NCBI RefSeq assembly: GCF_003325755.1
Contig: NZ_QORI02000011.1
Coordinates: forward strand, 33 to 64,032
Source of the DNA: Pseudomonas sp. SST3
GTDB lineage: Bacteria > Pseudomonadota > Gammaproteobacteria > Pseudomonadales > Pseudomonadaceae
Length of the DNA: 64,000 nucleotides
Direction of reading: 5' to 3'
In this document: one piece after another, positions 1 through 64,000 of the stretch
Layout of the letters: each line of letters starts with the position of its first letter
How positions within the stretch are numbered: position 1 is the stretch's first letter
The notes under the pieces: model-generated
Database searches by the model: none
Told to the model about the DNA's origin: nothing
The model's input: only the letters and a program-made list of their open reading frames with translations
Program-made: the position numbers and the translations under genes

Positions 1-2
1 TG

Positions 3-386
3 GCTGCGATTACTGGACGCTCGGCCGACCCCATGCTTCGCCAACAGAGCCTGGCGATTGCTGAGGCGTATCTGGAGGAGATCGAACTCCAGGGATTCGC
101 TTCGCAGCCAGATGCAGGCTGCAGTCCTGCGCGCGCCTGCTACAACGACGTACGTGATTACACAGACCTTTCGGAAGCGCCGCACGATGCGTTCGGAACT
201 GCAATCGCGGGGCTGGCTGCGTACCGCGTGACGGTATCAGTCAGCGGGCCGAGCGATTGGAGCGGGGTGCCGGTGCTGCATATTGAGGTCGGAGTAACCG
301 ATCCGGCCGGCGGCCGGTTGGTGCTCAGTGGCTATCGGGCTTGCTATGGCGAGACGGACAGCTCAGGAACAAGCCAATGTCCGTGA
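3..386 (+). CDS. mshD: MSHA minor pilin MshD-like, 5'-truncated by window edge
   Basis: The reading frame is open from the first bases of the window, so the N-terminal prepilin part lies outside. The visible 127 residues begin AAITGRSADPMLRQQ and carry the RQQSLAIAEAYLEEI segment typical of type IV pilin-like proteins, followed by a beta-rich domain with several cysteines. It overlaps the next prepilin gene by 10 bases and starts the series D-O-P-Q known from MSHA pilus loci. Family assignment rests mainly on gene order; the residue-level resemblance is moderate. Minor pilins of this type are inserted in the inner membrane, processed by PilD-type peptidase and incorporated in or near the pilus tip. 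Confidence 0.7.
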   Translation, partial: AAITGRSADPMLRQQSLAIAEAYLEEIELQGFASQPDAGCSPARACYNDVRDYTDLSEAPHDAFGTAIAGLAAYRVTVSVSGPSDWSGVPVLHIEVGVTDPAGGRLVLSGYRACYGETDSSGTSQCP

Positions 387-1258
387 AGAGTCGGGGATTT
401 ACATTGGTGGAGCTGATCATGGTCATCGCACTTGCCGGGCTGGTGGCGGTGATGATTTCCACTGTGCTGTCTGGTCCGATGGAAAGCTTCACGGCGCAAA
501 GCCGTCGAGCCGCGTTGGTCGACCTCGGTGCAGGCGCCCTGCAGCGCATGGCCCGCGATGTACGTCTAGCCGTGCCCAACTCGCTACGGGTCACCCCGGA
601 CGGGCAGGCCTTCGAACTGTTGTTGATCCACAGCGCAGGTCGCTACCGGCCCAACCGCAATGACAGCGAAGGTTTGCGCTTTGACGAGGCCTCGGCCAAT
701 TGCGGGAGCACCACGGCCGACGCCTCCTGCGATTCCGTGCAGGTTCTCACTCCTTCGCTCGACCTATCCGGCGCGCGTTGGCTGGTGCTTTATAACGTCG
801 GCGCGCAATCCGGCGCTGCGCCGGTAGCCGGGCCAAATGCATGGGCAGGGGGTAATCCAGGCGTCATTACTCCGACCGGGACGACTTTTGCTCTGCGCAA
901 TGGGGCGCCGGCAGGTGAGTCCCTCATCGCCTTGGGCAACCTGCCCGCTGGCGGCTTTCGTTTCGCGTTCGCTTCACCGCAACGGCGGCTGTACCTGGCC
1001 GAGCACGTGGTGGGTTATCGCTGCCAGAATGGCCAATTGATTCGCTATAGCTACTCCGAGCTGCTGGCTAGCCTGCCATCGACTCCACCGCCAGGTTCGG
1101 CTCCACGATTGCTTGCCGGCGATGTCAGCCAATGCCAGTTCAGCTATCGAGCCGGTACGGCGCAGCGCAGCGGTTTGCTGAGCCTGTCGCTCGGCATGAC
1201 CCAGGCCGGCGAAACCCTTCAATTGATACAGCAGGTCCATGTCGACAATGCGCCCTGA
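377..1258 (+). CDS. mshO: MSHA prepilin-type protein MshO-like
   Basis: 293 residues starting MSVKSRGFTLVELIMVIALAG, a textbook type IV prepilin N-terminus: short basic leader, G|FTLVE cleavage site and a hydrophobic alpha-helix of about 20 residues. I chose ATG 377, which overlaps the upstream stop and puts the cleavage motif 6 residues from the start. The globular part has several cysteines and no enzymatic motif. It sits between mshD and mshP with overlapping ends, so translation is probably coupled. Role inferred from family: minor pilin of the mannose-sensitive haemagglutinin pilus, used in surface attachment. Confidence 0.75.
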   Translation: MSVKSRGFTLVELIMVIALAGLVAVMISTVLSGPMESFTAQSRRAALVDLGAGALQRMARDVRLAVPNSLRVTPDGQAFELLLIHSAGRYRPNRNDSEGLRFDEASANCGSTTADASCDSVQVLTPSLDLSGARWLVLYNVGAQSGAAPVAGPNAWAGGNPGVITPTGTTFALRNGAPAGESLIALGNLPAGGFRFAFASPQRRLYLAEHVVGYRCQNGQLIRYSYSELLASLPSTPPPGSAPRLLAGDVSQCQFSYRAGTAQRSGLLSLSLGMTQAGETLQLIQQVHVDNAP

Positions 1259-1676
1259 TCGCCTCACCTCGGGCCGCTCGGCCGGCTTCGGCCTTGTCGC
1301 GGCGCTGTTTCTGATAGTAATCGTGACAGTGGTCGTTCTGACGATGGCACGGCTGTCGACCGCCCAGCACGGAACCGTCAGCCTGGCCATTCAGCAGGCG
1401 CGCGCATTCCAGGCGGCCAACGCTGGCCTGGAATGGGGTATTTCACGAGCGATTGAGGGGGGCGCCTGCGATCAGAACGTTTCGCCGACGCTGGCAGGGA
1501 GCGGCCTCGATGAGTTTGCGTTGCTGGTCGAGTGTTACTCCGACGTGTATCCAGAGGCAGATGGGGGAAACATTACCCTGTACCGCCTCGTAGCCACCGC
1601 ACAAAACGGCCAACCGGGTGCGAGGGCGGATTACGCCTATCGAAAGCTCAGCGCAGTGGTGGAAAGGAAGCCTTGA
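1239..1676 (+). CDS. mshP: MSHA biogenesis protein MshP-like
   Basis: 145 residues. After a basic N-terminus (about 15 residues) comes GFGLVAALFLIVIVTVVVL, a single membrane helix, then a short periplasmic domain with two cysteines (around 77 and 100). The helix plus QQARAFQAANAGLEWG is the PilX/MshP pattern of minor pilin assembly proteins. It overlaps mshO by 20 bases and its stop overlaps the start of mshQ (TGATG), so the four genes form one transcription unit. Confidence in MshP comes from the helix, the A-N-A-G-L-E-W motif and gene order. Confidence 0.7.
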   Translation: MSTMRPDRLTSGRSAGFGLVAALFLIVIVTVVVLTMARLSTAQHGTVSLAIQQARAFQAANAGLEWGISRAIEGGACDQNVSPTLAGSGLDEFALLVECYSDVYPEADGGNITLYRLVATAQNGQPGARADYAYRKLSAVVERKP

Positions 1677-4600
1677 TGAAAACTGTATTCCATTATGTGC
1701 TTGCCGCCTGTGTTGGTCTGGTCTGGTCAGCGCTTGCCTGGAGCGCTGAAGTAGGGATTTGCTCGGAGAACTTCCCAGACGGCCTGCAAAGCCACAATCG
1801 TGGCCGGATAGATTTCGGCTACTACGCGCAATTGCAGAACAGTCCCGATGCACGACTGCACGCCCGCACTATCACCCGGAACTGGTGGTCGTGGTTCGCG
1901 CCGACTTGCACGACGAGTCAGTGCGAAGCGATCAACGCCAACGGGCCATCGCAGTCTCCAGGGAGCTTTCAAAGCTATGCCAGCACGACGGATTTCAACG
2001 TGGGTTATCAGGAGACCCGAACGCTACCGGGCAATGGCCTGAACCGCTATCGCACCGTGGACATTGGCACCGACGCTCAGTTGACGATCAACAGCAGCGG
2101 ACAGAGCTTTTACTTGGCCCAGCTGCGAGTTGGCTATCGGGCCGTACTAAGGCTTTCACCTGGTGATTACTGGGTCGGGTCGTTGGAGACAGGCACAGAG
2201 TCGCAAATCCAGGTTGTCGGCAATGGGCGCGTGCGCTTGTTCGTGCGCGACGCTCCGAACTTGGGCTATCGCTCGCTGTACAACTCGCCGGGGAATGAAA
2301 CTGCCGGTTCGGCCAGCAAGCTGTTCCTCTACGGCTACAACGCCGTCACGTTCAATACGGCTACGACATTTAGCGGCTACGTATATAGCCAACGCGACGT
2401 GGTAATCGGCGACTCTGTGAGGTTGTACGGTGCGGTGACGGCAGCGGATATCTCGCTGTCATCGAATGCCGCTGTCCGCTATGTTGCCCCAGTAGGTAGT
2501 TGCACTAAGCCGGCTGAGTTGCGGTTGAGTTGGTTGTTGGATGAAGCAAGATGGACAGGAGCGGCGGGGGAGATCAAGGACGCCTCTGGTAACGGCCTGG
2601 TGGGACGCGCCATCAATGGCGCTACGACTGCATCTGCTGCGCCAGCACTGCCTGAGGACAACAACTCGCAGGGAACCTGTGGCTATGGCAGCTTCGATGC
2701 CAGCTCCAGCCAGTACCTGCAGGCAGCGCACGATGACCTACTGACCCTGCGTGACAGTTTCGCGATTGGTGTCTGGGTTAAACCGCGCAGCCTGCCGGCG
2801 AGCGGCCTGATGAGCATTCTTTCGAAAGACGAGAATTACGAGTTTCATCTCAACGCCAACGGCACGGTGAACTGGTGGTGGCAGACCATCGGGCCGGCCG
2901 CAACTGTCCAGTTCAATAGCAACAAGGCGCTAGCTGTCGGGCAGTGGAGTCACGTCCTGGTCCGCTACACGCCGGGCGACCAGCGTATCTTCATCAACGG
3001 TGTCGAAGCCGGGCGAGCAACCTTCGCTGGAACACCCGTCACCAATACCGATCCGCTGCAACTTGGATGGGACCAGCTGTCTGGTCGGCATTTCAACGGT
3101 GAGCTGGATGAGCTGCGCATCTATGACGGCGCGCTCAGCGCCAGTGAAATTGCTGATCTGGTAAAAGAGCGCCATGAGTGTTCGCGTCGCCTGCAATGTT
3201 TTGGGGACAATTTCGACGATGGACTGAGCACTGATTGGGCTGTCTCCAGTCGCGGCAAGACGGCCTTTACACCGGCCGTTTACTCGGGCCGCTTGCGTCT
3301 GACCAGTAACGCAAACAACGTCTCCACCGCGTCGGCGTTGCAGCGACTCTTCCCCGCGCAAGGCAACTTCATTCAGGTGGAGTTCGATTACTACGCCTAC
3401 AACGGTAGTGGCGCTGATGGCATCGCGATCATCCTGTCGGATGCCACACAAACGCCGCAACCGGGCGGGTTTGGCGGGTCGCTGGGCTATGCGCAGCTCA
3501 ACGACAACAGCAATAAGGTTAATGGCTTTGCCGGTGGCTGGCTTGGGATAGCCGTCGATGAGTACGGCAACTTTTCCAACCCCACCGAGGGTCGTATAGG
3601 CGGAAGTGCGCTGATTCGTGACTCGGTGAGCGTCCGTGGATCCGGTAACGGATTGGCCGGTTACCGATATCTCAGAGGGACCGAGCGTTCTCTGAATCCG
3701 GAGGTGGATGACGCAACGAGTAGAGGCGCCTCACGGGGTCATCGCTATCGTTTGACCATTGATGCGCGCACCCAAGGTCAGGTGCTGGTCACGGTGGAAC
3801 GAAAGACAGGCTCAAGCTTTGAGATCCTGCCAAACCTGGATCGCTACAACGTCATGGCCAGCGGTAACAGCCAGGCGGCTTTGCCGGAGCGCTTCTATCT
3901 GTCCCTGACCGGCTCTACAGGAGGGTCGAGCAACATCCACGAAATTGACAACCTCAACATTTGCGCCACTGACATCGAGCCCATTGGCGAGCAGATACAT
4001 CATTTCGACTTGCGTTATTCCACGCCTTCACTGACCTGCAACCCCCAGGAGGTGACGGTGACTGCCTGCCTCAATGCCGACTGCTCGCAGGTCTACAGCG
4101 AGGCAGTAACGGCGACGCTGACTGCCGATCACGCGGTATGGCAAGGCGGTAACCAACTGAGTTTCACCGGCGGCACGGCCAAGGCCATGGTGCAGGTGAC
4201 CCGAGCAGCGGAGGCAACGATCGGCGTGGGTGGATCGACACCCCCGACCTTGTCTTTTGGCGAAACCGCCTGTTCGACAGCGGGGTGCAAGCTGGTGGGC
4301 GTGGAAAGTGGTTTTATCGTCGACGTACCGACGCTGATCGCGAATCGGCCTCAGCCCGAGGTCTGGTTGCGTGCGGTTAAGGCCGATGCCAAAGACCCGC
4401 AGAAATGCATTGCCGGGTTTGCTGGAGGAACAAAAACCATCGGCTTCAATGCCACGTACGATTCGCCAATCACTGGTGCTCAAGCGGTTAGCCTCAACGA
4501 CACGACGATCATGACGACGTCGGCTGGTTCAACGTCTGGGTTTACCCCGATCAGGCTGAAGTTCGATGCCGAGGCTAAGGCTTCACTAACAGTTAATTAT

Positions 4601-6066
4601 CCCGATGCAGGAAGGATGAATCTCAATGTTCGGTATGCGCCAGGCGAGGGCGATGAGCAGGGACTGGTCATGCAGGGTGCCGATCTGTTTATCAGTAAAC
4701 CCTACGGGATTCATATCGAGACGGATATCGACGAGCGTGCGGCGGATGAGCGTTGCAATGGGCTGACGATCGATGAATGCCCTATGTTCATCGCCGCAGG
4801 AGAGCCGTTTCCGGTGCGCTTCCGGGCGGTCGGTTGGGGCGGCTCTGACAGTGAGCTACGGACTGCGCAGGCGCTGGCGGATAACATCACCACACCGAAC
4901 TTTGCACTAAGTGCCGCGAGCGGTGCGTTCAGGTTGGAGCATACGCTGATGGCGCCAGACGACGGTGGTCCTGGGTTACTTAGCGTGCCGTCTTACGATC
5001 ATGTGCTTGGCGAAATTAGCACCGTCACTGCTCAAAGCGTTTCTGAGGTTGGCATTTTTCAGCTGATTGCCAGTCCGCGCCAAGGCGTCACCTACTTCGG
5101 CGAGCCTGTTGACGGGGGCACCAGCAACCTTATCGGTCGCTTCATTCCGGCCCGTCTGGGAATTACCGCAACAGCCAGCCTGGCGCCGAGCTGTTCCGTA
5201 TTTAGCTATCAGGGCAGCCGATAGATTTCGCACCGGGGCTCGAGCCGCAGCTGACGGTGACCGGCTACAACAGCGCTGGGTCGGTCACGAAGAATTATGA
5301 TCGCGGCCCATTCTGGCGGCTCGGCTCGCCGGCCCGCGAGGCGTATCACTCAATCGTCGGCAAAATTGCGCTGGACGACAGATTGATTGCGCGAGGCACC
5401 CCCCATTTGCTTGTTGAAGGCGCGGATGACGGGGATGGCTCGCGGGTATATCGCTGGGTCGGCGAGCAGCTGAGCTACGAGCCGGCGGCGGCACCTTCGC
5501 TGGACGATCTTCCCTTCGTTGCTGCCGTAGGGCAGACGGTTACGGCTGCCGGTCTTACAGATCTGGACGGAGCTTGTCATTCCTCAGCGGGATCTGGCTG
5601 TAAATCGTACAGCTATGAATTCGCGCAAAGCCCAGGTAGCGAGGTGCGCCTTGGCCGGCTTTCGCTCGGCAATGCTCATGGTTCGGAATTGCAAGGCCTA
5701 GAGCTGCCGGTAACGATCGAGACATGGCAGCCACTCGGCACCGCGGCTGGCTTCAGGCCGGAGAATGACCATTGCACGGGTCCGGAATCGGTGAGAGAGC
5801 CGTCACTGCAAGCGTTCACGGGCGACCTCACGCAGGGGGACATCTTAGCCACTGTTAACGTCCTGGAGGGAGGCAAGGGCATTCTTGGTTTGAGTGCGCC
5901 GGGTCAGGGAAATCAGGGGACTGTCAGGGTTACTTTGCCGTCCATGCCCGAATGGCTCAAGTACAACTGGACTGGCGAGGGACGGGAATCGGCTGCAGGT
6001 TTGGCGAGCTTCGGCATTTATTCAGGGTCGAGGCCGCTGATCTTCCGTCGCGAGCTTTATCGCTAA
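1676..6066 (+). pseudogene. mshQ: MSHA biogenesis protein MshQ (LamG and DUF6701), frameshifted
   Basis: The gene starts at ATG 1676 with a signal peptide (MKTVFHYVLAACVGLVWSALA) and runs in one frame to a stop at 5222-5224; the homologous protein continues in another frame (from about 5219 to 6066). Adding one C to the CC at 5218-5219 would join YQG-S to PIDFAPGLEPQ and give about 1,463 residues. A LamG/concanavalin-like region lies near residues 280-500, and the C-terminal part is the DUF6701 region of MshQ. It is the last gene of the msh operon. MshQ is a large exported protein linked to MSHA pili. Whether the shift is a true mutation or a homopolymer error cannot be told here; if real, the product loses its last 280 residues. 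Confidence 0.75.
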
Positions 6067-6407
6067 AACGCTGAAGAGCCGCTGTTGCGGCCCTTCGGGT
6101 GAGAATAAAGAGGGGAATCCCTGGCCTGCCTGTACCAGGGCCCCCGAAACCGGTTACCTAGCTCTTTGCATTGGCCGTGCCAGCTTCGGGTCGGTGTCGT
6201 AGCGCCTGGTCGGGATGCTCATCACATATATTTAATGGCCGGACGGAGCGCAGTAGTTACACGGGCTTCAGCGTGCGAGGGAGCACGACAGGCGGGCTGG
6301 TCGCGGTCTGGCCGGGTGCCGGGCACTTTGGCACGCCCGGGCATGACAGCTAGGTCGCGCCTGCTCGGAGTGCGTTTTCTCTGTGCCGTGCTCCGCTTTA
6401 GCGCAGC
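6067..6407. other. Intergenic, 341 bases, no gene seen
   Basis: Lies between the convergent mshQ and META genes. A short GC-rich inverted repeat (gccgctgttgcggc, about 6078-6091) follows mshQ but lacks a good T run. Otherwise I see no gene, RNA or repeat here. Confidence 0.4.
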
Positions 6408-6812
6408 TCAGTTCTGTTCCGGCCAGACGCGCAGCGGGGCGCCTTCAGCGGGCCAGAAGCGCAGCTGATCGATGTTCGATACATCCCATCTCTCGACGCG
6501 TGAAAGCAGCTCCAGAAATTGCTGCTCCTGCTTCATGATGTGCTCGGCGCACATCTTGCGCGTACTGCCCACCTCGCTGAAGCGGATCTGTCGGTCATCG
6601 AGTTGGTAGTTCGCAAACCAATGGTTGCAACCGGCGTTGCCATAAGCACGGTCTTCGCTGAAGGTCAGCGAGACAGGATTGCGGCCTACCACGGGCTCGT
6701 CGCCGATCCATTCTGCGATATAGGTGACATCGTGCTGAAGAGTGAGCGGTTCGACCGAGCAGCCACTTACAGACAACACGGCGAGGCCGGTCAATACGAG
6801 CTTTTTCATCAT
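6408..6812 (-). CDS. META domain lipoprotein (HslJ-like)
   Basis: 134 residues. The N-terminus MMKKLVLTGLAVLSVSGCS ends in a lipobox (VSGC), so the product is probably an outer- or inner-membrane lipoprotein. The rest is a META domain: an N-terminal W-x-G-type strand, YGNAGCNHWFANYQ, and the F-x-x-x-x-x-T-x-K-M-C motif SEVGSTRKMCAE, ending in LRVWPEQN. The start ATG at 6812 overlaps the stop of the upstream gene (ATGA) and lies 4 bases after AGGAGG; ATG 6809 is also possible. META proteins such as HslJ are linked to envelope stress and novobiocin tolerance, but this one's function is not known. Confidence 0.7.
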   Translation of the reverse strand: MMKKLVLTGLAVLSVSGCSVEPLTLQHDVTYIAEWIGDEPVVGRNPVSLTFSEDRAYGNAGCNHWFANYQLDDRQIRFSEVGSTRKMCAEHIMKQEQQFLELLSRVERWDVSNIDQLRFWPAEGAPLRVWPEQN

Positions 6813-7243
6813 TTGGCCTCCTGACATGCCGGGCACAGGTGCCGACCGGCGTCGCTCTGCCACCCCTTCTCGGCGATTCGCGCTTCGGCCGCTGGGGCAC
6901 GGGCGGCTTCGCCTTTGGCGGCGTCCACCGCGAACTCGAAATCCAGCCGCTTACCGCAGCCATCGCAGTCGACCTGCCAATTGAGGATCGCCAGCTCTTT
7001 GAACACTGGCCCGCTCGCCACCGCCATCCACTGTCCTGGTGGGTTGATCAAATGGCGCACCTTGTCGACCGTCAGACGCTGGGAGAGCTCGCGACTGCCT
7101 TTGAGGGTGACGATCAGGACATCGCCCGAGCGGACGTTGCCGCCGTTGCCGGTGACCTGGTAGCGGCCCGGGGCGAGGGCGCGACATTCAGTCAGTGTGT
7201 GTCCGGGGTTGAGCAGGGTGTAGCGGAAATCGTGTTCGGCCAT
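6809..7243 (-). CDS. Conserved hypothetical protein with C-terminal Zn-ribbon-like cysteines
   Basis: 144 residues from ATG 7243 (MAEHDFRYTLLNPGHTL). The N-terminal half resembles a small beta domain. The C-terminal half has CDGCGKR near residue 97 and CPACQEAK at the end, a possible zinc site. It is translationally coupled to the downstream META lipoprotein by an ATGA overlap. No function recognised. A longer reading frame extends upstream of 7243 but has no conserved look. Confidence 0.55.
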   Translation of the reverse strand: MAEHDFRYTLLNPGHTLTECRALAPGRYQVTGNGGNVRSGDVLIVTLKGSRELSQRLTVDKVRHLINPPGQWMAVASGPVFKELAILNWQVDCDGCGKRLDFEFAVDAAKGEAARAPAAEARIAEKGWQSDAGRHLCPACQEAK

Positions 7244-7595
7244 GACTCGCGATCGATTGGAATGAGGGAAGTTGCGGTGGGCGGCAATGCTAGCACGGGA
7301 GAGGTGCTGAAGGCGGGCTGGACGGAGGCTTGGTCTGCACTCCGGGTGCGAACCCGGGTGCGCGTTCATGATCGGCGAGACGATCCACTCCGGCGGCGCG
7401 AGGCAAAGCACTTGGGTTGGAAGGTGTATTGGCGATGAAGCCAGCTGCACCGCACGGGCCGCGAGTCCCGCGCCCCGAAGGGAAGGCGCGGACCGTGCTG
7501 CTGTTACAGTTGTCTTTCCGCGTCATGCAATGGCCGTACAGCCGAAATCCAGACGATTCGCAGCAAGGCTCGGTTTGATCTAGCTTCCATCCAGA
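7244..7595. other. Intergenic, 352 bases, no gene seen
   Basis: Holds the promoter region of the 6809-7243 / META pair and the end of the convergent-free hydrolase unit. Short open frames here lack a ribosome binding site and family resemblance. No repeat or RNA recognised. Confidence 0.35.
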
Positions 7596-8390
7596 TTACG
7601 GGCGAGTAACCGCGAAGGTTTTCTCAAGAAAGCGCTGCATGTCGTCCCATGAGCGTTCGTCTGCGGCTCTGTCGTACGCCACATCTACGCCTTTTTCCTG
7701 GAATTTGTCCGCACCGGGATTGGTGAAGCCGTGCTTGGCGCCGGGTAGGCTGACGAATTGGTAGTCGGCACCGGCCGCGACCATTTCGGAGCTCAATGCC
7801 GCCACGTCTTCGGCGCTGACCATGCTGTCCGCACTGCCGTGTTCGACCAGTACGCGCGCTTTGACACTGCCGGGGGCAGCACGGGTTTGCGTCGCCAGTG
7901 CGCCATGGAAGCTGACGACACCCTCGAGCGGTACGCCCTGGCGCGCCATATCGAGCACCACCTTGCCACCGAAGCAATAGCCGACCGCTGCAAGTTTGGC
8001 GGCGTCAGTTTGCTGTTGCTGCTTGAGCAGATCGAGGCCGGCATTGAAGCGGCCCTTGGCAGCGTCGGCATCAGCCAAGGCGGCTTTCATAAAACTCATC
8101 GCATCCTTGGGGTGTTCGGTATTCCTGCCCTCTCCATACATATCGATCGCCAGCGCGCTGTAGCCAAGCTCGGCGAGGTCCCGGGCGCGGCTTTTGGCGT
8201 AATCGTTGAGGCCCCACCATTCATGTACCACCACAATGCCGGGGCGCTTGCCTTCGATTGCGTCATCGTAGGCGTAATAACCGACCATCTTGGTTCCGTC
8301 GGCCGCGGTATAGGGGATTTCCTGGGTTTGGATTTCGGCTTGGGCGAAGGCGCTGACAGCCATCAGTGCGCCGAGCAGGCGATAACGCAT
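7596..8390 (-). CDS. Dienelactone hydrolase family protein, exported
   Basis: 264 residues from ATG 8390; starts MRYRLLGALMAVSAFAQA, a probable signal peptide, so a periplasmic alpha/beta hydrolase. Family marks: VVVHEWWGLNDYAK (oxyanion-hole region), the nucleophile elbow GYCFGG with Cys as nucleophile, an acid in HGSADSMV, and the histidine in KHGFTNPG. This Cys-His-Asp set is typical of the dienelactone hydrolase family. The physiological substrate is unknown; many members act on cyclic esters or other small esters. It stands alone between the META unit and the nap operon. Confidence 0.8.
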   Translation of the reverse strand: MRYRLLGALMAVSAFAQAEIQTQEIPYTAADGTKMVGYYAYDDAIEGKRPGIVVVHEWWGLNDYAKSRARDLAELGYSALAIDMYGEGRNTEHPKDAMSFMKAALADADAAKGRFNAGLDLLKQQQQTDAAKLAAVGYCFGGKVVLDMARQGVPLEGVVSFHGALATQTRAAPGSVKARVLVEHGSADSMVSAEDVAALSSEMVAAGADYQFVSLPGAKHGFTNPGADKFQEKGVDVAYDRAADERSWDDMQRFLEKTFAVTRP

Positions 8391-8563
8391 GGTGGACTCC
8401 TTGTTGTAGTGACGTCGAAGTGATCCGATAGATAGCCGGAGTTCGACTGACACGCAACAAGGTTGTTCAACGACACGGGAGGAGGAGACAGGCAGCGTGC
8501 CTGCCGAGGCGCTGGTTGGCCAGGTGGGCGCTTATCGGTTTGCGGGTTCAGGTCCGTGTAGGC

Positions 8564-8592
8564 AAGGCGCCGACCATCCTGGCGGCGCCTTA
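8564..8592. terminator. Hairpin downstream of napC
   Basis: AAGGCGCCG and CGGCGCCTT form a 9-bp GC-rich inverted repeat about 10 bases after the napC stop (minus strand). The tract following it on the minus strand is not T-rich, so it may be a weak or factor-assisted terminator of napEDABC. Confidence 0.45.
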
Positions 8593-8602
8593 ATCCTGTT
8601 GT

Positions 8603-9199
8603 TTACCAGCCCGGTACGCCATGCATGTCGGGCAGGCGGTGAGCGATGCCCTTATGGCAATCGATACAGGTTGCTTCGCCTTTGCCTAACGCCGTGGAGT
8701 GGAACTCAGCGGCGCGCTTGCTCTGACGCGTGAAGTCCATGAAGTCGTAGTCGTGGCAGTTGCGGCACTCCAATGAGTCGTTGGCCTTCAGGCGGCGCCA
8801 CTCTCGCTCGGCCATCTCCCGGCGCATGCCAAGGAATTTCTCGCGCGTGTTGATGGTGCCGAAGATCTTGCCCCAGACCTCCTTGGAGGCTTGCATCTTG
8901 CGCGCAATCTTGTCCGTCCATTCATGCGGGACGTGGCAATCCGGGCAGGTTGCGCGTACCCCGGAGCGGTTGGTGTAGTGAATGGTGTCCTTGATCTCCA
9001 TGTACACGTTGTCTTCCATCTCGTGACAGGAGATGCAGAAGGCCTCGGTGTTGGTCACTTCCAATGCGGTGTTGAAACCGCCCCAGAAGATGATGCCGGC
9101 GATGAACCCGCCAAGGGTCAGCACGCCCAGGCTGTAATGCACGCTCGGACGGCGCAGGACCGTCCAATACCGCTTGAGAAACGACAGTATCGACTTCAT
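8603..9199 (-). CDS. napC: Periplasmic nitrate reductase electron donor, tetrahaem cytochrome NapC
   Basis: 198 residues. One N-terminal membrane helix ([20 protein letters not shown], about residues 23-42) anchors a periplasmic domain with four CxxCH haem sites: CISCH, CPDCH, CRNCH and CIDCH. This is the NapC/NirT quinol dehydrogenase family. It oxidises quinol in the inner membrane and passes electrons to NapB and NapA. Last gene of the minus-strand operon napE-D-A-B-C, starting 11 bases after napB. Confidence 0.95.
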
Positions 9200-9209
9200 T
9201 CAGGCGTCC

Positions 9210-9692
9210 TCACTGTTCGTTCTGCTTGTTTTCGCGATACAGGAGCTCGTCGATATTCTCGAAGTCGTTCTCCACCAGCGGTTTCACGTCGTGCTGCACC
9301 ACATGGCATTGGGTGCAGAAATAGCGCCGCGGGGCGACGGCGCCCAGCGTCTGGCTATCGCGATCCGTGAAGTGCGTGATGCTGATCATTGGCGCCTGAG
9401 TACGTGCGCTGTTGGCGCGACTGTGACACGACAGGCACTTATTGCTGTTCTTGTCGACCTGATAACCGCGAATGGTATGCGGGATGGTCGGCGGCTGCTC
9501 GGGATAGTTGCGCTCGCGCTTGAGGTCCTTGTTTTCCTCATCCTTGAGAGGCGGCGGGGTGAACTCCTGAGTGATGGTTCCGCCCGGCCGGCGTCCGTCC
9601 GGGGCAGGGGCATCCAGCGGATAGTCCGGCCCGGCGGCGACCGCCAGGCCAAGCACCGCGAGGAGCGTCAAAGGCAGTAGACGAAATTTCAT
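9210..9692 (-). CDS. napB: Periplasmic nitrate reductase dihaem subunit NapB
   Basis: 160 residues from ATG 9692. Signal peptide MKFRLLPLTLLAVLGLAVAA, then two CxxCH haem motifs (CLSCH and CTQCH) with the spacing usual for NapB. Small dihaem cytochrome c that accepts electrons from NapC and delivers them to NapA in the periplasm. Its start lies 12 bases beyond the napA stop codon, whose 3' end is at 9704. Confidence 0.95.
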   Translation of the reverse strand: MKFRLLPLTLLAVLGLAVAAGPDYPLDAPAPDGRRPGGTITQEFTPPPLKDEENKDLKRERNYPEQPPTIPHTIRGYQVDKNSNKCLSCHSRANSARTQAPMISITHFTDRDSQTLGAVAPRRYFCTQCHVVQHDVKPLVENDFENIDELLYRENKQNEQ

Positions 9693-9703
9693 GGCGACTC
9701 TCC

Positions 9704-12208
9704 TCAGGCGATGCTGACCACTTCGATCTTCACGGCGCATTTCTTGTAGTCGGTTTGCTTGGAGATCGGGTCGGTAGCGTCGAGAGTGACTTTGTTGATC
9801 AGTTTGTTGGCATCGAAGAAGGGCACGAAGATCAGGCCCTTCGGTGGCTTGTTGCGCCCGCGTGTTTCGACACGTGCCTGCATCTCTCCCCGACGGCTGA
9901 TGACCTTGACCACGCTGCCACGACGCGCCTTGAGGTCGCGGGCATCATCGGGGTGCATATACACCAGCGCGTCGGGAACCGCCTGGTGCAGTTCATCGAC
10001 CCGCTGGGTCATGCTACCGGTGTGCCAGTGCTCAAGAACACGGCCTGTACTCAGCCAGAACGGGTAGTCCTGGTCGGGTATCTCGGCCGGGACCTCATAG
10101 GGCAGGGCGAAAATGATCGCCTTCTTGTCCGGGTAGCCGTAGAACTGCACGCCGGTGCCTTTTTCGACATAGGGGTCGTAGCCTTCGCGATAGCGCCAGC
10201 GGGTTTCCTTGCCATCGACGACCGGCCAGCGCAGGCCGCGTTCCTGGTGGTAGCGATCGAAATCGGCCAGGTCGTGACCATGGCCGCGGCCGAACTGGGC
10301 GTACTCTTCGAAGAGGCCTTTTTGCACGTAGAAGCCATAGGCTTCCGATTCCTGGTTGCGGTAGCCCTCGGCAATGTCGCTGGTCGGGAAGCTGTCGACC
10401 TGGCCGTTCTTGAACAGCACCTCGAACAAGGTCTTGCCTTTCAGCTCCGGCGCCTTGGCCAGCAGGTCGGCTGGCCAGACCTCGTCCGTGGTGAAACGCT
10501 TGGAGAATTCCATCAGCTGCCAGAGATCGGAGCGCGCCTCACCGGGGGCACTGACCAGCTGGTGCCAAACGTGCGTACGGCGCTCGGCGTTGCCGTAGGC
10601 GCCTTCCTTTTCAACCCACATGGCAGCAGGAAGAATCAGGTCGGCGGCCTGGGCGGACACGGTGGGGTAGACATCGGAAACGATGATGAAGGTTTCCGGG
10701 TTGCGCCAGCCGGGCAGCGTCTCCTGCATCATGTTCGGGCCGGCCTGCATGTTGTTGGAAGCCTGAGTCCAGTAGACCTTGAGTCCGCCATCCTTCAGTT
10801 CGCGGCTCTGCTGGACGGCATGAAAGCCGGGTTTTTCCTGGATAGTGCCCGCAGGCAGCTTCCATATCTTCTCGGCCGCCGCGCGGTGCTTGGGATTGGT
10901 GACGACCATGTCCGCAGGCAGGCGATGGGAGAAGGTGCCGACCTCACGCGCGGTACCGCATGCCGAGGGTTGGCCAGTGAGCGAGAAGGGGCTGTTGCCG
11001 GGCTCGCTGATTTTCCCGGTGAGCAGATGGATGTTGTAGATCATGTTGTTCGCCCAGACACCGCGCGTGTGCTGGTTGAAGCCCATGGTCCAGAACGACA
11101 TCACCTTGGTCTTGGGGTCGGCATAAAGCTCGGCCAGTGCCTTCAGGCGCTCGGCGGGGACGCCGGACTCATGCGCGGCGTGCTCAAGCGTGTACGGTTT
11201 GAGGAACTCGGCGTAGTCCTCGAAGCTGATATCGGTCCAGCTGGCGGCGACCGCGGCGTTCTCGGCCTTTAACTCGCGCGGATCGGTCGGACGCAGGCCG
11301 TAGCCGATATTGGTCGCGCCCTTGGCGAACTTGGTGTGGTTCTTGACGAAGTCCTGATTGACCGCTCCGCTCTGAATGATGTGATTGGCGATGTAGTTGA
11401 GGATCACCAGATCGGTCTGCGGATTGAAGACCATCGGGATATCGGCCAGGTCGAAGCTGCGATGCTCGAAGGTCGACATGACCGCGACCTTGACGTGCGG
11501 CGCGCTCAGGCGGCGATCGGTCACTCGGGTCCAGAGCACGGGGTGCATCTCGGCCATGTTCGAACCCCAGAGCACGAAGGCGTCTGCGGCTTCGATATCG
11601 TCGTAGCAGCCCATCGGCTCGTCCATGCCGAAGGTGCGCATGAAGCCAACGGCCGCAGATGCCATGCAATGGCGAGCATTGGGGTCGAGGTTATTGGAAC
11701 GGAAGCCGGCCTTCATCAGCTTGTTGGCCGCATAGCCTTCCCACACGGTCCACTGGCCGGAACCGAACATGCCGACCGAGCTTGGGCCGTGCGCTTTCAA
11801 GGCTGCCTTGTACTTTTCTTCCATGATGTCGAAGGCCTGTTCCCAGCTCACCGGCTGGAACTCGCCCTGCTTGTCGTACTGGCCGTCCTTCATGCGCAGC
11901 AGCGGCTGCGTCAGGCGGTCGGTGCCGTACATGATCTTCGACAGAAAGTAGCCTTTGACGCAGTTGATGCCGCGATTTACCTCGGCCTTGACGTCGCCGT
12001 GCGTCGCCACCACGCGGTCGCCGCTGGTGGCGACCATGACTCCGCAGCCGGTGCCACAGAAACGGCAAGGCGCCTTGTGCCACTTGAGCGCCGTCGCCTC
12101 GGGGTCGGTAACCAGATTGCTGGCGCTGGTGGCGATCGGCATGCCCGCCACGCTGGCTGCGATGGCCGCGGCATTGGCCTTGGCAAATTGACGTCGTGTG
12201 AGGCTCAT
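9704..12208 (-). CDS. napA: Periplasmic nitrate reductase catalytic subunit NapA
   Basis: 834 residues, normal length for NapA. Twin-arginine signal ([14 protein letters not shown]) for export as a folded protein. The [4Fe-4S] cysteines are C48, C51, C55 and C83 (CRFCGTGC...GINC); the molybdenum ligand is C181 in [11 protein letters not shown]. The remainder is the bis-MGD molybdopterin oxidoreductase fold, with a C-terminal dinucleotide-binding domain. Reduces nitrate to nitrite in the periplasm without building proton-motive force, usually for redox balancing or aerobic denitrification. The start overlaps the napD stop (ATGA). Confidence 0.97.
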
Positions 12209-12465
12209 TCAGGCTCTCCTTCGGGTGAGAGGAGTTCGTGGTAAATCAGAGCAGCGTTGAGGACGCCGGGCATCTGTTGGATATCGCGTATGGTGTCTAG
12301 GATGCGGCTTTCGTGCTCGGCCTCGAGGACAACCACCAGCTTGCCGGCGGCGTTCTCCTGATGCAGCTCGGTTCCGGGCAGCAGCACCAGGTTTCGTTTC
12401 ACGGCTTCGAGCAGCTCAGGGCGGCAGTGCACGAGCAGGCTGGCGATATGCAGAGCGTTGTTCAT
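12205..12465 (-). CDS. napD: NapA maturation chaperone NapD
   Basis: 86 residues, the usual size. NapD binds the NapA Tat signal and holds back export until the molybdenum cofactor is in place. Sequence marks: [12 protein letters not shown] at the N-terminus and [15 protein letters not shown] in the middle. It sits directly upstream of napA, overlapping by 4 bases. napF, present between E and D in some species, is absent here. Confidence 0.92.
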
Positions 12466-12541
12466 TTTTGGTAAGGCTCCGCCTGCGTAGCGCGCGGCAA
12501 GCTAAAGGTAATTATTGGGTTAGCGGGTGACGCCTGATTGG

Positions 12542-12721
12542 TCAGCTCGGCGGGCCGGGAGGACCGAAGATCATCTGACTGATCCAGACGATGAAACCGT
12601 AGCCGGCTACTGTTACGACGCTTAGAAGCGGGAAGAGGAAAACCAGCAGAAAGACGAACAGCCTCGTTTCTTCCGGCTTACCTACAGGGGAGGGATCGGT
12701 TTCATGCACCACTGCGGTCAC
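12542..12721 (-). CDS. napE: Periplasmic nitrate reductase small membrane protein NapE
   Basis: 59 residues from GTG 12721 (GGAG 8 bases upstream). Reading gives TAVVHETDPSP, then GKPEETRLFVFLLVFLFPLL and VAGYGFIVWISQMIFGPPG, with one membrane helix; this is the NapE family pattern (E-T-R-L-F-x-F-L and G-x-G-F-x-V-W). First gene of napEDABC, 76 bases before napD. Function of NapE is not established; it is not essential for nitrate reduction in the species studied. Confidence 0.9.
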   Translation of the reverse strand: MTAVVHETDPSPVGKPEETRLFVFLLVFLFPLLSVVTVAGYGFIVWISQMIFGPPGPPS

Positions 12722-12825
12722 CTTTTTATCTCCGGCCGTTGTGCTGGAAGTCTAGGAAGCCTCGACGGCTTATTCAAAGTCATCCGTCAGCTAACCTAAG
12801 GTTATAAGCATTGATCACACTTCTA

Positions 12826-12839
12826 TTGATCTAGCTCAA
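12826..12839 (-). promoter_or_regulatory. Anr/Dnr (FNR-type) box of the nap promoter
   Basis: TTGATctagCTCAA matches the FNR-family consensus TTGAT-N4-ATCAA with one mismatch. On the minus strand a TATAAC -10 candidate lies at 12801-12806, putting the box centre close to -41, the position of a class II activated promoter, with the start of transcription near 12794 and a leader of about 70 bases to napE. Predicts induction of nap under low oxygen. Confidence 0.55.
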
Positions 12840-13018
12840 CTATCTCGCAATGCGCGAGCCGATTTGCCGGCGGGCTGGCAGCGCTGGGGTAGTTCCGGAG
12901 GTGTTCATAAGACCGTGAGTGGATCGCGTATGGATGGTTTCGCACGGGGATGTTCGCTGTGCTAGCCTGCGCGGCTTTTTTGGGTTCGTTCGCAAGCAAC
13001 GGGTGCCAGGTAAAACGC

Positions 13019-14206
13019 ATGCCTACTGATTCGCTCGATTCCGCCCATCTTACCCAAGGTACATCGGCCTACCGTCGCGCCACGCTGGCGTTGTTCTGCG
13101 CCGGCTTCGCTACCTTCGCCATGCTCTATTGCGTACAGCCGCTGCTGCCGCTGCTGGCTGCGCATTTTTCCGTATCGGCAGCCAACAGTAGCCTGGCGTT
13201 GTCGTTGACTACATTGTCGCTTGCCGTTTGCCTGTTGGTTTCCGGAGGCCTGGCAGAGAGCTGGGGACGCAAGCGGGTCATGGGATTGGCGCTGACGCTG
13301 GCTTGCCTGCTTGGGCTCGCCTGCGTGCTGGTCGAGTCCTGGACATTGCTGCTTGTGCTGCGCGCCTTGCTTGGACTTGCGCTCAGCGGCTTGCCGGCAC
13401 TGGCGATGGCTTACGTCGGTGAGGAATTCGCTCCCGAGTCGTTGCCTGCGGCGATGGGTTTGTACATCGGCGGGACTGCTCTTGGCGGGCTGCTGGGTAG
13501 GTTGTTGTCGGGCCTATTGAGCGATATTGGCGGCTGGCAGCTGGCGCTCGGCGGGATAGCCGGCCTGGGGCTGGTCGCGCTGGGTTTGTTTGTCTGGTTG
13601 CTGCCGGCATCGCGTCATTTCAAGGCGCAGCCCTTATCGTTGCGTCGGCTGTTGGCCAATTTCGCTCAGCACTTGAGCAACCCGATCTTGCGCAACCTGT
13701 TCTTGCAGGCCTTCCTGCTGATGGGCGGCTTCGTCGCGCTGTTCAACTACATCGGTTTCCGTCTGGCCGGTGCACCGTTCGGTCTTTCTTCGACGGTAAT
13801 CGGTCTACTGTTCATCGTCTATCTGGCAGGAATTTTCAGTGCCGGTTGGGCCGGGCGCCTGGTTCCGCGTCTGGGGGCCAAAGCTGTACTTCAAGGTGGT
13901 GTCGGGTTGATGTTGCTGGGGGTTGGTTTGTGTGCAACGCCCTGGCTGGTCGCGATCGTTGCGGGACTGGCGCTATTCACGCTCGGCTTTTTCGCTGCAC
14001 ACGCGGTGGCCAGTGGGCAGGTTGGCGCGCATGCCAAAGATGCCAAGGCACAGGCATCGGCGCTGTATCTGTGTGCCTACTACCTGGGATCGAGTGTGGT
14101 GGGCTTTGCCGCCGGCTACGTCTGGGAGCATGCAGGCTGGCTACCGCTGATGGTGGTACTGGCTGCGTTGTTCGTGATCGCGGCCTGGCGGGCCAGAAGC
14201 CTGTAG
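13019..14206 (+). CDS. MFS transporter, YnfM-like
   Basis: 395 residues from ATG 13019. Twelve predicted membrane helices; the first half has the MFS A-like motif GGLAESWGRKRVMG in the loop between helices 2 and 3 and CVQPLLPLLAAHF in helix 1. Resembles the YnfM/AraJ-type drug:proton antiporter family of the inner membrane. Divergent from napE, sharing a 297-base upstream region. Substrate unknown. Confidence 0.8.
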   Translation: MPTDSLDSAHLTQGTSAYRRATLALFCAGFATFAMLYCVQPLLPLLAAHFSVSAANSSLALSLTTLSLAVCLLVSGGLAESWGRKRVMGLALTLACLLGLACVLVESWTLLLVLRALLGLALSGLPALAMAYVGEEFAPESLPAAMGLYIGGTALGGLLGRLLSGLLSDIGGWQLALGGIAGLGLVALGLFVWLLPASRHFKAQPLSLRRLLANFAQHLSNPILRNLFLQAFLLMGGFVALFNYIGFRLAGAPFGLSSTVIGLLFIVYLAGIFSAGWAGRLVPRLGAKAVLQGGVGLMLLGVGLCATPWLVAIVAGLALFTLGFFAAHAVASGQVGAHAKDAKAQASALYLCAYYLGSSVVGFAAGYVWEHAGWLPLMVVLAALFVIAAWRARSL

Positions 14207-14220
14207 CGCGGGCAGTCGGG

Positions 14221-14715
14221 CTACTCGATCCGCTGCTCGCCACTGAAAACCAGCGTGGCGCGGCAGCTACGACAGAAATAACGGCGCCCCTTGCGCACCA
14301 GCGCATGGCGCTGCGGAGTGAACGGGAAGTCCTGCTTGGCACAGGCGCAGCGATAGATATAACGGCTGACCTGCCGGTGGCTTATCGCATAGTTGTGGCA
14401 ACGATCAGGTGTCAGTTCGTAAACGCCCCGCATGATCAATTGCCATTCTTCCCCGTGAGGGCGGATCCCGCCGCCGAACATCTGATGCGCGACCAGATGC
14501 GCGACCTCGTGGGCCACGGTCTGCTTGAGGAAGTGCTCGCGGTTTTCCCGGTACAACTGAGGGTTGAAACGCAACAGATTGGTGTTGAGGTGGGCAACGC
14601 CGGCTTTCTGTCCGCGCAACTTGAAGCTGATCTGCGGGCGCTCGAATCGCTTGTTGAAGAAGGCCTCGGCCTGCTGGTAGCAGGCCTCGACACGGGCATG
14701 AAGCTGTTCGGGCAT
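14221..14715 (-). CDS. sprT: SprT-family zinc metalloprotease
   Basis: 164 residues. Zinc motif HEVAHLVAH (HExxH) near residue 69, followed by HGEEW as third ligand region; a C-terminal zinc ribbon with cysteine pairs CACAK and CRSC. This is the SprT/SPRTN fold in a bacterial cytosolic form. Physiological substrate in bacteria is unclear. Convergent with the MFS gene. Confidence 0.88.
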   Translation of the reverse strand: MPEQLHARVEACYQQAEAFFNKRFERPQISFKLRGQKAGVAHLNTNLLRFNPQLYRENREHFLKQTVAHEVAHLVAHQMFGGGIRPHGEEWQLIMRGVYELTPDRCHNYAISHRQVSRYIYRCACAKQDFPFTPQRHALVRKGRRYFCRSCRATLVFSGEQRIE

Positions 14716-14770
14716 AAGGGCCTCCGAAGAAGCCCGGAATTATGCCGTAATACGCAAGGCTGACAACCGT

Positions 14771-15437
14771 TCAGAGACCGCCGGGTTCCTCCTGGGGGCG
14801 TTCCTCCTGGGTGCCGTAACTCTGATTTTCTTGCACGGTGCGCTCGTAGTTCGGCTCAAGAAACTGTGACCAGAATAGAATCATGGACACCAGCACGGTC
14901 ACTATCACCAGCAAAGCGACACCCCAGATCGAGCTGGCATAGAGAAAGCTTTGTGAGCTGCGCTGACGCATGAAAGCGGGCAGGCCAGTGAACAGCAGGT
15001 AAGTCGAGTAGATGCCGGCGATCAGCAGGACGATGGCCGCGAACCAGCGGTTCGGATACAGGCCCGTTACACCCGCGACCAGGAACGGAGTAATTACGTA
15101 GGCGATAAAGCCGATGCACTGGTTAAGGGTTGGCCGCACTTCGAATGCGCGAGCCATCCAGCGGACAAAAAATCCCATGATCACGGTGCCGATGATGATG
15201 GCGAGGTAGAGCAGCAGGCACAGCTGCAGCGCACTGGCGAAGTCGAGCCTCACACGCTCCGCATCTACCAGGCTCCAACCAACGAACGTGATACCGATGA
15301 ACAGGCACACCGCCGGGATCAAGGCCAGCAGCAGCAAATGCATCAGATAGTGCAGGCTATGGGCATCTTCCTTCTGACGGATGACCTCCCAGGCACGGTC
15401 GCGGCCGGGTGAATAAGCTGATGAATTCTGGGGTCAT
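14771..15437 (-). CDS. Yip1-family inner-membrane protein, possible 5' frameshift
   Basis: The clear open frame begins at ATG 15343 (190 residues): about five membrane helices and an acidic tail rich in E and Q. Upstream, ATG 15437 has a strong AGGAGG and encodes MTPEFISLFT, and the main frame upstream of 15343 encodes GRDRAWEVIRQKEDAHSLHY. These together match the N-terminus of the neighbouring paralogue (MINHVWGLFAHPGQEWQEI). They are joined if one C of the CCC near 15407 is removed, so the true start is probably 15437 and either a one-base error or a mutation interrupts it. Function of this bacterial Yip1 family is unknown. Confidence 0.7.
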
Positions 15438-15609
15438 GGAGCCTCCTGATGCCGATGCTTGAGCAGTGTTGTTGCTGGTATAGACGCTCAAGCGCGACAG
15501 GGATTCAAACCATGACCGCCAACGAGGCGGGAGAAAGATAGGAGATGATGGGTTGCGGAGGATGGGCTAGCCGGCGCGAGTGGATCGCGCCGGCGGCGGT
15601 CTGGGCAGA

Positions 15610-16209
15610 TTAGCGGATATAGATCGGGCCGACTCCCATGCCCCACATGATTACCGACAGCGCGATGATCGCCACCAGCACGACCAGCCCGACGGCCAGT
15701 ATCGAGCTGGAGAACAGAAAGCCTTCGTCCGAAGGGATATTCATGAAGGTCGGTAAGCCCACGTAGAGCAGGTAGGTCGTGTAGCAGATAGCTGCCGTGC
15801 CGACGATCATTCCCAGCCAGATATGCGGATACAGCGCGGCAAGGCCACCGACGAACAAGGGCGTGGCGGTGTACGCAGCGAACACGACGCACTGAACGAG
15901 GGTTGGATTGGCGTCGTAGGTGCGTGACATCCAATGGATGAATCCACCCATTACCGCGACGCCTGCCAGCATCGCCAGATAGGACAATAGGGTGAGTTGA
16001 AACGCGCTGCTTTCGGTGAGCTTCACCGCGTCCCCACCGCCGATGCTCCAGCCGACCTGGGTAGTGCCAATGAATGCCGATATGGCGGGTATCGCCGCGA
16101 GTATTAGCACTTCCCCAAGATGCAGGTGCCCGACGTTGCGTTCTTCCCCAGTGATCTCCTGCCATTCCTGGCCAGGGTGAGCAAACAGTCCCCAAACGTG
16201 ATTGATCAT
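15610..16209 (-). CDS. Yip1-family inner-membrane protein
   Basis: 199 residues from ATG 16209 (GGAG upstream). Starts MINHVWGLFAHPGQEWQEIT, then five membrane helices (for example LILAAIPAISAFIG and ILAVGLVVLVAIIALSVIMW). A tandem paralogue of the gene at 14771-15437, with the same order of motifs (IPA...FIG...GWS and PTL.QC). Function unknown; the pair is probably from local duplication. Confidence 0.8.
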   Translation of the reverse strand: MINHVWGLFAHPGQEWQEITGEERNVGHLHLGEVLILAAIPAISAFIGTTQVGWSIGGGDAVKLTESSAFQLTLLSYLAMLAGVAVMGGFIHWMSRTYDANPTLVQCVVFAAYTATPLFVGGLAALYPHIWLGMIVGTAAICYTTYLLYVGLPTFMNIPSDEGFLFSSSILAVGLVVLVAIIALSVIMWGMGVGPIYIR

Positions 16210-16347
16210 GCCAGCGTCTCCTCGGTTTTGGAGGGTCGCTTCGCCTGGCGTGCCGTCAGTTGGACGGGCGTGCGACCTTAAGTCGCAGTATAGGAAGTTG
16301 ACGGTACGGCGCACCGGGCACCATTAGAGCGATTGGAAGCTATCGCG

Positions 16348-16977
16348 TCAGCGGTAATAGCGTTCCAGTATTTCCATCGCCAGATTGATTGACTGGATCC
16401 GCGCGGTGCTGCCACCCCGGTCTGGATGATGGATGCTCACCAACTGGCGGTAGCGTCGTTTGATCGTATGCAGACTCAGCGAAGCGGCCTCCTGGTCCAG
16501 CTCGAATAGCTCGAGGGCCGCACGCTTTCGCTCCGGGTCCCAGGCTTCGTTCCGCTCGCCGACATCGTCTCCGCGCATCCGCGACCAGAAGCTTGCCAGC
16601 AGACGTTCCACTTCCTCTTCGTCCGTGTCGCGCAGGTTGGTCATGTCCAGGTAGTACTCGCGCAGCGGGTCGTTTTCGGCGACACCGCTGGCTCCGGGTA
16701 CATAGGCCTGGAGCTGCACGCACAATGGCGAAATCTGAAGGTTGTGCCGGCTATCGCCCCATAATTGGTCGCGTAGACGGTACAGCGCGTTGAATACGAG
16801 GAAATGGGTGCGAAACAGCACCAGCTTGTCGAGTAGTGGCAGGTTGGGAATGTGCGTGCTGTGACGGGCCTTGAGCTGTTGAATCAGCTGGTATTCGCTG
16901 CAGCCCTCCGGCTGCTCGCGCAGCAGCGCGAAGATCTGCTCGGCCAGGTCCATCTCGGGTTCGAGGTCATCGTTCAT
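16348..16977 (-). CDS. DnaJ-related protein (N-terminal DnaJ_related plus C-terminal J domain)
   Basis: 209 residues from ATG 16977. The N-terminal part (DLAEQIFALLREQPEGCSEY...) is the DnaJ-related region; the C-terminus has a J domain with the HPD tripeptide in SIHHPDRGGS, needed to stimulate DnaK ATPase. Divergently oriented from ttcA; start codons are 113 bases apart. Probably a DnaK co-chaperone with a specialised client. Confidence 0.85.
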   Translation of the reverse strand: MNDDLEPEMDLAEQIFALLREQPEGCSEYQLIQQLKARHSTHIPNLPLLDKLVLFRTHFLVFNALYRLRDQLWGDSRHNLQISPLCVQLQAYVPGASGVAENDPLREYYLDMTNLRDTDEEEVERLLASFWSRMRGDDVGERNEAWDPERKRAALELFELDQEAASLSLHTIKRRYRQLVSIHHPDRGGSTARIQSINLAMEILERYYR

Positions 16978-17089
16978 GCTGGCAAGCCTAGCACAGCGCC
17001 AGTAGCGCAAAGAGCTGGATGAATGGGGTAGGGCGCAGCGTGCTTTGCGCGTAAAATGCGCGCCTTTCGCATTCCACCGGATTCCTGAC

Positions 17090-17224
17090 ATGGGCAACCT
17101 TTCGGTCAACCAGAACAAACTGCAGAAGCGCCTGCGCCGCCTTGCCGGCGAGGCCGTCACCGATTTCAACATGATCGAGGAAGGCGATAAGGTCATGGTA
17201 TGCCTGTCCGGCGGCAAGTTATAA
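17090..17224 (+). pseudogene. ttcA: ttcA 5' fragment, cut by the island
   Basis: From ATG 17090 the first 43 codons are normal TtcA, ending MVCLSGGK, then an element-derived codon and stop (TTA TAA). In intact TtcA this motif continues D-S-Y-T (SGGKDS, the ATP-binding PP-loop). The missing continuation GAT AGC TAC ACC ATG is at 49118. So the element sits inside the catalytic PP-loop, and neither half can work. TtcA thiolates cytidine 32 of some tRNAs using an [4Fe-4S] cluster. Confidence 0.92.
17213..17218 (+). other. Left attachment core (attL, GGCAAG)
   Basis: The last six chromosomal bases at the left junction, GGCAAG, are codons 42-43 of ttcA (Gly-Lys of SGGK). The element begins with TTATAACC. 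The right-end counterpart is GGGAAG at 49112-49117, one mismatch away. The pair behaves as the imperfect direct repeat expected of site-specific insertion. Confidence 0.75.
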
Positions 17225-17306
17225 CCAAAAAAATATTTGTAAAGCCTATAAACCTGTAGACATTGCCTGTAAGCCCCGCCTTCCGTCGCTTTTCCTTTCC
17301 TCTCGT

Positions 17307-17334
17307 TTGACAGAACTCATTTATGGACTAGTTT
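17307..17334 (+). promoter_or_regulatory. Candidate promoter region of ginABCD
   Basis: TTGACA at 17307-17312 is a perfect -35 hexamer; the -10 is unclear (TAGTTT at 17329-17334 is weak). TGGACTAGTTT recurs as TGGACTAGCTTT 27 bases downstream, possibly operator or recombinase accessory sites. TGTAAAGCC near the left edge (17238-17246) recurs at 49024-49032 near the right edge. Confidence 0.35.
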
Positions 17335-17373
17335 GTAACTAAATCGGTTATTGGACTAGCTTTTTTGTCAATT

Positions 17374-18621
17374 ATGAAAGTCAAACGATACCAATTCAAT
17401 TCGTTGCCCTTCGTGTCGATAGTGGACGAAGCGGATTGCCCTATTGATCCGTATGTTTCCTGCTACCTCACTGGTGCTTTATCTGCTAAATCGGCCAATA
17501 CGAGATTTAGGTACGCAAATGAACTGCTGTTCGTGCTGCAGTACTTTTCGGAAAAAAATATTGACCTACCCGAACGAGTTGCGTCGGGCATTTTTATCTC
17601 CCAGATGGAGTACATGCAGTTCTATGACAGATGCTGCTTAAGTAAGGGTTCTGGTGATGAAGGTATAAATATAAGATTTCTAGATATAAATGATAAACAT
17701 CTAAGGAACATCATTGTTGCCAATCAGAAAGGGATGGCAAAGGTCGCTAGCGAAACCTTGCAAGGTCGCATCAGACGACTTCGACAATTTCTTTTATGGT
17801 TGTTCGATGAGTTTCACGAAGTGCAAGATGCTGACGAAAAAACAAAAAATAAATTTAATGGGCTTATTGCAGAAATTAGGTTAGATGAAGATGCCCTTGG
17901 CAAGAATGGAGGGCAACATGTTGGCGATCCTGAGGAATCGGTGATCCCGGATGACGTTTTCGTAAAGTTTTTAGAGATGGTGATGCCGTCCTCTCCTAAT
18001 AATCCCTTTAAAGCATCTAGGGTGAGGAATTACTTGATCGTCAATTTGCTAGTCCTAAGCGGCATCAGAAGAGGTGCGCTGGCAAAATTGAAGATTTCTG
18101 ACTGTCTATTTCATGGCACTAACGATCAGCTAGCTATTTATCGATCTGCAAATGATCCAACAGATCTGCGCTCTGAAAAACCCAATCAAAAGACAAAAGC
18201 ACACTTCGCCTCGGTTGATCCAGGTTTTTTGGAGAAGGTTAAGTTCTATATTGACAACGTTCGTATTGTCTTTCCTCGTGCGCAATTCCATGACTTCGTG
18301 TTTGTCAGCGAAAATGACTCTAAAGGCACTGCGGGTCAGCCTCTTTCTTTAAAGGCAATAAATGCAATATTTCAAAAGCTCTCTAGGTCGCTGGGCTTTC
18401 ATGTCCATCCTCATTTGTTGCGCCACAAATGGAATGAAATTTTTGATAAGAAAGGGGAGTCGCTTGGGGTCAATCCGGCTTTGCTTGAGGATGCTAGAAA
18501 ATATGCCATGGGCTGGTCGCAAAATACGACTCAGAACAGACGATATAATGAAAAGCGAATTGCGCTGAAGACGAGAGAGATATCAATGGCGCATCAAAAA
18601 AGAGTGGATCCGCAAAAATGA
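17374..18621 (+). CDS. ginA: Tyrosine recombinase GinA-like
   Basis: 415 residues from ATG 17374 (a TTG at 17365 is an alternative). Catalytic boxes of the tyrosine recombinase family: box I SGIRRGALAKL (R232), box II HPHLLRHKW (H347, R350, H351), and the nucleophile Y391 in NRRYNEKR. The N-terminal part is the core-binding domain. First gene of the integration operon; its stop overlaps the next start (ATGA). GC is clearly lower than in the chromosome. Acts with GinB, GinC and GinD in integration and excision by analogy with GInts and Tn554. Confidence 0.85.
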   Translation: MKVKRYQFNSLPFVSIVDEADCPIDPYVSCYLTGALSAKSANTRFRYANELLFVLQYFSEKNIDLPERVASGIFISQMEYMQFYDRCCLSKGSGDEGINIRFLDINDKHLRNIIVANQKGMAKVASETLQGRIRRLRQFLLWLFDEFHEVQDADEKTKNKFNGLIAEIRLDEDALGKNGGQHVGDPEESVIPDDVFVKFLEMVMPSSPNNPFKASRVRNYLIVNLLVLSGIRRGALAKLKISDCLFHGTNDQLAIYRSANDPTDLRSEKPNQKTKAHFASVDPGFLEKVKFYIDNVRIVFPRAQFHDFVFVSENDSKGTAGQPLSLKAINAIFQKLSRSLGFHVHPHLLRHKWNEIFDKKGESLGVNPALLEDARKYAMGWSQNTTQNRRYNEKRIALKTREISMAHQKRVDPQK

Positions 18622-20270
18622 CTCGCGAGAAGAGGCGGGAAGTTTTTAAGTCTCTGACTAATGAAGGCTCATGGATTACGGCCAAATCTGGCCTGATGGT
18701 AAATACCTCGGAGGATGTATGGATATTACTGCCGAATAATGGAAAAGGAAAACGGTTGTGCGTTGACTGGGTTCATTCGTCTAACATGCCAGATGATGAT
18801 AAAAACTTAATTCTGAGTGTATTTGTGGACTACGTACGAACCAAGGCTGCGAGTACGGCGTCAGGTATCGTTTGCAATGTAAAGCCATTTATGTTGAATG
18901 GCATTCCGTCCTTAGCCAGAGTTAAATCTATATGGAGTGGGCTGCAGACAAACAATAAGAAGGGGCTCAATCAGTTCTTTGGGACGCTCTCTAGGCAAGG
19001 TAATACACGGTATGAAGAATATCACAAGTATACGCGGACACATTTGGACAAGGGTAAAGACAATACTCTTGATCCTTCCATTGGGGCACTAAGCGATATT
19101 GAGTTTGACTCGTTAGCCAGGCAGATCAATGAAAATATACAAGAGTTCGACTGGGGCGCCAGTCGGGATCTTTTGTTTTTTCAGTCGCCGAGGCTATATG
19201 CGCGGCTCAGAAATATAGTCACTAACAAGTTGTTGCTCTCCATCGTAAGGCGGCCAATTCAAATTGCGCTATTGAAATGGTCTGATTTGATCCCCTCGGG
19301 TGCGAGTTTTCGCGACGCGGGAATTCTTCCTGTGGACGAAATCGGCACGGTAGGGGGGCAAACATTGCAGCTTAGAGTGTTCATAGTTAAGTCTAAGGGC
19401 GCACAATTCTCAAGGGAGCGGCCCGAGCGCTATCCAATACATCTTTCCGAATATATCTCAGGGGTTCTTATAGACTATAAACGGGTGGTATTGGAAGGGC
19501 TCAGACTAGTGATGGACTCAGCAGAGATTCAAGTGGATCAATCTGAACTCTTGAGCCTCATGAATGATATGCCTATGTTTCCAGCGGTTGATTTTTTTAA
19601 AGTGCGATTTGACTCTTTAGATTTGTTCAAAAGCATGTTTACGCCAAAGTCTACTGCCTACCACATATCGGAGACTGCAGTTGCACACGCCATGAGATGG
19701 GTTCCGGTTGCCTCTGATCGAACTGTCGAATGTATGGCTACTTCCAATAGAATTCGTCACACCGTATTAACTCGCGGTGCTCAAAATGGTCTGCCCGCCG
19801 TTCAATTGGCCAAGATGACAGGTGTCACCGTGCCGGCTGCAAGGCATTACATAGATTTGGATTATGTATCTAGGAGAGAGATTGACACAAAGTATATCGG
19901 AAATGAGTTTCTAAAGAAGGCTTTTAGCCATACCTTAACTGTCGTTCCGGAAGGCGATGAGGTCATTGTCGACAATAAGTTCAACCCTGTTGGTGGGGCA
20001 CTCAACAAGCATTCCTGCGCGACCTGTTCAACTGTTTTAGGGAGACCATTGGGGTGTTATGGGTGCCCAAACTTTCGTCCGATGCTAGAAGCTGATCACA
20101 GGTCGGTATTGGCTGATGCAGAGGGCAAGCTTGCTGCAAACCGCAACTCCCTAGTTAGTCCTATTTACGCCCGAAGTATTGAAAAACTGGAGAGACAGAT
20201 TGTTTGGGTGAAGCAGACAATAATGGTTTGCGATGAAGAACTCGCAAGGCAGCGCACAATCAATGCTTAA
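18618..20270 (+). CDS. ginB: Tyrosine recombinase GinB-like
   Basis: 550 residues; start overlaps the ginA stop by 4 bases. Box I SIVRRPIQIALLKW (R211/R212), box II RIRHTVLTRG (R380, H381; the first box-II histidine is replaced), and a Tyr in AARHYIDLDY as likely nucleophile. The C-terminus has a cysteine cluster (HSCATC...GCYGCPNF) like a zinc-binding DNA-contact module, followed by a helical tail. Second integrase of the GInt operon, low GC. Confidence 0.82.
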   Translation: MTREKRREVFKSLTNEGSWITAKSGLMVNTSEDVWILLPNNGKGKRLCVDWVHSSNMPDDDKNLILSVFVDYVRTKAASTASGIVCNVKPFMLNGIPSLARVKSIWSGLQTNNKKGLNQFFGTLSRQGNTRYEEYHKYTRTHLDKGKDNTLDPSIGALSDIEFDSLARQINENIQEFDWGASRDLLFFQSPRLYARLRNIVTNKLLLSIVRRPIQIALLKWSDLIPSGASFRDAGILPVDEIGTVGGQTLQLRVFIVKSKGAQFSRERPERYPIHLSEYISGVLIDYKRVVLEGLRLVMDSAEIQVDQSELLSLMNDMPMFPAVDFFKVRFDSLDLFKSMFTPKSTAYHISETAVAHAMRWVPVASDRTVECMATSNRIRHTVLTRGAQNGLPAVQLAKMTGVTVPAARHYIDLDYVSRREIDTKYIGNEFLKKAFSHTLTVVPEGDEVIVDNKFNPVGGALNKHSCATCSTVLGRPLGCYGCPNFRPMLEADHRSVLADAEGKLAANRNSLVSPIYARSIEKLERQIVWVKQTIMVCDEELARQRTINA

Positions 20271-22559
20271 CAAATACCTTGGCCGATTGGAGCGGCTCAT
20301 CAACGAATATCGCGAAACCGAGCTAGCGCAATTTGAAGGACATGGCGGCAAGAAGGCGGAGTTTGATGATTTGGTCTGGTATCACGTGGACCCCAATACT
20401 GGCCGCCGAACCAGATTCTTGTGTGGTGTACATGGGCGTAAGGGCAAAAGCAACGCCGGCAACCATCCCATATACGCCCTTCCTTACCCCTATGACCACC
20501 TGATAAAAGTGTGGATCATAGAAACAACGAACACACCACTTTCCGTCAACGAGAAAAAAATTCGGACGTCGGTAGCTAGGAAATTGTTGTCACTCATGGA
20601 TGGTGATCTCTATGAGCAATCAGAGTGCACAATCACCAGTCTTAATTTGGGGGCGCGTTCAGCTGACCGCTTGCGGCCGTTTCTCGCGTTCTGCGCTGAA
20701 AAGGGGGTGATGCGAAAGGTCAACCTGAAGGGCAGCGACAGCAGAGACAGGACGGGACATGCCACGTTTGACAATACGCTGGAGAAACTTCCAGATATCC
20801 AAGCAGTGCTTGCGCTAGCCGACATCTTCTCTACTGTATTTGAGTATGTGGATGAACATGGCTCGCTGCGCCCTGGTAAAGAGATAAAAATCCATGATGC
20901 CTTAGTAGTGACTTTTGGAACGCTGTCGCTGGCGTCGCCTAATCGAACTTCTGCGGAAATACCTGTTCTTCCTAAACAAAGACTGCATTGTTACTCTGAA
21001 AGCAATGGAGAGCCAGTTTATTACCTCGACTGGATTGGAAGTAAAGGCTACGGGAACAACAAGAACCACATACTTGCGGTGCTCGCTGATCCGATAAAGA
21101 AAGCCATGAACTTCTTTTACAAAGCATGCGAGCCAGCGAGAATTCTATGTCGATTCTACGAGAACCCGGACCAAAGCTTGAAAGCGTTGCTTGGTGGGTT
21201 CGAGATAGCGCCAGAACTAAAGAGGAATTTAAATTTAGCGCAGCGGCCCAATCTTTTCACATTGGGTTATGCATTAGGGTTCTATGGGGCTAATGATTGC
21301 GTTCCGATCCTTAAGGAAGGAGTTGATCTGACTTCCACCTATAAAAGTCAAAGAGGCCATTTTTTCGAAAAAAACCGATTTATTCATTGCGGCCTAAAGA
21401 TCAGTTGTCCGTGTCGCAAACAAGAAGTGCAGCTTTAGCAGGATTACCCCACTTGTTCGGGTACGCCAATATGCCAAAAGTTTTTTCCGATAAGTCTGTC
21501 GTTTCGGTTGAAGAAGTGCAGGAGTGGTGGATTGCTTTCTATAGGACATCAATTTTGCCGGAATTTCCACTCTCATTTTCAAGCGGAGAATCAAGTATCA
21601 AGCTTAAGGATGCCATGTTCTGCTTCTTGGGGAGTTGGCTTTATGGTGCGCCCGAGAGTGTCGGAAGTGGTGGGAAAGTTTTTCAAAAGACAAACTATGC
21701 GGTGGTGCCATTAGCGTCGCTAGGCGCCTCGGTTCTTACTCGACTGGTCGGCCAGGGGCGCTACACGACATCGATTTTTCAGGATTACGGATTTTCGTCA
21801 GAATTAATTCTGCGACCGCATAGTCTGCGGCACTTATCTAACACCCTTGCTGATTTAAGTAGCATTCCAGTTGAAATTATCACTGCTTGGTCTGGCAGAA
21901 AGAATCCCGAGCAAACCCATACTTATATTCATACGACTCACGACGAGAAAGCCAGTCGTGTGAGTGCGATATTGAATCCGCCAGATATCGACAGGCGGGA
22001 TATTCGAGTCGTTTCCCAAAATCAACTTACACAAACCACCAACCTGCCGGCATCTGTCACCTCCACCGGTCTTTGTACTCAAAATCTTAATGTAACGCCT
22101 TGCAATTATTTGAACGATTTCGTCTCGCAGTGCTTCATGTGTCCGGAGACTTGTCACATAGCAGGCGATGTGAAGACAATCGAGTTTTTTGAGAAAGATT
22201 TATCGTTTCAAACTTTGAGATTAGAATCGGTAGCGTGTGATCCACGCTTACCAAACTCCCAGGCGATGAGGCAGTGGTATCTAATTCACTCGCGAAATAC
22301 CCATATTCTATCCATGCTGAATGATTTGATGAAAAGTAAGCCTGTCGGAACGATGATTCGTTACTCAAATAAAAATTCTGAGTTCAGTTTGACCGATCTA
22401 AATACCAAGATCATTACAAAGGTCGCGTGTGCCCTACCGGATTTTGAGGCTCGCCTGAAGGGTATTATTGAAGATAAGACTGCCAGAACAGCATCTGATG
22501 CTAATCCCGAGTTGCGCTCTCTTTTATCCTCTTTCGGTCTGTCTGAAGGGGAGGTGTGA
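20233..22559 (+). pseudogene. ginC: Tyrosine recombinase GinC-like, split by a -1 shift
   Basis: Two frames together make one recombinase of about 775 residues. Frame one (20233-21438) holds box I (R238 in SPNRTSAE). Frame two, open from 21345 to 22559, holds box II HSLRH, the W of AWSGRKNP, and Y in THTYIHTT, then a Cys cluster (CNYL..QCFMCPETC). Neither half alone has all catalytic residues. The switch falls at 21360-21375, where T-TTT-TTC and A-AAA-AAC slippery heptamers stand in the correct phase for a -1 ribosomal shift. It may therefore be programmed, a disabling mutation, or a base missing from a homopolymer. An ATG at 20263 is an alternative start. Confidence 0.75.
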
Positions 22560-22560
22560 T

Positions 22561-22971
22561 GTGGTAGTACCAAAAATATCAGCTCAGCAACAGCGTAAAA
22601 TTGAGATTATGTTAGCTAAGTGGGTAGGTAAGCTGACTTGGGACGCGCTGGTCGCTAAGGTAGAGCTTGAGCTTGGCATAAAAACAACTAGACAAACCCT
22701 ATGCACTTATGTCGGTATCAATACATATTATAAGAATAAAAAAGCTCAACTTCGTGGCGCAACTCCTTCCCTGCTCACAAAGATAACTGCTTCTGAAGTA
22801 AAGCTTGTGGAGCAAATAGAGCACTTGAAGGCTGAGGTTGCGGTTCTCAAAAGAAATAATGCAGAGCAACTGCGTATGATTGAGAGGATGCTTTTGAACG
22901 CCAATGCCATTCCCAACCTTGATCTCTATGCCTTGATCAAGAAAAGACCTGAAGAGATACAAAATGGCTAA
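22561..22971 (+). CDS. ginD: Small helical protein GinD-like
   Basis: 136 residues from GTG 22561, one base after the ginC stop and 5 bases after GGGGAGG. Starts MVVPKISAQQQRKIEIML; a helix-turn-helix-like N-terminal part (TWDALVAKVELELGIKTTRQTL) is followed by a coiled coil (KLVEQIEHLKAEVAVLKRNN). It corresponds in position and size to the fourth gene of GInts and to TnpC of Tn554, accessory proteins for the integrases. Confidence 0.75.
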   Translation: MVVPKISAQQQRKIEIMLAKWVGKLTWDALVAKVELELGIKTTRQTLCTYVGINTYYKNKKAQLRGATPSLLTKITASEVKLVEQIEHLKAEVAVLKRNNAEQLRMIERMLLNANAIPNLDLYALIKKRPEEIQNG

Positions 22972-23074
22972 TCATTCGTACACCTCCTCGACTATGCCGT
23001 ATTGGGCACACGCTTGGTGTGCAATCCAAGGGGGCATCCAGGAGAGAAGACTTGCTTTCTCCCGGATATGACCA

Positions 23075-24283
23075 TCACGCTTTAATTGCCCCTTCGCTGA
23101 CTAGGCGAGCTGTTTGCGGGTCATACGCAAAACCGGTAATCGACCCATCTCGAATGCGCTCAACCGCCTCATCAATCACATGCAGCGGCACCAGAAACCA
23201 CTCCCTAGGTTTGACCGGATGGCCGAAGCGGTCTTCGATGGTCAAGTCCAGCTGCGCCGCGCCGAACAGGCGGTGGAAGATGTTTTCCAGCCGGGTGCGG
23301 TTCAGGTTGTGCAGCTTGTAAGTAGCGACCACCTCCACATCAGCCAGCAGGTAGGTGGCGTCTTTGTCTGCGCCTGCGATGCGGGTTTCCACTCGGCCTC
23401 CGGTTACGCCGATCTTGTGGATCAGCTCGCGGTGCTCGGCCACGAAGGGGTGGTTAGACTGGCTGCGCAGCACATAGATAGTGCCGCTTTCTATGTCGTC
23501 CGGCTCGGCGATGTCGCTGAACAGTGGGCCTGAGTCGACCTTGATCAGCCGAGATCCGGCACGCCCCTCACTGTCCTTGTAAAGCGCCCGCTGTAGGGAT
23601 CGTAGCAACAGATCACTTTCCGTCTCATTGGAGTAGATGACGCGCAAACGCCCGTTCGTCTCCGCATTCGGCGTTTTGTAGGTGTCCCCGACTTCGGCGA
23701 CGTAGGCAATGAGCCCGCTCAGAATGAAGAAGTCTCCAGCCTCAATGCTGGCGTTCTTGCCAAAAGGCTTGGTCACCCAGCGCTTTTGCTTGAGGCCTAC
23801 TTCCACTTCATCAAACAGCGGCTTGAAATTCTCGAAGTCTTTACAGGGGTTCCGAGCGGCCATCTCTTCAGCCGCTTTTATTGCCGCACTGGAACGCACA
23901 TGCCTCAGTACCGTTATGTCGTCCTGCTCGACGGACTCACTACCGATGCCCAGCTCGGCGAGCAAGGCGTCCTCATCCAGGTCATCCACATTAGTCGTGG
24001 TGACCGCAGTACCTGACAGTAGGCCGTGAGTATCCAGACCGGCCAGTAGGGTTTGTGCCTCTGGCAGTTTGCGCAGTTGATCCAGGCGCACGGCATACAA
24101 GCGCTCAAAAATGTCGCGGTCTTCGCCATGCAGCGGAGCGCGGCCGTGGGTCTGATAGAAGCGCTGAATGTCCTCGAAACCAGCGATGATGCGCTCTTCG
24201 CGAGGAGTTCGAGTGGCTGTCTTGAGCGTGGGGACTTCTACCCCCAGCGCCTCCAGCAGGTCGTCATCGTTCATATCAGCCAT
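23075..24283 (-). CDS. GIY-YIG nuclease (T5orf172-like) of a restriction-like module
   Basis: 402 residues. The C-terminal third is a GIY-YIG nuclease of the T5orf172 type: TIYVLRS (269-273 region) as the GIY part, HKIGVT (289-294) as the YIG part, R297/R301, and the metal-binding Glu in RLENIFHRLF (E333). The first 260 residues are acidic and of unknown function. It overlaps the helicase gene by 8 bases, so the two are coupled. Likely the DNA-cleaving component, since the partner methyltransferase shows no nuclease domain. Confidence 0.75.
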   Translation of the reverse strand: MADMNDDDLLEALGVEVPTLKTATRTPREERIIAGFEDIQRFYQTHGRAPLHGEDRDIFERLYAVRLDQLRKLPEAQTLLAGLDTHGLLSGTAVTTTNVDDLDEDALLAELGIGSESVEQDDITVLRHVRSSAAIKAAEEMAARNPCKDFENFKPLFDEVEVGLKQKRWVTKPFGKNASIEAGDFFILSGLIAYVAEVGDTYKTPNAETNGRLRVIYSNETESDLLLRSLQRALYKDSEGRAGSRLIKVDSGPLFSDIAEPDDIESGTIYVLRSQSNHPFVAEHRELIHKIGVTGGRVETRIAGADKDATYLLADVEVVATYKLHNLNRTRLENIFHRLFGAAQLDLTIEDRFGHPVKPREWFLVPLHVIDEAVERIRDGSITGFAYDPQTARLVSEGAIKA

Positions 24284-26387
24284 TGGCGGATTCCCCCTGC
24301 GCCGCTTTGGCTTGGGCGCGGTAGCGTGCCAATGCTGCTACGCCTTCAGCCAAGCGTTTTTCCCAGGCATCGGCAGAGTTGATGTCGGGCAGGCGGCCGC
24401 GCTCGTTCTTGAACTGCAGGGCACGCTTGGCCAGCTCTCGCGCCTCATCTTCGGGGATGCTCACCTTCTTGGCGGCAATGCTGGCCTGAACCTGGCGCAG
24501 AGACTTTTCATCCATTGCCTTCGCCAGTACCGCATAGGCGGCATCGAAGGGGTTGATGCGGTCGATCAGGTCAATGTCCAGCTCGCGCACGTTAACGAAT
24601 TTGCGCACGCCATCAAGCAGTGCTGTGCTGCCCTGCACGTTGTCGCTACCGTTTGCATCTGCCTGCGCCAGAGCCAACTTGGCCTGCTGGGTAATGTTCA
24701 TGGCGGCGATGGCGTGCTGGCGGATGGCTTCCTGGTCGACGTCGCTCAAATCGGGGTACCGCTCGCGCACGATCTTGCCCATGCGCAGTTGAGTCAGCTC
24801 TTCCGGCAGGGTGTTCTCCTTATCGAACAGGCCGCGCTCCAGCACGGTTTTGTCCTGCAGGAAGCTGGTCACTACTTCGTTCAAGTCTTCTTTGCAGATG
24901 CGCGTGGCTTCTGTGCTTTGCGGCGTGGTCAGGCCGTTAATCTCGACATGGAACTGGCCCGTGGTTTCATTCACACCCAGGTTGGTGCCGCCCGGTTGAT
25001 ACCCCTCCGGGCCATAATTGAAGCCTTCTTTCGGCCCGGTATCTTTCGGGGTGAACTCATAGCGCGGGGCGAGCACCTGTTCCATCAGCAGGCTGGCAGA
25101 AATGGCCTTGAGCATATCGTTTACCGCTTCGGCTACAGCTGCTTGATCAGCCATTGGCTCTGCGATCAGGTTGGTGAAGCGTGAGCGCTCTTTACCTTCT
25201 GCATCGCGGGTGGCACGGCCAATGATCTGCACGATTTCGGTCAGGCTCGAACGGTAGCCGATGGTCAGCGCATGCTCGCACCAGATCCAGTCAAAGCCCT
25301 CCTTCGCCATGCCCAGAGCGATGATCACATCGACGTTGTCGCGGTTGTTTTTCTGCGCCGGGTCTTTCAATGCGCCGAGCACTTTGGAGCGTTTGCCTGG
25401 GTCGCTGTCATCCACCAGGTCGGCCACTTTCAGCGTGCGGCCGTCCTTGGCTTTGATCAGGTGAAAGCCGGTGGTCGGGTCTACACCCTGCCAATCGCCG
25501 AGCGCGCTCATGATCTCGTTGACCTCGCGCTCTTTGTCCTTGAGGCTCTCGCGGGCATTTACGTTTGGAATGTGGACGATGGTTTTCAGTGCCGGGTCCA
25601 GCACCTTGGCGACCGCATCCACGTACCGGCCGGTGTAGAAGAAGTAGCCAATATCCAGCGACTTGAGCCAGCGGTAGCCGTTGAGCTGCTCGTAGTAGGT
25701 GTAGGTGACTGTCTCAAATTTGTTCTCTTCCGACGGGGCCAGCACGGCCTCGCTGTCACCACGGAAGTAGGAGCCGGTCATGGCAACCAGATGCACCTTG
25801 TCGCGGTTGATAAACGCGCTCAGTTGGCTGCCCAGTTTGTTGTCCGGATTGGCGGAAACGTGGTGGAACTCGTCGATGGCAATCAGGCGGTTGTCGAAAG
25901 CGTCGATGCCTAACTCTTCCACGGCAAAGCGGAAGGTGGCATGGGTGCAGACCAGCACCTTGTCGCTGCTGGTCAGGAAGGCGCGCACTGCATCTACCTT
26001 GGACTTGGCCACACGCGGTTCATCGATGCCTGGTGCATTGCACAGGTTCCACTGGGGGGCTACTTGCCAGTCCCAGTAGAAGCCATGTTGGCTCAGCGAT
26101 TCATCGGCAAAGCTGCCGCCAATGGAGCGCTCCGGCACTACGACGATAGCCTGTTGCAGTCCCTGGTTATGGAGCTTGTCCAGGGCGATAAACATCAGGG
26201 CGCGGGACTTACCTGATGCCGGTGGCGATTTAATCAGCAAATACTGTTCGCCGCGCTTGGTATAGGCGCGTTCCTGCATGGTACGCATGCCCAGCTCATT
26301 TGCCTTGCTGGATGCCCCAGTGTGCGCGGTAGCAATGGATACCGACGGCACCGTGTATCTGTTGGTCGGGTTGGTAGTGTTAGTCAC
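24276..26387 (-). CDS. SF2 DEAD/DEAH helicase of the restriction-like module
   Basis: 703 residues from GTG 26387, chosen because GGAGGAA precedes it at good spacing; an upstream ATG at 26426 has none. Walker A KSPPASGKSRA (about 55-61), Walker B DEFHH (motif II), motif III MTGSYF, and motif VI QIIGRATR. Resembles the translocase subunits of type III/ISP-like restriction systems. Lies between the methyltransferase and the GIY-YIG gene on the same strand. Probable role: ATP-driven DNA translocation. Confidence 0.8.
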   Translation of the reverse strand: MTNTTNPTNRYTVPSVSIATAHTGASSKANELGMRTMQERAYTKRGEQYLLIKSPPASGKSRALMFIALDKLHNQGLQQAIVVVPERSIGGSFADESLSQHGFYWDWQVAPQWNLCNAPGIDEPRVAKSKVDAVRAFLTSSDKVLVCTHATFRFAVEELGIDAFDNRLIAIDEFHHVSANPDNKLGSQLSAFINRDKVHLVAMTGSYFRGDSEAVLAPSEENKFETVTYTYYEQLNGYRWLKSLDIGYFFYTGRYVDAVAKVLDPALKTIVHIPNVNARESLKDKEREVNEIMSALGDWQGVDPTTGFHLIKAKDGRTLKVADLVDDSDPGKRSKVLGALKDPAQKNNRDNVDVIIALGMAKEGFDWIWCEHALTIGYRSSLTEIVQIIGRATRDAEGKERSRFTNLIAEPMADQAAVAEAVNDMLKAISASLLMEQVLAPRYEFTPKDTGPKEGFNYGPEGYQPGGTNLGVNETTGQFHVEINGLTTPQSTEATRICKEDLNEVVTSFLQDKTVLERGLFDKENTLPEELTQLRMGKIVRERYPDLSDVDQEAIRQHAIAAMNITQQAKLALAQADANGSDNVQGSTALLDGVRKFVNVRELDIDLIDRINPFDAAYAVLAKAMDEKSLRQVQASIAAKKVSIPEDEARELAKRALQFKNERGRLPDINSADAWEKRLAEGVAALARYRAQAKAAQGESANG

Positions 26388-26399
26388 TGTGATTCTTCC

Positions 26400-26509
26400 T
26401 CCATGAGAGTACCGTCGCCTGGGCATTGTGGATGCGGCCTTTGAGATCAGCTAACCACTCGCCGTAGCCTTCGGGGGGCGTGGTCAGGTTAGCAAGGGTA
26501 TCGCTCATG
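26400..26509 (-). pseudogene. Remnant of a DUF1016-type gene
   Basis: From ATG 26509 the minus strand reads MSDTLANLTTPPEGYG; a one-base insertion then breaks the frame, and the continuation EWLADLKGRIHNAQ is found in the next frame before homology is lost. The join recalls the N-terminal start of DUF1016_N proteins (YhcG-like PD-(D/E)xK nucleases), which begin in this way. Between methyltransferase and helicase, it may be a scar of a deleted fourth gene. Confidence 0.45.
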
Positions 26510-29290
26510 CCTTTTCCCTCGTGGCTTTTTCGGCGCGGCCTTCGATGTATCTGCTGTCATCTTGGTGTAGAGGTCAAACAGCTTTTCCAGTCGTTCGGTA
26601 TCGTTTCTAAAACGCCGACCGATGTAGATACGCTCCAGCACTTCATCGTTGCGCTCGTGGGCGCGGCGCAGGTTGGCCGGCATGGCGTCCGGGGCGTACA
26701 GATCGGCGATGGTGGCGGGGAAGTGGGCTTCGCGGGCCAGGAGAATGTCCTCGGCGCAGCGCGTCAGGTCCGCCTTGTTCTGCTCGGTGAGTAGCGGCAC
26801 TGGGAAGGTGTTCCAGCCAAGAGTGTTCGAGTAGCGAAAGTCAGTTTTCATTTTTCCGCAGACAGTGCCGATCCAGACTAAGTGCAAGCGGGAAGCAATC
26901 AGGGCCATGTTCCAGAGCGGAGCATCGTAGAGGGCGAAGGCGAGATTGGAAACGATAGTCCCGGCAGGCGCATAACCGCAGGGCAGATACGCGCGAGTTT
27001 CGGAGGAGACGCTAGGGACAATGAGCGTTGAATGCTTGCCGAAGTACATTCTTTGGAATTGGTGTGGTCTTTCAGCGATGTCCCTTGCTGTCTTCCCACC
27101 GTTGAGTCGCATATTGCGCACATCACGAAGACGTTGAGCAATAGGATGGATCGTTTGTGCTTCAGCCAAGTGCTGATCTTCGATCCACAGACAGTAACGC
27201 TCCAGGCCGCGAATGAACTCAGCGGAGCCATAAATCCGGCGAATAAATTGGCCTTGCTGAGCAGGTGTGAGTTGCAGGGCGTCGCGTTCGTCCCGCGAGA
27301 GCAGCAAATGACCGCCATCTATTGGAGTATTTCCAAAAGTCATCTCACTCTGCGTACCCAGGGGCTGGCTAGTCTTATCCACAATGACACTATCACCTAC
27401 CGCCAGATATGCATTGATATGCGCACATTGGCGTTCGATGGTCTGTCCCGAGTCGTCCAGAGAGAACAAGCGCCTCGGATTGCGTGGCTGCGTTGTGATG
27501 CCAATGATGACTACAGTCACACCTGCATTGTGGCTGGCAAGATTGGCCCAACGAAAGGATGTGTGGGCAAATTCGATTTGGCGGCCACTGGCAAATATCT
27601 CCGGCCACAGGATTGGAACTTGCAGACCCTGGCAAATGGAGTTGGTGGACACGAAAGCCGCAGCAGAGCGGGTTTTGGTGCCGTAATCAGCGGCCTTAAT
27701 GAACCAGCCGGCAACATAATCGAGCGACTTCCAGTTCTGGATTCGCCTATCGAAAAGAGTCTGCAAGTCAGCCTTTTGTTCGTCCTTCTGATCCCGTGAG
27801 CCAAGATACGGCGGATTCCCGCAGATATACGTTTCCCCACCTTCGTTCTCGAAATCAATTTCTGTCTGATTGAGAGGCGTGCCAAATAAGTCATCGGCGA
27901 GCACTCTCACGCCTGTTCCCGTTGGCGGGCAGATGCTCAGCCAGTCCAGCCGCAGCGCATTGCCGCAAACGATCCAGTTCTGCGCATCCAGAGGCAGAAA
28001 CTCCGCCAGCGCATCCTGCTGGCCGCGATACAGCACATCGCACTGAAATTCGGCAATGATTAGCGCCAGACGGGCAATCTCTGCCGGAAAGTCGCGCAGT
28101 TCGATGCCGCGAAAATTGGTCAGAGGGATTTCCGATTTATTGTTGGCCTCGCCTCGGCGGCGATTGATCTCGGCTTCAATCTCGCGCATCTGCTTGTAGG
28201 CGATAACCAGGAAGTTGCCGGACCCGCAGGCAGGGTCAAACACACGGATGCGCGCCATGCGCTTGCGCAGGTTCAGCAGCTTGGCTTTGTTGTCGCCCGC
28301 AGCGTCTAGTTGAGCACGCAGGTCATCCAGGAAGAGCGGGTTCAACACTTTCAGAATGTTGGGCACGCTGGTGTAGTGCATGCCGAGTGCGCCACGCTCT
28401 TCATCATCGGCTACGGCCTGGATCATGCTGCCGAAGATGTCTGGGTTGATTTTTTGCCAGTTGAGGTTGCCAGCGTGCAGCAGGTAGGTGCGCGCCATGC
28501 GCGTGAAGCGTGGCACTTCGGTACTGCCGGAGAACAAACCGCCATTCACATAAGGGAAGGTGTTGGCCCAACTGGGTAGGCGCGGCTGAGCGGTGGCGCG
28601 CTCGGCCAGCTTGATGTTCATGGCGCGGAAGATTTCCGACAGCACTTGGTGGGTGTTGGAGCCGTCGCGTTCGCTGAACTGCTCAACCGTCTTGGTAAAC
28701 AGACCATCGCCAGTGAAGATGTCGGTGTCTTCGGCAAAGAAGCAGAAAATCAGCCGCGCCATAAAGTGGTTCATGTCATGGCGGCGTTCGGCTTTGGCCC
28801 AGTCTGGGTTTTCATTCAGCAGCTCGACGTACAGCTTGTTCAAGCGGCTCGTGGCGCGCACGTCGATGGGGTTGTCCTTGATCTCCTTGATGGTGGAGAT
28901 GCCGGCCAGCGGCAGCAGGAAGCCGAAATGGTTGGGAAGGTCTGGATAGCCGCAGGTGATGGTTTCACCCGTGATCAGCTCCTCGGCCTCCAGCGTTTGT
29001 CCGTCGGTAGCGAGGATGAATTTGGCCTTGGCTTTTGCGGTGGCCGGGCTGGCACGCAATGCCTTGAGCGTATCGCCCACGCTGCCGGGCTCGCAGGTGG
29101 CGATATGAATGTTGTTGCGCAGTAGTACGCCGCGAGGTACGTCCGAGGCGTTGTTGTTGCCGGCGCGCAGCCGCTTGAGAGCGGTTTCCTTATTGCCGAA
29201 TGCGGCCAGGAAGGTGAACGGAAACTCCACCGCGTCAAAGGGCTCAAAGGCCAGGTCCGAAATGGCGGACTCAATTTCTACTGCATTCAT
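26489..29290 (-). CDS. Class I SAM-dependent DNA adenine methyltransferase, MmeI-like organisation
   Basis: 933 residues. Motif I FDPACGSGNF (351-360) and motif IV CGNPPYLGS (about 490) mark an N6-adenine DNA methyltransferase. GMHYTSVPNILKVLNPLF before motif I is the helical spacer seen in MmeI-type proteins, and a target-recognition region follows the catalytic domain. The N-terminus does not show the PD-(D/E)xK nuclease residues of MmeI, so cleavage is probably left to the GIY-YIG partner. First gene of the module. Some codon stretches are less GC-rich than the host. Confidence 0.82.
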   Translation of the reverse strand: MNAVEIESAISDLAFEPFDAVEFPFTFLAAFGNKETALKRLRAGNNNASDVPRGVLLRNNIHIATCEPGSVGDTLKALRASPATAKAKAKFILATDGQTLEAEELITGETITCGYPDLPNHFGFLLPLAGISTIKEIKDNPIDVRATSRLNKLYVELLNENPDWAKAERRHDMNHFMARLIFCFFAEDTDIFTGDGLFTKTVEQFSERDGSNTHQVLSEIFRAMNIKLAERATAQPRLPSWANTFPYVNGGLFSGSTEVPRFTRMARTYLLHAGNLNWQKINPDIFGSMIQAVADDEERGALGMHYTSVPNILKVLNPLFLDDLRAQLDAAGDNKAKLLNLRKRMARIRVFDPACGSGNFLVIAYKQMREIEAEINRRRGEANNKSEIPLTNFRGIELRDFPAEIARLALIIAEFQCDVLYRGQQDALAEFLPLDAQNWIVCGNALRLDWLSICPPTGTGVRVLADDLFGTPLNQTEIDFENEGGETYICGNPPYLGSRDQKDEQKADLQTLFDRRIQNWKSLDYVAGWFIKAADYGTKTRSAAAFVSTNSICQGLQVPILWPEIFASGRQIEFAHTSFRWANLASHNAGVTVVIIGITTQPRNPRRLFSLDDSGQTIERQCAHINAYLAVGDSVIVDKTSQPLGTQSEMTFGNTPIDGGHLLLSRDERDALQLTPAQQGQFIRRIYGSAEFIRGLERYCLWIEDQHLAEAQTIHPIAQRLRDVRNMRLNGGKTARDIAERPHQFQRMYFGKHSTLIVPSVSSETRAYLPCGYAPAGTIVSNLAFALYDAPLWNMALIASRLHLVWIGTVCGKMKTDFRYSNTLGWNTFPVPLLTEQNKADLTRCAEDILLAREAHFPATIADLYAPDAMPANLRRAHERNDEVLERIYIGRRFRNDTERLEKLFDLYTKMTADTSKAAPKKPRGKRHERYPC

Positions 29291-29640
29291 GGTTTACCAC
29301 TATCCAGCATCGCTGATGCGCGAATGCGGCGATTTTAGCCGCTAAATTTTTGGGTAATGGCTACCTCCCGGCCGGCACATGCTGCTCTGTCAGCCTGGCG
29401 TCAGCATCGGCAACTCAGCTCTGCTCAGAAGCGTTGACGCATGCCTAATGCCATCGGCAGCGACATCTGAGCGCCCTGAGCCAGTGACCGGGAAATCAAC
29501 CACTACACGATGCCGGGGGATGATAAAGGAAGGCGCTTCTGTAATGCGAAAAAGCCGCAGACCAGGTTTTGATCTGAGAGCGAAATTTGGCCTGGATCTG
29601 GTCAGGCCTTCTTGAACACCGCTCTCGATCAGATGCGGAG
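29291..29640. other. Intergenic, 350 bases, no gene seen
   Basis: Separates the methyltransferase start from the XRE gene on the same strand. Short frames here are not convincing. Expected to hold the promoter of the methyltransferase operon and possibly controller sites, but I found no clear operator. Confidence 0.3.
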
Positions 29641-29862
29641 CTACAGCTCTGACAACTGAGGCAGAAGGCAGGATGGATCGCAAGCGAGCTCGCTTGCAAT
29701 GCGATAGAGCTTCTCGACGGTGATGTTTACTTCGCCACGCTCGATTCGCCCCATATAGCTACGGTCCATACTGCAGGCCAGCGCTAGAGCATCCTGAGAA
29801 ATCCGACAGGCCTTTCTCTGCGTCCGGATGCGTTCCCCTAACGCCTTCGCCAACTTATCCAT
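29641..29862 (-). CDS. XRE-family HTH regulator, controller-protein-like
   Basis: 73 residues, a single helix-turn-helix domain: LGERIRTQRKACRISQDALA followed by RSYMGRIERGEVNITVEKL. Size and composition match C (controller) proteins of restriction systems. It lies directly upstream of the methyltransferase operon and is divergent from the 29967 operon, so it could control both. Confidence 0.75.
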   Translation of the reverse strand: MDKLAKALGERIRTQRKACRISQDALALACSMDRSYMGRIERGEVNITVEKLYRIASELACDPSCLLPQLSEL

Positions 29863-29966
29863 GACCGTCTCAATTCCACTTGAGGCGGCACTATCGTGTG
29901 TTTGCGGACGTAGGAGCCACGGATTATAATCCGCATTTCCTCTGCGTTAACTCTTCTGGTGCCTCA

Positions 29967-30554
29967 ATGAAATCGGCCTCGTTTACCTTCGACAGGCGTC
30001 TGTATGAGCTGCTTCAGGAGGAAGGGCGTTCAAGGTTCACGACGCGTGAACTGCGTGATGCCTATGCCAAGCGCCTGGATGGCATGACTTTCCGTATCGG
30101 TGATGTGCGCCGCTATGTGTATGAGCAGATCCGCCGAATGCTGCGCATGGGTTGGGTTGTGCTCGATGAAGAGCGCCGTTCGCGGGGACAGGTCTACCAC
30201 CTGCTGCCGATTCCGGCACATCTGCAATTGGAGCTGATCGACAACGGGTTCGAGAACAGCCATAAGACTGCTTGTGAGCCAGAGCAGGAGCCGTCAGCGT
30301 TCGATAATTCGGCGGTGCCGCAACCATCAGTCGATGCGGATCAGCACCTGGAGGCGCTCCTCAAGGAAATCAGGCTGGACTTCCTCGCATCGATGGGCGA
30401 GGCGGAGCGATACAAGCTGCTCCTCGATGATATGCCGCATCTCCGGGATAAGGTCGAAGGCGAGTACCTGGAAGCTAGAGACCGAAGCTCGCGCCTGCTG
30501 GGCCATCTTCGCGCCATCGAGAAGACACTCAAGACGCTTGCCTCCGCACGATGA
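29967..30554 (+). CDS. Hypothetical protein with winged-helix-like N-terminus
   Basis: 195 residues from ATG 29967 (MKSASFTFDRRLYELL). The first 90 residues, with FTTRELRDAYAKR, DVRRYVYEQIRRML and GWVVLDEERRSRGQVYHLL, look like a winged helix. The rest is a charged linker and a helical tail (LDDMPHLRDKVEGEYLEARD). It overlaps the downstream helicase by 4 bases (ATGA). Not recognised; likely a DNA-binding partner of that helicase. Confidence 0.6.
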   Translation: MKSASFTFDRRLYELLQEEGRSRFTTRELRDAYAKRLDGMTFRIGDVRRYVYEQIRRMLRMGWVVLDEERRSRGQVYHLLPIPAHLQLELIDNGFENSHKTACEPEQEPSAFDNSAVPQPSVDADQHLEALLKEIRLDFLASMGEAERYKLLLDDMPHLRDKVEGEYLEARDRSSRLLGHLRAIEKTLKTLASAR

Positions 30555-31951
30555 CCACACTGCTGCGAAACTGGCAACGCCGCTGCATCGACGCGGCACT
30601 GGAGCACTTTACTGCCACGCCGCACTTCTTCTGCCAGGCAACGCCGGGTGCCGGTAAGACGCGTATGGCGGCAGAGCTGGCCAGCAGGCTGCTTGAGCAG
30701 GACCGGATCGATCTGGTGCTCTGCTTCGCACCATCCTGCCAAGTTGTCGAGGGCTTTCGCTCGTCCTTTGCTGCGGTGCTCGGCAGACGCTTGGACGGCC
30801 AACTCGGCGCAGTTGGGGCGGCGTTCACCTATCAAGCCATGGAATACCGAGATGAGACGTTCTGGCGACTCCTCGATGACTACCGTGTGTTCGTGGTTTT
30901 CGACGAAATCCACCACTGCGCCGGCCACGATGTACTTCTGAGTAACGCCTGGGGCCAACAGATTCTTCAGCGGATACAGGACAGGGCAGCCTTCACCTTG
31001 GCCCTCTCCGGCACCCCATGGCGTTCGGACGACCGGGCCATTGCCCTGGCCCGCTACTCGACGCCCGAGGGGTACCTGATCTGCGACTACCGCTACGGAT
31101 TGAAAGAGGCCATTGCTGATGGTGTGTGCCGTTCCCCTCGCATTGTCCTGCTCGACAACCAGAAGGTGATACTTACCGAGGAGCTGGACACGGAGAGCAC
31201 TGTCAGGATGTTTCCCAGCATTGCCAAACTATTGGGGGAGTCCCCTGTCACCTACGAAGAGCTGTTGCGCCATGACGAGGTGATTGACCAGTTACTCGGT
31301 CTCGGGTGCAGCAAGCTGGATGAGCTTCGCCTGATCAAGCCTGATGCGGCAGGCTTAGTGGTTGCCACCGACATCGAGCACGCCCAGCAAATTGCCTTGG
31401 CCCTGGAAACCCTGGGTGAAGGTTGCCGCATCGTGACCAACAAAACCCCGGCTGCGCAGCAGGTTATCAATGCGTTCAGACACAGCGCCTGCCGTTGGAT
31501 TATCGCAGTTGGAATGATCAGCGAAGGCACGGACATTCCTCGACTCCAGGTGTGCTGCTACCTCAGTCGCATCCGCACTGAGCTGCATTACCGACAAGTG
31601 CTTGGGCGAGTGCTTCGGCGCACAGGCGAGCCCGATAATCAGGCGTGGCTATTCATGTTAGCGGAGCCGACACTGCAGTGCTTGGCAGAGAGAATTGCAG
31701 ATGATCTACCGGATGACCTGGCAGTGCTGAACGAGGTAGAGATGCCAGCCTCCACTTCAGGTTCAATATCTGGCTGGATTGGGGCTGCTGGTAATATCGA
31801 TGTCCTGGATGACAGTAATGGAAGTGGCATTGCGCAGGTAATTGGGGCAGGTGCTACATGCGCCTTATCCCTGGGGGGCTCTGCCGCTGAGCCAAACCAT
31901 CTGGTCAGCTTTTCCAAGCACTACCGGCAACAGTTGCTGGCTTGCTTTTGA
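30551..31951 (+). CDS. SF2 DEAD/DEAH-box helicase
   Basis: 466 residues. Motif I QATPGAGKT (29-37), motif II VFDEIHHCAGH, motif III LSGTPWRSD, motif V GMISEGTDIPRL, motif VI YRQVLGRVLRR: a complete SF2 helicase without extra domains. Operon with the winged-helix-like gene (ATGA overlap). Similar stand-alone helicases occur in phage-defence loci; here the role is inferred only. Confidence 0.8.
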   Translation: MTTLLRNWQRRCIDAALEHFTATPHFFCQATPGAGKTRMAAELASRLLEQDRIDLVLCFAPSCQVVEGFRSSFAAVLGRRLDGQLGAVGAAFTYQAMEYRDETFWRLLDDYRVFVVFDEIHHCAGHDVLLSNAWGQQILQRIQDRAAFTLALSGTPWRSDDRAIALARYSTPEGYLICDYRYGLKEAIADGVCRSPRIVLLDNQKVILTEELDTESTVRMFPSIAKLLGESPVTYEELLRHDEVIDQLLGLGCSKLDELRLIKPDAAGLVVATDIEHAQQIALALETLGEGCRIVTNKTPAAQQVINAFRHSACRWIIAVGMISEGTDIPRLQVCCYLSRIRTELHYRQVLGRVLRRTGEPDNQAWLFMLAEPTLQCLAERIADDLPDDLAVLNEVEMPASTSGSISGWIGAAGNIDVLDDSNGSGIAQVIGAGATCALSLGGSAAEPNHLVSFSKHYRQQLLACF

Positions 31952-32017
31952 TGCTTGTATGGAGGACTGAATTCAAGCGTCGGCAGACGTGGTTGACTGA
32001 ATCAGGAGATAGCCGCA

Positions 32018-32281
32018 TTGACCCTTTCTCACGAAAGAACCCGCAGCGTCATCAAGACCGAAGAGTTCCTGCGAGAGCTCGCCCGTAACACTGAGCTGCC
32101 TCAGGATATCCGCAGCTATGCGAAAAGCCTGCTCAGGCACTACCCGTCGGCCGACCAGATCCTCTCGTTGGGGCGCCTTGAAGAGTGCCTGGTGAGCGAT
32201 GCACCAGATGATGAATATCGACGGCGGGTGATCGCTTTTCATCAGCCGCTGTTCAGCTCGTCATTGGACTTCACGCGATAG
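32018..32281 (+). CDS. BPSL0761 family protein
   Basis: 87 residues from TTG 32018, preceded by AGGAG with 9-base spacing. Begins TLSHERTRSVIKTEEFLREL and contains YAKSLLRHYPSADQIL, the recognisable pattern of the BPSL0761 family. Function unknown; common on islands and plasmids of Burkholderia and Pseudomonas. Two bases before the next gene. Confidence 0.65.
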   Translation: MTLSHERTRSVIKTEEFLRELARNTELPQDIRSYAKSLLRHYPSADQILSLGRLEECLVSDAPDDEYRRRVIAFHQPLFSSSLDFTR

Positions 32282-32283
32282 AA

Positions 32284-32892
32284 ATGAGAGCCGCAATGTC
32301 CAGCACTGATTTTGCTCTGTCGGTATCCACCCGCATTGCGCAACGGATTAAGCGCTTACCCAAAGGGCAACCCTTCTGCATCGGCCGCTTTGCGGAGCTT
32401 GGAGCGCGTGGCGCCATATCCAAGGCACTAGCTCGGCTGGTCAGCCAAGGCGAACTTGAACGGGTGCATCGAGGAATTTACATGCGCCCGAAATCCAGTC
32501 GATACGTTGCACGGGTCCGCCCAAATGTATGGGAAGTAGTGAGCTTGATCGCTAGGCAGAACCGCCATGTTCTACAGATTCATGGCGCTCATGCGGTCAG
32601 GTTGTTTGGACTGAGCACCCAGATGCCGCTCATTCCGATCTATTACACCAGCGGACCCAGCCGATCATTTTTTATAGGTAAGGGTGAGGTCCGGTTGGTA
32701 CATGCGGCACCAATGGTCATGCAGCGTGCCGGGACCGAGGTAGGGACGGCTATCAGCGCACTATTTTATCTCGGTAAAGACGGCTCGACCCCGGAATGCA
32801 TTGCCGCGATCAAGAAGGTGCTCAGGCCAGAAGACCTAACCACATTAATGGCCTGCAAAATGCCGAAATGGATGCGCATGGCGTTGGAGTAG
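32284..32892 (+). CDS. DUF6088 family / AbiEi-antitoxin-like protein
   Basis: 202 residues. N-terminal winged helix (GRFAELGARGAISKALARLVSQGELERVHRG) and a domain with QIHGAHAVRLFGLSTQMPL and YYTSGPSR, the pattern of DUF6088 / AbiEi-type regulators. No AbiEii nucleotidyltransferase toxin follows, so this is either an orphan regulator or not part of a type IV toxin-antitoxin pair. ATG 32296 is an alternative start. Confidence 0.65.
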   Translation: MRAAMSSTDFALSVSTRIAQRIKRLPKGQPFCIGRFAELGARGAISKALARLVSQGELERVHRGIYMRPKSSRYVARVRPNVWEVVSLIARQNRHVLQIHGAHAVRLFGLSTQMPLIPIYYTSGPSRSFFIGKGEVRLVHAAPMVMQRAGTEVGTAISALFYLGKDGSTPECIAAIKKVLRPEDLTTLMACKMPKWMRMALE

Positions 32893-32994
32893 TCAGCGCG
32901 CATACACACCGTCAACACGCTTGCTCCTTAACGCTCTGTCAGGCAGATTTCCGTTGCTGGCCGAGTCCGACCAAGCGACATCGGCGGCATCCCT

Positions 32995-34149
32995 TCACCC
33001 CTTGACCAAACGGAGATGGGCACCTGATTTCCCACCAGAGTCGGATGGGTTAGCGCTCTGCCCCTTCAACACGTTCAACATCAATCCGAACGTCAATTCA
33101 TTGATCTCCTCAGGACTGATTGCCAGTTCTCCCGCGACGCCAGCTTTCCCAACCCCATCTGCACGTAACGCGGCGAAAATCTTCTCCAGGATCACTGACC
33201 GCTCATGAGCAATAGATTCCGGCTCTTCGGTGCGATAGCCCTCTTGAGCAATCTGAATACACAGCGTTCGGTAAGCCCACTCCGTGGAAAGCCCCAGGCT
33301 ATGAAGCCGGTAATTTAAGGCTGCCACAGAAACGGACCAGAGCTTCTTGTATTTGATTAGGCTTTTGATAGTGATCGAACGTGGAGCCATCGCTAGAACG
33401 CTTGCACGTGGCATTAGAAAAGCCGACGCAAAGGCATTCGCCTCACGCTCTAAATCAGGTCCTTGTGGGTGGGCATGCTGGTGCATAACCAAATGTCCTA
33501 ATTCATGAGCTGCGTCAAAGCGGCAACGCTCGGCCGACTTAAAGGTATTCAAGAACATAAAGGGGCGGCCGCCACTCCACATCGAGAACGCGTCGACCTC
33601 CTTTGCATCAATTGCAAGTGAGTAGACACGAACGCCTTTCGACTCAAGAAGCGCAATCATGTTCTTAACCGGCTGCTCACCTAAACCCCAGTGTGCCCTC
33701 AGCATCTCCGCAGCGGCCTCTGGCGCTTGGGCACTGCGTGATAGTGCCAGCTTATCGAGCGCCTCAAAATTCGTCAGTGCAGCGCGTTCGGACCCCAGGT
33801 CCGGAAGATCTGGCTCTGGCAAATCGAAACGTTGCTCGATCCAGTCATTCAGCAGGAGCGCAATTGCGCCTGCACCGAGAGCTGAATCCCTAAGGCCAGC
33901 AGTCATCTTTGAGAGCGACCGGAAACTGGCAACATCCGGCGTTGGCACCTCAGGATCATCACCAAAGAAAAACGCTTCGGGGAACCGAAGCGTTTTAGCG
34001 ATTTTTGCAAGGGTTCCAGGCTCAGGCTCCTGCGTGCCACTCTCGTAGCCGGAGACTGATCGCTCCGTTACTCCTATATGAGTGGCAAGCTCACGCTTTT
34101 TCATACCTCGCCGGCGACGGGCGAGCGCAAATCGTTGTGGATTAAACAT
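32995..34149 (-). CDS. XRE HTH plus ImmA/IrrE metallopeptidase
   Basis: 384 residues. Residues 1-65 are an XRE helix-turn-helix (ARRRRGMKKRELATHIGVTERSVSGYESG); the C-terminal two thirds hold the COG2856 ImmA/IrrE domain with HELGHLVMH (HExxH) and a downstream E in REANAFAS. Such proteins cleave a repressor to switch on mobile-element or stress genes. The gene pairs with the 34156 gene, whose stop lies 6 bases upstream. Confidence 0.82.
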   Translation of the reverse strand: MFNPQRFALARRRRGMKKRELATHIGVTERSVSGYESGTQEPEPGTLAKIAKTLRFPEAFFFGDDPEVPTPDVASFRSLSKMTAGLRDSALGAGAIALLLNDWIEQRFDLPEPDLPDLGSERAALTNFEALDKLALSRSAQAPEAAAEMLRAHWGLGEQPVKNMIALLESKGVRVYSLAIDAKEVDAFSMWSGGRPFMFLNTFKSAERCRFDAAHELGHLVMHQHAHPQGPDLEREANAFASAFLMPRASVLAMAPRSITIKSLIKYKKLWSVSVAALNYRLHSLGLSTEWAYRTLCIQIAQEGYRTEEPESIAHERSVILEKIFAALRADGVGKAGVAGELAISPEEINELTFGLMLNVLKGQSANPSDSGGKSGAHLRLVKG

Positions 34150-34155
34150 GATCTA

Positions 34156-34806
34156 TCACGAGCTTTTACGGCGAATTTCGATGTCGATATCCGGACCGCC
34201 TGGGGAGGTAACCTCAAAGAAATCATCATCAAGAGCAAGGGTGCCAAGCATGATGCGTTCAGACCAGAAATTGATCTTGCCGCCTTTACCCATTCCCGAT
34301 GGACGTGAGAGCTCGATGCGGATTTCCTTCTTCACCGTGTCGGTGTGGTGGAGCAGGATCCAGGTCTCATGAGGGCCTGATTCAGGCAGCTCCTCCGGAT
34401 CGGGCAGCAAGTCATCAAACATGTCGAACTGGCAGTTCCGCTCAACAGCATCAACTGTATTTTTACCCTTCCTGGATCGGCTGCTCGGCATCCCCAGCAG
34501 ATTTCCAACATAGCTATCTCCCGATGCGACAGCAATCGCGAGATTGAGCGCCGAGTGAACGGTAAGAGGGTAGTTCGACTGTTCATGCGCGACCCACCCT
34601 AGTGGGCGCAGCTGATCGCGCACCGCTCCTACCAACCAGCCCCACATTTCAAGGCCGGGAAAAATGCTGGGATGGTTAGGAGTCAGGCGAACCCGCTGTA
34701 GGTGAGCTTGATTGATAGCCTCACGCAGTGGCTCGCGCTCCAGACTCAACTGTTCAAGACGGGCGGCGATTTCATCCTGATCACTGAATACCTGGCAAGC
34801 CTGCAT
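34156..34806 (-). CDS. Hypothetical partner of the XRE-ImmA protein
   Basis: 216 residues, starting MQACQVFSDQDEIAARLEQL. Helical N-terminus, then GLEMWGWLVGAVRDQLRPLGW and a beta-rich C-terminal half (ETWILLHHTDTVKKEIRIEL). No known motif found. Directly upstream of the XRE-ImmA gene on the same strand, so the two are probably one functional pair; it might be a toxin or the ImmA target. Confidence 0.6.
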   Translation of the reverse strand: MQACQVFSDQDEIAARLEQLSLEREPLREAINQAHLQRVRLTPNHPSIFPGLEMWGWLVGAVRDQLRPLGWVAHEQSNYPLTVHSALNLAIAVASGDSYVGNLLGMPSSRSRKGKNTVDAVERNCQFDMFDDLLPDPEELPESGPHETWILLHHTDTVKKEIRIELSRPSGMGKGGKINFWSERIMLGTLALDDDFFEVTSPGGPDIDIEIRRKSS

Positions 34807-35139
34807 CTGAGGACTCCTAACACAACGGTGACTTCCGGTTATTCTTCCTCAAATGAGGTAAAAAAACAAGAAGCACACGTCGCGGAGGGAGACCGAGAGG
34901 ACGTTGCAGCATGCGTGTTGCCGCCTGTGCATTTTCCACCCACATGCCGGAATTTCATTGACCCAGTTTCGAGCTCCAAGCGAGTTGTAGAATTTCGCTT
35001 TCAGACTGCTGGGTTAGGGCAGAATAGCGTCGGCACCTGGGTTAAAAATGCACTGGCGATAACATTTGATGTTTGCGGCAGTACCGCCTCCCGTTCCGGA
35101 TTGGCACAGTAATAGACTTGATTCAAATTCGGAGGAAGC
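34807..35139. other. Intergenic, 333 bases, no gene seen
   Basis: Divergent promoter region between the XRE-ImmA pair and the small gene at 35140. Nothing else recognised. Confidence 0.3.
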
Positions 35140-35373
35140 ATGGGTATTTCGTATTACCTCGCATGTTTGGAGACCCGGCAATATGTCTGGGTTGGCAGGC
35201 TTGACCCACAGGGGGAGGTGCCGGCGGTGGACGTCGAAGGCTCCATCGCCATGTTCGCGCTGGAGAATCGGAACAAACCGTTGATCGTCGTTAGTGAAAG
35301 CCATCCGATCCTCGAAGAGGGAATGGAGTGGTCGCCGCCCGCAACGCAAGAAACGTGCAGCGGACAACCATGA
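35140..35373 (+). CDS. Small hypothetical protein
   Basis: 77 residues with a strong GGAGG at 6-base spacing from ATG 35140. Starts MGISYYLACLETRQYVWVGRL and reads as a compact beta-rich protein, then PLIVVSESHPILEEG. Function unknown. The last 15 residues look unstructured, so the 3' end may be altered. Confidence 0.5.
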   Translation: MGISYYLACLETRQYVWVGRLDPQGEVPAVDVEGSIAMFALENRNKPLIVVSESHPILEEGMEWSPPATQETCSGQP

Positions 35374-35539
35374 CGAACCACCGCCAACCGCATCTGTCGA
35401 AGACCTGCCATATCCACCGCCGGCATGGCACACCAGACCATGCTTGAGCTAACGCAGCGGGGCTGGAAAACTGGCAAAAGGCGCTCCGTTGCGCAGTGCC
35501 CTCGGTTACTCTTTTTAATACGAAGATGAGGTCTGCCCG

Positions 35540-35821
35540 GTGACAGAGAGCCATAAAGACACCATTTGCGATGTATGCGCTACCAGTACGAGGGTGCCGG
35601 GGTACGGCGAGCAGTTCGGGACGCTTCAGGCGCTCTGGGGCTATGGCGCAGGGCATGATGGCGAACGCTATCGAGTCAATCTATGCGAAAGCTGCTTTTT
35701 CGCGGCACTAGCGTTTTTGAAGCAGGAGCGCCGCACGCAGAATCTGTTCAGCGATGAGCAGCCCTGCGAGGAGCGCCCATTCGGACTAGTCGCCCGCGAT
35801 GACTACTTTGGTGATTCGTAG
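35540..35821 (+). CDS. Small zinc-ribbon-like hypothetical protein
   Basis: 93 residues from GTG 35540. Contains CDVCATS near the start and CESCFFAALAFLKQE later, two CxxC pairs that could bind one zinc. No function recognised. Isolated plus-strand gene between two other small cargo genes. Confidence 0.5.
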   Translation: MTESHKDTICDVCATSTRVPGYGEQFGTLQALWGYGAGHDGERYRVNLCESCFFAALAFLKQERRTQNLFSDEQPCEERPFGLVARDDYFGDS

Positions 35822-35928
35822 CCATATCTCAGAGATGAGGTTATTGGCTCGCCAGCATCGAACTCAGGCCATGTCTGCACGACTTCTCGGTACAATGGCG
35901 TCACCGGCAATCGCTCTAGGGATCTCGC

Positions 35929-36201
35929 TTGACTGACGCAAAACTCACTGAAGTCGAGATGCGGCGCGCGCTTGGCCTAGACCTCGCGCCTTCGAAATCG
36001 AAGCAGCCCATACCCAAACAGCACTCTACCGTCACACTCGTTGAATTGAGCGTGCGTAAGAACGGTGGTTCGCCATTCCGCTTCGAGCACCGCTCCCGTT
36101 CCATCAGTACTCTCGCTGCCCAACTCGAGGCCGAGAAAACAGCACGGGAGAAAGGGTATGAGGTCTGGGTCGTGTTGGATATCAGGCAGGTTTCATCATA
36201 G
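35929..36201 (+). CDS. Small hypothetical protein
   Basis: 90 residues from TTG 35929. The N-terminal part is basic, with KSKQPIPKQH; the C-terminal part has TLAAQLEAEKTAREKGYEVWVVLDIRQ, an amphipathic helix then a strand. I do not recognise it. It converges on ptxE. Confidence 0.45.
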   Translation: MTDAKLTEVEMRRALGLDLAPSKSKQPIPKQHSTVTLVELSVRKNGGSPFRFEHRSRSISTLAAQLEAEKTAREKGYEVWVVLDIRQVSS

Positions 36202-36264
36202 AGCCGCAACAGCCGTCAGTCAGTCCACGCCTCGCTGATTGCTCTGGGGCAGTGAACGCTTGAG

Positions 36265-40721
<4,457 letters not shown>

Positions 40722-41300
40722 TTGATCACCTTTCGCAATATTGCTGGCCGCACAATTGCGGTTCGCGATGCAAAGGGTAGAAATTCCTTGTTAACGCACT
40801 GCTTCTAAATGATGACATTTCGATGAATGCTTCGAATCTGCCGTAGCGGGGCGGCAAGCGAAGCCGTGGAAGAACGGGCGCAACGTAGCGTCTTTCTTCA
40901 CGCGGGATACAGGAGGCTTTGATTGATACTGCTGCGGATTCGCTACAGTAACGTTGGGCCAGAACGTAATGCCATCCAAGCAAGAGAGCGCACACTAGCG
41001 GACTATAGGAGACATTCTACTCTTGCCCGTCGATTGACCCAGGCCGTTATGTGGCTGGTCGAAACCTTCAGGTGCCGCCCAACTAGATGTCTGTTGTCGC
41101 GCCCAGCTTAATGCTAGCGCAAGCCGCTTATTCTTCTAGCAACGCCGCGCTAGTCTTGAATGATGTTTCCTCAGTAGACTGATCATGCGCGGTATCTGCT
41201 TCGATGCCTTGAAGAGAACGCCTTCGGCTAAATGTCATATGACCAGCGCTTTTTACACTTCGGTTATTACTCCTTTTTTCAGCGAGATTGGGAGGGAAGG
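40722..41300. other. Intergenic, 579 bases: ptx promoter region, otherwise no gene
   Basis: The 110 bases nearest ptxA hold the Pho-box candidate. The remainder (40,850-41,300) has no convincing gene on either strand and may be decayed mobile DNA. Confidence 0.35.
40812..40829 (-). promoter_or_regulatory. Candidate Pho box upstream of ptxA
   Basis: On the minus strand CATTCAT-CGAA-ATGTCAT resembles two CTGTCAT half-sites 11 bases apart (5/7 and 6/7 matches), about 90 bases before ptxA. A good -10 was not found. Phosphate-starvation control by PhoB is expected for phosphite genes. Confidence 0.4.
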
Positions 41301-41699
41301 ATGATTGCATATACAATGGTCGGAACGACCGATCTGAACCGTTCAGCGCGTTTCTACGAACCTATATTCTCAGCAATGGGGTTGGAAATTTCGTGGAGGG
41401 ACGAGCGATCGGTTGCTTGGGGAGTTCCGGGCAACCGGACCCCCACCTTTCACGCTTGTCTTCCTTATAACCAAGAGGAAGCACGCCCCGGCAATGGAAC
41501 CATGACGGCGTTACTCACGGAGAGCCCAGCGCTAATAGGGCGACTCTTTGAACTCGCGCTTGAGAACGGAGGTACTGACGAAGGCTCTCCTGGCCCCAGA
41601 CCTGAGTACGGAACGGGATTCTACGCAGCCTATGTTCGTGATCCTGACGGCAACAAGTTGGCCTTTGTCTATTTCGACGATAACCAGTGTGGCGGTTAG
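41301..41699 (+). CDS. VOC (glyoxalase-fold) family protein
   Basis: 132 residues from ATG 41301, 5 bases after GGAGG. VOC signature: TMVGTTDLNRSARFYEPIF at the start and YVRDPDGNKLAFVYF near the end, with H in FHACL as possible metal ligand. Single-domain member; substrate unknown, often a glyoxalase-like or antibiotic-binding role. Confidence 0.78.
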   Translation: MIAYTMVGTTDLNRSARFYEPIFSAMGLEISWRDERSVAWGVPGNRTPTFHACLPYNQEEARPGNGTMTALLTESPALIGRLFELALENGGTDEGSPGPRPEYGTGFYAAYVRDPDGNKLAFVYFDDNQCGG

Positions 41700-42110
41700 C
41701 GTTACCACTAAGTCTTGGTCGCCTCTATATAGATGAATCATTTATATGAACAAGCGACCAAACAAACATGTATTAGCTACTCAAGATAGCAATCCGATAT
41801 ATCCTGCACTTAGTGACCAAATCGTCTTAGCTCCTTTTGACCCCTTCGGCGATATTCGCTGGCATGCCCCGGCTGGCGTCACCCCGGTAAATCTCATGCC
41901 GTTTCTGGTTCGGGGTCGACTCGGAACGCTTCGTTAGCTGAACGATGCCACTTGATACGCTACCGGCCAGTACGAGGAGTTACAGTACTAGACGACCGCT
42001 TTCGGCCAAAAGCGGTCGGTCAAAGTCTTATCCTGAGAGGGCGGGCATCTCATGTGGCATGAGGCGATCCAAGCTATGCGGTGAGCCTGCTGGGCAAGGA
42101 TGGCTGCCCA
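41700..42110. other. Intergenic, 411 bases, hairpin but no gene
   Basis: Contains an inverted repeat gaccgctt...aagcggtc (41994-42018) of the gccgaaagc type repeated in many Pseudomonas mobile elements; a related copy is at 45,010-45,075. No gene seen. Confidence 0.35.
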
Positions 42111-42461
42111 TCACAGCAATTCGATGCCGAAGCGGCGCATTGCTAGAGCAAACAGGACGAAACATAGGCACGTTGCAAATGCGTAACCCGCCAGTGCGAG
42201 CCAGAAGCCGAAGCGAGACATTAGGAGCGGGAACATCAACAGCGCCGGTAGCGTGGGGATCACATACCAGAAGGTGTACCAGGCATGGTTGGCGATCTTC
42301 TGTCCCGGCTGATGCTCGATGTGCAGCCAGATCAAGGTCAGCACCGTAACTATGGGCAGGGCGGCGACGATACCGCCAATACGGTCGCCATGCTTGGCCG
42401 CTTCAGATACCAAGACCACCATCAATGCAGTGATCAGGTACTTTGTCACTATCCAGGTCAT
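42111..42461 (-). CDS. DUF3147 family membrane protein
   Basis: 116 residues, four membrane helices. KYLITALMVVLVSEAAKHGDRIGG and ALPIVTVLTLIWLHIE are the DUF3147 pattern. Often near metal-resistance genes; role unknown. Co-directional with csoR-like gene, 29 bases downstream. Confidence 0.75.
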   Translation of the reverse strand: MTWIVTKYLITALMVVLVSEAAKHGDRIGGIVAALPIVTVLTLIWLHIEHQPGQKIANHAWYTFWYVIPTLPALLMFPLLMSRFGFWLALAGYAFATCLCFVLFALAMRRFGIELL

Positions 42462-42490
42462 GACGCGCTCCGCGGTGCTGCGAAAGAAGA

Positions 42491-42778
42491 TCAGAGGTAC
42501 TTGGTGATCTGTTTGAAGTTGCTCAGCGCGGTGATGTCCCCCTGTTCAGCGGCCGCGAGCGCATGCTCCAGACAGTGATCGATGTGGTCCTGGATCAAAG
42601 TGCGCTTGGCCTGACAGATCGCTTTTTCTACTGCGTGTAGCTGCTGGGCAAGGTCCACGCAGGGGCGACCGGTCTCGATCATGCCGACAATGCTGCGCAG
42701 GTGGCCTTCGGCACGCTTCAACCTTTTGATGATATCGCTATGACTTTGGTGCTGATGGGCGTGTTCTTGATCGCTCAT
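42491..42778 (-). CDS. CsoR/RcnR-family metal-responsive repressor
   Basis: 95 residues from ATG 42778. All-helical DUF156 repressor; GRPCVDLAQQLHAVEKAI and DHIDHCLEHAL carry C40, H65 and C69, the CsoR-type C-H-C ligand set (RcnR would have H at the last place). A His-rich tail (HAHQHQSHSD) may add ligands, so copper(I), nickel or cobalt are possible effectors. Divergent from the histidine-rich gene at 42894, with the operator palindrome between. Confidence 0.85.
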   Translation of the reverse strand: MSDQEHAHQHQSHSDIIKRLKRAEGHLRSIVGMIETGRPCVDLAQQLHAVEKAICQAKRTLIQDHIDHCLEHALAAAEQGDITALSNFKQITKYL

Positions 42779-42817
42779 GCCTTGAGTCCCATGCCTCGAT
42801 GACTTACGCTTCGATCC

Positions 42818-42836
42818 TATCCCCCCGGGGGGGATA
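42818..42836. promoter_or_regulatory. CsoR/RcnR-type operator palindrome
   Basis: TAT-CCCCCC-G-GGGGGG-ATA, a perfect 19-bp palindrome with C/G tracts flanked by TAT/ATA. G-tract palindromes of this kind are the recognised sites of CsoR/RcnR repressors. It is 40 bases from the repressor start and 58 bases from the divergent gene, so it can control both directions. Confidence 0.8.
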
Positions 42837-42893
42837 TGGCAAACCGGCCGTTGTCGTCGGGCGGCCAGCCGAATCTGCAATCGAAGACACATC

Positions 42894-43253
42894 ATGCTCA
42901 GTAAACCGGTCAGCGCTCAGTTAACGTTTGTCCTTGCCCTCGTCATGCTAATGGCATGGGCCGGGCATAGCGCCGCGCTTGGCCCTGGGGTGAGCCAAGG
43001 TGGGTGGAACGGCGGGGACCATGCTCATGCTCATTCCCAAAGCACGGGTATTTCGGTCTGTGCCAGATGCGCGGATCACTACCACTCCACGCTTACCGCC
43101 GACCACGTGCACGAAACGCCATACCTGAGTACGCTTCTCACCGTCAGTACGCTGCCAGAGCGTCCGCAGCCGATAGAAGCCACGCGCTACGTCATCCCTC
43201 CCAGTCCGATCTTCCTGATCGAGCGGCCACCACGCCCAAGATTCGCACTCTGA
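42894..43253 (+). CDS. Exported histidine-rich protein (CopL/DUF2946-like)
   Basis: 119 residues with a signal peptide (QLTFVLALVMLMAWAGHSAA). The middle is rich in His and Cys: GGDHAHAHSQSTG, VCARCADHYHSTLTADHVH. This resembles small CopL/DUF2946-type periplasmic metal-binding proteins. First gene after the operator; probably binds metal in the periplasm. Confidence 0.7.
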   Translation: MLSKPVSAQLTFVLALVMLMAWAGHSAALGPGVSQGGWNGGDHAHAHSQSTGISVCARCADHYHSTLTADHVHETPYLSTLLTVSTLPERPQPIEATRYVIPPSPIFLIERPPRPRFAL

Positions 43254-43299
43254 CAACGGCCGCTATGCGGCCAATACCACTGTCACGTAGGACTCAACT

Positions 43300-44037
43300 A
43301 TGCATTCGCTATCCATGTGCGATATGGGCGCATTTTCCGCGCGCCCAAACCGCTCGCTAATACTGCTGCTCTTGTTCACCGCATTGCTATTTCTCGGCAT
43401 GCCTGACGCGCTGGCCCACGCTGTTGCCGAGGGCGACAAGGGCTTTATCCAGGAAAGCTCCGGGGTGATGGTGCTGCCGTTCATCTACATGGGCGCCAAG
43501 CACATGATCACCGGCTACGACCATCTGTTGTTTCTCTTTGGGGTGATCTTCTTTCTCTACCGCCTGAAAGACGTGGGGCTCTACGTCACCCTGTTCGCCG
43601 TGGGCCACACCGTGACGCTGCTGCTCGGTGTATTGGCGGAAATCACCATCAGCTCCTATGTGATCGACGCCATCATCGGTTTCTCGGTGGTGTACAAGGC
43701 CCTGGATAACCTGGGCGCCTTCCAGCGCTGGTTCGGCCACCAGCCGAACACCAAAGCGGCCACGTTGATTTTCGGTTTGCTGCATGGCTTCGGCCTGGCA
43801 ACCAAAATCCAGGAGTACGAGATCTCCGCGGATGGCCTGGTCGCCAACCTAATCGCCTTCAACGTCGGAGTCGAAATTGGCCAGCTACTGGCGCTGAGCG
43901 CCATTTTGATCGTCATGGGCTACTGGCGACGAACCGCCAGCTTCTGGCGCCATGCCTACACCGCTAACGTCGCCATGATGAGCGCCGGTTTCCTCTTGAT
44001 GGGTTACCAGCTCACCGGCCTGATCGTCTCTCAGTAA
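43300..44037 (+). CDS. HupE/UreJ-family metal transporter
   Basis: 245 residues from ATG 43300. Signature KHMITGYDHLLFLFGV at the first core helix, then GHTVTLLLG and FGLLHGFGLA, the HupE/UreJ_2 pattern; seven membrane helices. HupE proteins carry nickel or cobalt; the function of this subtype in repressor-controlled cassettes is not established. Followed 12 bases later by the anchor protein. Confidence 0.8.
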   Translation: MHSLSMCDMGAFSARPNRSLILLLLFTALLFLGMPDALAHAVAEGDKGFIQESSGVMVLPFIYMGAKHMITGYDHLLFLFGVIFFLYRLKDVGLYVTLFAVGHTVTLLLGVLAEITISSYVIDAIIGFSVVYKALDNLGAFQRWFGHQPNTKAATLIFGLLHGFGLATKIQEYEISADGLVANLIAFNVGVEIGQLLALSAILIVMGYWRRTASFWRHAYTANVAMMSAGFLLMGYQLTGLIVSQ

Positions 44038-44049
44038 GGAATTCTCAGC

Positions 44050-44712
44050 ATGTTCAATACCAAGCTTCCAACCCAGTGTGAATTGCCAACCAGCCGCCAG
44101 CTGCTGCGCTCCACTGTGATCGCCGTGGGTGTTGCCGCAGCGTTACTGGTCACCGTAGTGATGCCTTCTGAATATGCCATCGACCCCACGGGCGTCGGCC
44201 GTGTACTTGGCCTGACTCAGATGGGTGAAATGAAAGAAATTCTCGCCGAAGAAGCGGCTGCGGATGCAGCTGTCCCGCCAGCAGCGGCCCCGGTCGTACA
44301 AGCCCCCGCGTCTAGTCAGGTGGCGCCTCAGGAGCAAGTTGCGGCAGCAACTGTGGCTGAGCCGGTAGCAGAGCCGCAGCCCGCCCTGAAGTCCGATGAA
44401 GTGACTGTCACGCTGAAGCCGGGCGAGGCCAGTGAAATTAAGCTGGAGATGCTGGACAAGGCCACGGTCAGCTACGAGTGGGCAACCGATGGCGTTCCGG
44501 TCAATCACGACACCCATGGCGAGCCCTATAACGGCCCGAAGGGCTATTACCACAGCTACAGCAAGGCCAAGCAGGTCAAAGGTGATAAAGGCGAATTCAC
44601 TGCCATTTTCGACGGCACCCACGGCTGGTTCTGGCGAAACCGTAGCAACCGTGACGTGACGATTACGCTCAAGACCAAGGGTGAGTACCTGAGCGTCAAA
44701 CGCGTTATCTAA
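44050..44712 (+). CDS. Transmembrane anchor protein with periplasmic domain
   Basis: 220 residues. One N-terminal membrane helix (TVIAVGVAAALLVTVVMPSEY), an Ala/Pro/Glu-rich linker, and a C-terminal beta domain with VNHDTHGEPYNGPKGYYHSYSK and DGTHGWFWRNRSNRDVTITL. His-containing loops could bind metal. Regularly found after HupE/UreJ_2 genes; function unknown. Confidence 0.75.
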   Translation: MFNTKLPTQCELPTSRQLLRSTVIAVGVAAALLVTVVMPSEYAIDPTGVGRVLGLTQMGEMKEILAEEAAADAAVPPAAAPVVQAPASSQVAPQEQVAAATVAEPVAEPQPALKSDEVTVTLKPGEASEIKLEMLDKATVSYEWATDGVPVNHDTHGEPYNGPKGYYHSYSKAKQVKGDKGEFTAIFDGTHGWFWRNRSNRDVTITLKTKGEYLSVKRVI

Positions 44713-44718
44713 GAGAAA

Positions 44719-44750
44719 TAGCCCCAGCGTCATGGGCGCCGGGGCTTTTA
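44719..44750 (+). terminator. Rho-independent terminator
   Basis: GCCCC...GGGGC stem (44721-44745) followed by TTTT, 8 bases after the anchor gene. The small lipoprotein gene lies beyond, so it may be partly read through or separately expressed. Confidence 0.65.
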
Positions 44751-44780
44751 CATCCCTGATCGATATTGAAGGAATACATC

Positions 44781-44909
44781 ATGACGAATTCAATTACGCT
44801 GAGCCGCTCCCTGCTGCTGGTTTGTTTACTAGGTCTGCTGTCGGCATGTGGCGGCAGCGAGCCGGAGACGCAAGCTGAAGTCGAAAGTCACGGTCATTCT
44901 CACGACTAA
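44781..44909 (+). CDS. Small histidine-tailed lipoprotein
   Basis: 42 residues from ATG 44781. Signal and lipobox LLVCLLGLLSAC|GGSEPE, then a short acidic stretch ending ESHGHSHD. A miniature lipoprotein whose mature part is almost only a His-Asp metal-binding tail. Fits the metal cassette by position. Confidence 0.7.
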   Translation: MTNSITLSRSLLLVCLLGLLSACGGSEPETQAEVESHGHSHD

Positions 44910-44925
44910 GAGGCGGAAAGTTGTC

Positions 44926-44966
44926 TTGTTACGTGCAATGACTCGCTAATCGCTTGCACGTAACAA
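44926..44966. repeat. Perfect 13-bp inverted repeat
   Basis: TTGTTACGTGCAA (44926-44938) and TTGCACGTAACAA (44954-44966) with a 15-base spacer, just past the lipoprotein. Could be a terminator lacking a T run or a protein-binding site. TAACAATT at its edge recalls integron attC ends, but the remaining attC core is not seen. Confidence 0.6.
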
Positions 44967-45325
44967 TTGGTAAGTTTTAGGCGCCGGCCACATCATATCT
45001 AAGATCTGTTAAGTGGCTGCTTTTGGCCGGTAGTTACCGTTGTGAAACACGGCTTTCGGCCAGTAGCAGCCGCTCAATTGTGTCTATAGAACCTTTAGCG
45101 ATTCAGTTACCAAACCAAAACTTTCAGGCAAGGCCTGCAGAGATTGTCTTGGGGCTAAGAAAACAACATATACCTCAGACCAAACTTGACTTTCTGTTTA
45201 TCTCACTCCACCCACCTTGGCAAATCATGAGATAATATCGCTCTTCCACCCTATAAAATCGATAAAAAACCCTGATGCGACGGGTTGCTTTTTCTATTTT
45301 CAAATTTTGATAGCCGGGCTTGTAA
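44967..45325. other. Intergenic, about 360 bases, no gene seen
   Basis: Contains decayed repeats of the ggctttcggccagtagc type at 45,010-45,075 and then an AT-rich stretch that probably holds the promoter of the nuclease gene. Confidence 0.3.
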
Positions 45326-46963
45326 ATGAAAATCCTCGAACCACAGATCGACAAGCTGTTTGATGACAACCCAATTCTTCGACAACCTTTTCTCCATGTT
45401 TACAATCATTTCTGCCAGGTTGCCACCTTCCAATTCATTCAAGAAAAGCAAGCACCTCATAGCTTCGCAATTCCGTATACATTTGTATTTGAGCGCATGA
45501 ACGACTTTAGTCCTCAAAGCCCTGAATCATGCGATGATTTTTTGCGCAAGCTAAACCCTGATGACTTTAAAAATTTATTCGCTTGCGCAAACCTCAATAT
45601 AGTCATCCCATTTATTCGTAGCAAAATATATAGATTCACTCGCGAAAGCAGCGAAAAGTCAACGATCGACTACGCTGATGAAATTACACTCAAACATGAA
45701 ATCAATGACATCATTGTAACGCATTTATCTCTACCAGTTATTTCAAACCAAGCTCACGATTCTAGACCTTGGCTCAAGAGCGTTGTTAATCGGCTAAGAA
45801 CCAACAAGCCCGTAAATCCCACATTTTATTTTGATTACATTTCCGAGCAGTACAAAGCATCTGAAAATGCATTCATTGAAGCAGATATTATTCCACCTGA
45901 TTTCTATACGCAGATTGGATTTTCTTCTGCCGATGCCTTTAAAAAAATCAGGAATGCTTTTATCTGCATAGGGCAAATCTATAATGACATCACGTTCATA
46001 GTTTACAAATACCTGGAAGTCAATGAACTTAAAGACTCAGGGGATGGAGATCATCATTTACAAGGCCTTGGCATGGCCAGGCTGGGTGCCGCCGAGCTGA
46101 AATTTCTAGTTCAAAAGCTCACCGGGGTGGCTGAGTCAGACTACGATAAATTTTCTGAGTTTTTCTTCTGCGGCGAGGGAAAAAATGGCAGCCTAAGCTT
46201 AAAATTCATGCCGCCATTCTGGAGCATTTCGGATGACGTATACTTCTGCCCGGCCTTAGTTCCAACCCTACTGGGCACGAGAAATCTTTTGATCTCCATA
46301 CTAATAGATGATGATAAAAATACTAAATACAACTATGACGGATTGATATCTCACTTTTTCGAACCTGAACTCTTGAGAAGGGCTCAAAGGCATTTCGAAA
46401 GCAATGGCTTTTATACTTATTTAGAATGTGACTTTACTGGGGGCGAGATTGATTTATTGGTTTTTTGCAATAAATCCAATACCGTGATGACCGTCCAGGC
46501 AAAAGCCACTTTATACCCTGAGTCAGCTCGCATGGTGCGACGTTTGGACGATAGAATTCGGGAAGCAGTTGAGCAGACCAAACGATTTGATAAACTCGAA
46601 CCCAAGGAGAAAACTAGTTTATTCAAAAAATCTTTTCTCAGCTTGGATGATTCGGCGCAAATCAATCATATTCGCGCAGTTTTAACAAATTCCAGTTTCG
46701 GAAGCACTTTTAGCTGGCAATTACTAGAAAGCAACAAAATAACCCCAATAAACTGCAATCTTCTTAAAAACGTATTGCCTTGCTGCAATGTTTTAACTGA
46801 ACTACCAGAACAAATTGAAGCATTTATTGCAAAGATAAAATCCGAGATTGAGATCACTGAGGAACAAAAAGTTTTCAGCCTCCCTGGCCATACGATTTAT
46901 CAACGACACGTTGAAACACATCGCATGAAGAACCTTTACGACGCCAAGTATTGGGGCGAGTGA
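45326..46963 (+). CDS. Orphan Mrr-like PD-(D/E)xK nuclease, candidate defence protein
   Basis: 545 residues, markedly AT-rich. The first 370 residues show no known motif. Near 375-400, ECDFTGGEIDLLVFC and TVMTVQAKATL form an EID...QAK core, the QxK variant of the PD-(D/E)xK nuclease found in Mrr-type proteins. A long helical C-terminus follows. No partner gene adjoins it. Its base composition differs from both host and neighbouring cargo, so it was probably acquired separately. Confidence 0.6.
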   Translation: MKILEPQIDKLFDDNPILRQPFLHVYNHFCQVATFQFIQEKQAPHSFAIPYTFVFERMNDFSPQSPESCDDFLRKLNPDDFKNLFACANLNIVIPFIRSKIYRFTRESSEKSTIDYADEITLKHEINDIIVTHLSLPVISNQAHDSRPWLKSVVNRLRTNKPVNPTFYFDYISEQYKASENAFIEADIIPPDFYTQIGFSSADAFKKIRNAFICIGQIYNDITFIVYKYLEVNELKDSGDGDHHLQGLGMARLGAAELKFLVQKLTGVAESDYDKFSEFFFCGEGKNGSLSLKFMPPFWSISDDVYFCPALVPTLLGTRNLLISILIDDDKNTKYNYDGLISHFFEPELLRRAQRHFESNGFYTYLECDFTGGEIDLLVFCNKSNTVMTVQAKATLYPESARMVRRLDDRIREAVEQTKRFDKLEPKEKTSLFKKSFLSLDDSAQINHIRAVLTNSSFGSTFSWQLLESNKITPINCNLLKNVLPCCNVLTELPEQIEAFIAKIKSEIEITEEQKVFSLPGHTIYQRHVETHRMKNLYDAKYWGE

Positions 46964-47209
46964 ATAGCCCCCAGTTTCATAGATGCTTTCGAGCCTCAGC
47001 GAAACCGGCCCAGCCTTGGCGTGACCAGCAGTTTCTGGCCGGTTTCGGCCTGTCGCCACCGGCAGCTATGGATTAAATCCGGCCCGTCGTGACTGGCAAC
47101 AGCCGAACCATCGTGGACCACTGAGACCTAGATGAGTGGAAGCTTCGAATCGTCACCGCAATCAGCTACTGCCGTTTTGTTGTAATCAAAGGGGAGACTT
47201 CTTCTTTCT

Positions 47210-47620
47210 ATGCAGAGACTTTTCGGACTGAGTGGTGGTGGCCGTCCGCCACGCTCCGGGCGACTATCCAGCCGGCAAACAGGGCGATGTGTTCGCGGTC
47301 GAGTTCAGGGTAGCGCGCATGTCCTGCCTTGGCCTGAGCGACGGTCCGGTGTTCCAGTACAAAGAGCCTTTTCGTTCCAGGTCGCGACCGATGATCAGGC
47401 TGAGACGGACCACTTGTGAACACGATCATTAACAATGGGGCCAGGTGAGCGCGTATGGCTGGTACAGGGACGAGTGGGTGTTTCGTGGTAGATCTCCCTG
47501 CATATTCTGACGGCTGCAATACCCAGCCCTGATCGAGCGGCAACAACGCGTTCGTTCGAGGCCATTGATGGCATGACGAAGATCGACTTTGCCGCGATCG
47601 AGGCTGCGCTGAAGGCTTGA
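47210..47620 (+). pseudogene. Degraded VOC-family (PhnB / 3-dmu-9_3-mt-like) gene
   Basis: Pieces of one protein occur in order in shifting frames: GDYPAGKQGDVFAVEF and LGLSDGPVFQYKEP, then AFSFQVATDDQAETD, and at the end MTKIDFAAIEAALKA. This is the 3-demethylubiquinone-methyltransferase-like VOC family. At least two frameshifts and stops show it is dead. Confidence 0.65.
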
Positions 47621-48050
47621 TCTTCAACGTCTGAATCCAGCCCCAATGACTGAGCCTGCCTGACACCACATGCGATTCTGAGGCTGCTGCGGCCCCTCCG
47701 CGTGACTCGCAGAGTTCCGTGCTGTGATCCACCTCTGCTGCGACTCGGTCAAGCTAAATGCAATCGTTGGTCAGGAGCTTCTATAAAACGCAGGCATAAT
47801 CTTGTTATGATATCGCTGGCGTCAAACTCGGCAGATGATACGGCCTTATAGATTTACTTAAGAGTGTATGTCGTATATTAAATACGTGGCCTAAATGCTG
47901 TGCTGTGCTTTGCTTCGGATTGTTCCTGTGTCCGATTTTGGTAGTGTCTAACTATCTCAATCCTTCGCAAGTGGTGCGGGATGTTGCAAGGTGGGCGATA
48001 TTTTTATAGTAAATTGGGTTTGTAAATATTTTAATTGGAAGCTAGTGTTT
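47621..48050. other. AT-rich region before the replacement ttcA
   Basis: 430 bases with no convincing gene. The base composition falls sharply after 47,760. TTGCAA (47984-47989) and TATAGT (48005-48010) could be promoter hexamers for the island ttcA, though the 15-base spacer is short. Confidence 0.35.
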
Positions 48051-48944
48051 ATGATGATGGGCGAACAAGCATCTCAGATTAATAAAGCTGCGGAACTTCG
48101 TCGTAAAAAGCTGCGCGGCAATGTGGGCAAGGCTGTTGTAGATTATGCAATGATCGAAGATGGCGACAAAATTATGGCCTGCGTAAGTGGTGGCAAAGAT
48201 TCATTCGTTATGCTTGACGCTTTGCTGCACTTGCAGAGAGTTGCGCAAATAAAATTCAGTGTTGTGGCGGTTAATCTTGATCAGAAGCAACCTGGCTTTC
48301 CGGAGCATATCTTGCCTGAGTTTTTCGAGGCTAAAGGGATTGATTACTATATAATTGACAAGGATACTTATTCCGTTGTCAAGAGTAAGATCCCGGAGGG
48401 TAAGACTACTTGTTCTCTTTGCTCTAGACTCAGAAGGGGCACGCTTTATAGTTTTGCTGAGGAAATTGGGGCTACTAAATTGGCACTCGGTCATCATATG
48501 GATGACATGGTTGAAACTTTGTTTCTGAACATGTTCTTCCAGGCGCAAATGAAAGGGATGCCTCCTAAGCTTCTTAGCGATGACAAGAGAAATATAGTTA
48601 TCCGGCCGCTCGCCTACTGTCGCGAGAAAGATATAGCAAAGGTCGCTGCCGATAGCGCATATCCAATCATTCCGTGCAATCTCTGCGGCTCGCAAGAGAA
48701 TTTGCAGAGGAAAAAAATCAAGTCGATGATTGCGGAGTGGGATTCGGTAAATCCTGGCTGCGTAGAAAACATCTTTCACAGCTTACAAAACGTAAGTCCA
48801 TCCCAGTTAGCTGATCGTAGTCTCTTCAATTTTATAGATCTATCCATTGATAGGTCGGATGCCCGACCGCCCTACGAATTCGAAGCAGCCGAGGTTTCAT
48901 CATCCAGCGTTGAAGGCCGGATTGATGTCGTTCGGATTTTGTAA
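48051..48944 (+). CDS. ttcA: Complete TtcA homologue carried by the island
   Basis: 297 residues from ATG 48051, with GGAAG 8 bases upstream. PP-loop SGGKDS intact, Fe-S cysteines in [11 protein letters not shown] and PCNLCGSQ, and GHHMDD also present. About three fifths of the residues match the interrupted host copy by eye, and codon use is far less GC-rich, so it was imported rather than duplicated. Predicted to thiolate tRNA C32 and to restore the function lost at the insertion site. The C-terminus extends past the usual end by a variable tail. Confidence 0.88.
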
Positions 48945-49111
48945 AGGTTCAGGTGATTTTTCGGGGGGGGGAGAGGGTGTTTAGAGGCCAAGAAGACGCA
49001 AAATTTACTTTTTCGCATTTTTCTGTAAAGCCAGCTTTCTATTTAATTCATTTAAAATCAACAAGTTGCGATTATTCTGATGCTGTCCAGTTATGTTTTC
49101 TTAAGCTATAA

Positions 49112-49117
49112 GGGAAG
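49112..49117 (+). other. Right attachment core (attR, GGGAAG)
   Basis: GGGAAG is preceded by AAGCTATAA (element) and followed by GATAGCTACACC (ttcA). One mismatch to the left core GGCAAG. TATAA next to it mirrors TTATA at the left end. Confidence 0.75.
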
Positions 49118-49813
49118 GATAGCTACACCATGCTCGACGTGCTGCTGTACCTGCAAAAGGTCGCGCCAATCAAGTTCGAGATCGTCGCGGTGAACATGGA
49201 CCAGAAGCAACCTGGCTTCCCCGAGCATGTGCTGCCGGAATACCTCAAGTCCATCGGCGTCCCGTACCACATCGTCGAAAAAGACACCTATTCGGTCGTC
49301 AAAGAAAAGATCCCGGAAGGCAAGACCACCTGTTCGCTGTGCTCGCGTCTGCGGCGCGGCACCCTCTATACCTTCGCCGACGAGATCGGCGCGACCAAGA
49401 TGGCGCTCGGTCACCATCGCGACGACATCCTTGAGACCTTCTTCTTGAACATGTTTTATGGCGGGACGCTGAAGGCGATGCCGCCCAAGCTGCTCTCCGA
49501 TGACGGCCGCAACGTGGTAATCCGGCCGCTGGCCTATTGCAGCGAGGCGGACATCGAAGCCTATTCGCAGATGAAGGAGTTTCCGATCATCCCGTGCAAC
49601 CTCTGTGGTTCGCAGGAGAACCTACAGCGACAGGTTGTCAAGGAAATGCTGCAGGAGTGGGAGCGCAAGTCGCCGGGCCGCGTCGAGATCATGTTCCGTG
49701 CCCTGCAGAACGTGGTGCCGTCGCAGTTGGCCGATCGGAGTCTGTTTGACTTCACCAGCCTGCGTATCGACGACAGCGCTACGCCACGCTTCGTCGATGT
49801 TATGAGCCTGTAA
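49118..49813 (+). pseudogene. ttcA: ttcA 3' fragment
   Basis: Resumes host TtcA at D-S-Y-T-M of the PP-loop and continues 231 residues to the normal end (FVDVMSL), keeping both cysteine motifs (TCSLC and PCNLC). An open frame from ATG 49130 could be translated but lacks the ATP-binding loop, so it should be inactive. Confidence 0.92.
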
Positions 49814-49841
49814 ACTGCGTAGGGTGCTCAATGGGCCGACT

Positions 49842-50106
49842 GGTGGGCTGAAGCCCACCCTACGGGTTGTGCATCGATGACAGCGCGCCGCCATGCCTCG
49901 TCGATAAGTCTGTAAAAAGCAATCGCAAGCTCCGAGGCACAAGCCGAAAGCAGATGCTTGGTAGGGTGGGCTTCAGCCCACCTACGGGTCGTGCATCATA
50001 TGACAGTGCGCCGCCAGGCCTTATCGATGAGTCTGTAAAAAAGTAATCGCAAGCTCCGCCGCACAAGCCGAAAGCAGCAGCTTGGTAGGGTGGGCTTCAG
50101 CCCACC
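49842..50106. repeat. REP-like palindromes and decayed tandem copies of the ttcA 3' end
   Basis: Three copies of GGTGGGCT-N2-AGCCCACC (49842, 49965, 50089) alternate with two units of about 122 bases. Each unit contains a version of the last codons of ttcA: compare CGACGACAGCGC..GTCGATG at 49765 with ATCGATGACAGCGC at 49873 and a more diverged copy at 49995. All end CTGTAA. The next unit starts at 49983. Confidence 0.7.
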
Positions 50107-50219
50107 ATAGCCCGCTCAATGACCTGGTCGGGCTTGAAGCAGAACGCCGCGAATCACGCGCGACAAGCTTGCGGCGTGCAGCTTGCGGCAGTAAGGTGAG
50201 CCCCATTCAGGAGTTCAAT

Positions 50220-50351
50220 ATGTCCCTCAGCCTCGATCCCCTTTCTCCCGTAAACGCTGGTGCTGCACGCGCCGCGCATTTGTGTGGCCAGGTGATCGCC
50301 GCTGTCGGCTATTATTTTTTTGGGTATTGGTTTAGCCACAAGCGCGCCTGA
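50220..50351 (+). CDS. Aromatic-rich leader peptide of the DAHP synthase attenuator
   Basis: 43 residues from ATG 50220, with AGGAG 6 bases upstream. The end reads GYYFFGYWFSHKRA: seven of eight successive residues are Tyr, Phe or Trp. Forty-seven bases after its stop comes a perfect terminator hairpin, and then the DAHP synthase gene. This is the form of a transcription attenuator in which ribosome stalling at aromatic codons prevents termination. Confidence 0.75.
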   Translation: MSLSLDPLSPVNAGAARAAHLCGQVIAAVGYYFFGYWFSHKRA

Positions 50352-50398
50352 TACCCCACAGGCGCCCTAGCAAGCAGGGTCGCCACCAGACAGTTTTC

Positions 50399-50437
50399 AA
50401 ACCCCCGGTCGGCTACCCGACCGGGGGTTTGTTTTTT
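50399..50437 (+). terminator. Attenuator terminator
   Basis: Perfect 14-bp stem AAACCCCCGGTCGG / CCGACCGGGGGTTT with loop CTAC, followed by GTTTTTT. Placed between leader peptide and DAHP synthase. Confidence 0.9.
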
Positions 50438-50474
50438 CCGGCCTGAAAAGGCTACTCGAACCGAGGGAAACACG

Positions 50475-50576
50475 ATGTACGACTACCGCAATGATTACCG
50501 CACCTACCGTTACAACTGGCGATTTAGCTGCTTCAACGCAACCGCTCTGATACATCCAGACCGAACACTTCTCTAG
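50475..50576 (+). CDS. Second aromatic-rich small ORF
   Basis: 33 residues from ATG 50475, MYDYRNDYRTYRYNWRF then SCFNATALIHP. Six Tyr, one Trp and two Phe occur in its first 20 residues. AGGGA lies upstream. It follows the terminator and precedes a 7-bp hairpin (50583-50600) and the DAHP synthase start. It could be a second leader controlling translation, or chance. Confidence 0.45.
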   Translation: MYDYRNDYRTYRYNWRFSCFNATALIHPDRTLL

Positions 50577-50623
50577 CGCCGACGCGGCACAGATGCCGCG
50601 CCGGCCATAAGGACCGCCAGACC

Positions 50624-51694
50624 ATGAACGCCCCAATTTCCGCTCATCTCGCCAGCAACAGCTCCGTCGCCTCGCCTGCCAGACGCAGCGCTCATCCGCT
50701 GCCCAGCCCCGCCGTACTGCGTCAGCGCCTGCCGCTCAACGCCGCGCTCGCCGACCGAGTCCAGACCGACCGCAACGCCATCCGCGCCGTGCTCGATGGC
50801 AAGGATCCACGCCTGCTGGTCGTGGTTGGACCATGCTCGCTGCACGATCCCGTCTCCGCGCGCGAATACGCCGACCGCCTTGCCGAGCTGGCGCCTCAGG
50901 TCGATGACCGATTGTTGTTGGTGATGCGCGCCTACGTGGAAAAACCCCGGACGACGGTTGGCTGGAAGGGGCTGGTCTACGATCCTCGCCTGGATGGCAG
51001 TGGCGACATGGCCGAAGGTCTGAGTACATCGCGCCGGTTGATGCTGGACATTCTCGAGCGAGGTCTGCCGATTGCGACCGAGCTGTTGCAGCCCCTGGCT
51101 GCGGGTTACTTTGATGACCTGCTGGGGTGGGCTGCGATCGGTGCGCGTACCAGCGAATCCCAGATCCATCGCGAGCTGGTCAGCGGCCTGGACCTGCCGG
51201 TAGGTTTCAAGAACGGCACCGACGGCAGCCTGGGTATCGCCTGTGATGCCATGCGCTCGGCCGAGCACGCGCATCAGCACTTCGGTATCGACGACCTCGG
51301 TCATCCGGCGTTACTACACACCCGCGGAAACCCGGATACCCATTTAGTGCTACGCGGCGGGCACGCTGGCCCGAACTACGATGAGAACAACATCGCCAAG
51401 GCGCGCGACGCGCTGCTGCGCCAAGGCATAGCACCGCGGATCATAATCGACTGCAGCCATGCCAACAGCGGCAAGAACCCGCTGCGCCAGCCCGCGGTGC
51501 TGGAGGCGGTTATCGATCAACGCCTGGCTGGTGATTTCAGCCTGCGTGGCGTCATGCTCGAAAGTCATCTGTTCGATGGTTGCCAGCCGCTTTCCAGTGA
51601 GCTGCGCTATGGCGTCTCCATCACCGATGGTTGTCTTGGCTGGACGGCAACCGAGGGGATGCTACGCCAGGCCGCGGACAAACTGCGCAGGTAA
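50624..51694 (+). CDS. 3-deoxy-7-phosphoheptulonate (DAHP) synthase, class I
   Basis: 356 residues. First step of aromatic amino acid synthesis: phosphoenolpyruvate plus erythrose 4-phosphate gives DAHP. Marks: VVGPCSLHDP, RAYVEKPRTTVGWKGL, GARTSESQIHRE, GFKNGTDGS, RGGHAGPNY, IDCSHANSGK; the metal and substrate residues are present. The N-terminus is about 20 residues longer than in E. coli AroG. Which amino acid inhibits it cannot be told from sequence here. Controlled by the upstream leader and terminator. Confidence 0.93.
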   Translation: MNAPISAHLASNSSVASPARRSAHPLPSPAVLRQRLPLNAALADRVQTDRNAIRAVLDGKDPRLLVVVGPCSLHDPVSAREYADRLAELAPQVDDRLLLVMRAYVEKPRTTVGWKGLVYDPRLDGSGDMAEGLSTSRRLMLDILERGLPIATELLQPLAAGYFDDLLGWAAIGARTSESQIHRELVSGLDLPVGFKNGTDGSLGIACDAMRSAEHAHQHFGIDDLGHPALLHTRGNPDTHLVLRGGHAGPNYDENNIAKARDALLRQGIAPRIIIDCSHANSGKNPLRQPAVLEAVIDQRLAGDFSLRGVMLESHLFDGCQPLSSELRYGVSITDGCLGWTATEGMLRQAADKLRR

Positions 51695-51703
51695 GCCGGA
51701 CAA

Positions 51704-51728
51704 AAGCCCGACTGCGACGGTCGGGCTT
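51704..51728 (+). terminator. Hairpin after DAHP synthase
   Basis: AAGCCCGAC and GTCGGGCTT, a 9-bp stem with 7-base loop, 10 bases after the stop. The T run is short. Confidence 0.55.
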
Positions 51729-51790
51729 GCAGCGTAGGAGTGCCGAGGGCACCCTGTATCGCTCGTTTCGATCGATGTGTCAGGACCCGA

Positions 51791-52462
51791 ATGCGCGACT
51801 ACAAATGGCTGCATGAATACTGTCTCAACCGCTTTGGTTCGGCGGCGGCACTGGAAGCTCGACTGCCACGACCGAACAGCCCCGACGAACTACGCGCCGT
51901 TTCCGATGACCGTTATCTGTCGCTGATCAGCCTGCGGATCTTTCGTGCCGGACTCAAGCACAGTCTGGTGGACGCCAAGTGGCCGGCATTCGAGGAAGTA
52001 TTCTTCCGCTTCGATCCGGAAAAACTGGTGCTGATGGGCGGTGAGCACATCGAGCGGCTGCTGCAGGACGCCCGCATCATCCGCCACCTGGGTAAGTTGA
52101 AAAGCGTACCGCGCAACGCGCAGTTCGTGCTCGATGTAGCGAAAGACCACGGCAGCTTCGGTAATCTGATCGCCGACTGGCCAGTGACCGATATCGTCGG
52201 CCTGTGGCGGTACCTGGCCAAACAGGGTAGCCAGCTCGGCGGCCTATCAGCGCCGCGCTTGTTGCGCATGGCCGGTAAGGACACCTTTATTCCCAGCAAT
52301 GACGTGGTGGCCGCGCTCAAAGCGCAAAAGGTGGTGGACAAGGTGCCCAGCAGCCAGCGTGACCAGGCGGCGGTACAGGCGCTATTCAATCGATGGCATG
52401 ACGAGAGCGGCCGGCCGATGTGTCAGCTGTCGGCTATGCTGGCCTTTACCGTTAATCACTGA
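51791..52462 (+). CDS. DNA-3-methyladenine glycosylase I-like protein
   Basis: 223 residues from ATG 51791. HhH-GPD-like Tag family pattern: DRYLSLISLRIFRAGLKHSLV, FDPEKLVLM and RNAQFVLDVAKDHGSFGNLI. It lacks part of the zinc-ligand arrangement of E. coli Tag and may be a diverged member. Likely removes or recognises alkylated bases. Confidence 0.7.
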   Translation: MRDYKWLHEYCLNRFGSAAALEARLPRPNSPDELRAVSDDRYLSLISLRIFRAGLKHSLVDAKWPAFEEVFFRFDPEKLVLMGGEHIERLLQDARIIRHLGKLKSVPRNAQFVLDVAKDHGSFGNLIADWPVTDIVGLWRYLAKQGSQLGGLSAPRLLRMAGKDTFIPSNDVVAALKAQKVVDKVPSSQRDQAAVQALFNRWHDESGRPMCQLSAMLAFTVNH

Positions 52463-52549
52463 GACCGATGTGGGGAAAAATGTTCCAGCCGTGATCCTGA
52501 CTAGACGCTACGGCACGCGGGCCTGCCGGGCTGGCGGAGGAGGGCAGAG

Positions 52550-53314
52550 ATGGACGGGGCCATGCAGCAAATAGCCGAGGCGTTGCGACAGGCCGAGCGC
52601 ATCCTGATCATCACCGGCGCCGGGCTTTCCGCCGACTCCGGATTGCCGACCTACCGTGGCGTGGGTGGGCTCTATAACGGTCACACCGAAGATGGCTTGC
52701 CAATCGAGGCAGCGTTGTCCGGGTCGATGTTGCAGCTCGACCCCGCCCTGTGCTGGAAATACTTGGGTGAGATCGGCCGCGCCTGCATCGCGTCCAAGCC
52801 CAACGCCGGTCACGTCGCTATTGCCGAACTGCAACGGCGTAAACCGGGCTGTTGGGTGCTGACCCAGAACATTGACGGTTATCACCTTGCGGCAGGCAGC
52901 CCTTCGCATCGCCTGATTGAAATTCACGGAACGCTCGGACCGCTATTCTGCATGACCTGCTGCGAGCCAAGCGAGAATTTGACTGAACACCTGACCCGGC
53001 CGCTACCGCCCCGCTGCACCTGTGGCGGTGTGCTGCGACCGCCGGTCGTGCTGTTCGAGGAAATGCTGCCGGAGCCGGCGTTGGGACGTTTACGTGACGA
53101 GGTGACGCAGGGCTTCGATGCAGTGGTCGCGGTGGGTACTTCGGCGAGCTTCGCCTATATCGTCGAGCCGTTATTGCGGGCACGCCACAGCGGCGGTTTC
53201 ACGGCGCAGATCGATCCGTCCGCCAGTGAGCTGTCGCTGATGGTGGATGTGCATCTTCCGGCGGCGGCCTCAGACGTTTTGCCGCAGTTGGTTCGTCACA
53301 TTTTAGTCGATTGA
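52550..53314 (+). CDS. Sirtuin NAD-dependent deacylase (SIR2 family)
   Basis: 254 residues. NAD motif ITGAGLSADSGLPTYRG, TQNIDGYH, catalytic His in EIHGTLGP, zinc cysteines in FCMTC and RCTCGG, and VAVGTSASF. Complete sirtuin core. Removes acyl groups from protein lysines using NAD+. ATG 52562 is an alternative start. Downstream lipoprotein gene starts 69 bases after its stop. Confidence 0.87.
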   Translation: MDGAMQQIAEALRQAERILIITGAGLSADSGLPTYRGVGGLYNGHTEDGLPIEAALSGSMLQLDPALCWKYLGEIGRACIASKPNAGHVAIAELQRRKPGCWVLTQNIDGYHLAAGSPSHRLIEIHGTLGPLFCMTCCEPSENLTEHLTRPLPPRCTCGGVLRPPVVLFEEMLPEPALGRLRDEVTQGFDAVVAVGTSASFAYIVEPLLRARHSGGFTAQIDPSASELSLMVDVHLPAAASDVLPQLVRHILVD

Positions 53315-53382
53315 ATTTGCTCATCGCATGCGGCCGCAGGCATAGTCGCGCCACTTTCGACCAGTTGACCCATCTGTCCATG

Positions 53383-54021
53383 CATCAGCGCCTCTTTCCT
53401 TTACTGCCTTTTGCCTGCGTCATACTGCTGACGGCATGCGCCGGGCAGCCTGAACGAATTGAAACTCCGCTGGTGTCAGAGGGTTTCGAGTTCGATTTTG
53501 CCGCTTACGAATCCGAGCCGGACTCCAGCCGCCAGGGCGCAACAGACGAGCCTTCCGAACAACAGCTCCGCGAACTGACGGATGAGCAGAGCTACGAGCT
53601 GCCGGCCCTTGCCAACAGCGTGCTCGAGCGCGGCTTTAGGCTGGTAGGGACCCCGTATCGATTTGGTGGCAGCTCGACACGGACAGGGTTTGACTGTAGC
53701 GGCTTCGTCGGTTTCGTTTTTCGTAAGGAAGCCGGTCTCGAGCTGCCCCGTTCCACTCGTGAAATGATCCAGCTCGAAGCGCCGAGAATCGAACGCAGCG
53801 AGTTGGAACCGGGGGACGTGGTCTTCTTCAACAACCGCGGTCGTGGCCGGGTCAGCCACGCAGGTATCTACATCGGAGACAGTCAGTTCATCCATTCATC
53901 CAGCAGCCGCAGTGGCGGCGTACGGGTGGATAGTCTGGATAACAGCTATTGGCGCGCCAGCTTCATGCAGGCCAAGCGTGTGCTGGCACTGGCCAGCGAC
54001 TCGACCTCCGTTCATCACTGA
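53383..54021 (+). CDS. NlpC/P60 lipoprotein peptidase
   Basis: 212 residues from ATG 53383. Lipobox VILLTAC|AG, then a charged linker, then the NlpC/P60 domain: TGFDCSGFVGFVF (Cys nucleophile), RVSHAGIYIGD (His), and FIHSSS (third polar residue). Cell-wall hydrolase of the periplasm, cutting peptide stems of murein. Paralogue follows 83 bases downstream. Confidence 0.88.
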   Translation, partial: HQRLFPLLPFACVILLTACAGQPERIETPLVSEGFEFDFAAYESEPDSSRQGATDEPSEQQLRELTDEQSYELPALANSVLERGFRLVGTPYRFGGSSTRTGFDCSGFVGFVFRKEAGLELPRSTREMIQLEAPRIERSELEPGDVVFFNNRGRGRVSHAGIYIGDSQFIHSSSSRSGGVRVDSLDNSYWRASFMQAKRVLALASDSTSVHH

Positions 54022-54104
54022 GCACCCGGATCGAACAGCGCCGGTATTGCATCCTCGGGCGCATGCCGGCAGAGTGATGGCTCCATCGCCTGGACTGCTC
54101 TGCC

Positions 54105-54632
54105 ATGCCCTTTTCGGCTCGTCTGCTGACTGCTCTATTAACGGCTCTGCTGCTGACTGCCTGTGCCGATCGGCAACCGGTAGAGCGCGTGGCGGAGGCG
54201 CCGATGCACTCGCAGCAACCAGCAGATGCCGCCGAGGACGTCCTGTTCACGGCCCTGGGATTGGTGGGTACGCCTTATCGCTACGGCGGTAATACGCCTG
54301 ATAGCGGCTTCGATTGCAGCGGTTTGATCGGCTACGTATACCGGGGCGCGGCAGGGCTCGCCTTGCCACGCACCACCCGCGAAATGAGCAACATAAGCGG
54401 TACCACAATCAGACGTGATGCACTGCAGGCAGGCGATCTGCTGTTTTTCGCCACCGGTGGCGGTCGCCGCGTTAGCCACGCGGCTATCTATGTAGGTGAA
54501 GGACGGTTCGTCCATGCGCCGTCGAGCGGTGGCACGGTTCGCCTGGACAGCCTTTCCAACCGTTACTGGCAAAAGCATTATCTCAGCGCCAAGCGCATCC
54601 TCGAGCATGAGCATATCGCTCATAATCCCTGA
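54105..54632 (+). CDS. NlpC/P60 lipoprotein peptidase
   Basis: 175 residues. Lipobox LLLTAC|AD; Cys in SGFDCSGLIGYVY and His in RVSHAAIYVGEG. The linker is shorter than in its upstream paralogue; about half of the domain residues agree. Murein endopeptidase by family. Confidence 0.88.
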   Translation: MPFSARLLTALLTALLLTACADRQPVERVAEAPMHSQQPADAAEDVLFTALGLVGTPYRYGGNTPDSGFDCSGLIGYVYRGAAGLALPRTTREMSNISGTTIRRDALQAGDLLFFATGGGRRVSHAAIYVGEGRFVHAPSSGGTVRLDSLSNRYWQKHYLSAKRILEHEHIAHNP

Positions 54633-54662
54633 GTTTCGACGCAACTGGACGAAGCGTTGAGC

Positions 54663-54983
54663 ATGCCGCCCATTCTTCGCCTGCCGGACCCTCCCGAGGT
54701 TTGTGAGCTCTGTCGGCGTGAGGCGCCGCTTACTCGCCACCATCTGATACCCAAGGCCCTGCACGGCAAAACCTACGTGCGTAAACGCTTCGCTCGCGCG
54801 GAGCGGATCACGGCGACATTGTGGGTATGCCGCCCTTGCCATAACCAGATCCATCGCTTGTTCAGCGAAAAGGAGCTGGCACTCACCTACAACAGCCGCG
54901 AAGCGCTGCTCGCTGACCCGCGATTGCGCGCCTTTGTCGACTGGCTGGCAACAAAACCGGTCGGGTTCGTCCCGAGGCATTAG
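54663..54983 (+). CDS. HNH-like small protein
   Basis: 106 residues from ATG 54663. CELCRREAPLTRHHLIPKALHG gives a CxxC and an HH motif, WVCRPCHNQIHRL a second CxxC and H: the arrangement of an HNH nuclease fold of a stand-alone chromosomal type. Function unknown. Confidence 0.7.
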   Translation: MPPILRLPDPPEVCELCRREAPLTRHHLIPKALHGKTYVRKRFARAERITATLWVCRPCHNQIHRLFSEKELALTYNSREALLADPRLRAFVDWLATKPVGFVPRH

Positions 54984-55043
54984 AGCCAGGCGGCCCAAAC
55001 CTCGCGGCAGCGCGTCGGAATATCTCGAAATACTCTTCGATTT

Positions 55044-55068
55044 GACATTTCTCAGGTGTCGAAATGTC
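55044..55068. promoter_or_regulatory. Inverted repeat upstream of nhaD
   Basis: GACATTTC and GAAATGTC, a perfect 8-bp inverted repeat with a 9-base spacer, about 83 bases before nhaD. Possible operator. Confidence 0.3.
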
Positions 55069-55150
55069 GCACTTTGGCTATGATCGGCGCCCCAACTTCT
55101 CCGGTGCGTGTCCTGCGCACAAACCGTTTCCCCTTACCCTTAGGTGCCTT

Positions 55151-56416
55151 ATGCCTGAAGTACTTCAATACGTACTGATCGGCCTTGCTGTGGCCGCTCT
55201 GCTCGGTGTCGTTCTGGAAGAAATAACCCATGTGAACAAAGCCAAGGTGACGCTGTTTTTCGGCACGCTGGCGTGGATGCTGCTGTTCGTGTTTTCGCCT
55301 GAAGGGGTTGAGCGAGACCTCGTGCTGGAGAGCCTCAACGAGAACATCGCGGAGATCGCCGGGCTTTGGATCTTTCTGGTTGCAGCGATGACGTTCGTCG
55401 CCTATCTAAACAAGAAGGGAATGATCGAAAACCTGATTTACCTGGTGCTGCCCAAGCAGATCAGCGAACGAAAGCTGTTGTTTTTGACCGCAACGTTCTG
55501 CTTCGTGTTCTCCTCGCTGGCGGACAACATCACCGCAACCCTGGTTTCCATCACGCTGATCATGTCGCTCAAACTCAGCGCGGAAAAGACGATCAAGTAC
55601 GCGGCATTGGTGGTGTTTGCGGTCAACTCGGGCGGTGTCGCGCTGATTACCGGTGACGTGACCACACTGATGATATTCCTCGCCGGCAAGGTGAAGATTC
55701 TGCAGCTGCTACTCCTGGCCTTCCCGGCATTCCTGGCGGTGATGCTGCTGGCAACGATGCTGTCGTTCGGCATGAATGGGCAGGTTCAGGTGACGAGCCA
55801 TCGCACCGATGTTCGGCGCGTCGATATTGCGATCGCTCTGATCTTTCTCGGCACCATCCTTTGCACAATCGTGGGCAATTTCTTCTTTCAGATACCGCCC
55901 GTGCTGACCTTCCTCACCGGGCTGTCGATCATGTTCCTGGTGGCGCGCTTCTTCAGCGATGACATCGAAACCGACCCGATCCTGGAGTACGTCCGCCAAG
56001 TCGAATTCGAGACGCTGCTGTTCTTTCTCGGCATCCTGTTGCTGGTCGGCATGCTCAAGGAAATCCAGGTGCTCGATGGCCTGGTGCACATCTACGACCA
56101 GATCCCGGCGGTCATGGCTAATTACTTGATGGGCGTGCTTTCCGCTGCGATCGATAACGTGCCGCTGACCGCTGCGTTGCTGAAATCCGGTCTTGAAATG
56201 GGCGTCGCCGAGTGGATGGTGTTGACCTACTCGGTGGGTGTCGGCGGCTCGCTGCTGGTGATCGGCTCTGCCGCTGGCATCGTCGCCATGAGCAAGGTGC
56301 CGGGGCTGACTTTCGGTAGCTATCTCCGTTACAGCCTGTACCTGTTCGTTGCATTCAACCTGGGATTTGCCGGTGTCTACCTCACCGGTCTGGTGGTCGC
56401 GGGGGCGATCGGCTGA
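55151..56416 (+). CDS. nhaD: Na+/H+ antiporter NhaD
   Basis: 421 residues from ATG 55151. About twelve helices of the ion-transporter fold; SSLADNITATLVSITL and SAAIDNVPLTAALLKSG hold the conserved Asp-Asn pairs of the NhaD family. Exchanges cytoplasmic Na+ for H+ in the inner membrane, for salt and alkali tolerance. Confidence 0.88.
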   Translation: MPEVLQYVLIGLAVAALLGVVLEEITHVNKAKVTLFFGTLAWMLLFVFSPEGVERDLVLESLNENIAEIAGLWIFLVAAMTFVAYLNKKGMIENLIYLVLPKQISERKLLFLTATFCFVFSSLADNITATLVSITLIMSLKLSAEKTIKYAALVVFAVNSGGVALITGDVTTLMIFLAGKVKILQLLLLAFPAFLAVMLLATMLSFGMNGQVQVTSHRTDVRRVDIAIALIFLGTILCTIVGNFFFQIPPVLTFLTGLSIMFLVARFFSDDIETDPILEYVRQVEFETLLFFLGILLLVGMLKEIQVLDGLVHIYDQIPAVMANYLMGVLSAAIDNVPLTAALLKSGLEMGVAEWMVLTYSVGVGGSLLVIGSAAGIVAMSKVPGLTFGSYLRYSLYLFVAFNLGFAGVYLTGLVVAGAIG

Positions 56417-56461
56417 GGTCGACATCCGCAGCGGGATGCCAGCGCGCGGCGGCCGCTGTGG

Positions 56462-57265
56462 CTACCAGTGCAGGTTGAAATGCGACCCCAGCACGAAGCA
56501 ATCATCCAGCAGGTCCCAGCGCTCGACACAGGCTTTCTTATCTGTGCCGGAATGAAGCTTCAGGCGGTTGAAGGAGTTCGGTGAGGTGCCGCGGACCCGT
56601 GACGACAATGTGGTACCCGCCTGGACCATCCAGATTTCACGCGACAGCCCAGGGTATTGCCTGGACAGCGGCAACACGTAGGGCAAATGGATGTGCCCAC
56701 CCATCACCAAATCCAATCCCTGGTCGGCCCAGCGGTGCAACGCATCGTCGGCGTTGTGCTGCAGGTTGCTCAGGTCGCTCAGGACCATCGCACCGAACGG
56801 CTGATGCGCGACCACGATGCGAAGCTTGTTCGGGTCGGTCTGCTTGAGTCGTTGTGTGACTGCCTGCACCTGCTCTTCGGTGACCAGTCCATCCTTGTGT
56901 CGACGCGGATGCGTGGTGTTAAGGCCGATGATCAAGACTTCGTCGTTTTCGAAGGTGGGTTCGAGGTCATCGCCGAAATGCCGGCGGTAGTTTCGGTAGG
57001 GCATCAAGAAGCGCGCAAAAACGTTGTACAGCGGAATGTCGTGGTTGCCCGGAATCACCAGTGTTTTGGCAATGCCATGGCCGTGCAGGCGCTGAACGAA
57101 CGCTTGCGCCGCGGCGAACTGCCCGGCCTTGGCACGCTGGGTAATATCCCCAGAAAAGATCAGTAGGTCGGCGCCATGCTCGCGCACGTGATCTTCCATG
57201 GCGTGCACCACCGCCGGTAGCTCGGTGCCGAAATGGGTGTCGGAGATCTGCACGATGGTCGTCAT
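56462..57265 (-). CDS. Calcineurin-like metallophosphoesterase
   Basis: 267 residues from ATG 57265. Metal-binding motifs in order: DTHFG, FSGDITQRA, PGNHDIPL, VAHQPFG and GGHIHLPY. Close to the cyclic-nucleotide or UDP-sugar type phosphoesterases (CpdA-like), but the substrate is not clear. Convergent with nhaD. Confidence 0.82.
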   Translation of the reverse strand: MTTIVQISDTHFGTELPAVVHAMEDHVREHGADLLIFSGDITQRAKAGQFAAAQAFVQRLHGHGIAKTLVIPGNHDIPLYNVFARFLMPYRNYRRHFGDDLEPTFENDEVLIIGLNTTHPRRHKDGLVTEEQVQAVTQRLKQTDPNKLRIVVAHQPFGAMVLSDLSNLQHNADDALHRWADQGLDLVMGGHIHLPYVLPLSRQYPGLSREIWMVQAGTTLSSRVRGTSPNSFNRLKLHSGTDKKACVERWDLLDDCFVLGSHFNLHW

Positions 57266-57504
57266 TGGGCTGGCGTCTTCTCGTTGGGGCCGATCGAAAG
57301 GGCATTGTTGCATTCGAAGCCGATCAGTGCTCGGCGTTCCGGTAAATTGCCAGCGAAGTGTGTTCGACCTTGTCTAGGCGCCGCTCAGGCGCGCTTCCAG
57401 TTGCGCTGCGCAGGGCCTTGGACTAACCTCCGCGCTGCTTCAGGTGCCCAAGGCCCTGGGGCTGTTGAGATGGCGCCGCGGCCGTGGCTATGGCGGAGTC
57501 TCAA

Positions 57505-57690
57505 CAGCCTCAATGTCAGAGGGGTGAAACAGGGAAGCCGGTCCATTCTCATGAAGATTCCGGCGCTGCCCCCGCAACGGTAGGCGAGACAGGAAACCGC
57601 TCACAGCCACTGTGCCACAGGCACGGGAAGGCGCGGTTTCCGGATGCTGCTAGGCGTCCGCTCGTGAGCCCGGAGACCGGCCTGTCGCAT
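57505..57690 (+). ncRNA. Cobalamin riboswitch
   Basis: Conserved elements appear in order: GAAACAGGGAAGCCGGT (57525), GCCCCCGCAACGG (57570), the B12 box with AGCCACTG (57605) and CGGGAAGGCG (57625), and GGAGACCGGCC (57672). It lies in the leader of btuB and should shut off the cluster when adenosylcobalamin is plentiful. Confidence 0.93.
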
Positions 57691-57814
57691 TCCACGGCAG
57701 TGCGGCGGGCGCTGATCGGGGTGCGGCTGCCTGCACCTGCACTCCCTTTCTCTGCGATCTCCGTCTGCCTTTATCGACTGCATGTCGTGCGGCGGGCACG
57801 ACGGAGACCTGAAC

Positions 57815-59689
57815 TTGATTCGCAAGCCTTTTACCGCCTCTGCAGCCTGTGCGCTGCTGGGTTATTCCTCGCTGTCCTTTTCCCTGCCAACCCAACCGCT
57901 CGACCTCGATGAGCAAGTCGTCACGGCGACCCGTACCGAGCGTTCCTTCAGCCGCATCGCATCGAGCACGGTGATCACCCGTGAAGAGATCGAGCGCAGT
58001 CAGGCGGCCAGCGTGCTCGACGTGCTGCGGGGACTCGCAGGCGTAAGCGTTTCGGCTAATGGTGGGCGTGGCAAAACATCGTCGGTGTACGTCCGCGGCA
58101 CCAGCAGCCAGCATCTCCTGGTACTGGTGGATGGCATCAAGATCGGCTCGGCCACCGCCGGCGGCGCTTCACTGGAAAGTATTCCTGTGGAGCAGATCGA
58201 GCGTATCGAACTGGTGCGCGGGCCACGCTCCAGTCTCTATGGTTCTGAGGCGGTCGGCGGCGTAATGCAGATCTTTACTCGCCAGGGCAATGGGGACGGA
58301 CTCAAGCCCTATTTCTCGGTCGGCGCCGGCAGTCGCTCCAGCTTCGACGGCACCGCGGGCATCTCCGGTGGTCAGGGCGCTGGCTGGTTCAATCTCGGCA
58401 TCGCCAGCGAGTCCACCGACGGCATCAGCTCACGTGCCTATCGGCCAACCGCGCCGCGTGCGTACGAGGCGGATGCCGATGGTTATCGTGAACTGTCCGG
58501 CTTGCTGCGCGGCGGTTATCGATTCGACAACGGACTGGAACTGGACGGCAGCTGGTTGCATGTCGAGAACCACAGTGATTACGACTCGAGGACGACCTCG
58601 GGTACCCGAGGTCGCTTCGCCTACAGCAACGGTGGTCAGCAGGTCGCGGCTGGACGGGCACGGTTTGCCCCGCTCGATCCCTGGCTGGTGACGCTGCAGG
58701 TCGGTCACAGTGAGGACAACGGTGAAAATTTCCGCGACGGCGCTTTCTATTCGCGTTTCGACACCCAACGAGACACCTTCGGGTGGCAGAACGATTTCAG
58801 CCTCGCCGACGAGCAGTTGCTCACGCTTGGTTTCGATTACCAGCAGGACCGCATCGACGTCAGCGACGATTACGCGATCGATTCACGCGACAACAAGGGT
58901 GCCTACCTCCAGTACCAGGCCCGCTTCGGCCGACATGGCGTGTTGGCGGGCGTGCGCCGTGACGACAACGAGCAGTTCGGCAACCATGACACCGGCAACC
59001 TCGGTTGGAGTTATGACCTGCGTGACAATCTGGTGCTCAGCGCTTCCTATGGCACCGCGTTCAAGGCACCGACGTTCAACGACCTGTACGCACCGGACAC
59101 CGGCTTCACTGCTGGCAACCCGGACCTGAAGCCCGAAGAGTCGCAAAGCTATGAGCTGGGCCTGAAGGGCGGACAGCGGTGGGGCGAGTGGAGCCTGAAC
59201 GCGTTCGAAACCCAGATCGACGATCTGATCATCTGGACCGGCAGCAACCCCATGCAACCGCAGAATGTCGATGTCGCCCGGATTCGCGGGATCGAAGGCA
59301 GCGCTGCCACCCGCCTGCTCGGGTGGGACGTCGCAACCACTCTGACGATTCTCGATCCCCAGGATCGCAGCAAGGCCAATCACGGACATCTGCTGCCACG
59401 CCGCGCCAAACGTGCCCTCAATATCGATCTGGACCGCACCATCGGTCGCTTCGCGGTCGGCACCACCTTCTATACCGCCAGCCAGCGTTATGACCGTGCC
59501 AGCAACGCCGATGCCGAGCGGCTGCCAGGGTATGCGCTGATGGACCTGCGAGGCGAGTACCGCATCGACGAGTCCTGGCGGCTGCAAGCCAGGCTGAGCA
59601 ACCTGTTCGATCGCGAATACGAAACCGCGCAGACCTACGAGCAGCCGGGTAGGGCGGTTCATTTCACGGTCCGCTACCAGGCGCTTTAA
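57815..59689 (+). CDS. btuB: TonB-dependent cobalamin receptor BtuB
   Basis: 624 residues from TTG 57815 (GGAGA upstream); ATG 57782 would lengthen the signal peptide. Plug domain EQVVTATRTERSFSRIASST with TonB box, then a 22-strand barrel ending in VHFTVRYQAL. The cobalamin riboswitch upstream defines the substrate. Outer-membrane uptake of cobalamin and cobinamide. Confidence 0.92.
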   Translation: MIRKPFTASAACALLGYSSLSFSLPTQPLDLDEQVVTATRTERSFSRIASSTVITREEIERSQAASVLDVLRGLAGVSVSANGGRGKTSSVYVRGTSSQHLLVLVDGIKIGSATAGGASLESIPVEQIERIELVRGPRSSLYGSEAVGGVMQIFTRQGNGDGLKPYFSVGAGSRSSFDGTAGISGGQGAGWFNLGIASESTDGISSRAYRPTAPRAYEADADGYRELSGLLRGGYRFDNGLELDGSWLHVENHSDYDSRTTSGTRGRFAYSNGGQQVAAGRARFAPLDPWLVTLQVGHSEDNGENFRDGAFYSRFDTQRDTFGWQNDFSLADEQLLTLGFDYQQDRIDVSDDYAIDSRDNKGAYLQYQARFGRHGVLAGVRRDDNEQFGNHDTGNLGWSYDLRDNLVLSASYGTAFKAPTFNDLYAPDTGFTAGNPDLKPEESQSYELGLKGGQRWGEWSLNAFETQIDDLIIWTGSNPMQPQNVDVARIRGIEGSAATRLLGWDVATTLTILDPQDRSKANHGHLLPRRAKRALNIDLDRTIGRFAVGTTFYTASQRYDRASNADAERLPGYALMDLRGEYRIDESWRLQARLSNLFDREYETAQTYEQPGRAVHFTVRYQAL

Positions 59690-59727
59690 CCGCGCTACGG
59701 CGCACCGCACCTCCAAGGAGAACGCAC

Positions 59728-60297
59728 ATGATCAAACTGTCCCCACGGGCCCAGCTGGCTGTCGGCATTGCGCTGGTGGCGCTGATGGCGATGACTCGCG
59801 GCCAACACTTCGCTTCGGTGAATCTGCCGAGTGCTTCCTGGGCGGTATTTTTCCTCGCCGGTGTGCTGCTCGCACCACGCTGGGTGTTCCCCGCGTTGTT
59901 TGTCGAGGCTTCGCTGCTGGATTTCGCCGCTATCGAATGGAGCGGCGTGAGCAGCTATTGCATGTCGCCCGCCTACTGGATGTTGGTACCGGCGTACGGC
60001 TCGTTATGGTTCGGTGGTCGCATCTATGCGCGACTGCACCGCGACCAACTGACCAGCCTGGCCATACTGGCGGGGTGCGTGATGCTGAGCGCTTTCGTCT
60101 GCTATCTGTTTTCGGGCGGCGGCTTCCTGTTCTTCTCTGGACGCTACCCCGACCCGAGCCTGGCGCAACTGGCCGAACGCATCGGTACTTACTATCCGCG
60201 TTATCTTGGGACGCTGGCGCTCTACGTCGGTACCGCGGCGGCGTTATTCATTGGCCTGCGTGTCTGGGCCACTCAGCATGACGGGGCCCACGCATGA
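59728..60297 (+). CDS. btuM: BtuM-like cobalamin membrane transporter
   Basis: 189 residues, six helices. SSYCMSPAYWMLVPAYGSLW places a Cys at 78; the characterised BtuM of Thiobacillus denitrificans uses a Cys at nearly the same position to remove cyanide from cobalamin. It sits between btuB and cobO in a riboswitch-controlled operon. No ATPase subunit genes for ECF transport are seen here. Stop overlaps cobO start by 4 bases. Confidence 0.72.
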   Translation: MIKLSPRAQLAVGIALVALMAMTRGQHFASVNLPSASWAVFFLAGVLLAPRWVFPALFVEASLLDFAAIEWSGVSSYCMSPAYWMLVPAYGSLWFGGRIYARLHRDQLTSLAILAGCVMLSAFVCYLFSGGGFLFFSGRYPDPSLAQLAERIGTYYPRYLGTLALYVGTAAALFIGLRVWATQHDGAHA

Positions 60298-60905
60298 CCG
60301 AGTCCAGCGAACGCGACGAACGCCACAAGGCGCGCATGCAGCGCAAGAAGGCGCTGGTCGATCAGAAAATTGCCGAAGCTCAGGAAGAGTACGGTCTGCT
60401 GCTGGTCCATACGGGCAACGGCAAGGGCAAAAGCAGCTCCGCCTTCGGCATGGTCGCTCGAGCGCTCGGCCATGGCATCAAAGTCGGTGTGGTGCAGTTC
60501 ATCAAGGGCGCGGCCAGCACCGGTGAGGAGACCTTTTTCCGGCGCTTCCCTGACGAGGTCAGCTACCACGTGATGGGTGAAGGCTTCACCTGGGAAACCC
60601 AGGACCGTCAGCGTGATATCGCCAAGGCGCATGAAGCCTGGGCAGTGGCCGCCGAGTTGCTGGCTGACCCGAGTATTGGGTTGGTGGTGCTCGATGAGCT
60701 GAACATTGCGCTGAAATACGGCTACCTCGATCTCTACCCTGTGCTCGCCGACATCGAGTCCCGACCCATGCTGCAACACGTAGTGGTCACCGGACGAGGC
60801 GCGCCGCCGAAGCTGATCGAGGCGGCCGACACGGTCACCGAGATGAACCTCGTCAAGCATGCGTTCAAGGCTGGGGTGAAGGCGCAGAAAGGGGTGGAGT
60901 TCTGA
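60294..60905 (+). CDS. cobO: Cob(I)yrinic acid a,c-diamide adenosyltransferase CobO
   Basis: 203 residues. P-loop HTGNGKGKSSSAFG, then IKGAASTGEE, GEGFTWETQD and LDELNIALKYGYL, the BtuR/CobO family pattern. Attaches the adenosyl group to the cobalt of corrinoids in the cytoplasm. ATGA overlap with the btuM-like gene. Confidence 0.95.
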   Translation: MTESSERDERHKARMQRKKALVDQKIAEAQEEYGLLLVHTGNGKGKSSSAFGMVARALGHGIKVGVVQFIKGAASTGEETFFRRFPDEVSYHVMGEGFTWETQDRQRDIAKAHEAWAVAAELLADPSIGLVVLDELNIALKYGYLDLYPVLADIESRPMLQHVVVTGRGAPPKLIEAADTVTEMNLVKHAFKAGVKAQKGVEF

Positions 60906-61059
60906 TGCCGATGCCCGAGACCGTTGCGGAGCGTTGTGCAGGGTGGATGACCTTTTATACCTCCGCCATTGCCGGCGGTGGATGGGTAGAGCGTCACCCA
61001 CCCTACGGTGTCGCGCCGCTTGTACGTGAATCGACTCCCGTCAGGATCGGGGTCGCACG

Positions 61060-62355
61060 ATGAACGCGCCGCGCCAGTGTCCAGCTCTGTTGATTGCCGC
61101 ACCAGCCTCGGGACAAGGCAAGACGACGGTGACTGCGGGCCTTGCCCGTTTGCACCGACGCCAGGGCAAACGCGTGCGAGTGTTCAAGTGTGGTCCGGAT
61201 TTTCTCGATCCGATGGTGCTGGCCCACGCCAGCAGCAATCCCGTCTACCAGCTCGATCTATGGATGGTCGGCGAAGCGCAAAGCCGGCGCTTGCTATGGG
61301 AAGCGGCGGGCGAGGCGGATCTGATTCTGATCGAAGGCGTCATGGGGCTGTTCGACGGTACGCCGTCAGCTGCTGATCTGGCGCGACATTTCGGCATTCC
61401 GATTCTGGCCGTGGTGGATGGCTCGGCCATGGCACAGACCTTCGGTGCGCTGGCGCATGGTCTGGCCAGTTATCAGCCGGATCTGCCGTTCGCGGGTGTA
61501 CTCGCCAACCGGGTCGGCAGCAGCCGCCATGGTGACATTCTCCGCGATTGTCTGCCGGATCATATCGGCTGGTTTGGTGCGCTACCGCGCAGCGAGGCGG
61601 TCAGCCTGCCGAGTCGCCACCTCGGTTTGGTGCAAGCGCAGGAACTGACGGATCTGGATGCGCGTCTAGACGCCGGCGCCGATGCGTTGGAGACAAGTGC
61701 GGATTGCAAGCTGCCGGAACCGGTTTCCTTTGCGCCGCCCTGTGCTGTCGAGCTGTCGCCGTTATTGCAGGGGGTGCGTATTGGCGTGGCGTGCGATGCG
61801 TCGTTCGCCTTCGTCTACCAGGCCAATCTCGATCTGCTGCAGGCGCTCGGTGCCGAGCTGCGGTTTTTCTCTCCGCTGAGTTCTGCTCAGCTGCCGGTAG
61901 TGGACAGCCTGTACTTGCCAGGCGGTTACCCCGAGCTGCATCTGCGCGCACTCGCTGGCAACCGCGCCATGGGCGAGGCCATTCGCGCGCACCATGTTGC
62001 GGGTAAGCCGATACTGGCGGAATGCGGCGGCATGCTCTATCTGTTCGACCGGCTGACTGATCAGACCGGCGCCCGTGGAACGATGCTCGGCCTGCTGCCG
62101 GGCGAAGCGCAGATGCAAAAGCGCCTGACCGCGCTGGCGCTGCAGGAAGTTGAGCTGCCTGAAGGGCGTTTGCGTGGGCACACCTTTCACCATTCGTCCC
62201 TCGATTCGAGCCTGCAACCGGTTGCCCGCGGCGAATGCCCGAACTACAAGCGAACGGCCGAGGCGGTATACCGGCAGGGACGGCTGACAGCGTCCTATAT
62301 CCACTTTTACCTGCCGTCCAATCCTGTGGCGGCTGCCGCTCTGTTCAAGCCATGA
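61060..62355 (+). CDS. cobB: Cobyrinate a,c-diamide synthase CobB
   Basis: 431 residues. N-terminal ATP-binding APASGQGKTTVTAGLARLH and C-terminal amidotransferase domain with AECGGMLYLF (Cys nucleophile) and HTFHHSSL. Amidates two side chains of the corrin ring using glutamine and ATP. Preceded by a 154-base gap with a REP-like palindrome; its stop overlaps the next start (ATGA). Confidence 0.94.
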   Translation: MNAPRQCPALLIAAPASGQGKTTVTAGLARLHRRQGKRVRVFKCGPDFLDPMVLAHASSNPVYQLDLWMVGEAQSRRLLWEAAGEADLILIEGVMGLFDGTPSAADLARHFGIPILAVVDGSAMAQTFGALAHGLASYQPDLPFAGVLANRVGSSRHGDILRDCLPDHIGWFGALPRSEAVSLPSRHLGLVQAQELTDLDARLDAGADALETSADCKLPEPVSFAPPCAVELSPLLQGVRIGVACDASFAFVYQANLDLLQALGAELRFFSPLSSAQLPVVDSLYLPGGYPELHLRALAGNRAMGEAIRAHHVAGKPILAECGGMLYLFDRLTDQTGARGTMLGLLPGEAQMQKRLTALALQEVELPEGRLRGHTFHHSSLDSSLQPVARGECPNYKRTAEAVYRQGRLTASYIHFYLPSNPVAAAALFKP

Positions 62356-63002
62356 ACGAGCACGCCTTTACCGAGGAGCAGCGCGCCGGGGTCTACCGGG
62401 CGATCGCCGAGCGTCGCGATATGCGCCACTTCAACGGCGGCGAGGTCCCGCCTGAGGTTCTGGCGCGCTTGCTCGAAGCCGCGCATCAGGGGCCAAGCGT
62501 TGGGTTGATGCAACCTTGGCGGTTCATCCGTATTCGCCACACAGAGTTGCGTCTGGCCATCGCTGAATTGGTCGAGCGGGAGCGGGTTCGCACAGCCGAC
62601 GCGTTGGGAGAACGCGGTCGTGAATTCATGCAGCTGAAGGTCGAGGGCATCACAGAGTGCGCCGAAGTGCTGGTCGTTGCCCTGATGGACAATCGTGACG
62701 CGCACATTTTCGGCCGACGCACCATGCCGCAGATGGACTTGGCATCCGCCGCCTGCGCTATCCAGAATCTCTGGCTCGCTGCGCGGGCGGAGGGCCTGGG
62801 GATGGGCTGGGTTTCACTGTTCGATCCGCAGGCATTGGCCGAGCTATTGCAAATGCCGGCCGGCGCCGAGCCGGTGGCCGTGATCTGCCTCGGGCCGGTC
62901 GGGCGGTTCTACCCCGCGCCCATGCTCGCCTTGCAGGGTTGGGTCCAGCCGCGCCCACTTGCAGAGCTGCTGTTTGAAGACCGGTGGGAACAGTTACCGT
63001 GA
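62352..63002 (+). CDS. bluB: 5,6-Dimethylbenzimidazole synthase BluB
   Basis: 216 residues from ATG 62352. Nitroreductase-like flavin fold with [38 protein letters not shown], and [12 protein letters not shown]. Converts reduced FMN and oxygen to the lower ligand of B12. Oxygen-dependent, which fits the aerobic-type pathway here. Overlaps the cobB end. Confidence 0.94.
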
Positions 63003-63910
63003 GCCTGGTGCTGAGTTGTCTCGCCGGGATCGGGTTGGATGCATGGCTGGGCGAGCCGCGGCGCGCTCATCCATTGGTGATGTTCGGACAATTCGCTGAC
63101 CGTTTGGAGCAGCAGTTCAACGGCCCGGCTGGTCGCGGCTGGCGAAGCCACGGCGTCACAGCCTGGTGCCTGGCGGTGTTGCCCCTAGCCCTTGCCGCCT
63201 GGTTATTGAGCCTGTTGCCTGGGATTGGCTGGCTGATCGAGATCCTGCTGCTATACGTTGCGCTTGGCCTGCGCAGCCTGGGCGAGCACCTGCTGCCGGT
63301 CGCGAACGCTCTGCGCAATGGCGACCTGACCGAGGCGCGTCGACGCGTCGGATTTATCGTCAGCCGCGACCCGAGCGGGCTGGACGAGCAGGGCGTGGCC
63401 CGTGCGGCGACCGAGTCGGCCCTGGAAAACGGAAGCGATGCGGTATTCGCCGCGCTGTTCTGGTTCGCGGTGGCCGGTGCGCCGGGCGTCGTGCTGTACC
63501 GCTTGAGCAATACCCTGGACGCCATGTGGGGTTATCGCAATCAGCGCTTCGAACGCTTTGGTTGGGCCGCCGCACGTATCGATGACGTGCTGAATTTCGT
63601 ACCGGCCCGGCTGGTTGCCCTGACGTATGCCGTACTAGGGCAGACGCGAAAAGCCTGGCGCTGCTGGCGACAGCAGGCACCGTTGTGGGACAGCCCCAAC
63701 GCAGGTCCGGTGATGGCGGCTGGTGCTGGAGCATTGGGCGTTTCGCTGGGCGGGCCGGCGATCTATCACGGTGAGGTGCACCATCGCCCAACGTTGGGTG
63801 TAGGCGAAGCACCGCAGGCGCGCGATATCGAGCGTGCACTGGATATGGTCTGGGCTGGCGTTGGCGTCTGGCTGTTGGTCCTGTTACTTGGAGATTGGCT
63901 ACATGCTTGA
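62999..63910 (+). CDS. cobD: Adenosylcobinamide-phosphate synthase CobD (CbiB)
   Basis: 303 residues from GTG 62999, overlapping the bluB stop (GTGA). Membrane protein with [18 protein letters not shown] at the start, [20 protein letters not shown] and [14 protein letters not shown], typical CobD/CbiB motifs. Links aminopropanol (phosphate) to the corrin ring. Confidence 0.94.
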
Positions 63911-64000
63911 GCACGGCGGCCGCTTGCGCGCGGCGGCGCAGGCGTTCGGCATCCCGCTGTCGGATTGGCTCGACCTGTCGACGGGCATCGCGCCTTATGG
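63903..64000 (+). CDS. cobC: Threonine-phosphate decarboxylase CobC, cut by window end
   Basis: Starts at ATG 63903, overlapping the cobD stop. The visible 32 residues, [18 protein letters not shown] and [12 protein letters not shown], are the beginning of the PLP-dependent CobC (Salmonella CobD) enzyme, which makes aminopropanol phosphate. The rest is outside the window. Confidence 0.9.

Follow-up and report, generated by a model that had tools for sequence, protein, structure and literature searches.

A GInt-type mobile element in Pseudomonas sp. SST3 breaks the host tRNA-thiolation gene ttcA at its PP loop and carries a long-kept complete ttcA that most likely restores TtcA activity, a reading to which we give a probability of about 85%. 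The window analyzed here is a stretch of 64,000 nucleotides (contig NZ_QORI02000011.1), in which host ttcA is split within its PP-loop codons and the two halves lie about 32 kb apart. The sequences show that the element, which has a ginABCD-like operon, inserts specifically at the DNA for Ser-Gly-Gly-Lys/Asp-Ser, mostly that of ttcA, and thereby destroys the gene. They also show that it carries a complete ttcA of another lineage, and that this gene and the recombinase genes have long remained together, in hosts from both the gammaproteobacteria and the deltaproteobacteria. This copy most likely supplies the lost TtcA activity, so that landing would cost the host little; the strict association, the conservation and the purifying selection described below all point to such a replacement. 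Deletion of the element would leave a ttcA mutant, because the intact gene then sits on the element, and keeping the element would be favored. The available part of PMC6082896 reports peroxide hypersensitivity and weaker virulence in flies for a ttcA deletion of P. aeruginosa.

Interruption of host ttcA and ends of the element

The two host pieces and the ends of the element are located as follows.

17090..17218, + strand: host ttcA 5' piece, 43 codons, MGNLSV...CLSGGK, then TTA and a TAA stop
17213..17218, + strand: attL hexamer GGCAAG (Gly-Lys)
17219..49111, no strand assigned: mobile element, 31,893 bp, imperfect inverted ends TTATAACC... and ...AAGCTATAA, junctions compared across 21 elements
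49100..49111, + strand: right terminus of the element, CTTAAGCTATAA
49112..49117, + strand: attR hexamer GGGAAG (Gly-Lys, codons differing from attL)
49112..49813, + strand: host ttcA 3' piece, from GGGAAG/GATAGC to the stop, with an in-frame TAA as the preceding codon

The left-end bases TTATAACC put a stop behind the host codons ...VCLSGGK. Because the cut lies within the PP-loop ATP-binding motif SGGKDS, neither host piece should work. Equivalent 5' pieces adjoin IntA in relatives of the element.

Inverted ends and hexamers were found in 21/21 elements with both junctions, as for the imperfect att repeats of GInts, and attL and attR hexamers are GGN-AAR (Gly-Lys) in all of them; the search pattern already demanded Gly-Lys codons, and the 21 matches lie exactly at the host junction. 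L026/L067 is outside this count because its contigs break at the junctions, and the attR hexamer of L052 was matched in only one of the junction scans. The two hexamers differ in 12 of the 21 elements, always synonymously, and a 6-nt stagger of the exchange is inferred from these junctions. In the SE model, as given in the accessible text of PMC10214605, the hexamer on the left belongs to the present host, whereas the one on the right was brought along from the site where the element last resided. The 12 differing pairs, all Gly-Lys, fit this fingerprint and footprint, a pattern that the same text gives as common to Tn554-type elements too (PMC10214605). Read by that model, the synonymous differences between Gly-Lys hexamers suggest that the element moves from one PP-loop gene to the next, and the attR hexamer of the window is read as the fingerprint of a previous donor site.

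The carried ttcA

48051..48944, + strand: complete element-borne ttcA (putative rescue gene), 297 aa, just inside the right end

The first-pass annotation had described a full TtcA with PP loop and Fe-S cysteines inside the right boundary, AT-rich and distinct from the host copy. This observation holds. The product scores 439.6 bits with NCBIfam model NF007972 (cut-off 272) and has SGGKDS, CSLC and PCNLC. Its G+C content is 0.451 (0.473 at third codon positions) against 0.585 (0.816) for the host piece, and it shares 69% identity (153/221 aa) with the host 3' piece. The reading frame is open from 47952, with an ATG at 48051. On the coding strand upstream of the gene, a consensus scan gave no promoter-like site, and promoter and terminator scans around it gave site numbers about equal to those of shuffled sequences.

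Recombinase operon and class of the element

17374..18621, + strand: IntA/GinA-like tyrosine recombinase, 415 aa; R232, H347, R350 and Y391 invariant in 33 aligned proteins
18618..20270, + strand: second recombinase, GinB-like, 550 aa; R, R-H and Y invariant in 13 relatives
20233..22559, + strand: third recombinase-fold gene, GinC-like, about 780 aa in relatives; window copy out of frame near 21.4 kb
22468..22971, + strand: small fourth gene, GinD-like; start uncertain

A four-gene operon with overlapping or adjoining genes on the same strand is located at the left end of the element in 13/13 loci compared. Measured from stop to stop, its products are about 415 (IntA), 549-575, 761-801 and 139-195 aa long. 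What we take to be the catalytic residues of these recombinases follows papers on such proteins. On this assignment the second protein keeps R234, R402, H403 and Y433 at all 13 loci; its match to NF041502 is 77.6 bits, under the model cut-off of 350. The third protein keeps R536 and Y568 at the 13 loci, and the stretch searched contains no invariant first Arg at the usual distance, R306 being the sole invariant Arg upstream, 227 residues from the His-x-x-Arg box. The frame break in the third gene of the window may mean that this element is immobile, or may be a sequencing error. Intact copies of the gene exist, since the frame is open in L012, which is 99.95% identical to the window over this part.

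GInts are described, in the portion of PMC5385486 available, with a four-gene operon in which the third tyrosine-recombinase-type protein is without the first Arg and the fourth protein is small. The SE order is intA-tfp-intB-srap, with a non-catalytic Tfp as second protein (PMC10214605, in part), and differs from the gene order of the window element. Assignment to the SE class was rejected: the second gene keeps R, R-H and Y, while the third is the one that lacks the first Arg. We have therefore filed the element as GInt-type, a provisional assignment by gene order and by the defect of the third protein as described for GInts. The left-end operon, imperfect terminal repeats, presumed 6-nt staggered exchange and narrow site choice are further likenesses to GInts in that source (PMC5385486).

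The remaining cargo includes phosphite/phosphonate genes at 36265-40721 (LysR regulator, dehydrogenase, ABC transporter), annotated as ptxD-phnEDC on a P. aeruginosa plasmid element with which a 4.7-kb stretch is shared at 99.8%. A MmeI-like restriction-modification gene, helicase genes and a T5orf172/GIY-YIG-type gene at 23075-31951 are likely a defense cluster. Between the cargo and the carried ttcA, at 45326-46963, lies an AT-rich ORF of 545 aa with no Pfam or NCBIfam match.

Survey of relatives

A peptide-pattern scan derived from the 33-protein IntA alignment, run on one genome for each of 84,980 species, gave 35 loci; a scan of viral contigs with the same alignment gave no relative. In 22 of the 35 loci the element is in ttcA at the same codon (L009-L028, L030, L042; IntA identity 45% or more), and in the other 13 it is outside ttcA (IntA identity 35-40%). 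A complete additional TtcA is found in 18 of the 22 genomes with an interrupted ttcA, either beside the 3' piece of the host gene or immediately downstream of the recombinase operon. The other four (L014, L016, L017, L020) are metagenome-assembled and show the 5' piece only, with no 3' piece or complete ttcA found; measured from the start of IntA, their contigs extend for 23.5, 25.8, 14.2 and 6.2 kb and probably stop before the right end of the element is reached. For L026, whose assembly is interrupted at the junctions, both pieces of ttcA (5' and 3') lie at contig ends. All 13 genomes with IntA relatives at other sites have a single TtcA.

For a second sample, 398 genomes of Pseudomonadaceae were taken from a larger group, with each species represented once. 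Ten of them have three TtcA matches, which represent a split ttcA and a complete copy. Three of these are new (G182, G288, G227), so the pattern scan was not exhaustive; IntA was confirmed in each, and their elements span about 28, 106 and 63 kb, respectively. In 12 genomes with two matches, the second is weak or, in G292, an equal host-type copy. Judged by the match of best E-value, 394 of the 398 genomes have a full-length TtcA, so that no genome outside the metagenome bins has a broken ttcA alone. The exceptions are G261 and G281 (taken as the L014 and L016 bins), G295 (73% complete, a fragment) and G005 (71% complete, no match). G281, taken as the L016 genome, is listed as 98% complete, yet a complete ttcA was not found in it.

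In total, the family has 26 members inserted in ttcA (22 from the scan, three new ones and the window), of which 22 have a complete ttcA and four are the metagenome assemblies whose right ends were not found. The expectation that a ttcA homologue would always lie at the distal end was borne out for its presence in these 22 elements and not for its position: the carried gene is at the right end in 17 and directly behind the recombinase operon in 5. In these five, which we call operon-type, ttcA forms the fifth gene of the operon and its frame overlaps the fourth gene (L027, L024). Insertions in ttcA without a ttcA of their own, named beforehand as evidence against the idea, were not met within the family outside the four metagenome assemblies; the Rac prophage, for which no complete ttcA of its own is described, also inserts in ttcA but leaves the gene unbroken (PMC4632033, as far as its available text goes).

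Other insertion sites

On the P. aeruginosa megaplasmid pPA942-IMP45 the element is in the PP-loop codons of a PAPS-reductase-family gene (L074, about 2624 and 38332; L075; L097), and the IntA of this plasmid is annotated in pieces. On a second P. aeruginosa megaplasmid, pCA98YufeZhao-cau, which is typed as conjugative, the right end of the element was found at the corresponding position. The element might thus travel on conjugative plasmids. The empty site on pBM908 reads AWSGGK/DSSVTL and is annotated as PAPS-reductase family. Plasmid records matching the 3' part of the gene number 113, and those matching over most of it 103. These insertions argue that the target is the DNA of the motif and not ttcA as such.

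The gene interrupted in Halothiobacillus (L019 / L054) encodes a divergent TtcA-like PP-loop protein that shares 31% identity with the TtcA carried on the element. Its piece of 194 aa scores 165.5 bits, under the TtcA cut-off of 272, and the gene may have another function. Nine of the 13 elements outside ttcA (L031-L034, L036-L040; Vibrio, Photobacterium, Psychromonas, Shewanella and Aliagarivorans, each with a single TtcA) lie directly behind the stop of nth. They leave nth whole (9/9 match endonuclease III models).

Phylogeny, co-divergence and selection

When compared with 31 sampled host copies, the island TtcAs form one clade (20/20 rows, one of them from a plasmid; support 99/94). A wider tree of 156 rows contained 50 of these 51 labelled sequences, the long-branched Halothiobacillus host piece being dropped, and 106 of the 108 database proteins P0133-P0240, those under 270 aa being excluded. 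In this tree the island rows are not one clade (4 changes). A clade of 122 rows holds all 20 of them, along with 7 named proteins that look chromosomal and many without labels; the Halomonas and Halothiobacillus rows are separated there from the other island rows. The claim of a single capture of the island TtcA was dropped, because the one-clade result held with 51 rows and not with 156. For several database TtcAs the longest contig has the same size as for IntA matches (25,995, 30,894, 42,257, 47,467 and 95,212 bases), and these coincidences suggest that many of the database TtcAs are probably island copies too. Five closely alike island-like TtcAs from Vibrio and Pseudoalteromonas (P0221, P0224, P0225, P0227, P0228; two from V. 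ishigakensis) are perhaps further mobile ttcA copies.

IntA and TtcA distances are correlated: the Mantel r is 0.93 for 22 elements, two of them with partial IntAs, and 0.88 for the 12 elements left after near-copies were collapsed, with 0/5000 permutations as high. One branch (100/99) parts the 26 ttcA-inserting IntAs from the 13 other IntAs, and the five operon-type elements form a separate clade (100/100). Ten pairs of island ttcA genes were compared for selection; dN/dS is 0.04-0.08 in 8 of the 9 computable pairs and 0.22 in the pair L067/L068.

Serine codons at the cut

The first Ser of the PP loop is encoded by TCN in 20/20 host sites lying on the contig and by AGY in 21/22 island copies. 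The second is TCN in 22/22 island copies and AGY in 18/22 hosts, the four hosts with TCN being L054, L086, L093 and L096. As a rule, then, at least one of the two Ser codons sets the island allele apart from the usual target, and since Ser codons differ on both sides of the cut the island copy is probably a poor target itself. Selected self-immunity by recoded Ser codons was considered and dropped, because the sister TtcA of Photobacterium and Vibrio has the same codons and because 4 of 22 hosts have TCN at the second Ser; we keep only the statement that the allele differs from the usual target. The chromosomal ttcA genes of Photobacterium, some Vibrio and Psychromonas have Ser codons of the island type. 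The differences may therefore be inherited, the element having simply taken up an allele that lacks the site. The chromosomal TtcA type of these bacteria (L057-L062, L066) is sister to the island copies and may be of mobile origin.

Alternative explanations

A stronger form of our reading makes the carried ttcA integral to the element and gives it the role of an addiction device. Aimed at catalytic-loop codons that hosts cannot easily change, the recombinases would kill the host enzyme, and the element would supply the only working allele, one that they do not recognize. We put this forward tentatively, as something possible and short of an even chance.

If the carried ttcA were an ordinary passenger, it would derive from one pick-up at a former ttcA site and have no role in the tolerance of insertion. 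The varied cargo of GInts (PMC5385486, available part) agrees with this idea, as does the insertion into the PAPS-reductase-family gene, which the carried ttcA is not able to replace. A passenger would not be expected to be present in 22 of the 26 ttcA-inserted elements (four right ends not found) with an extra TtcA in none of the 13 relatives elsewhere, nor to diverge along with IntA under purifying selection and to lie within the operon in one clade. The other cargo is only partly common even to the window and the plasmid copy of the element. We consider the passenger explanation improbable.

It is also quite improbable that the island TtcA is a variant with another specificity or regulation that changes host translation or the stress response, in the manner of Rac. 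In favor of this idea, the island TtcA is no more than 65-69% identical to the host copies of Pseudomonas and Stutzerimonas, and excision of Rac alters TtcA and fitness with carbenicillin (PMC4632033, in part). On the other side, the PP loop is present in 22/22 island TtcAs and the cysteine motifs in 21/22; the island copy of L067 is without one of the four cysteines needed in P. aeruginosa TtcA, as stated in the accessible text of PMC6082896. Like the window protein, those of L063 (425.2 bits) and L068 (418.1 bits) score well above the cut-off of the TtcA equivalog model.

An assembly or binning artefact, to which the splitting of several relatives over contigs might point, can be dismissed, because the 5' piece, IntA, the complete ttcA and the 3' piece stand in this order in the window, on one contig each in G182 and G227 and on two contigs in G288.

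Comparison with known systems

The idea that no such strategy had been described for ttcA stands among the literature matches listed, none of which is a self-rescuing island at ttcA; most subscription papers and supplementary tables lie outside that search. The principle of self-rescuing insertion is already in print, for a recA island (PMC4405046) and for Tn6283 in bcp (PMC5991714), both sources being available in part. The recA mobile element (RME) of Vibrio cholerae S24 likewise sits in a housekeeping gene, is 32.8 kb long with short inverted repeats, and pairs an integrase at one end with a full but divergent version of the interrupted gene at the opposite end; this version was shown to work in E. 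coli (PMC4405046). It differs from the present family in that its target is recA and one island was analyzed; a thyA insert of C. difficile is mentioned in the same text (PMC4405046). By comparison, a complete and presumably working homologue of the broken gene is on 22 of our 26 elements, the right ends of the other four not having been found. Tn6283 / SE-6283 likewise breaks a host gene, bcp, and encodes a protein of the same kind, a peroxidase with 54.8% identity (PMC5991714). Its insertion into E. coli was obtained in mating experiments, while compensation was only suggested by the authors, as partial, with the RME named as a parallel (PMC5991714).

Rac of E. coli likewise inserts in ttcA; it is a prophage that alters only four N-terminal TtcA residues and leaves ttcA unbroken, and the excerpts available give it no second complete ttcA (PMC4632033). 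For GInts, insertion is probably not fully inactivating (gene ends, an outward promoter), and the available text describes no carried replacement gene, unlike the element in ttcA on both counts (PMC5385486).

The first-pass annotation had compared the element to those that restore tRNA genes. Some islands restore the 3' end of tRNA genes and so repair the damage to their target. Such islands rebuild the end of the target, whereas the ttcA element leaves its target broken and would rely on an entire foreign gene in its place. What we regard as new is a long-lived GInt-type lineage with a fixed, co-evolving putative rescue gene for a tRNA-modification enzyme.

Implications

Many integrative elements avoid harm to their hosts by landing at gene ends or in tRNA genes. 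In contrast, the present family hits a conserved catalytic motif, which it destroys, and has long carried a probable replacement gene. One recombinase family has two groups, one behind nth without a rescue gene and one in ttcA with it, which makes the evolution of the strategy testable. A housekeeping tRNA-modification gene may in this way be replaced by a foreign one without homologous recombination, and this can mislead annotation and phylogeny. If the addiction reading is true and transposition is of the copy-out type, leaving no empty site, hardly any insertion could be undone, and the element in ttcA would offer a simple addiction model open to testing.
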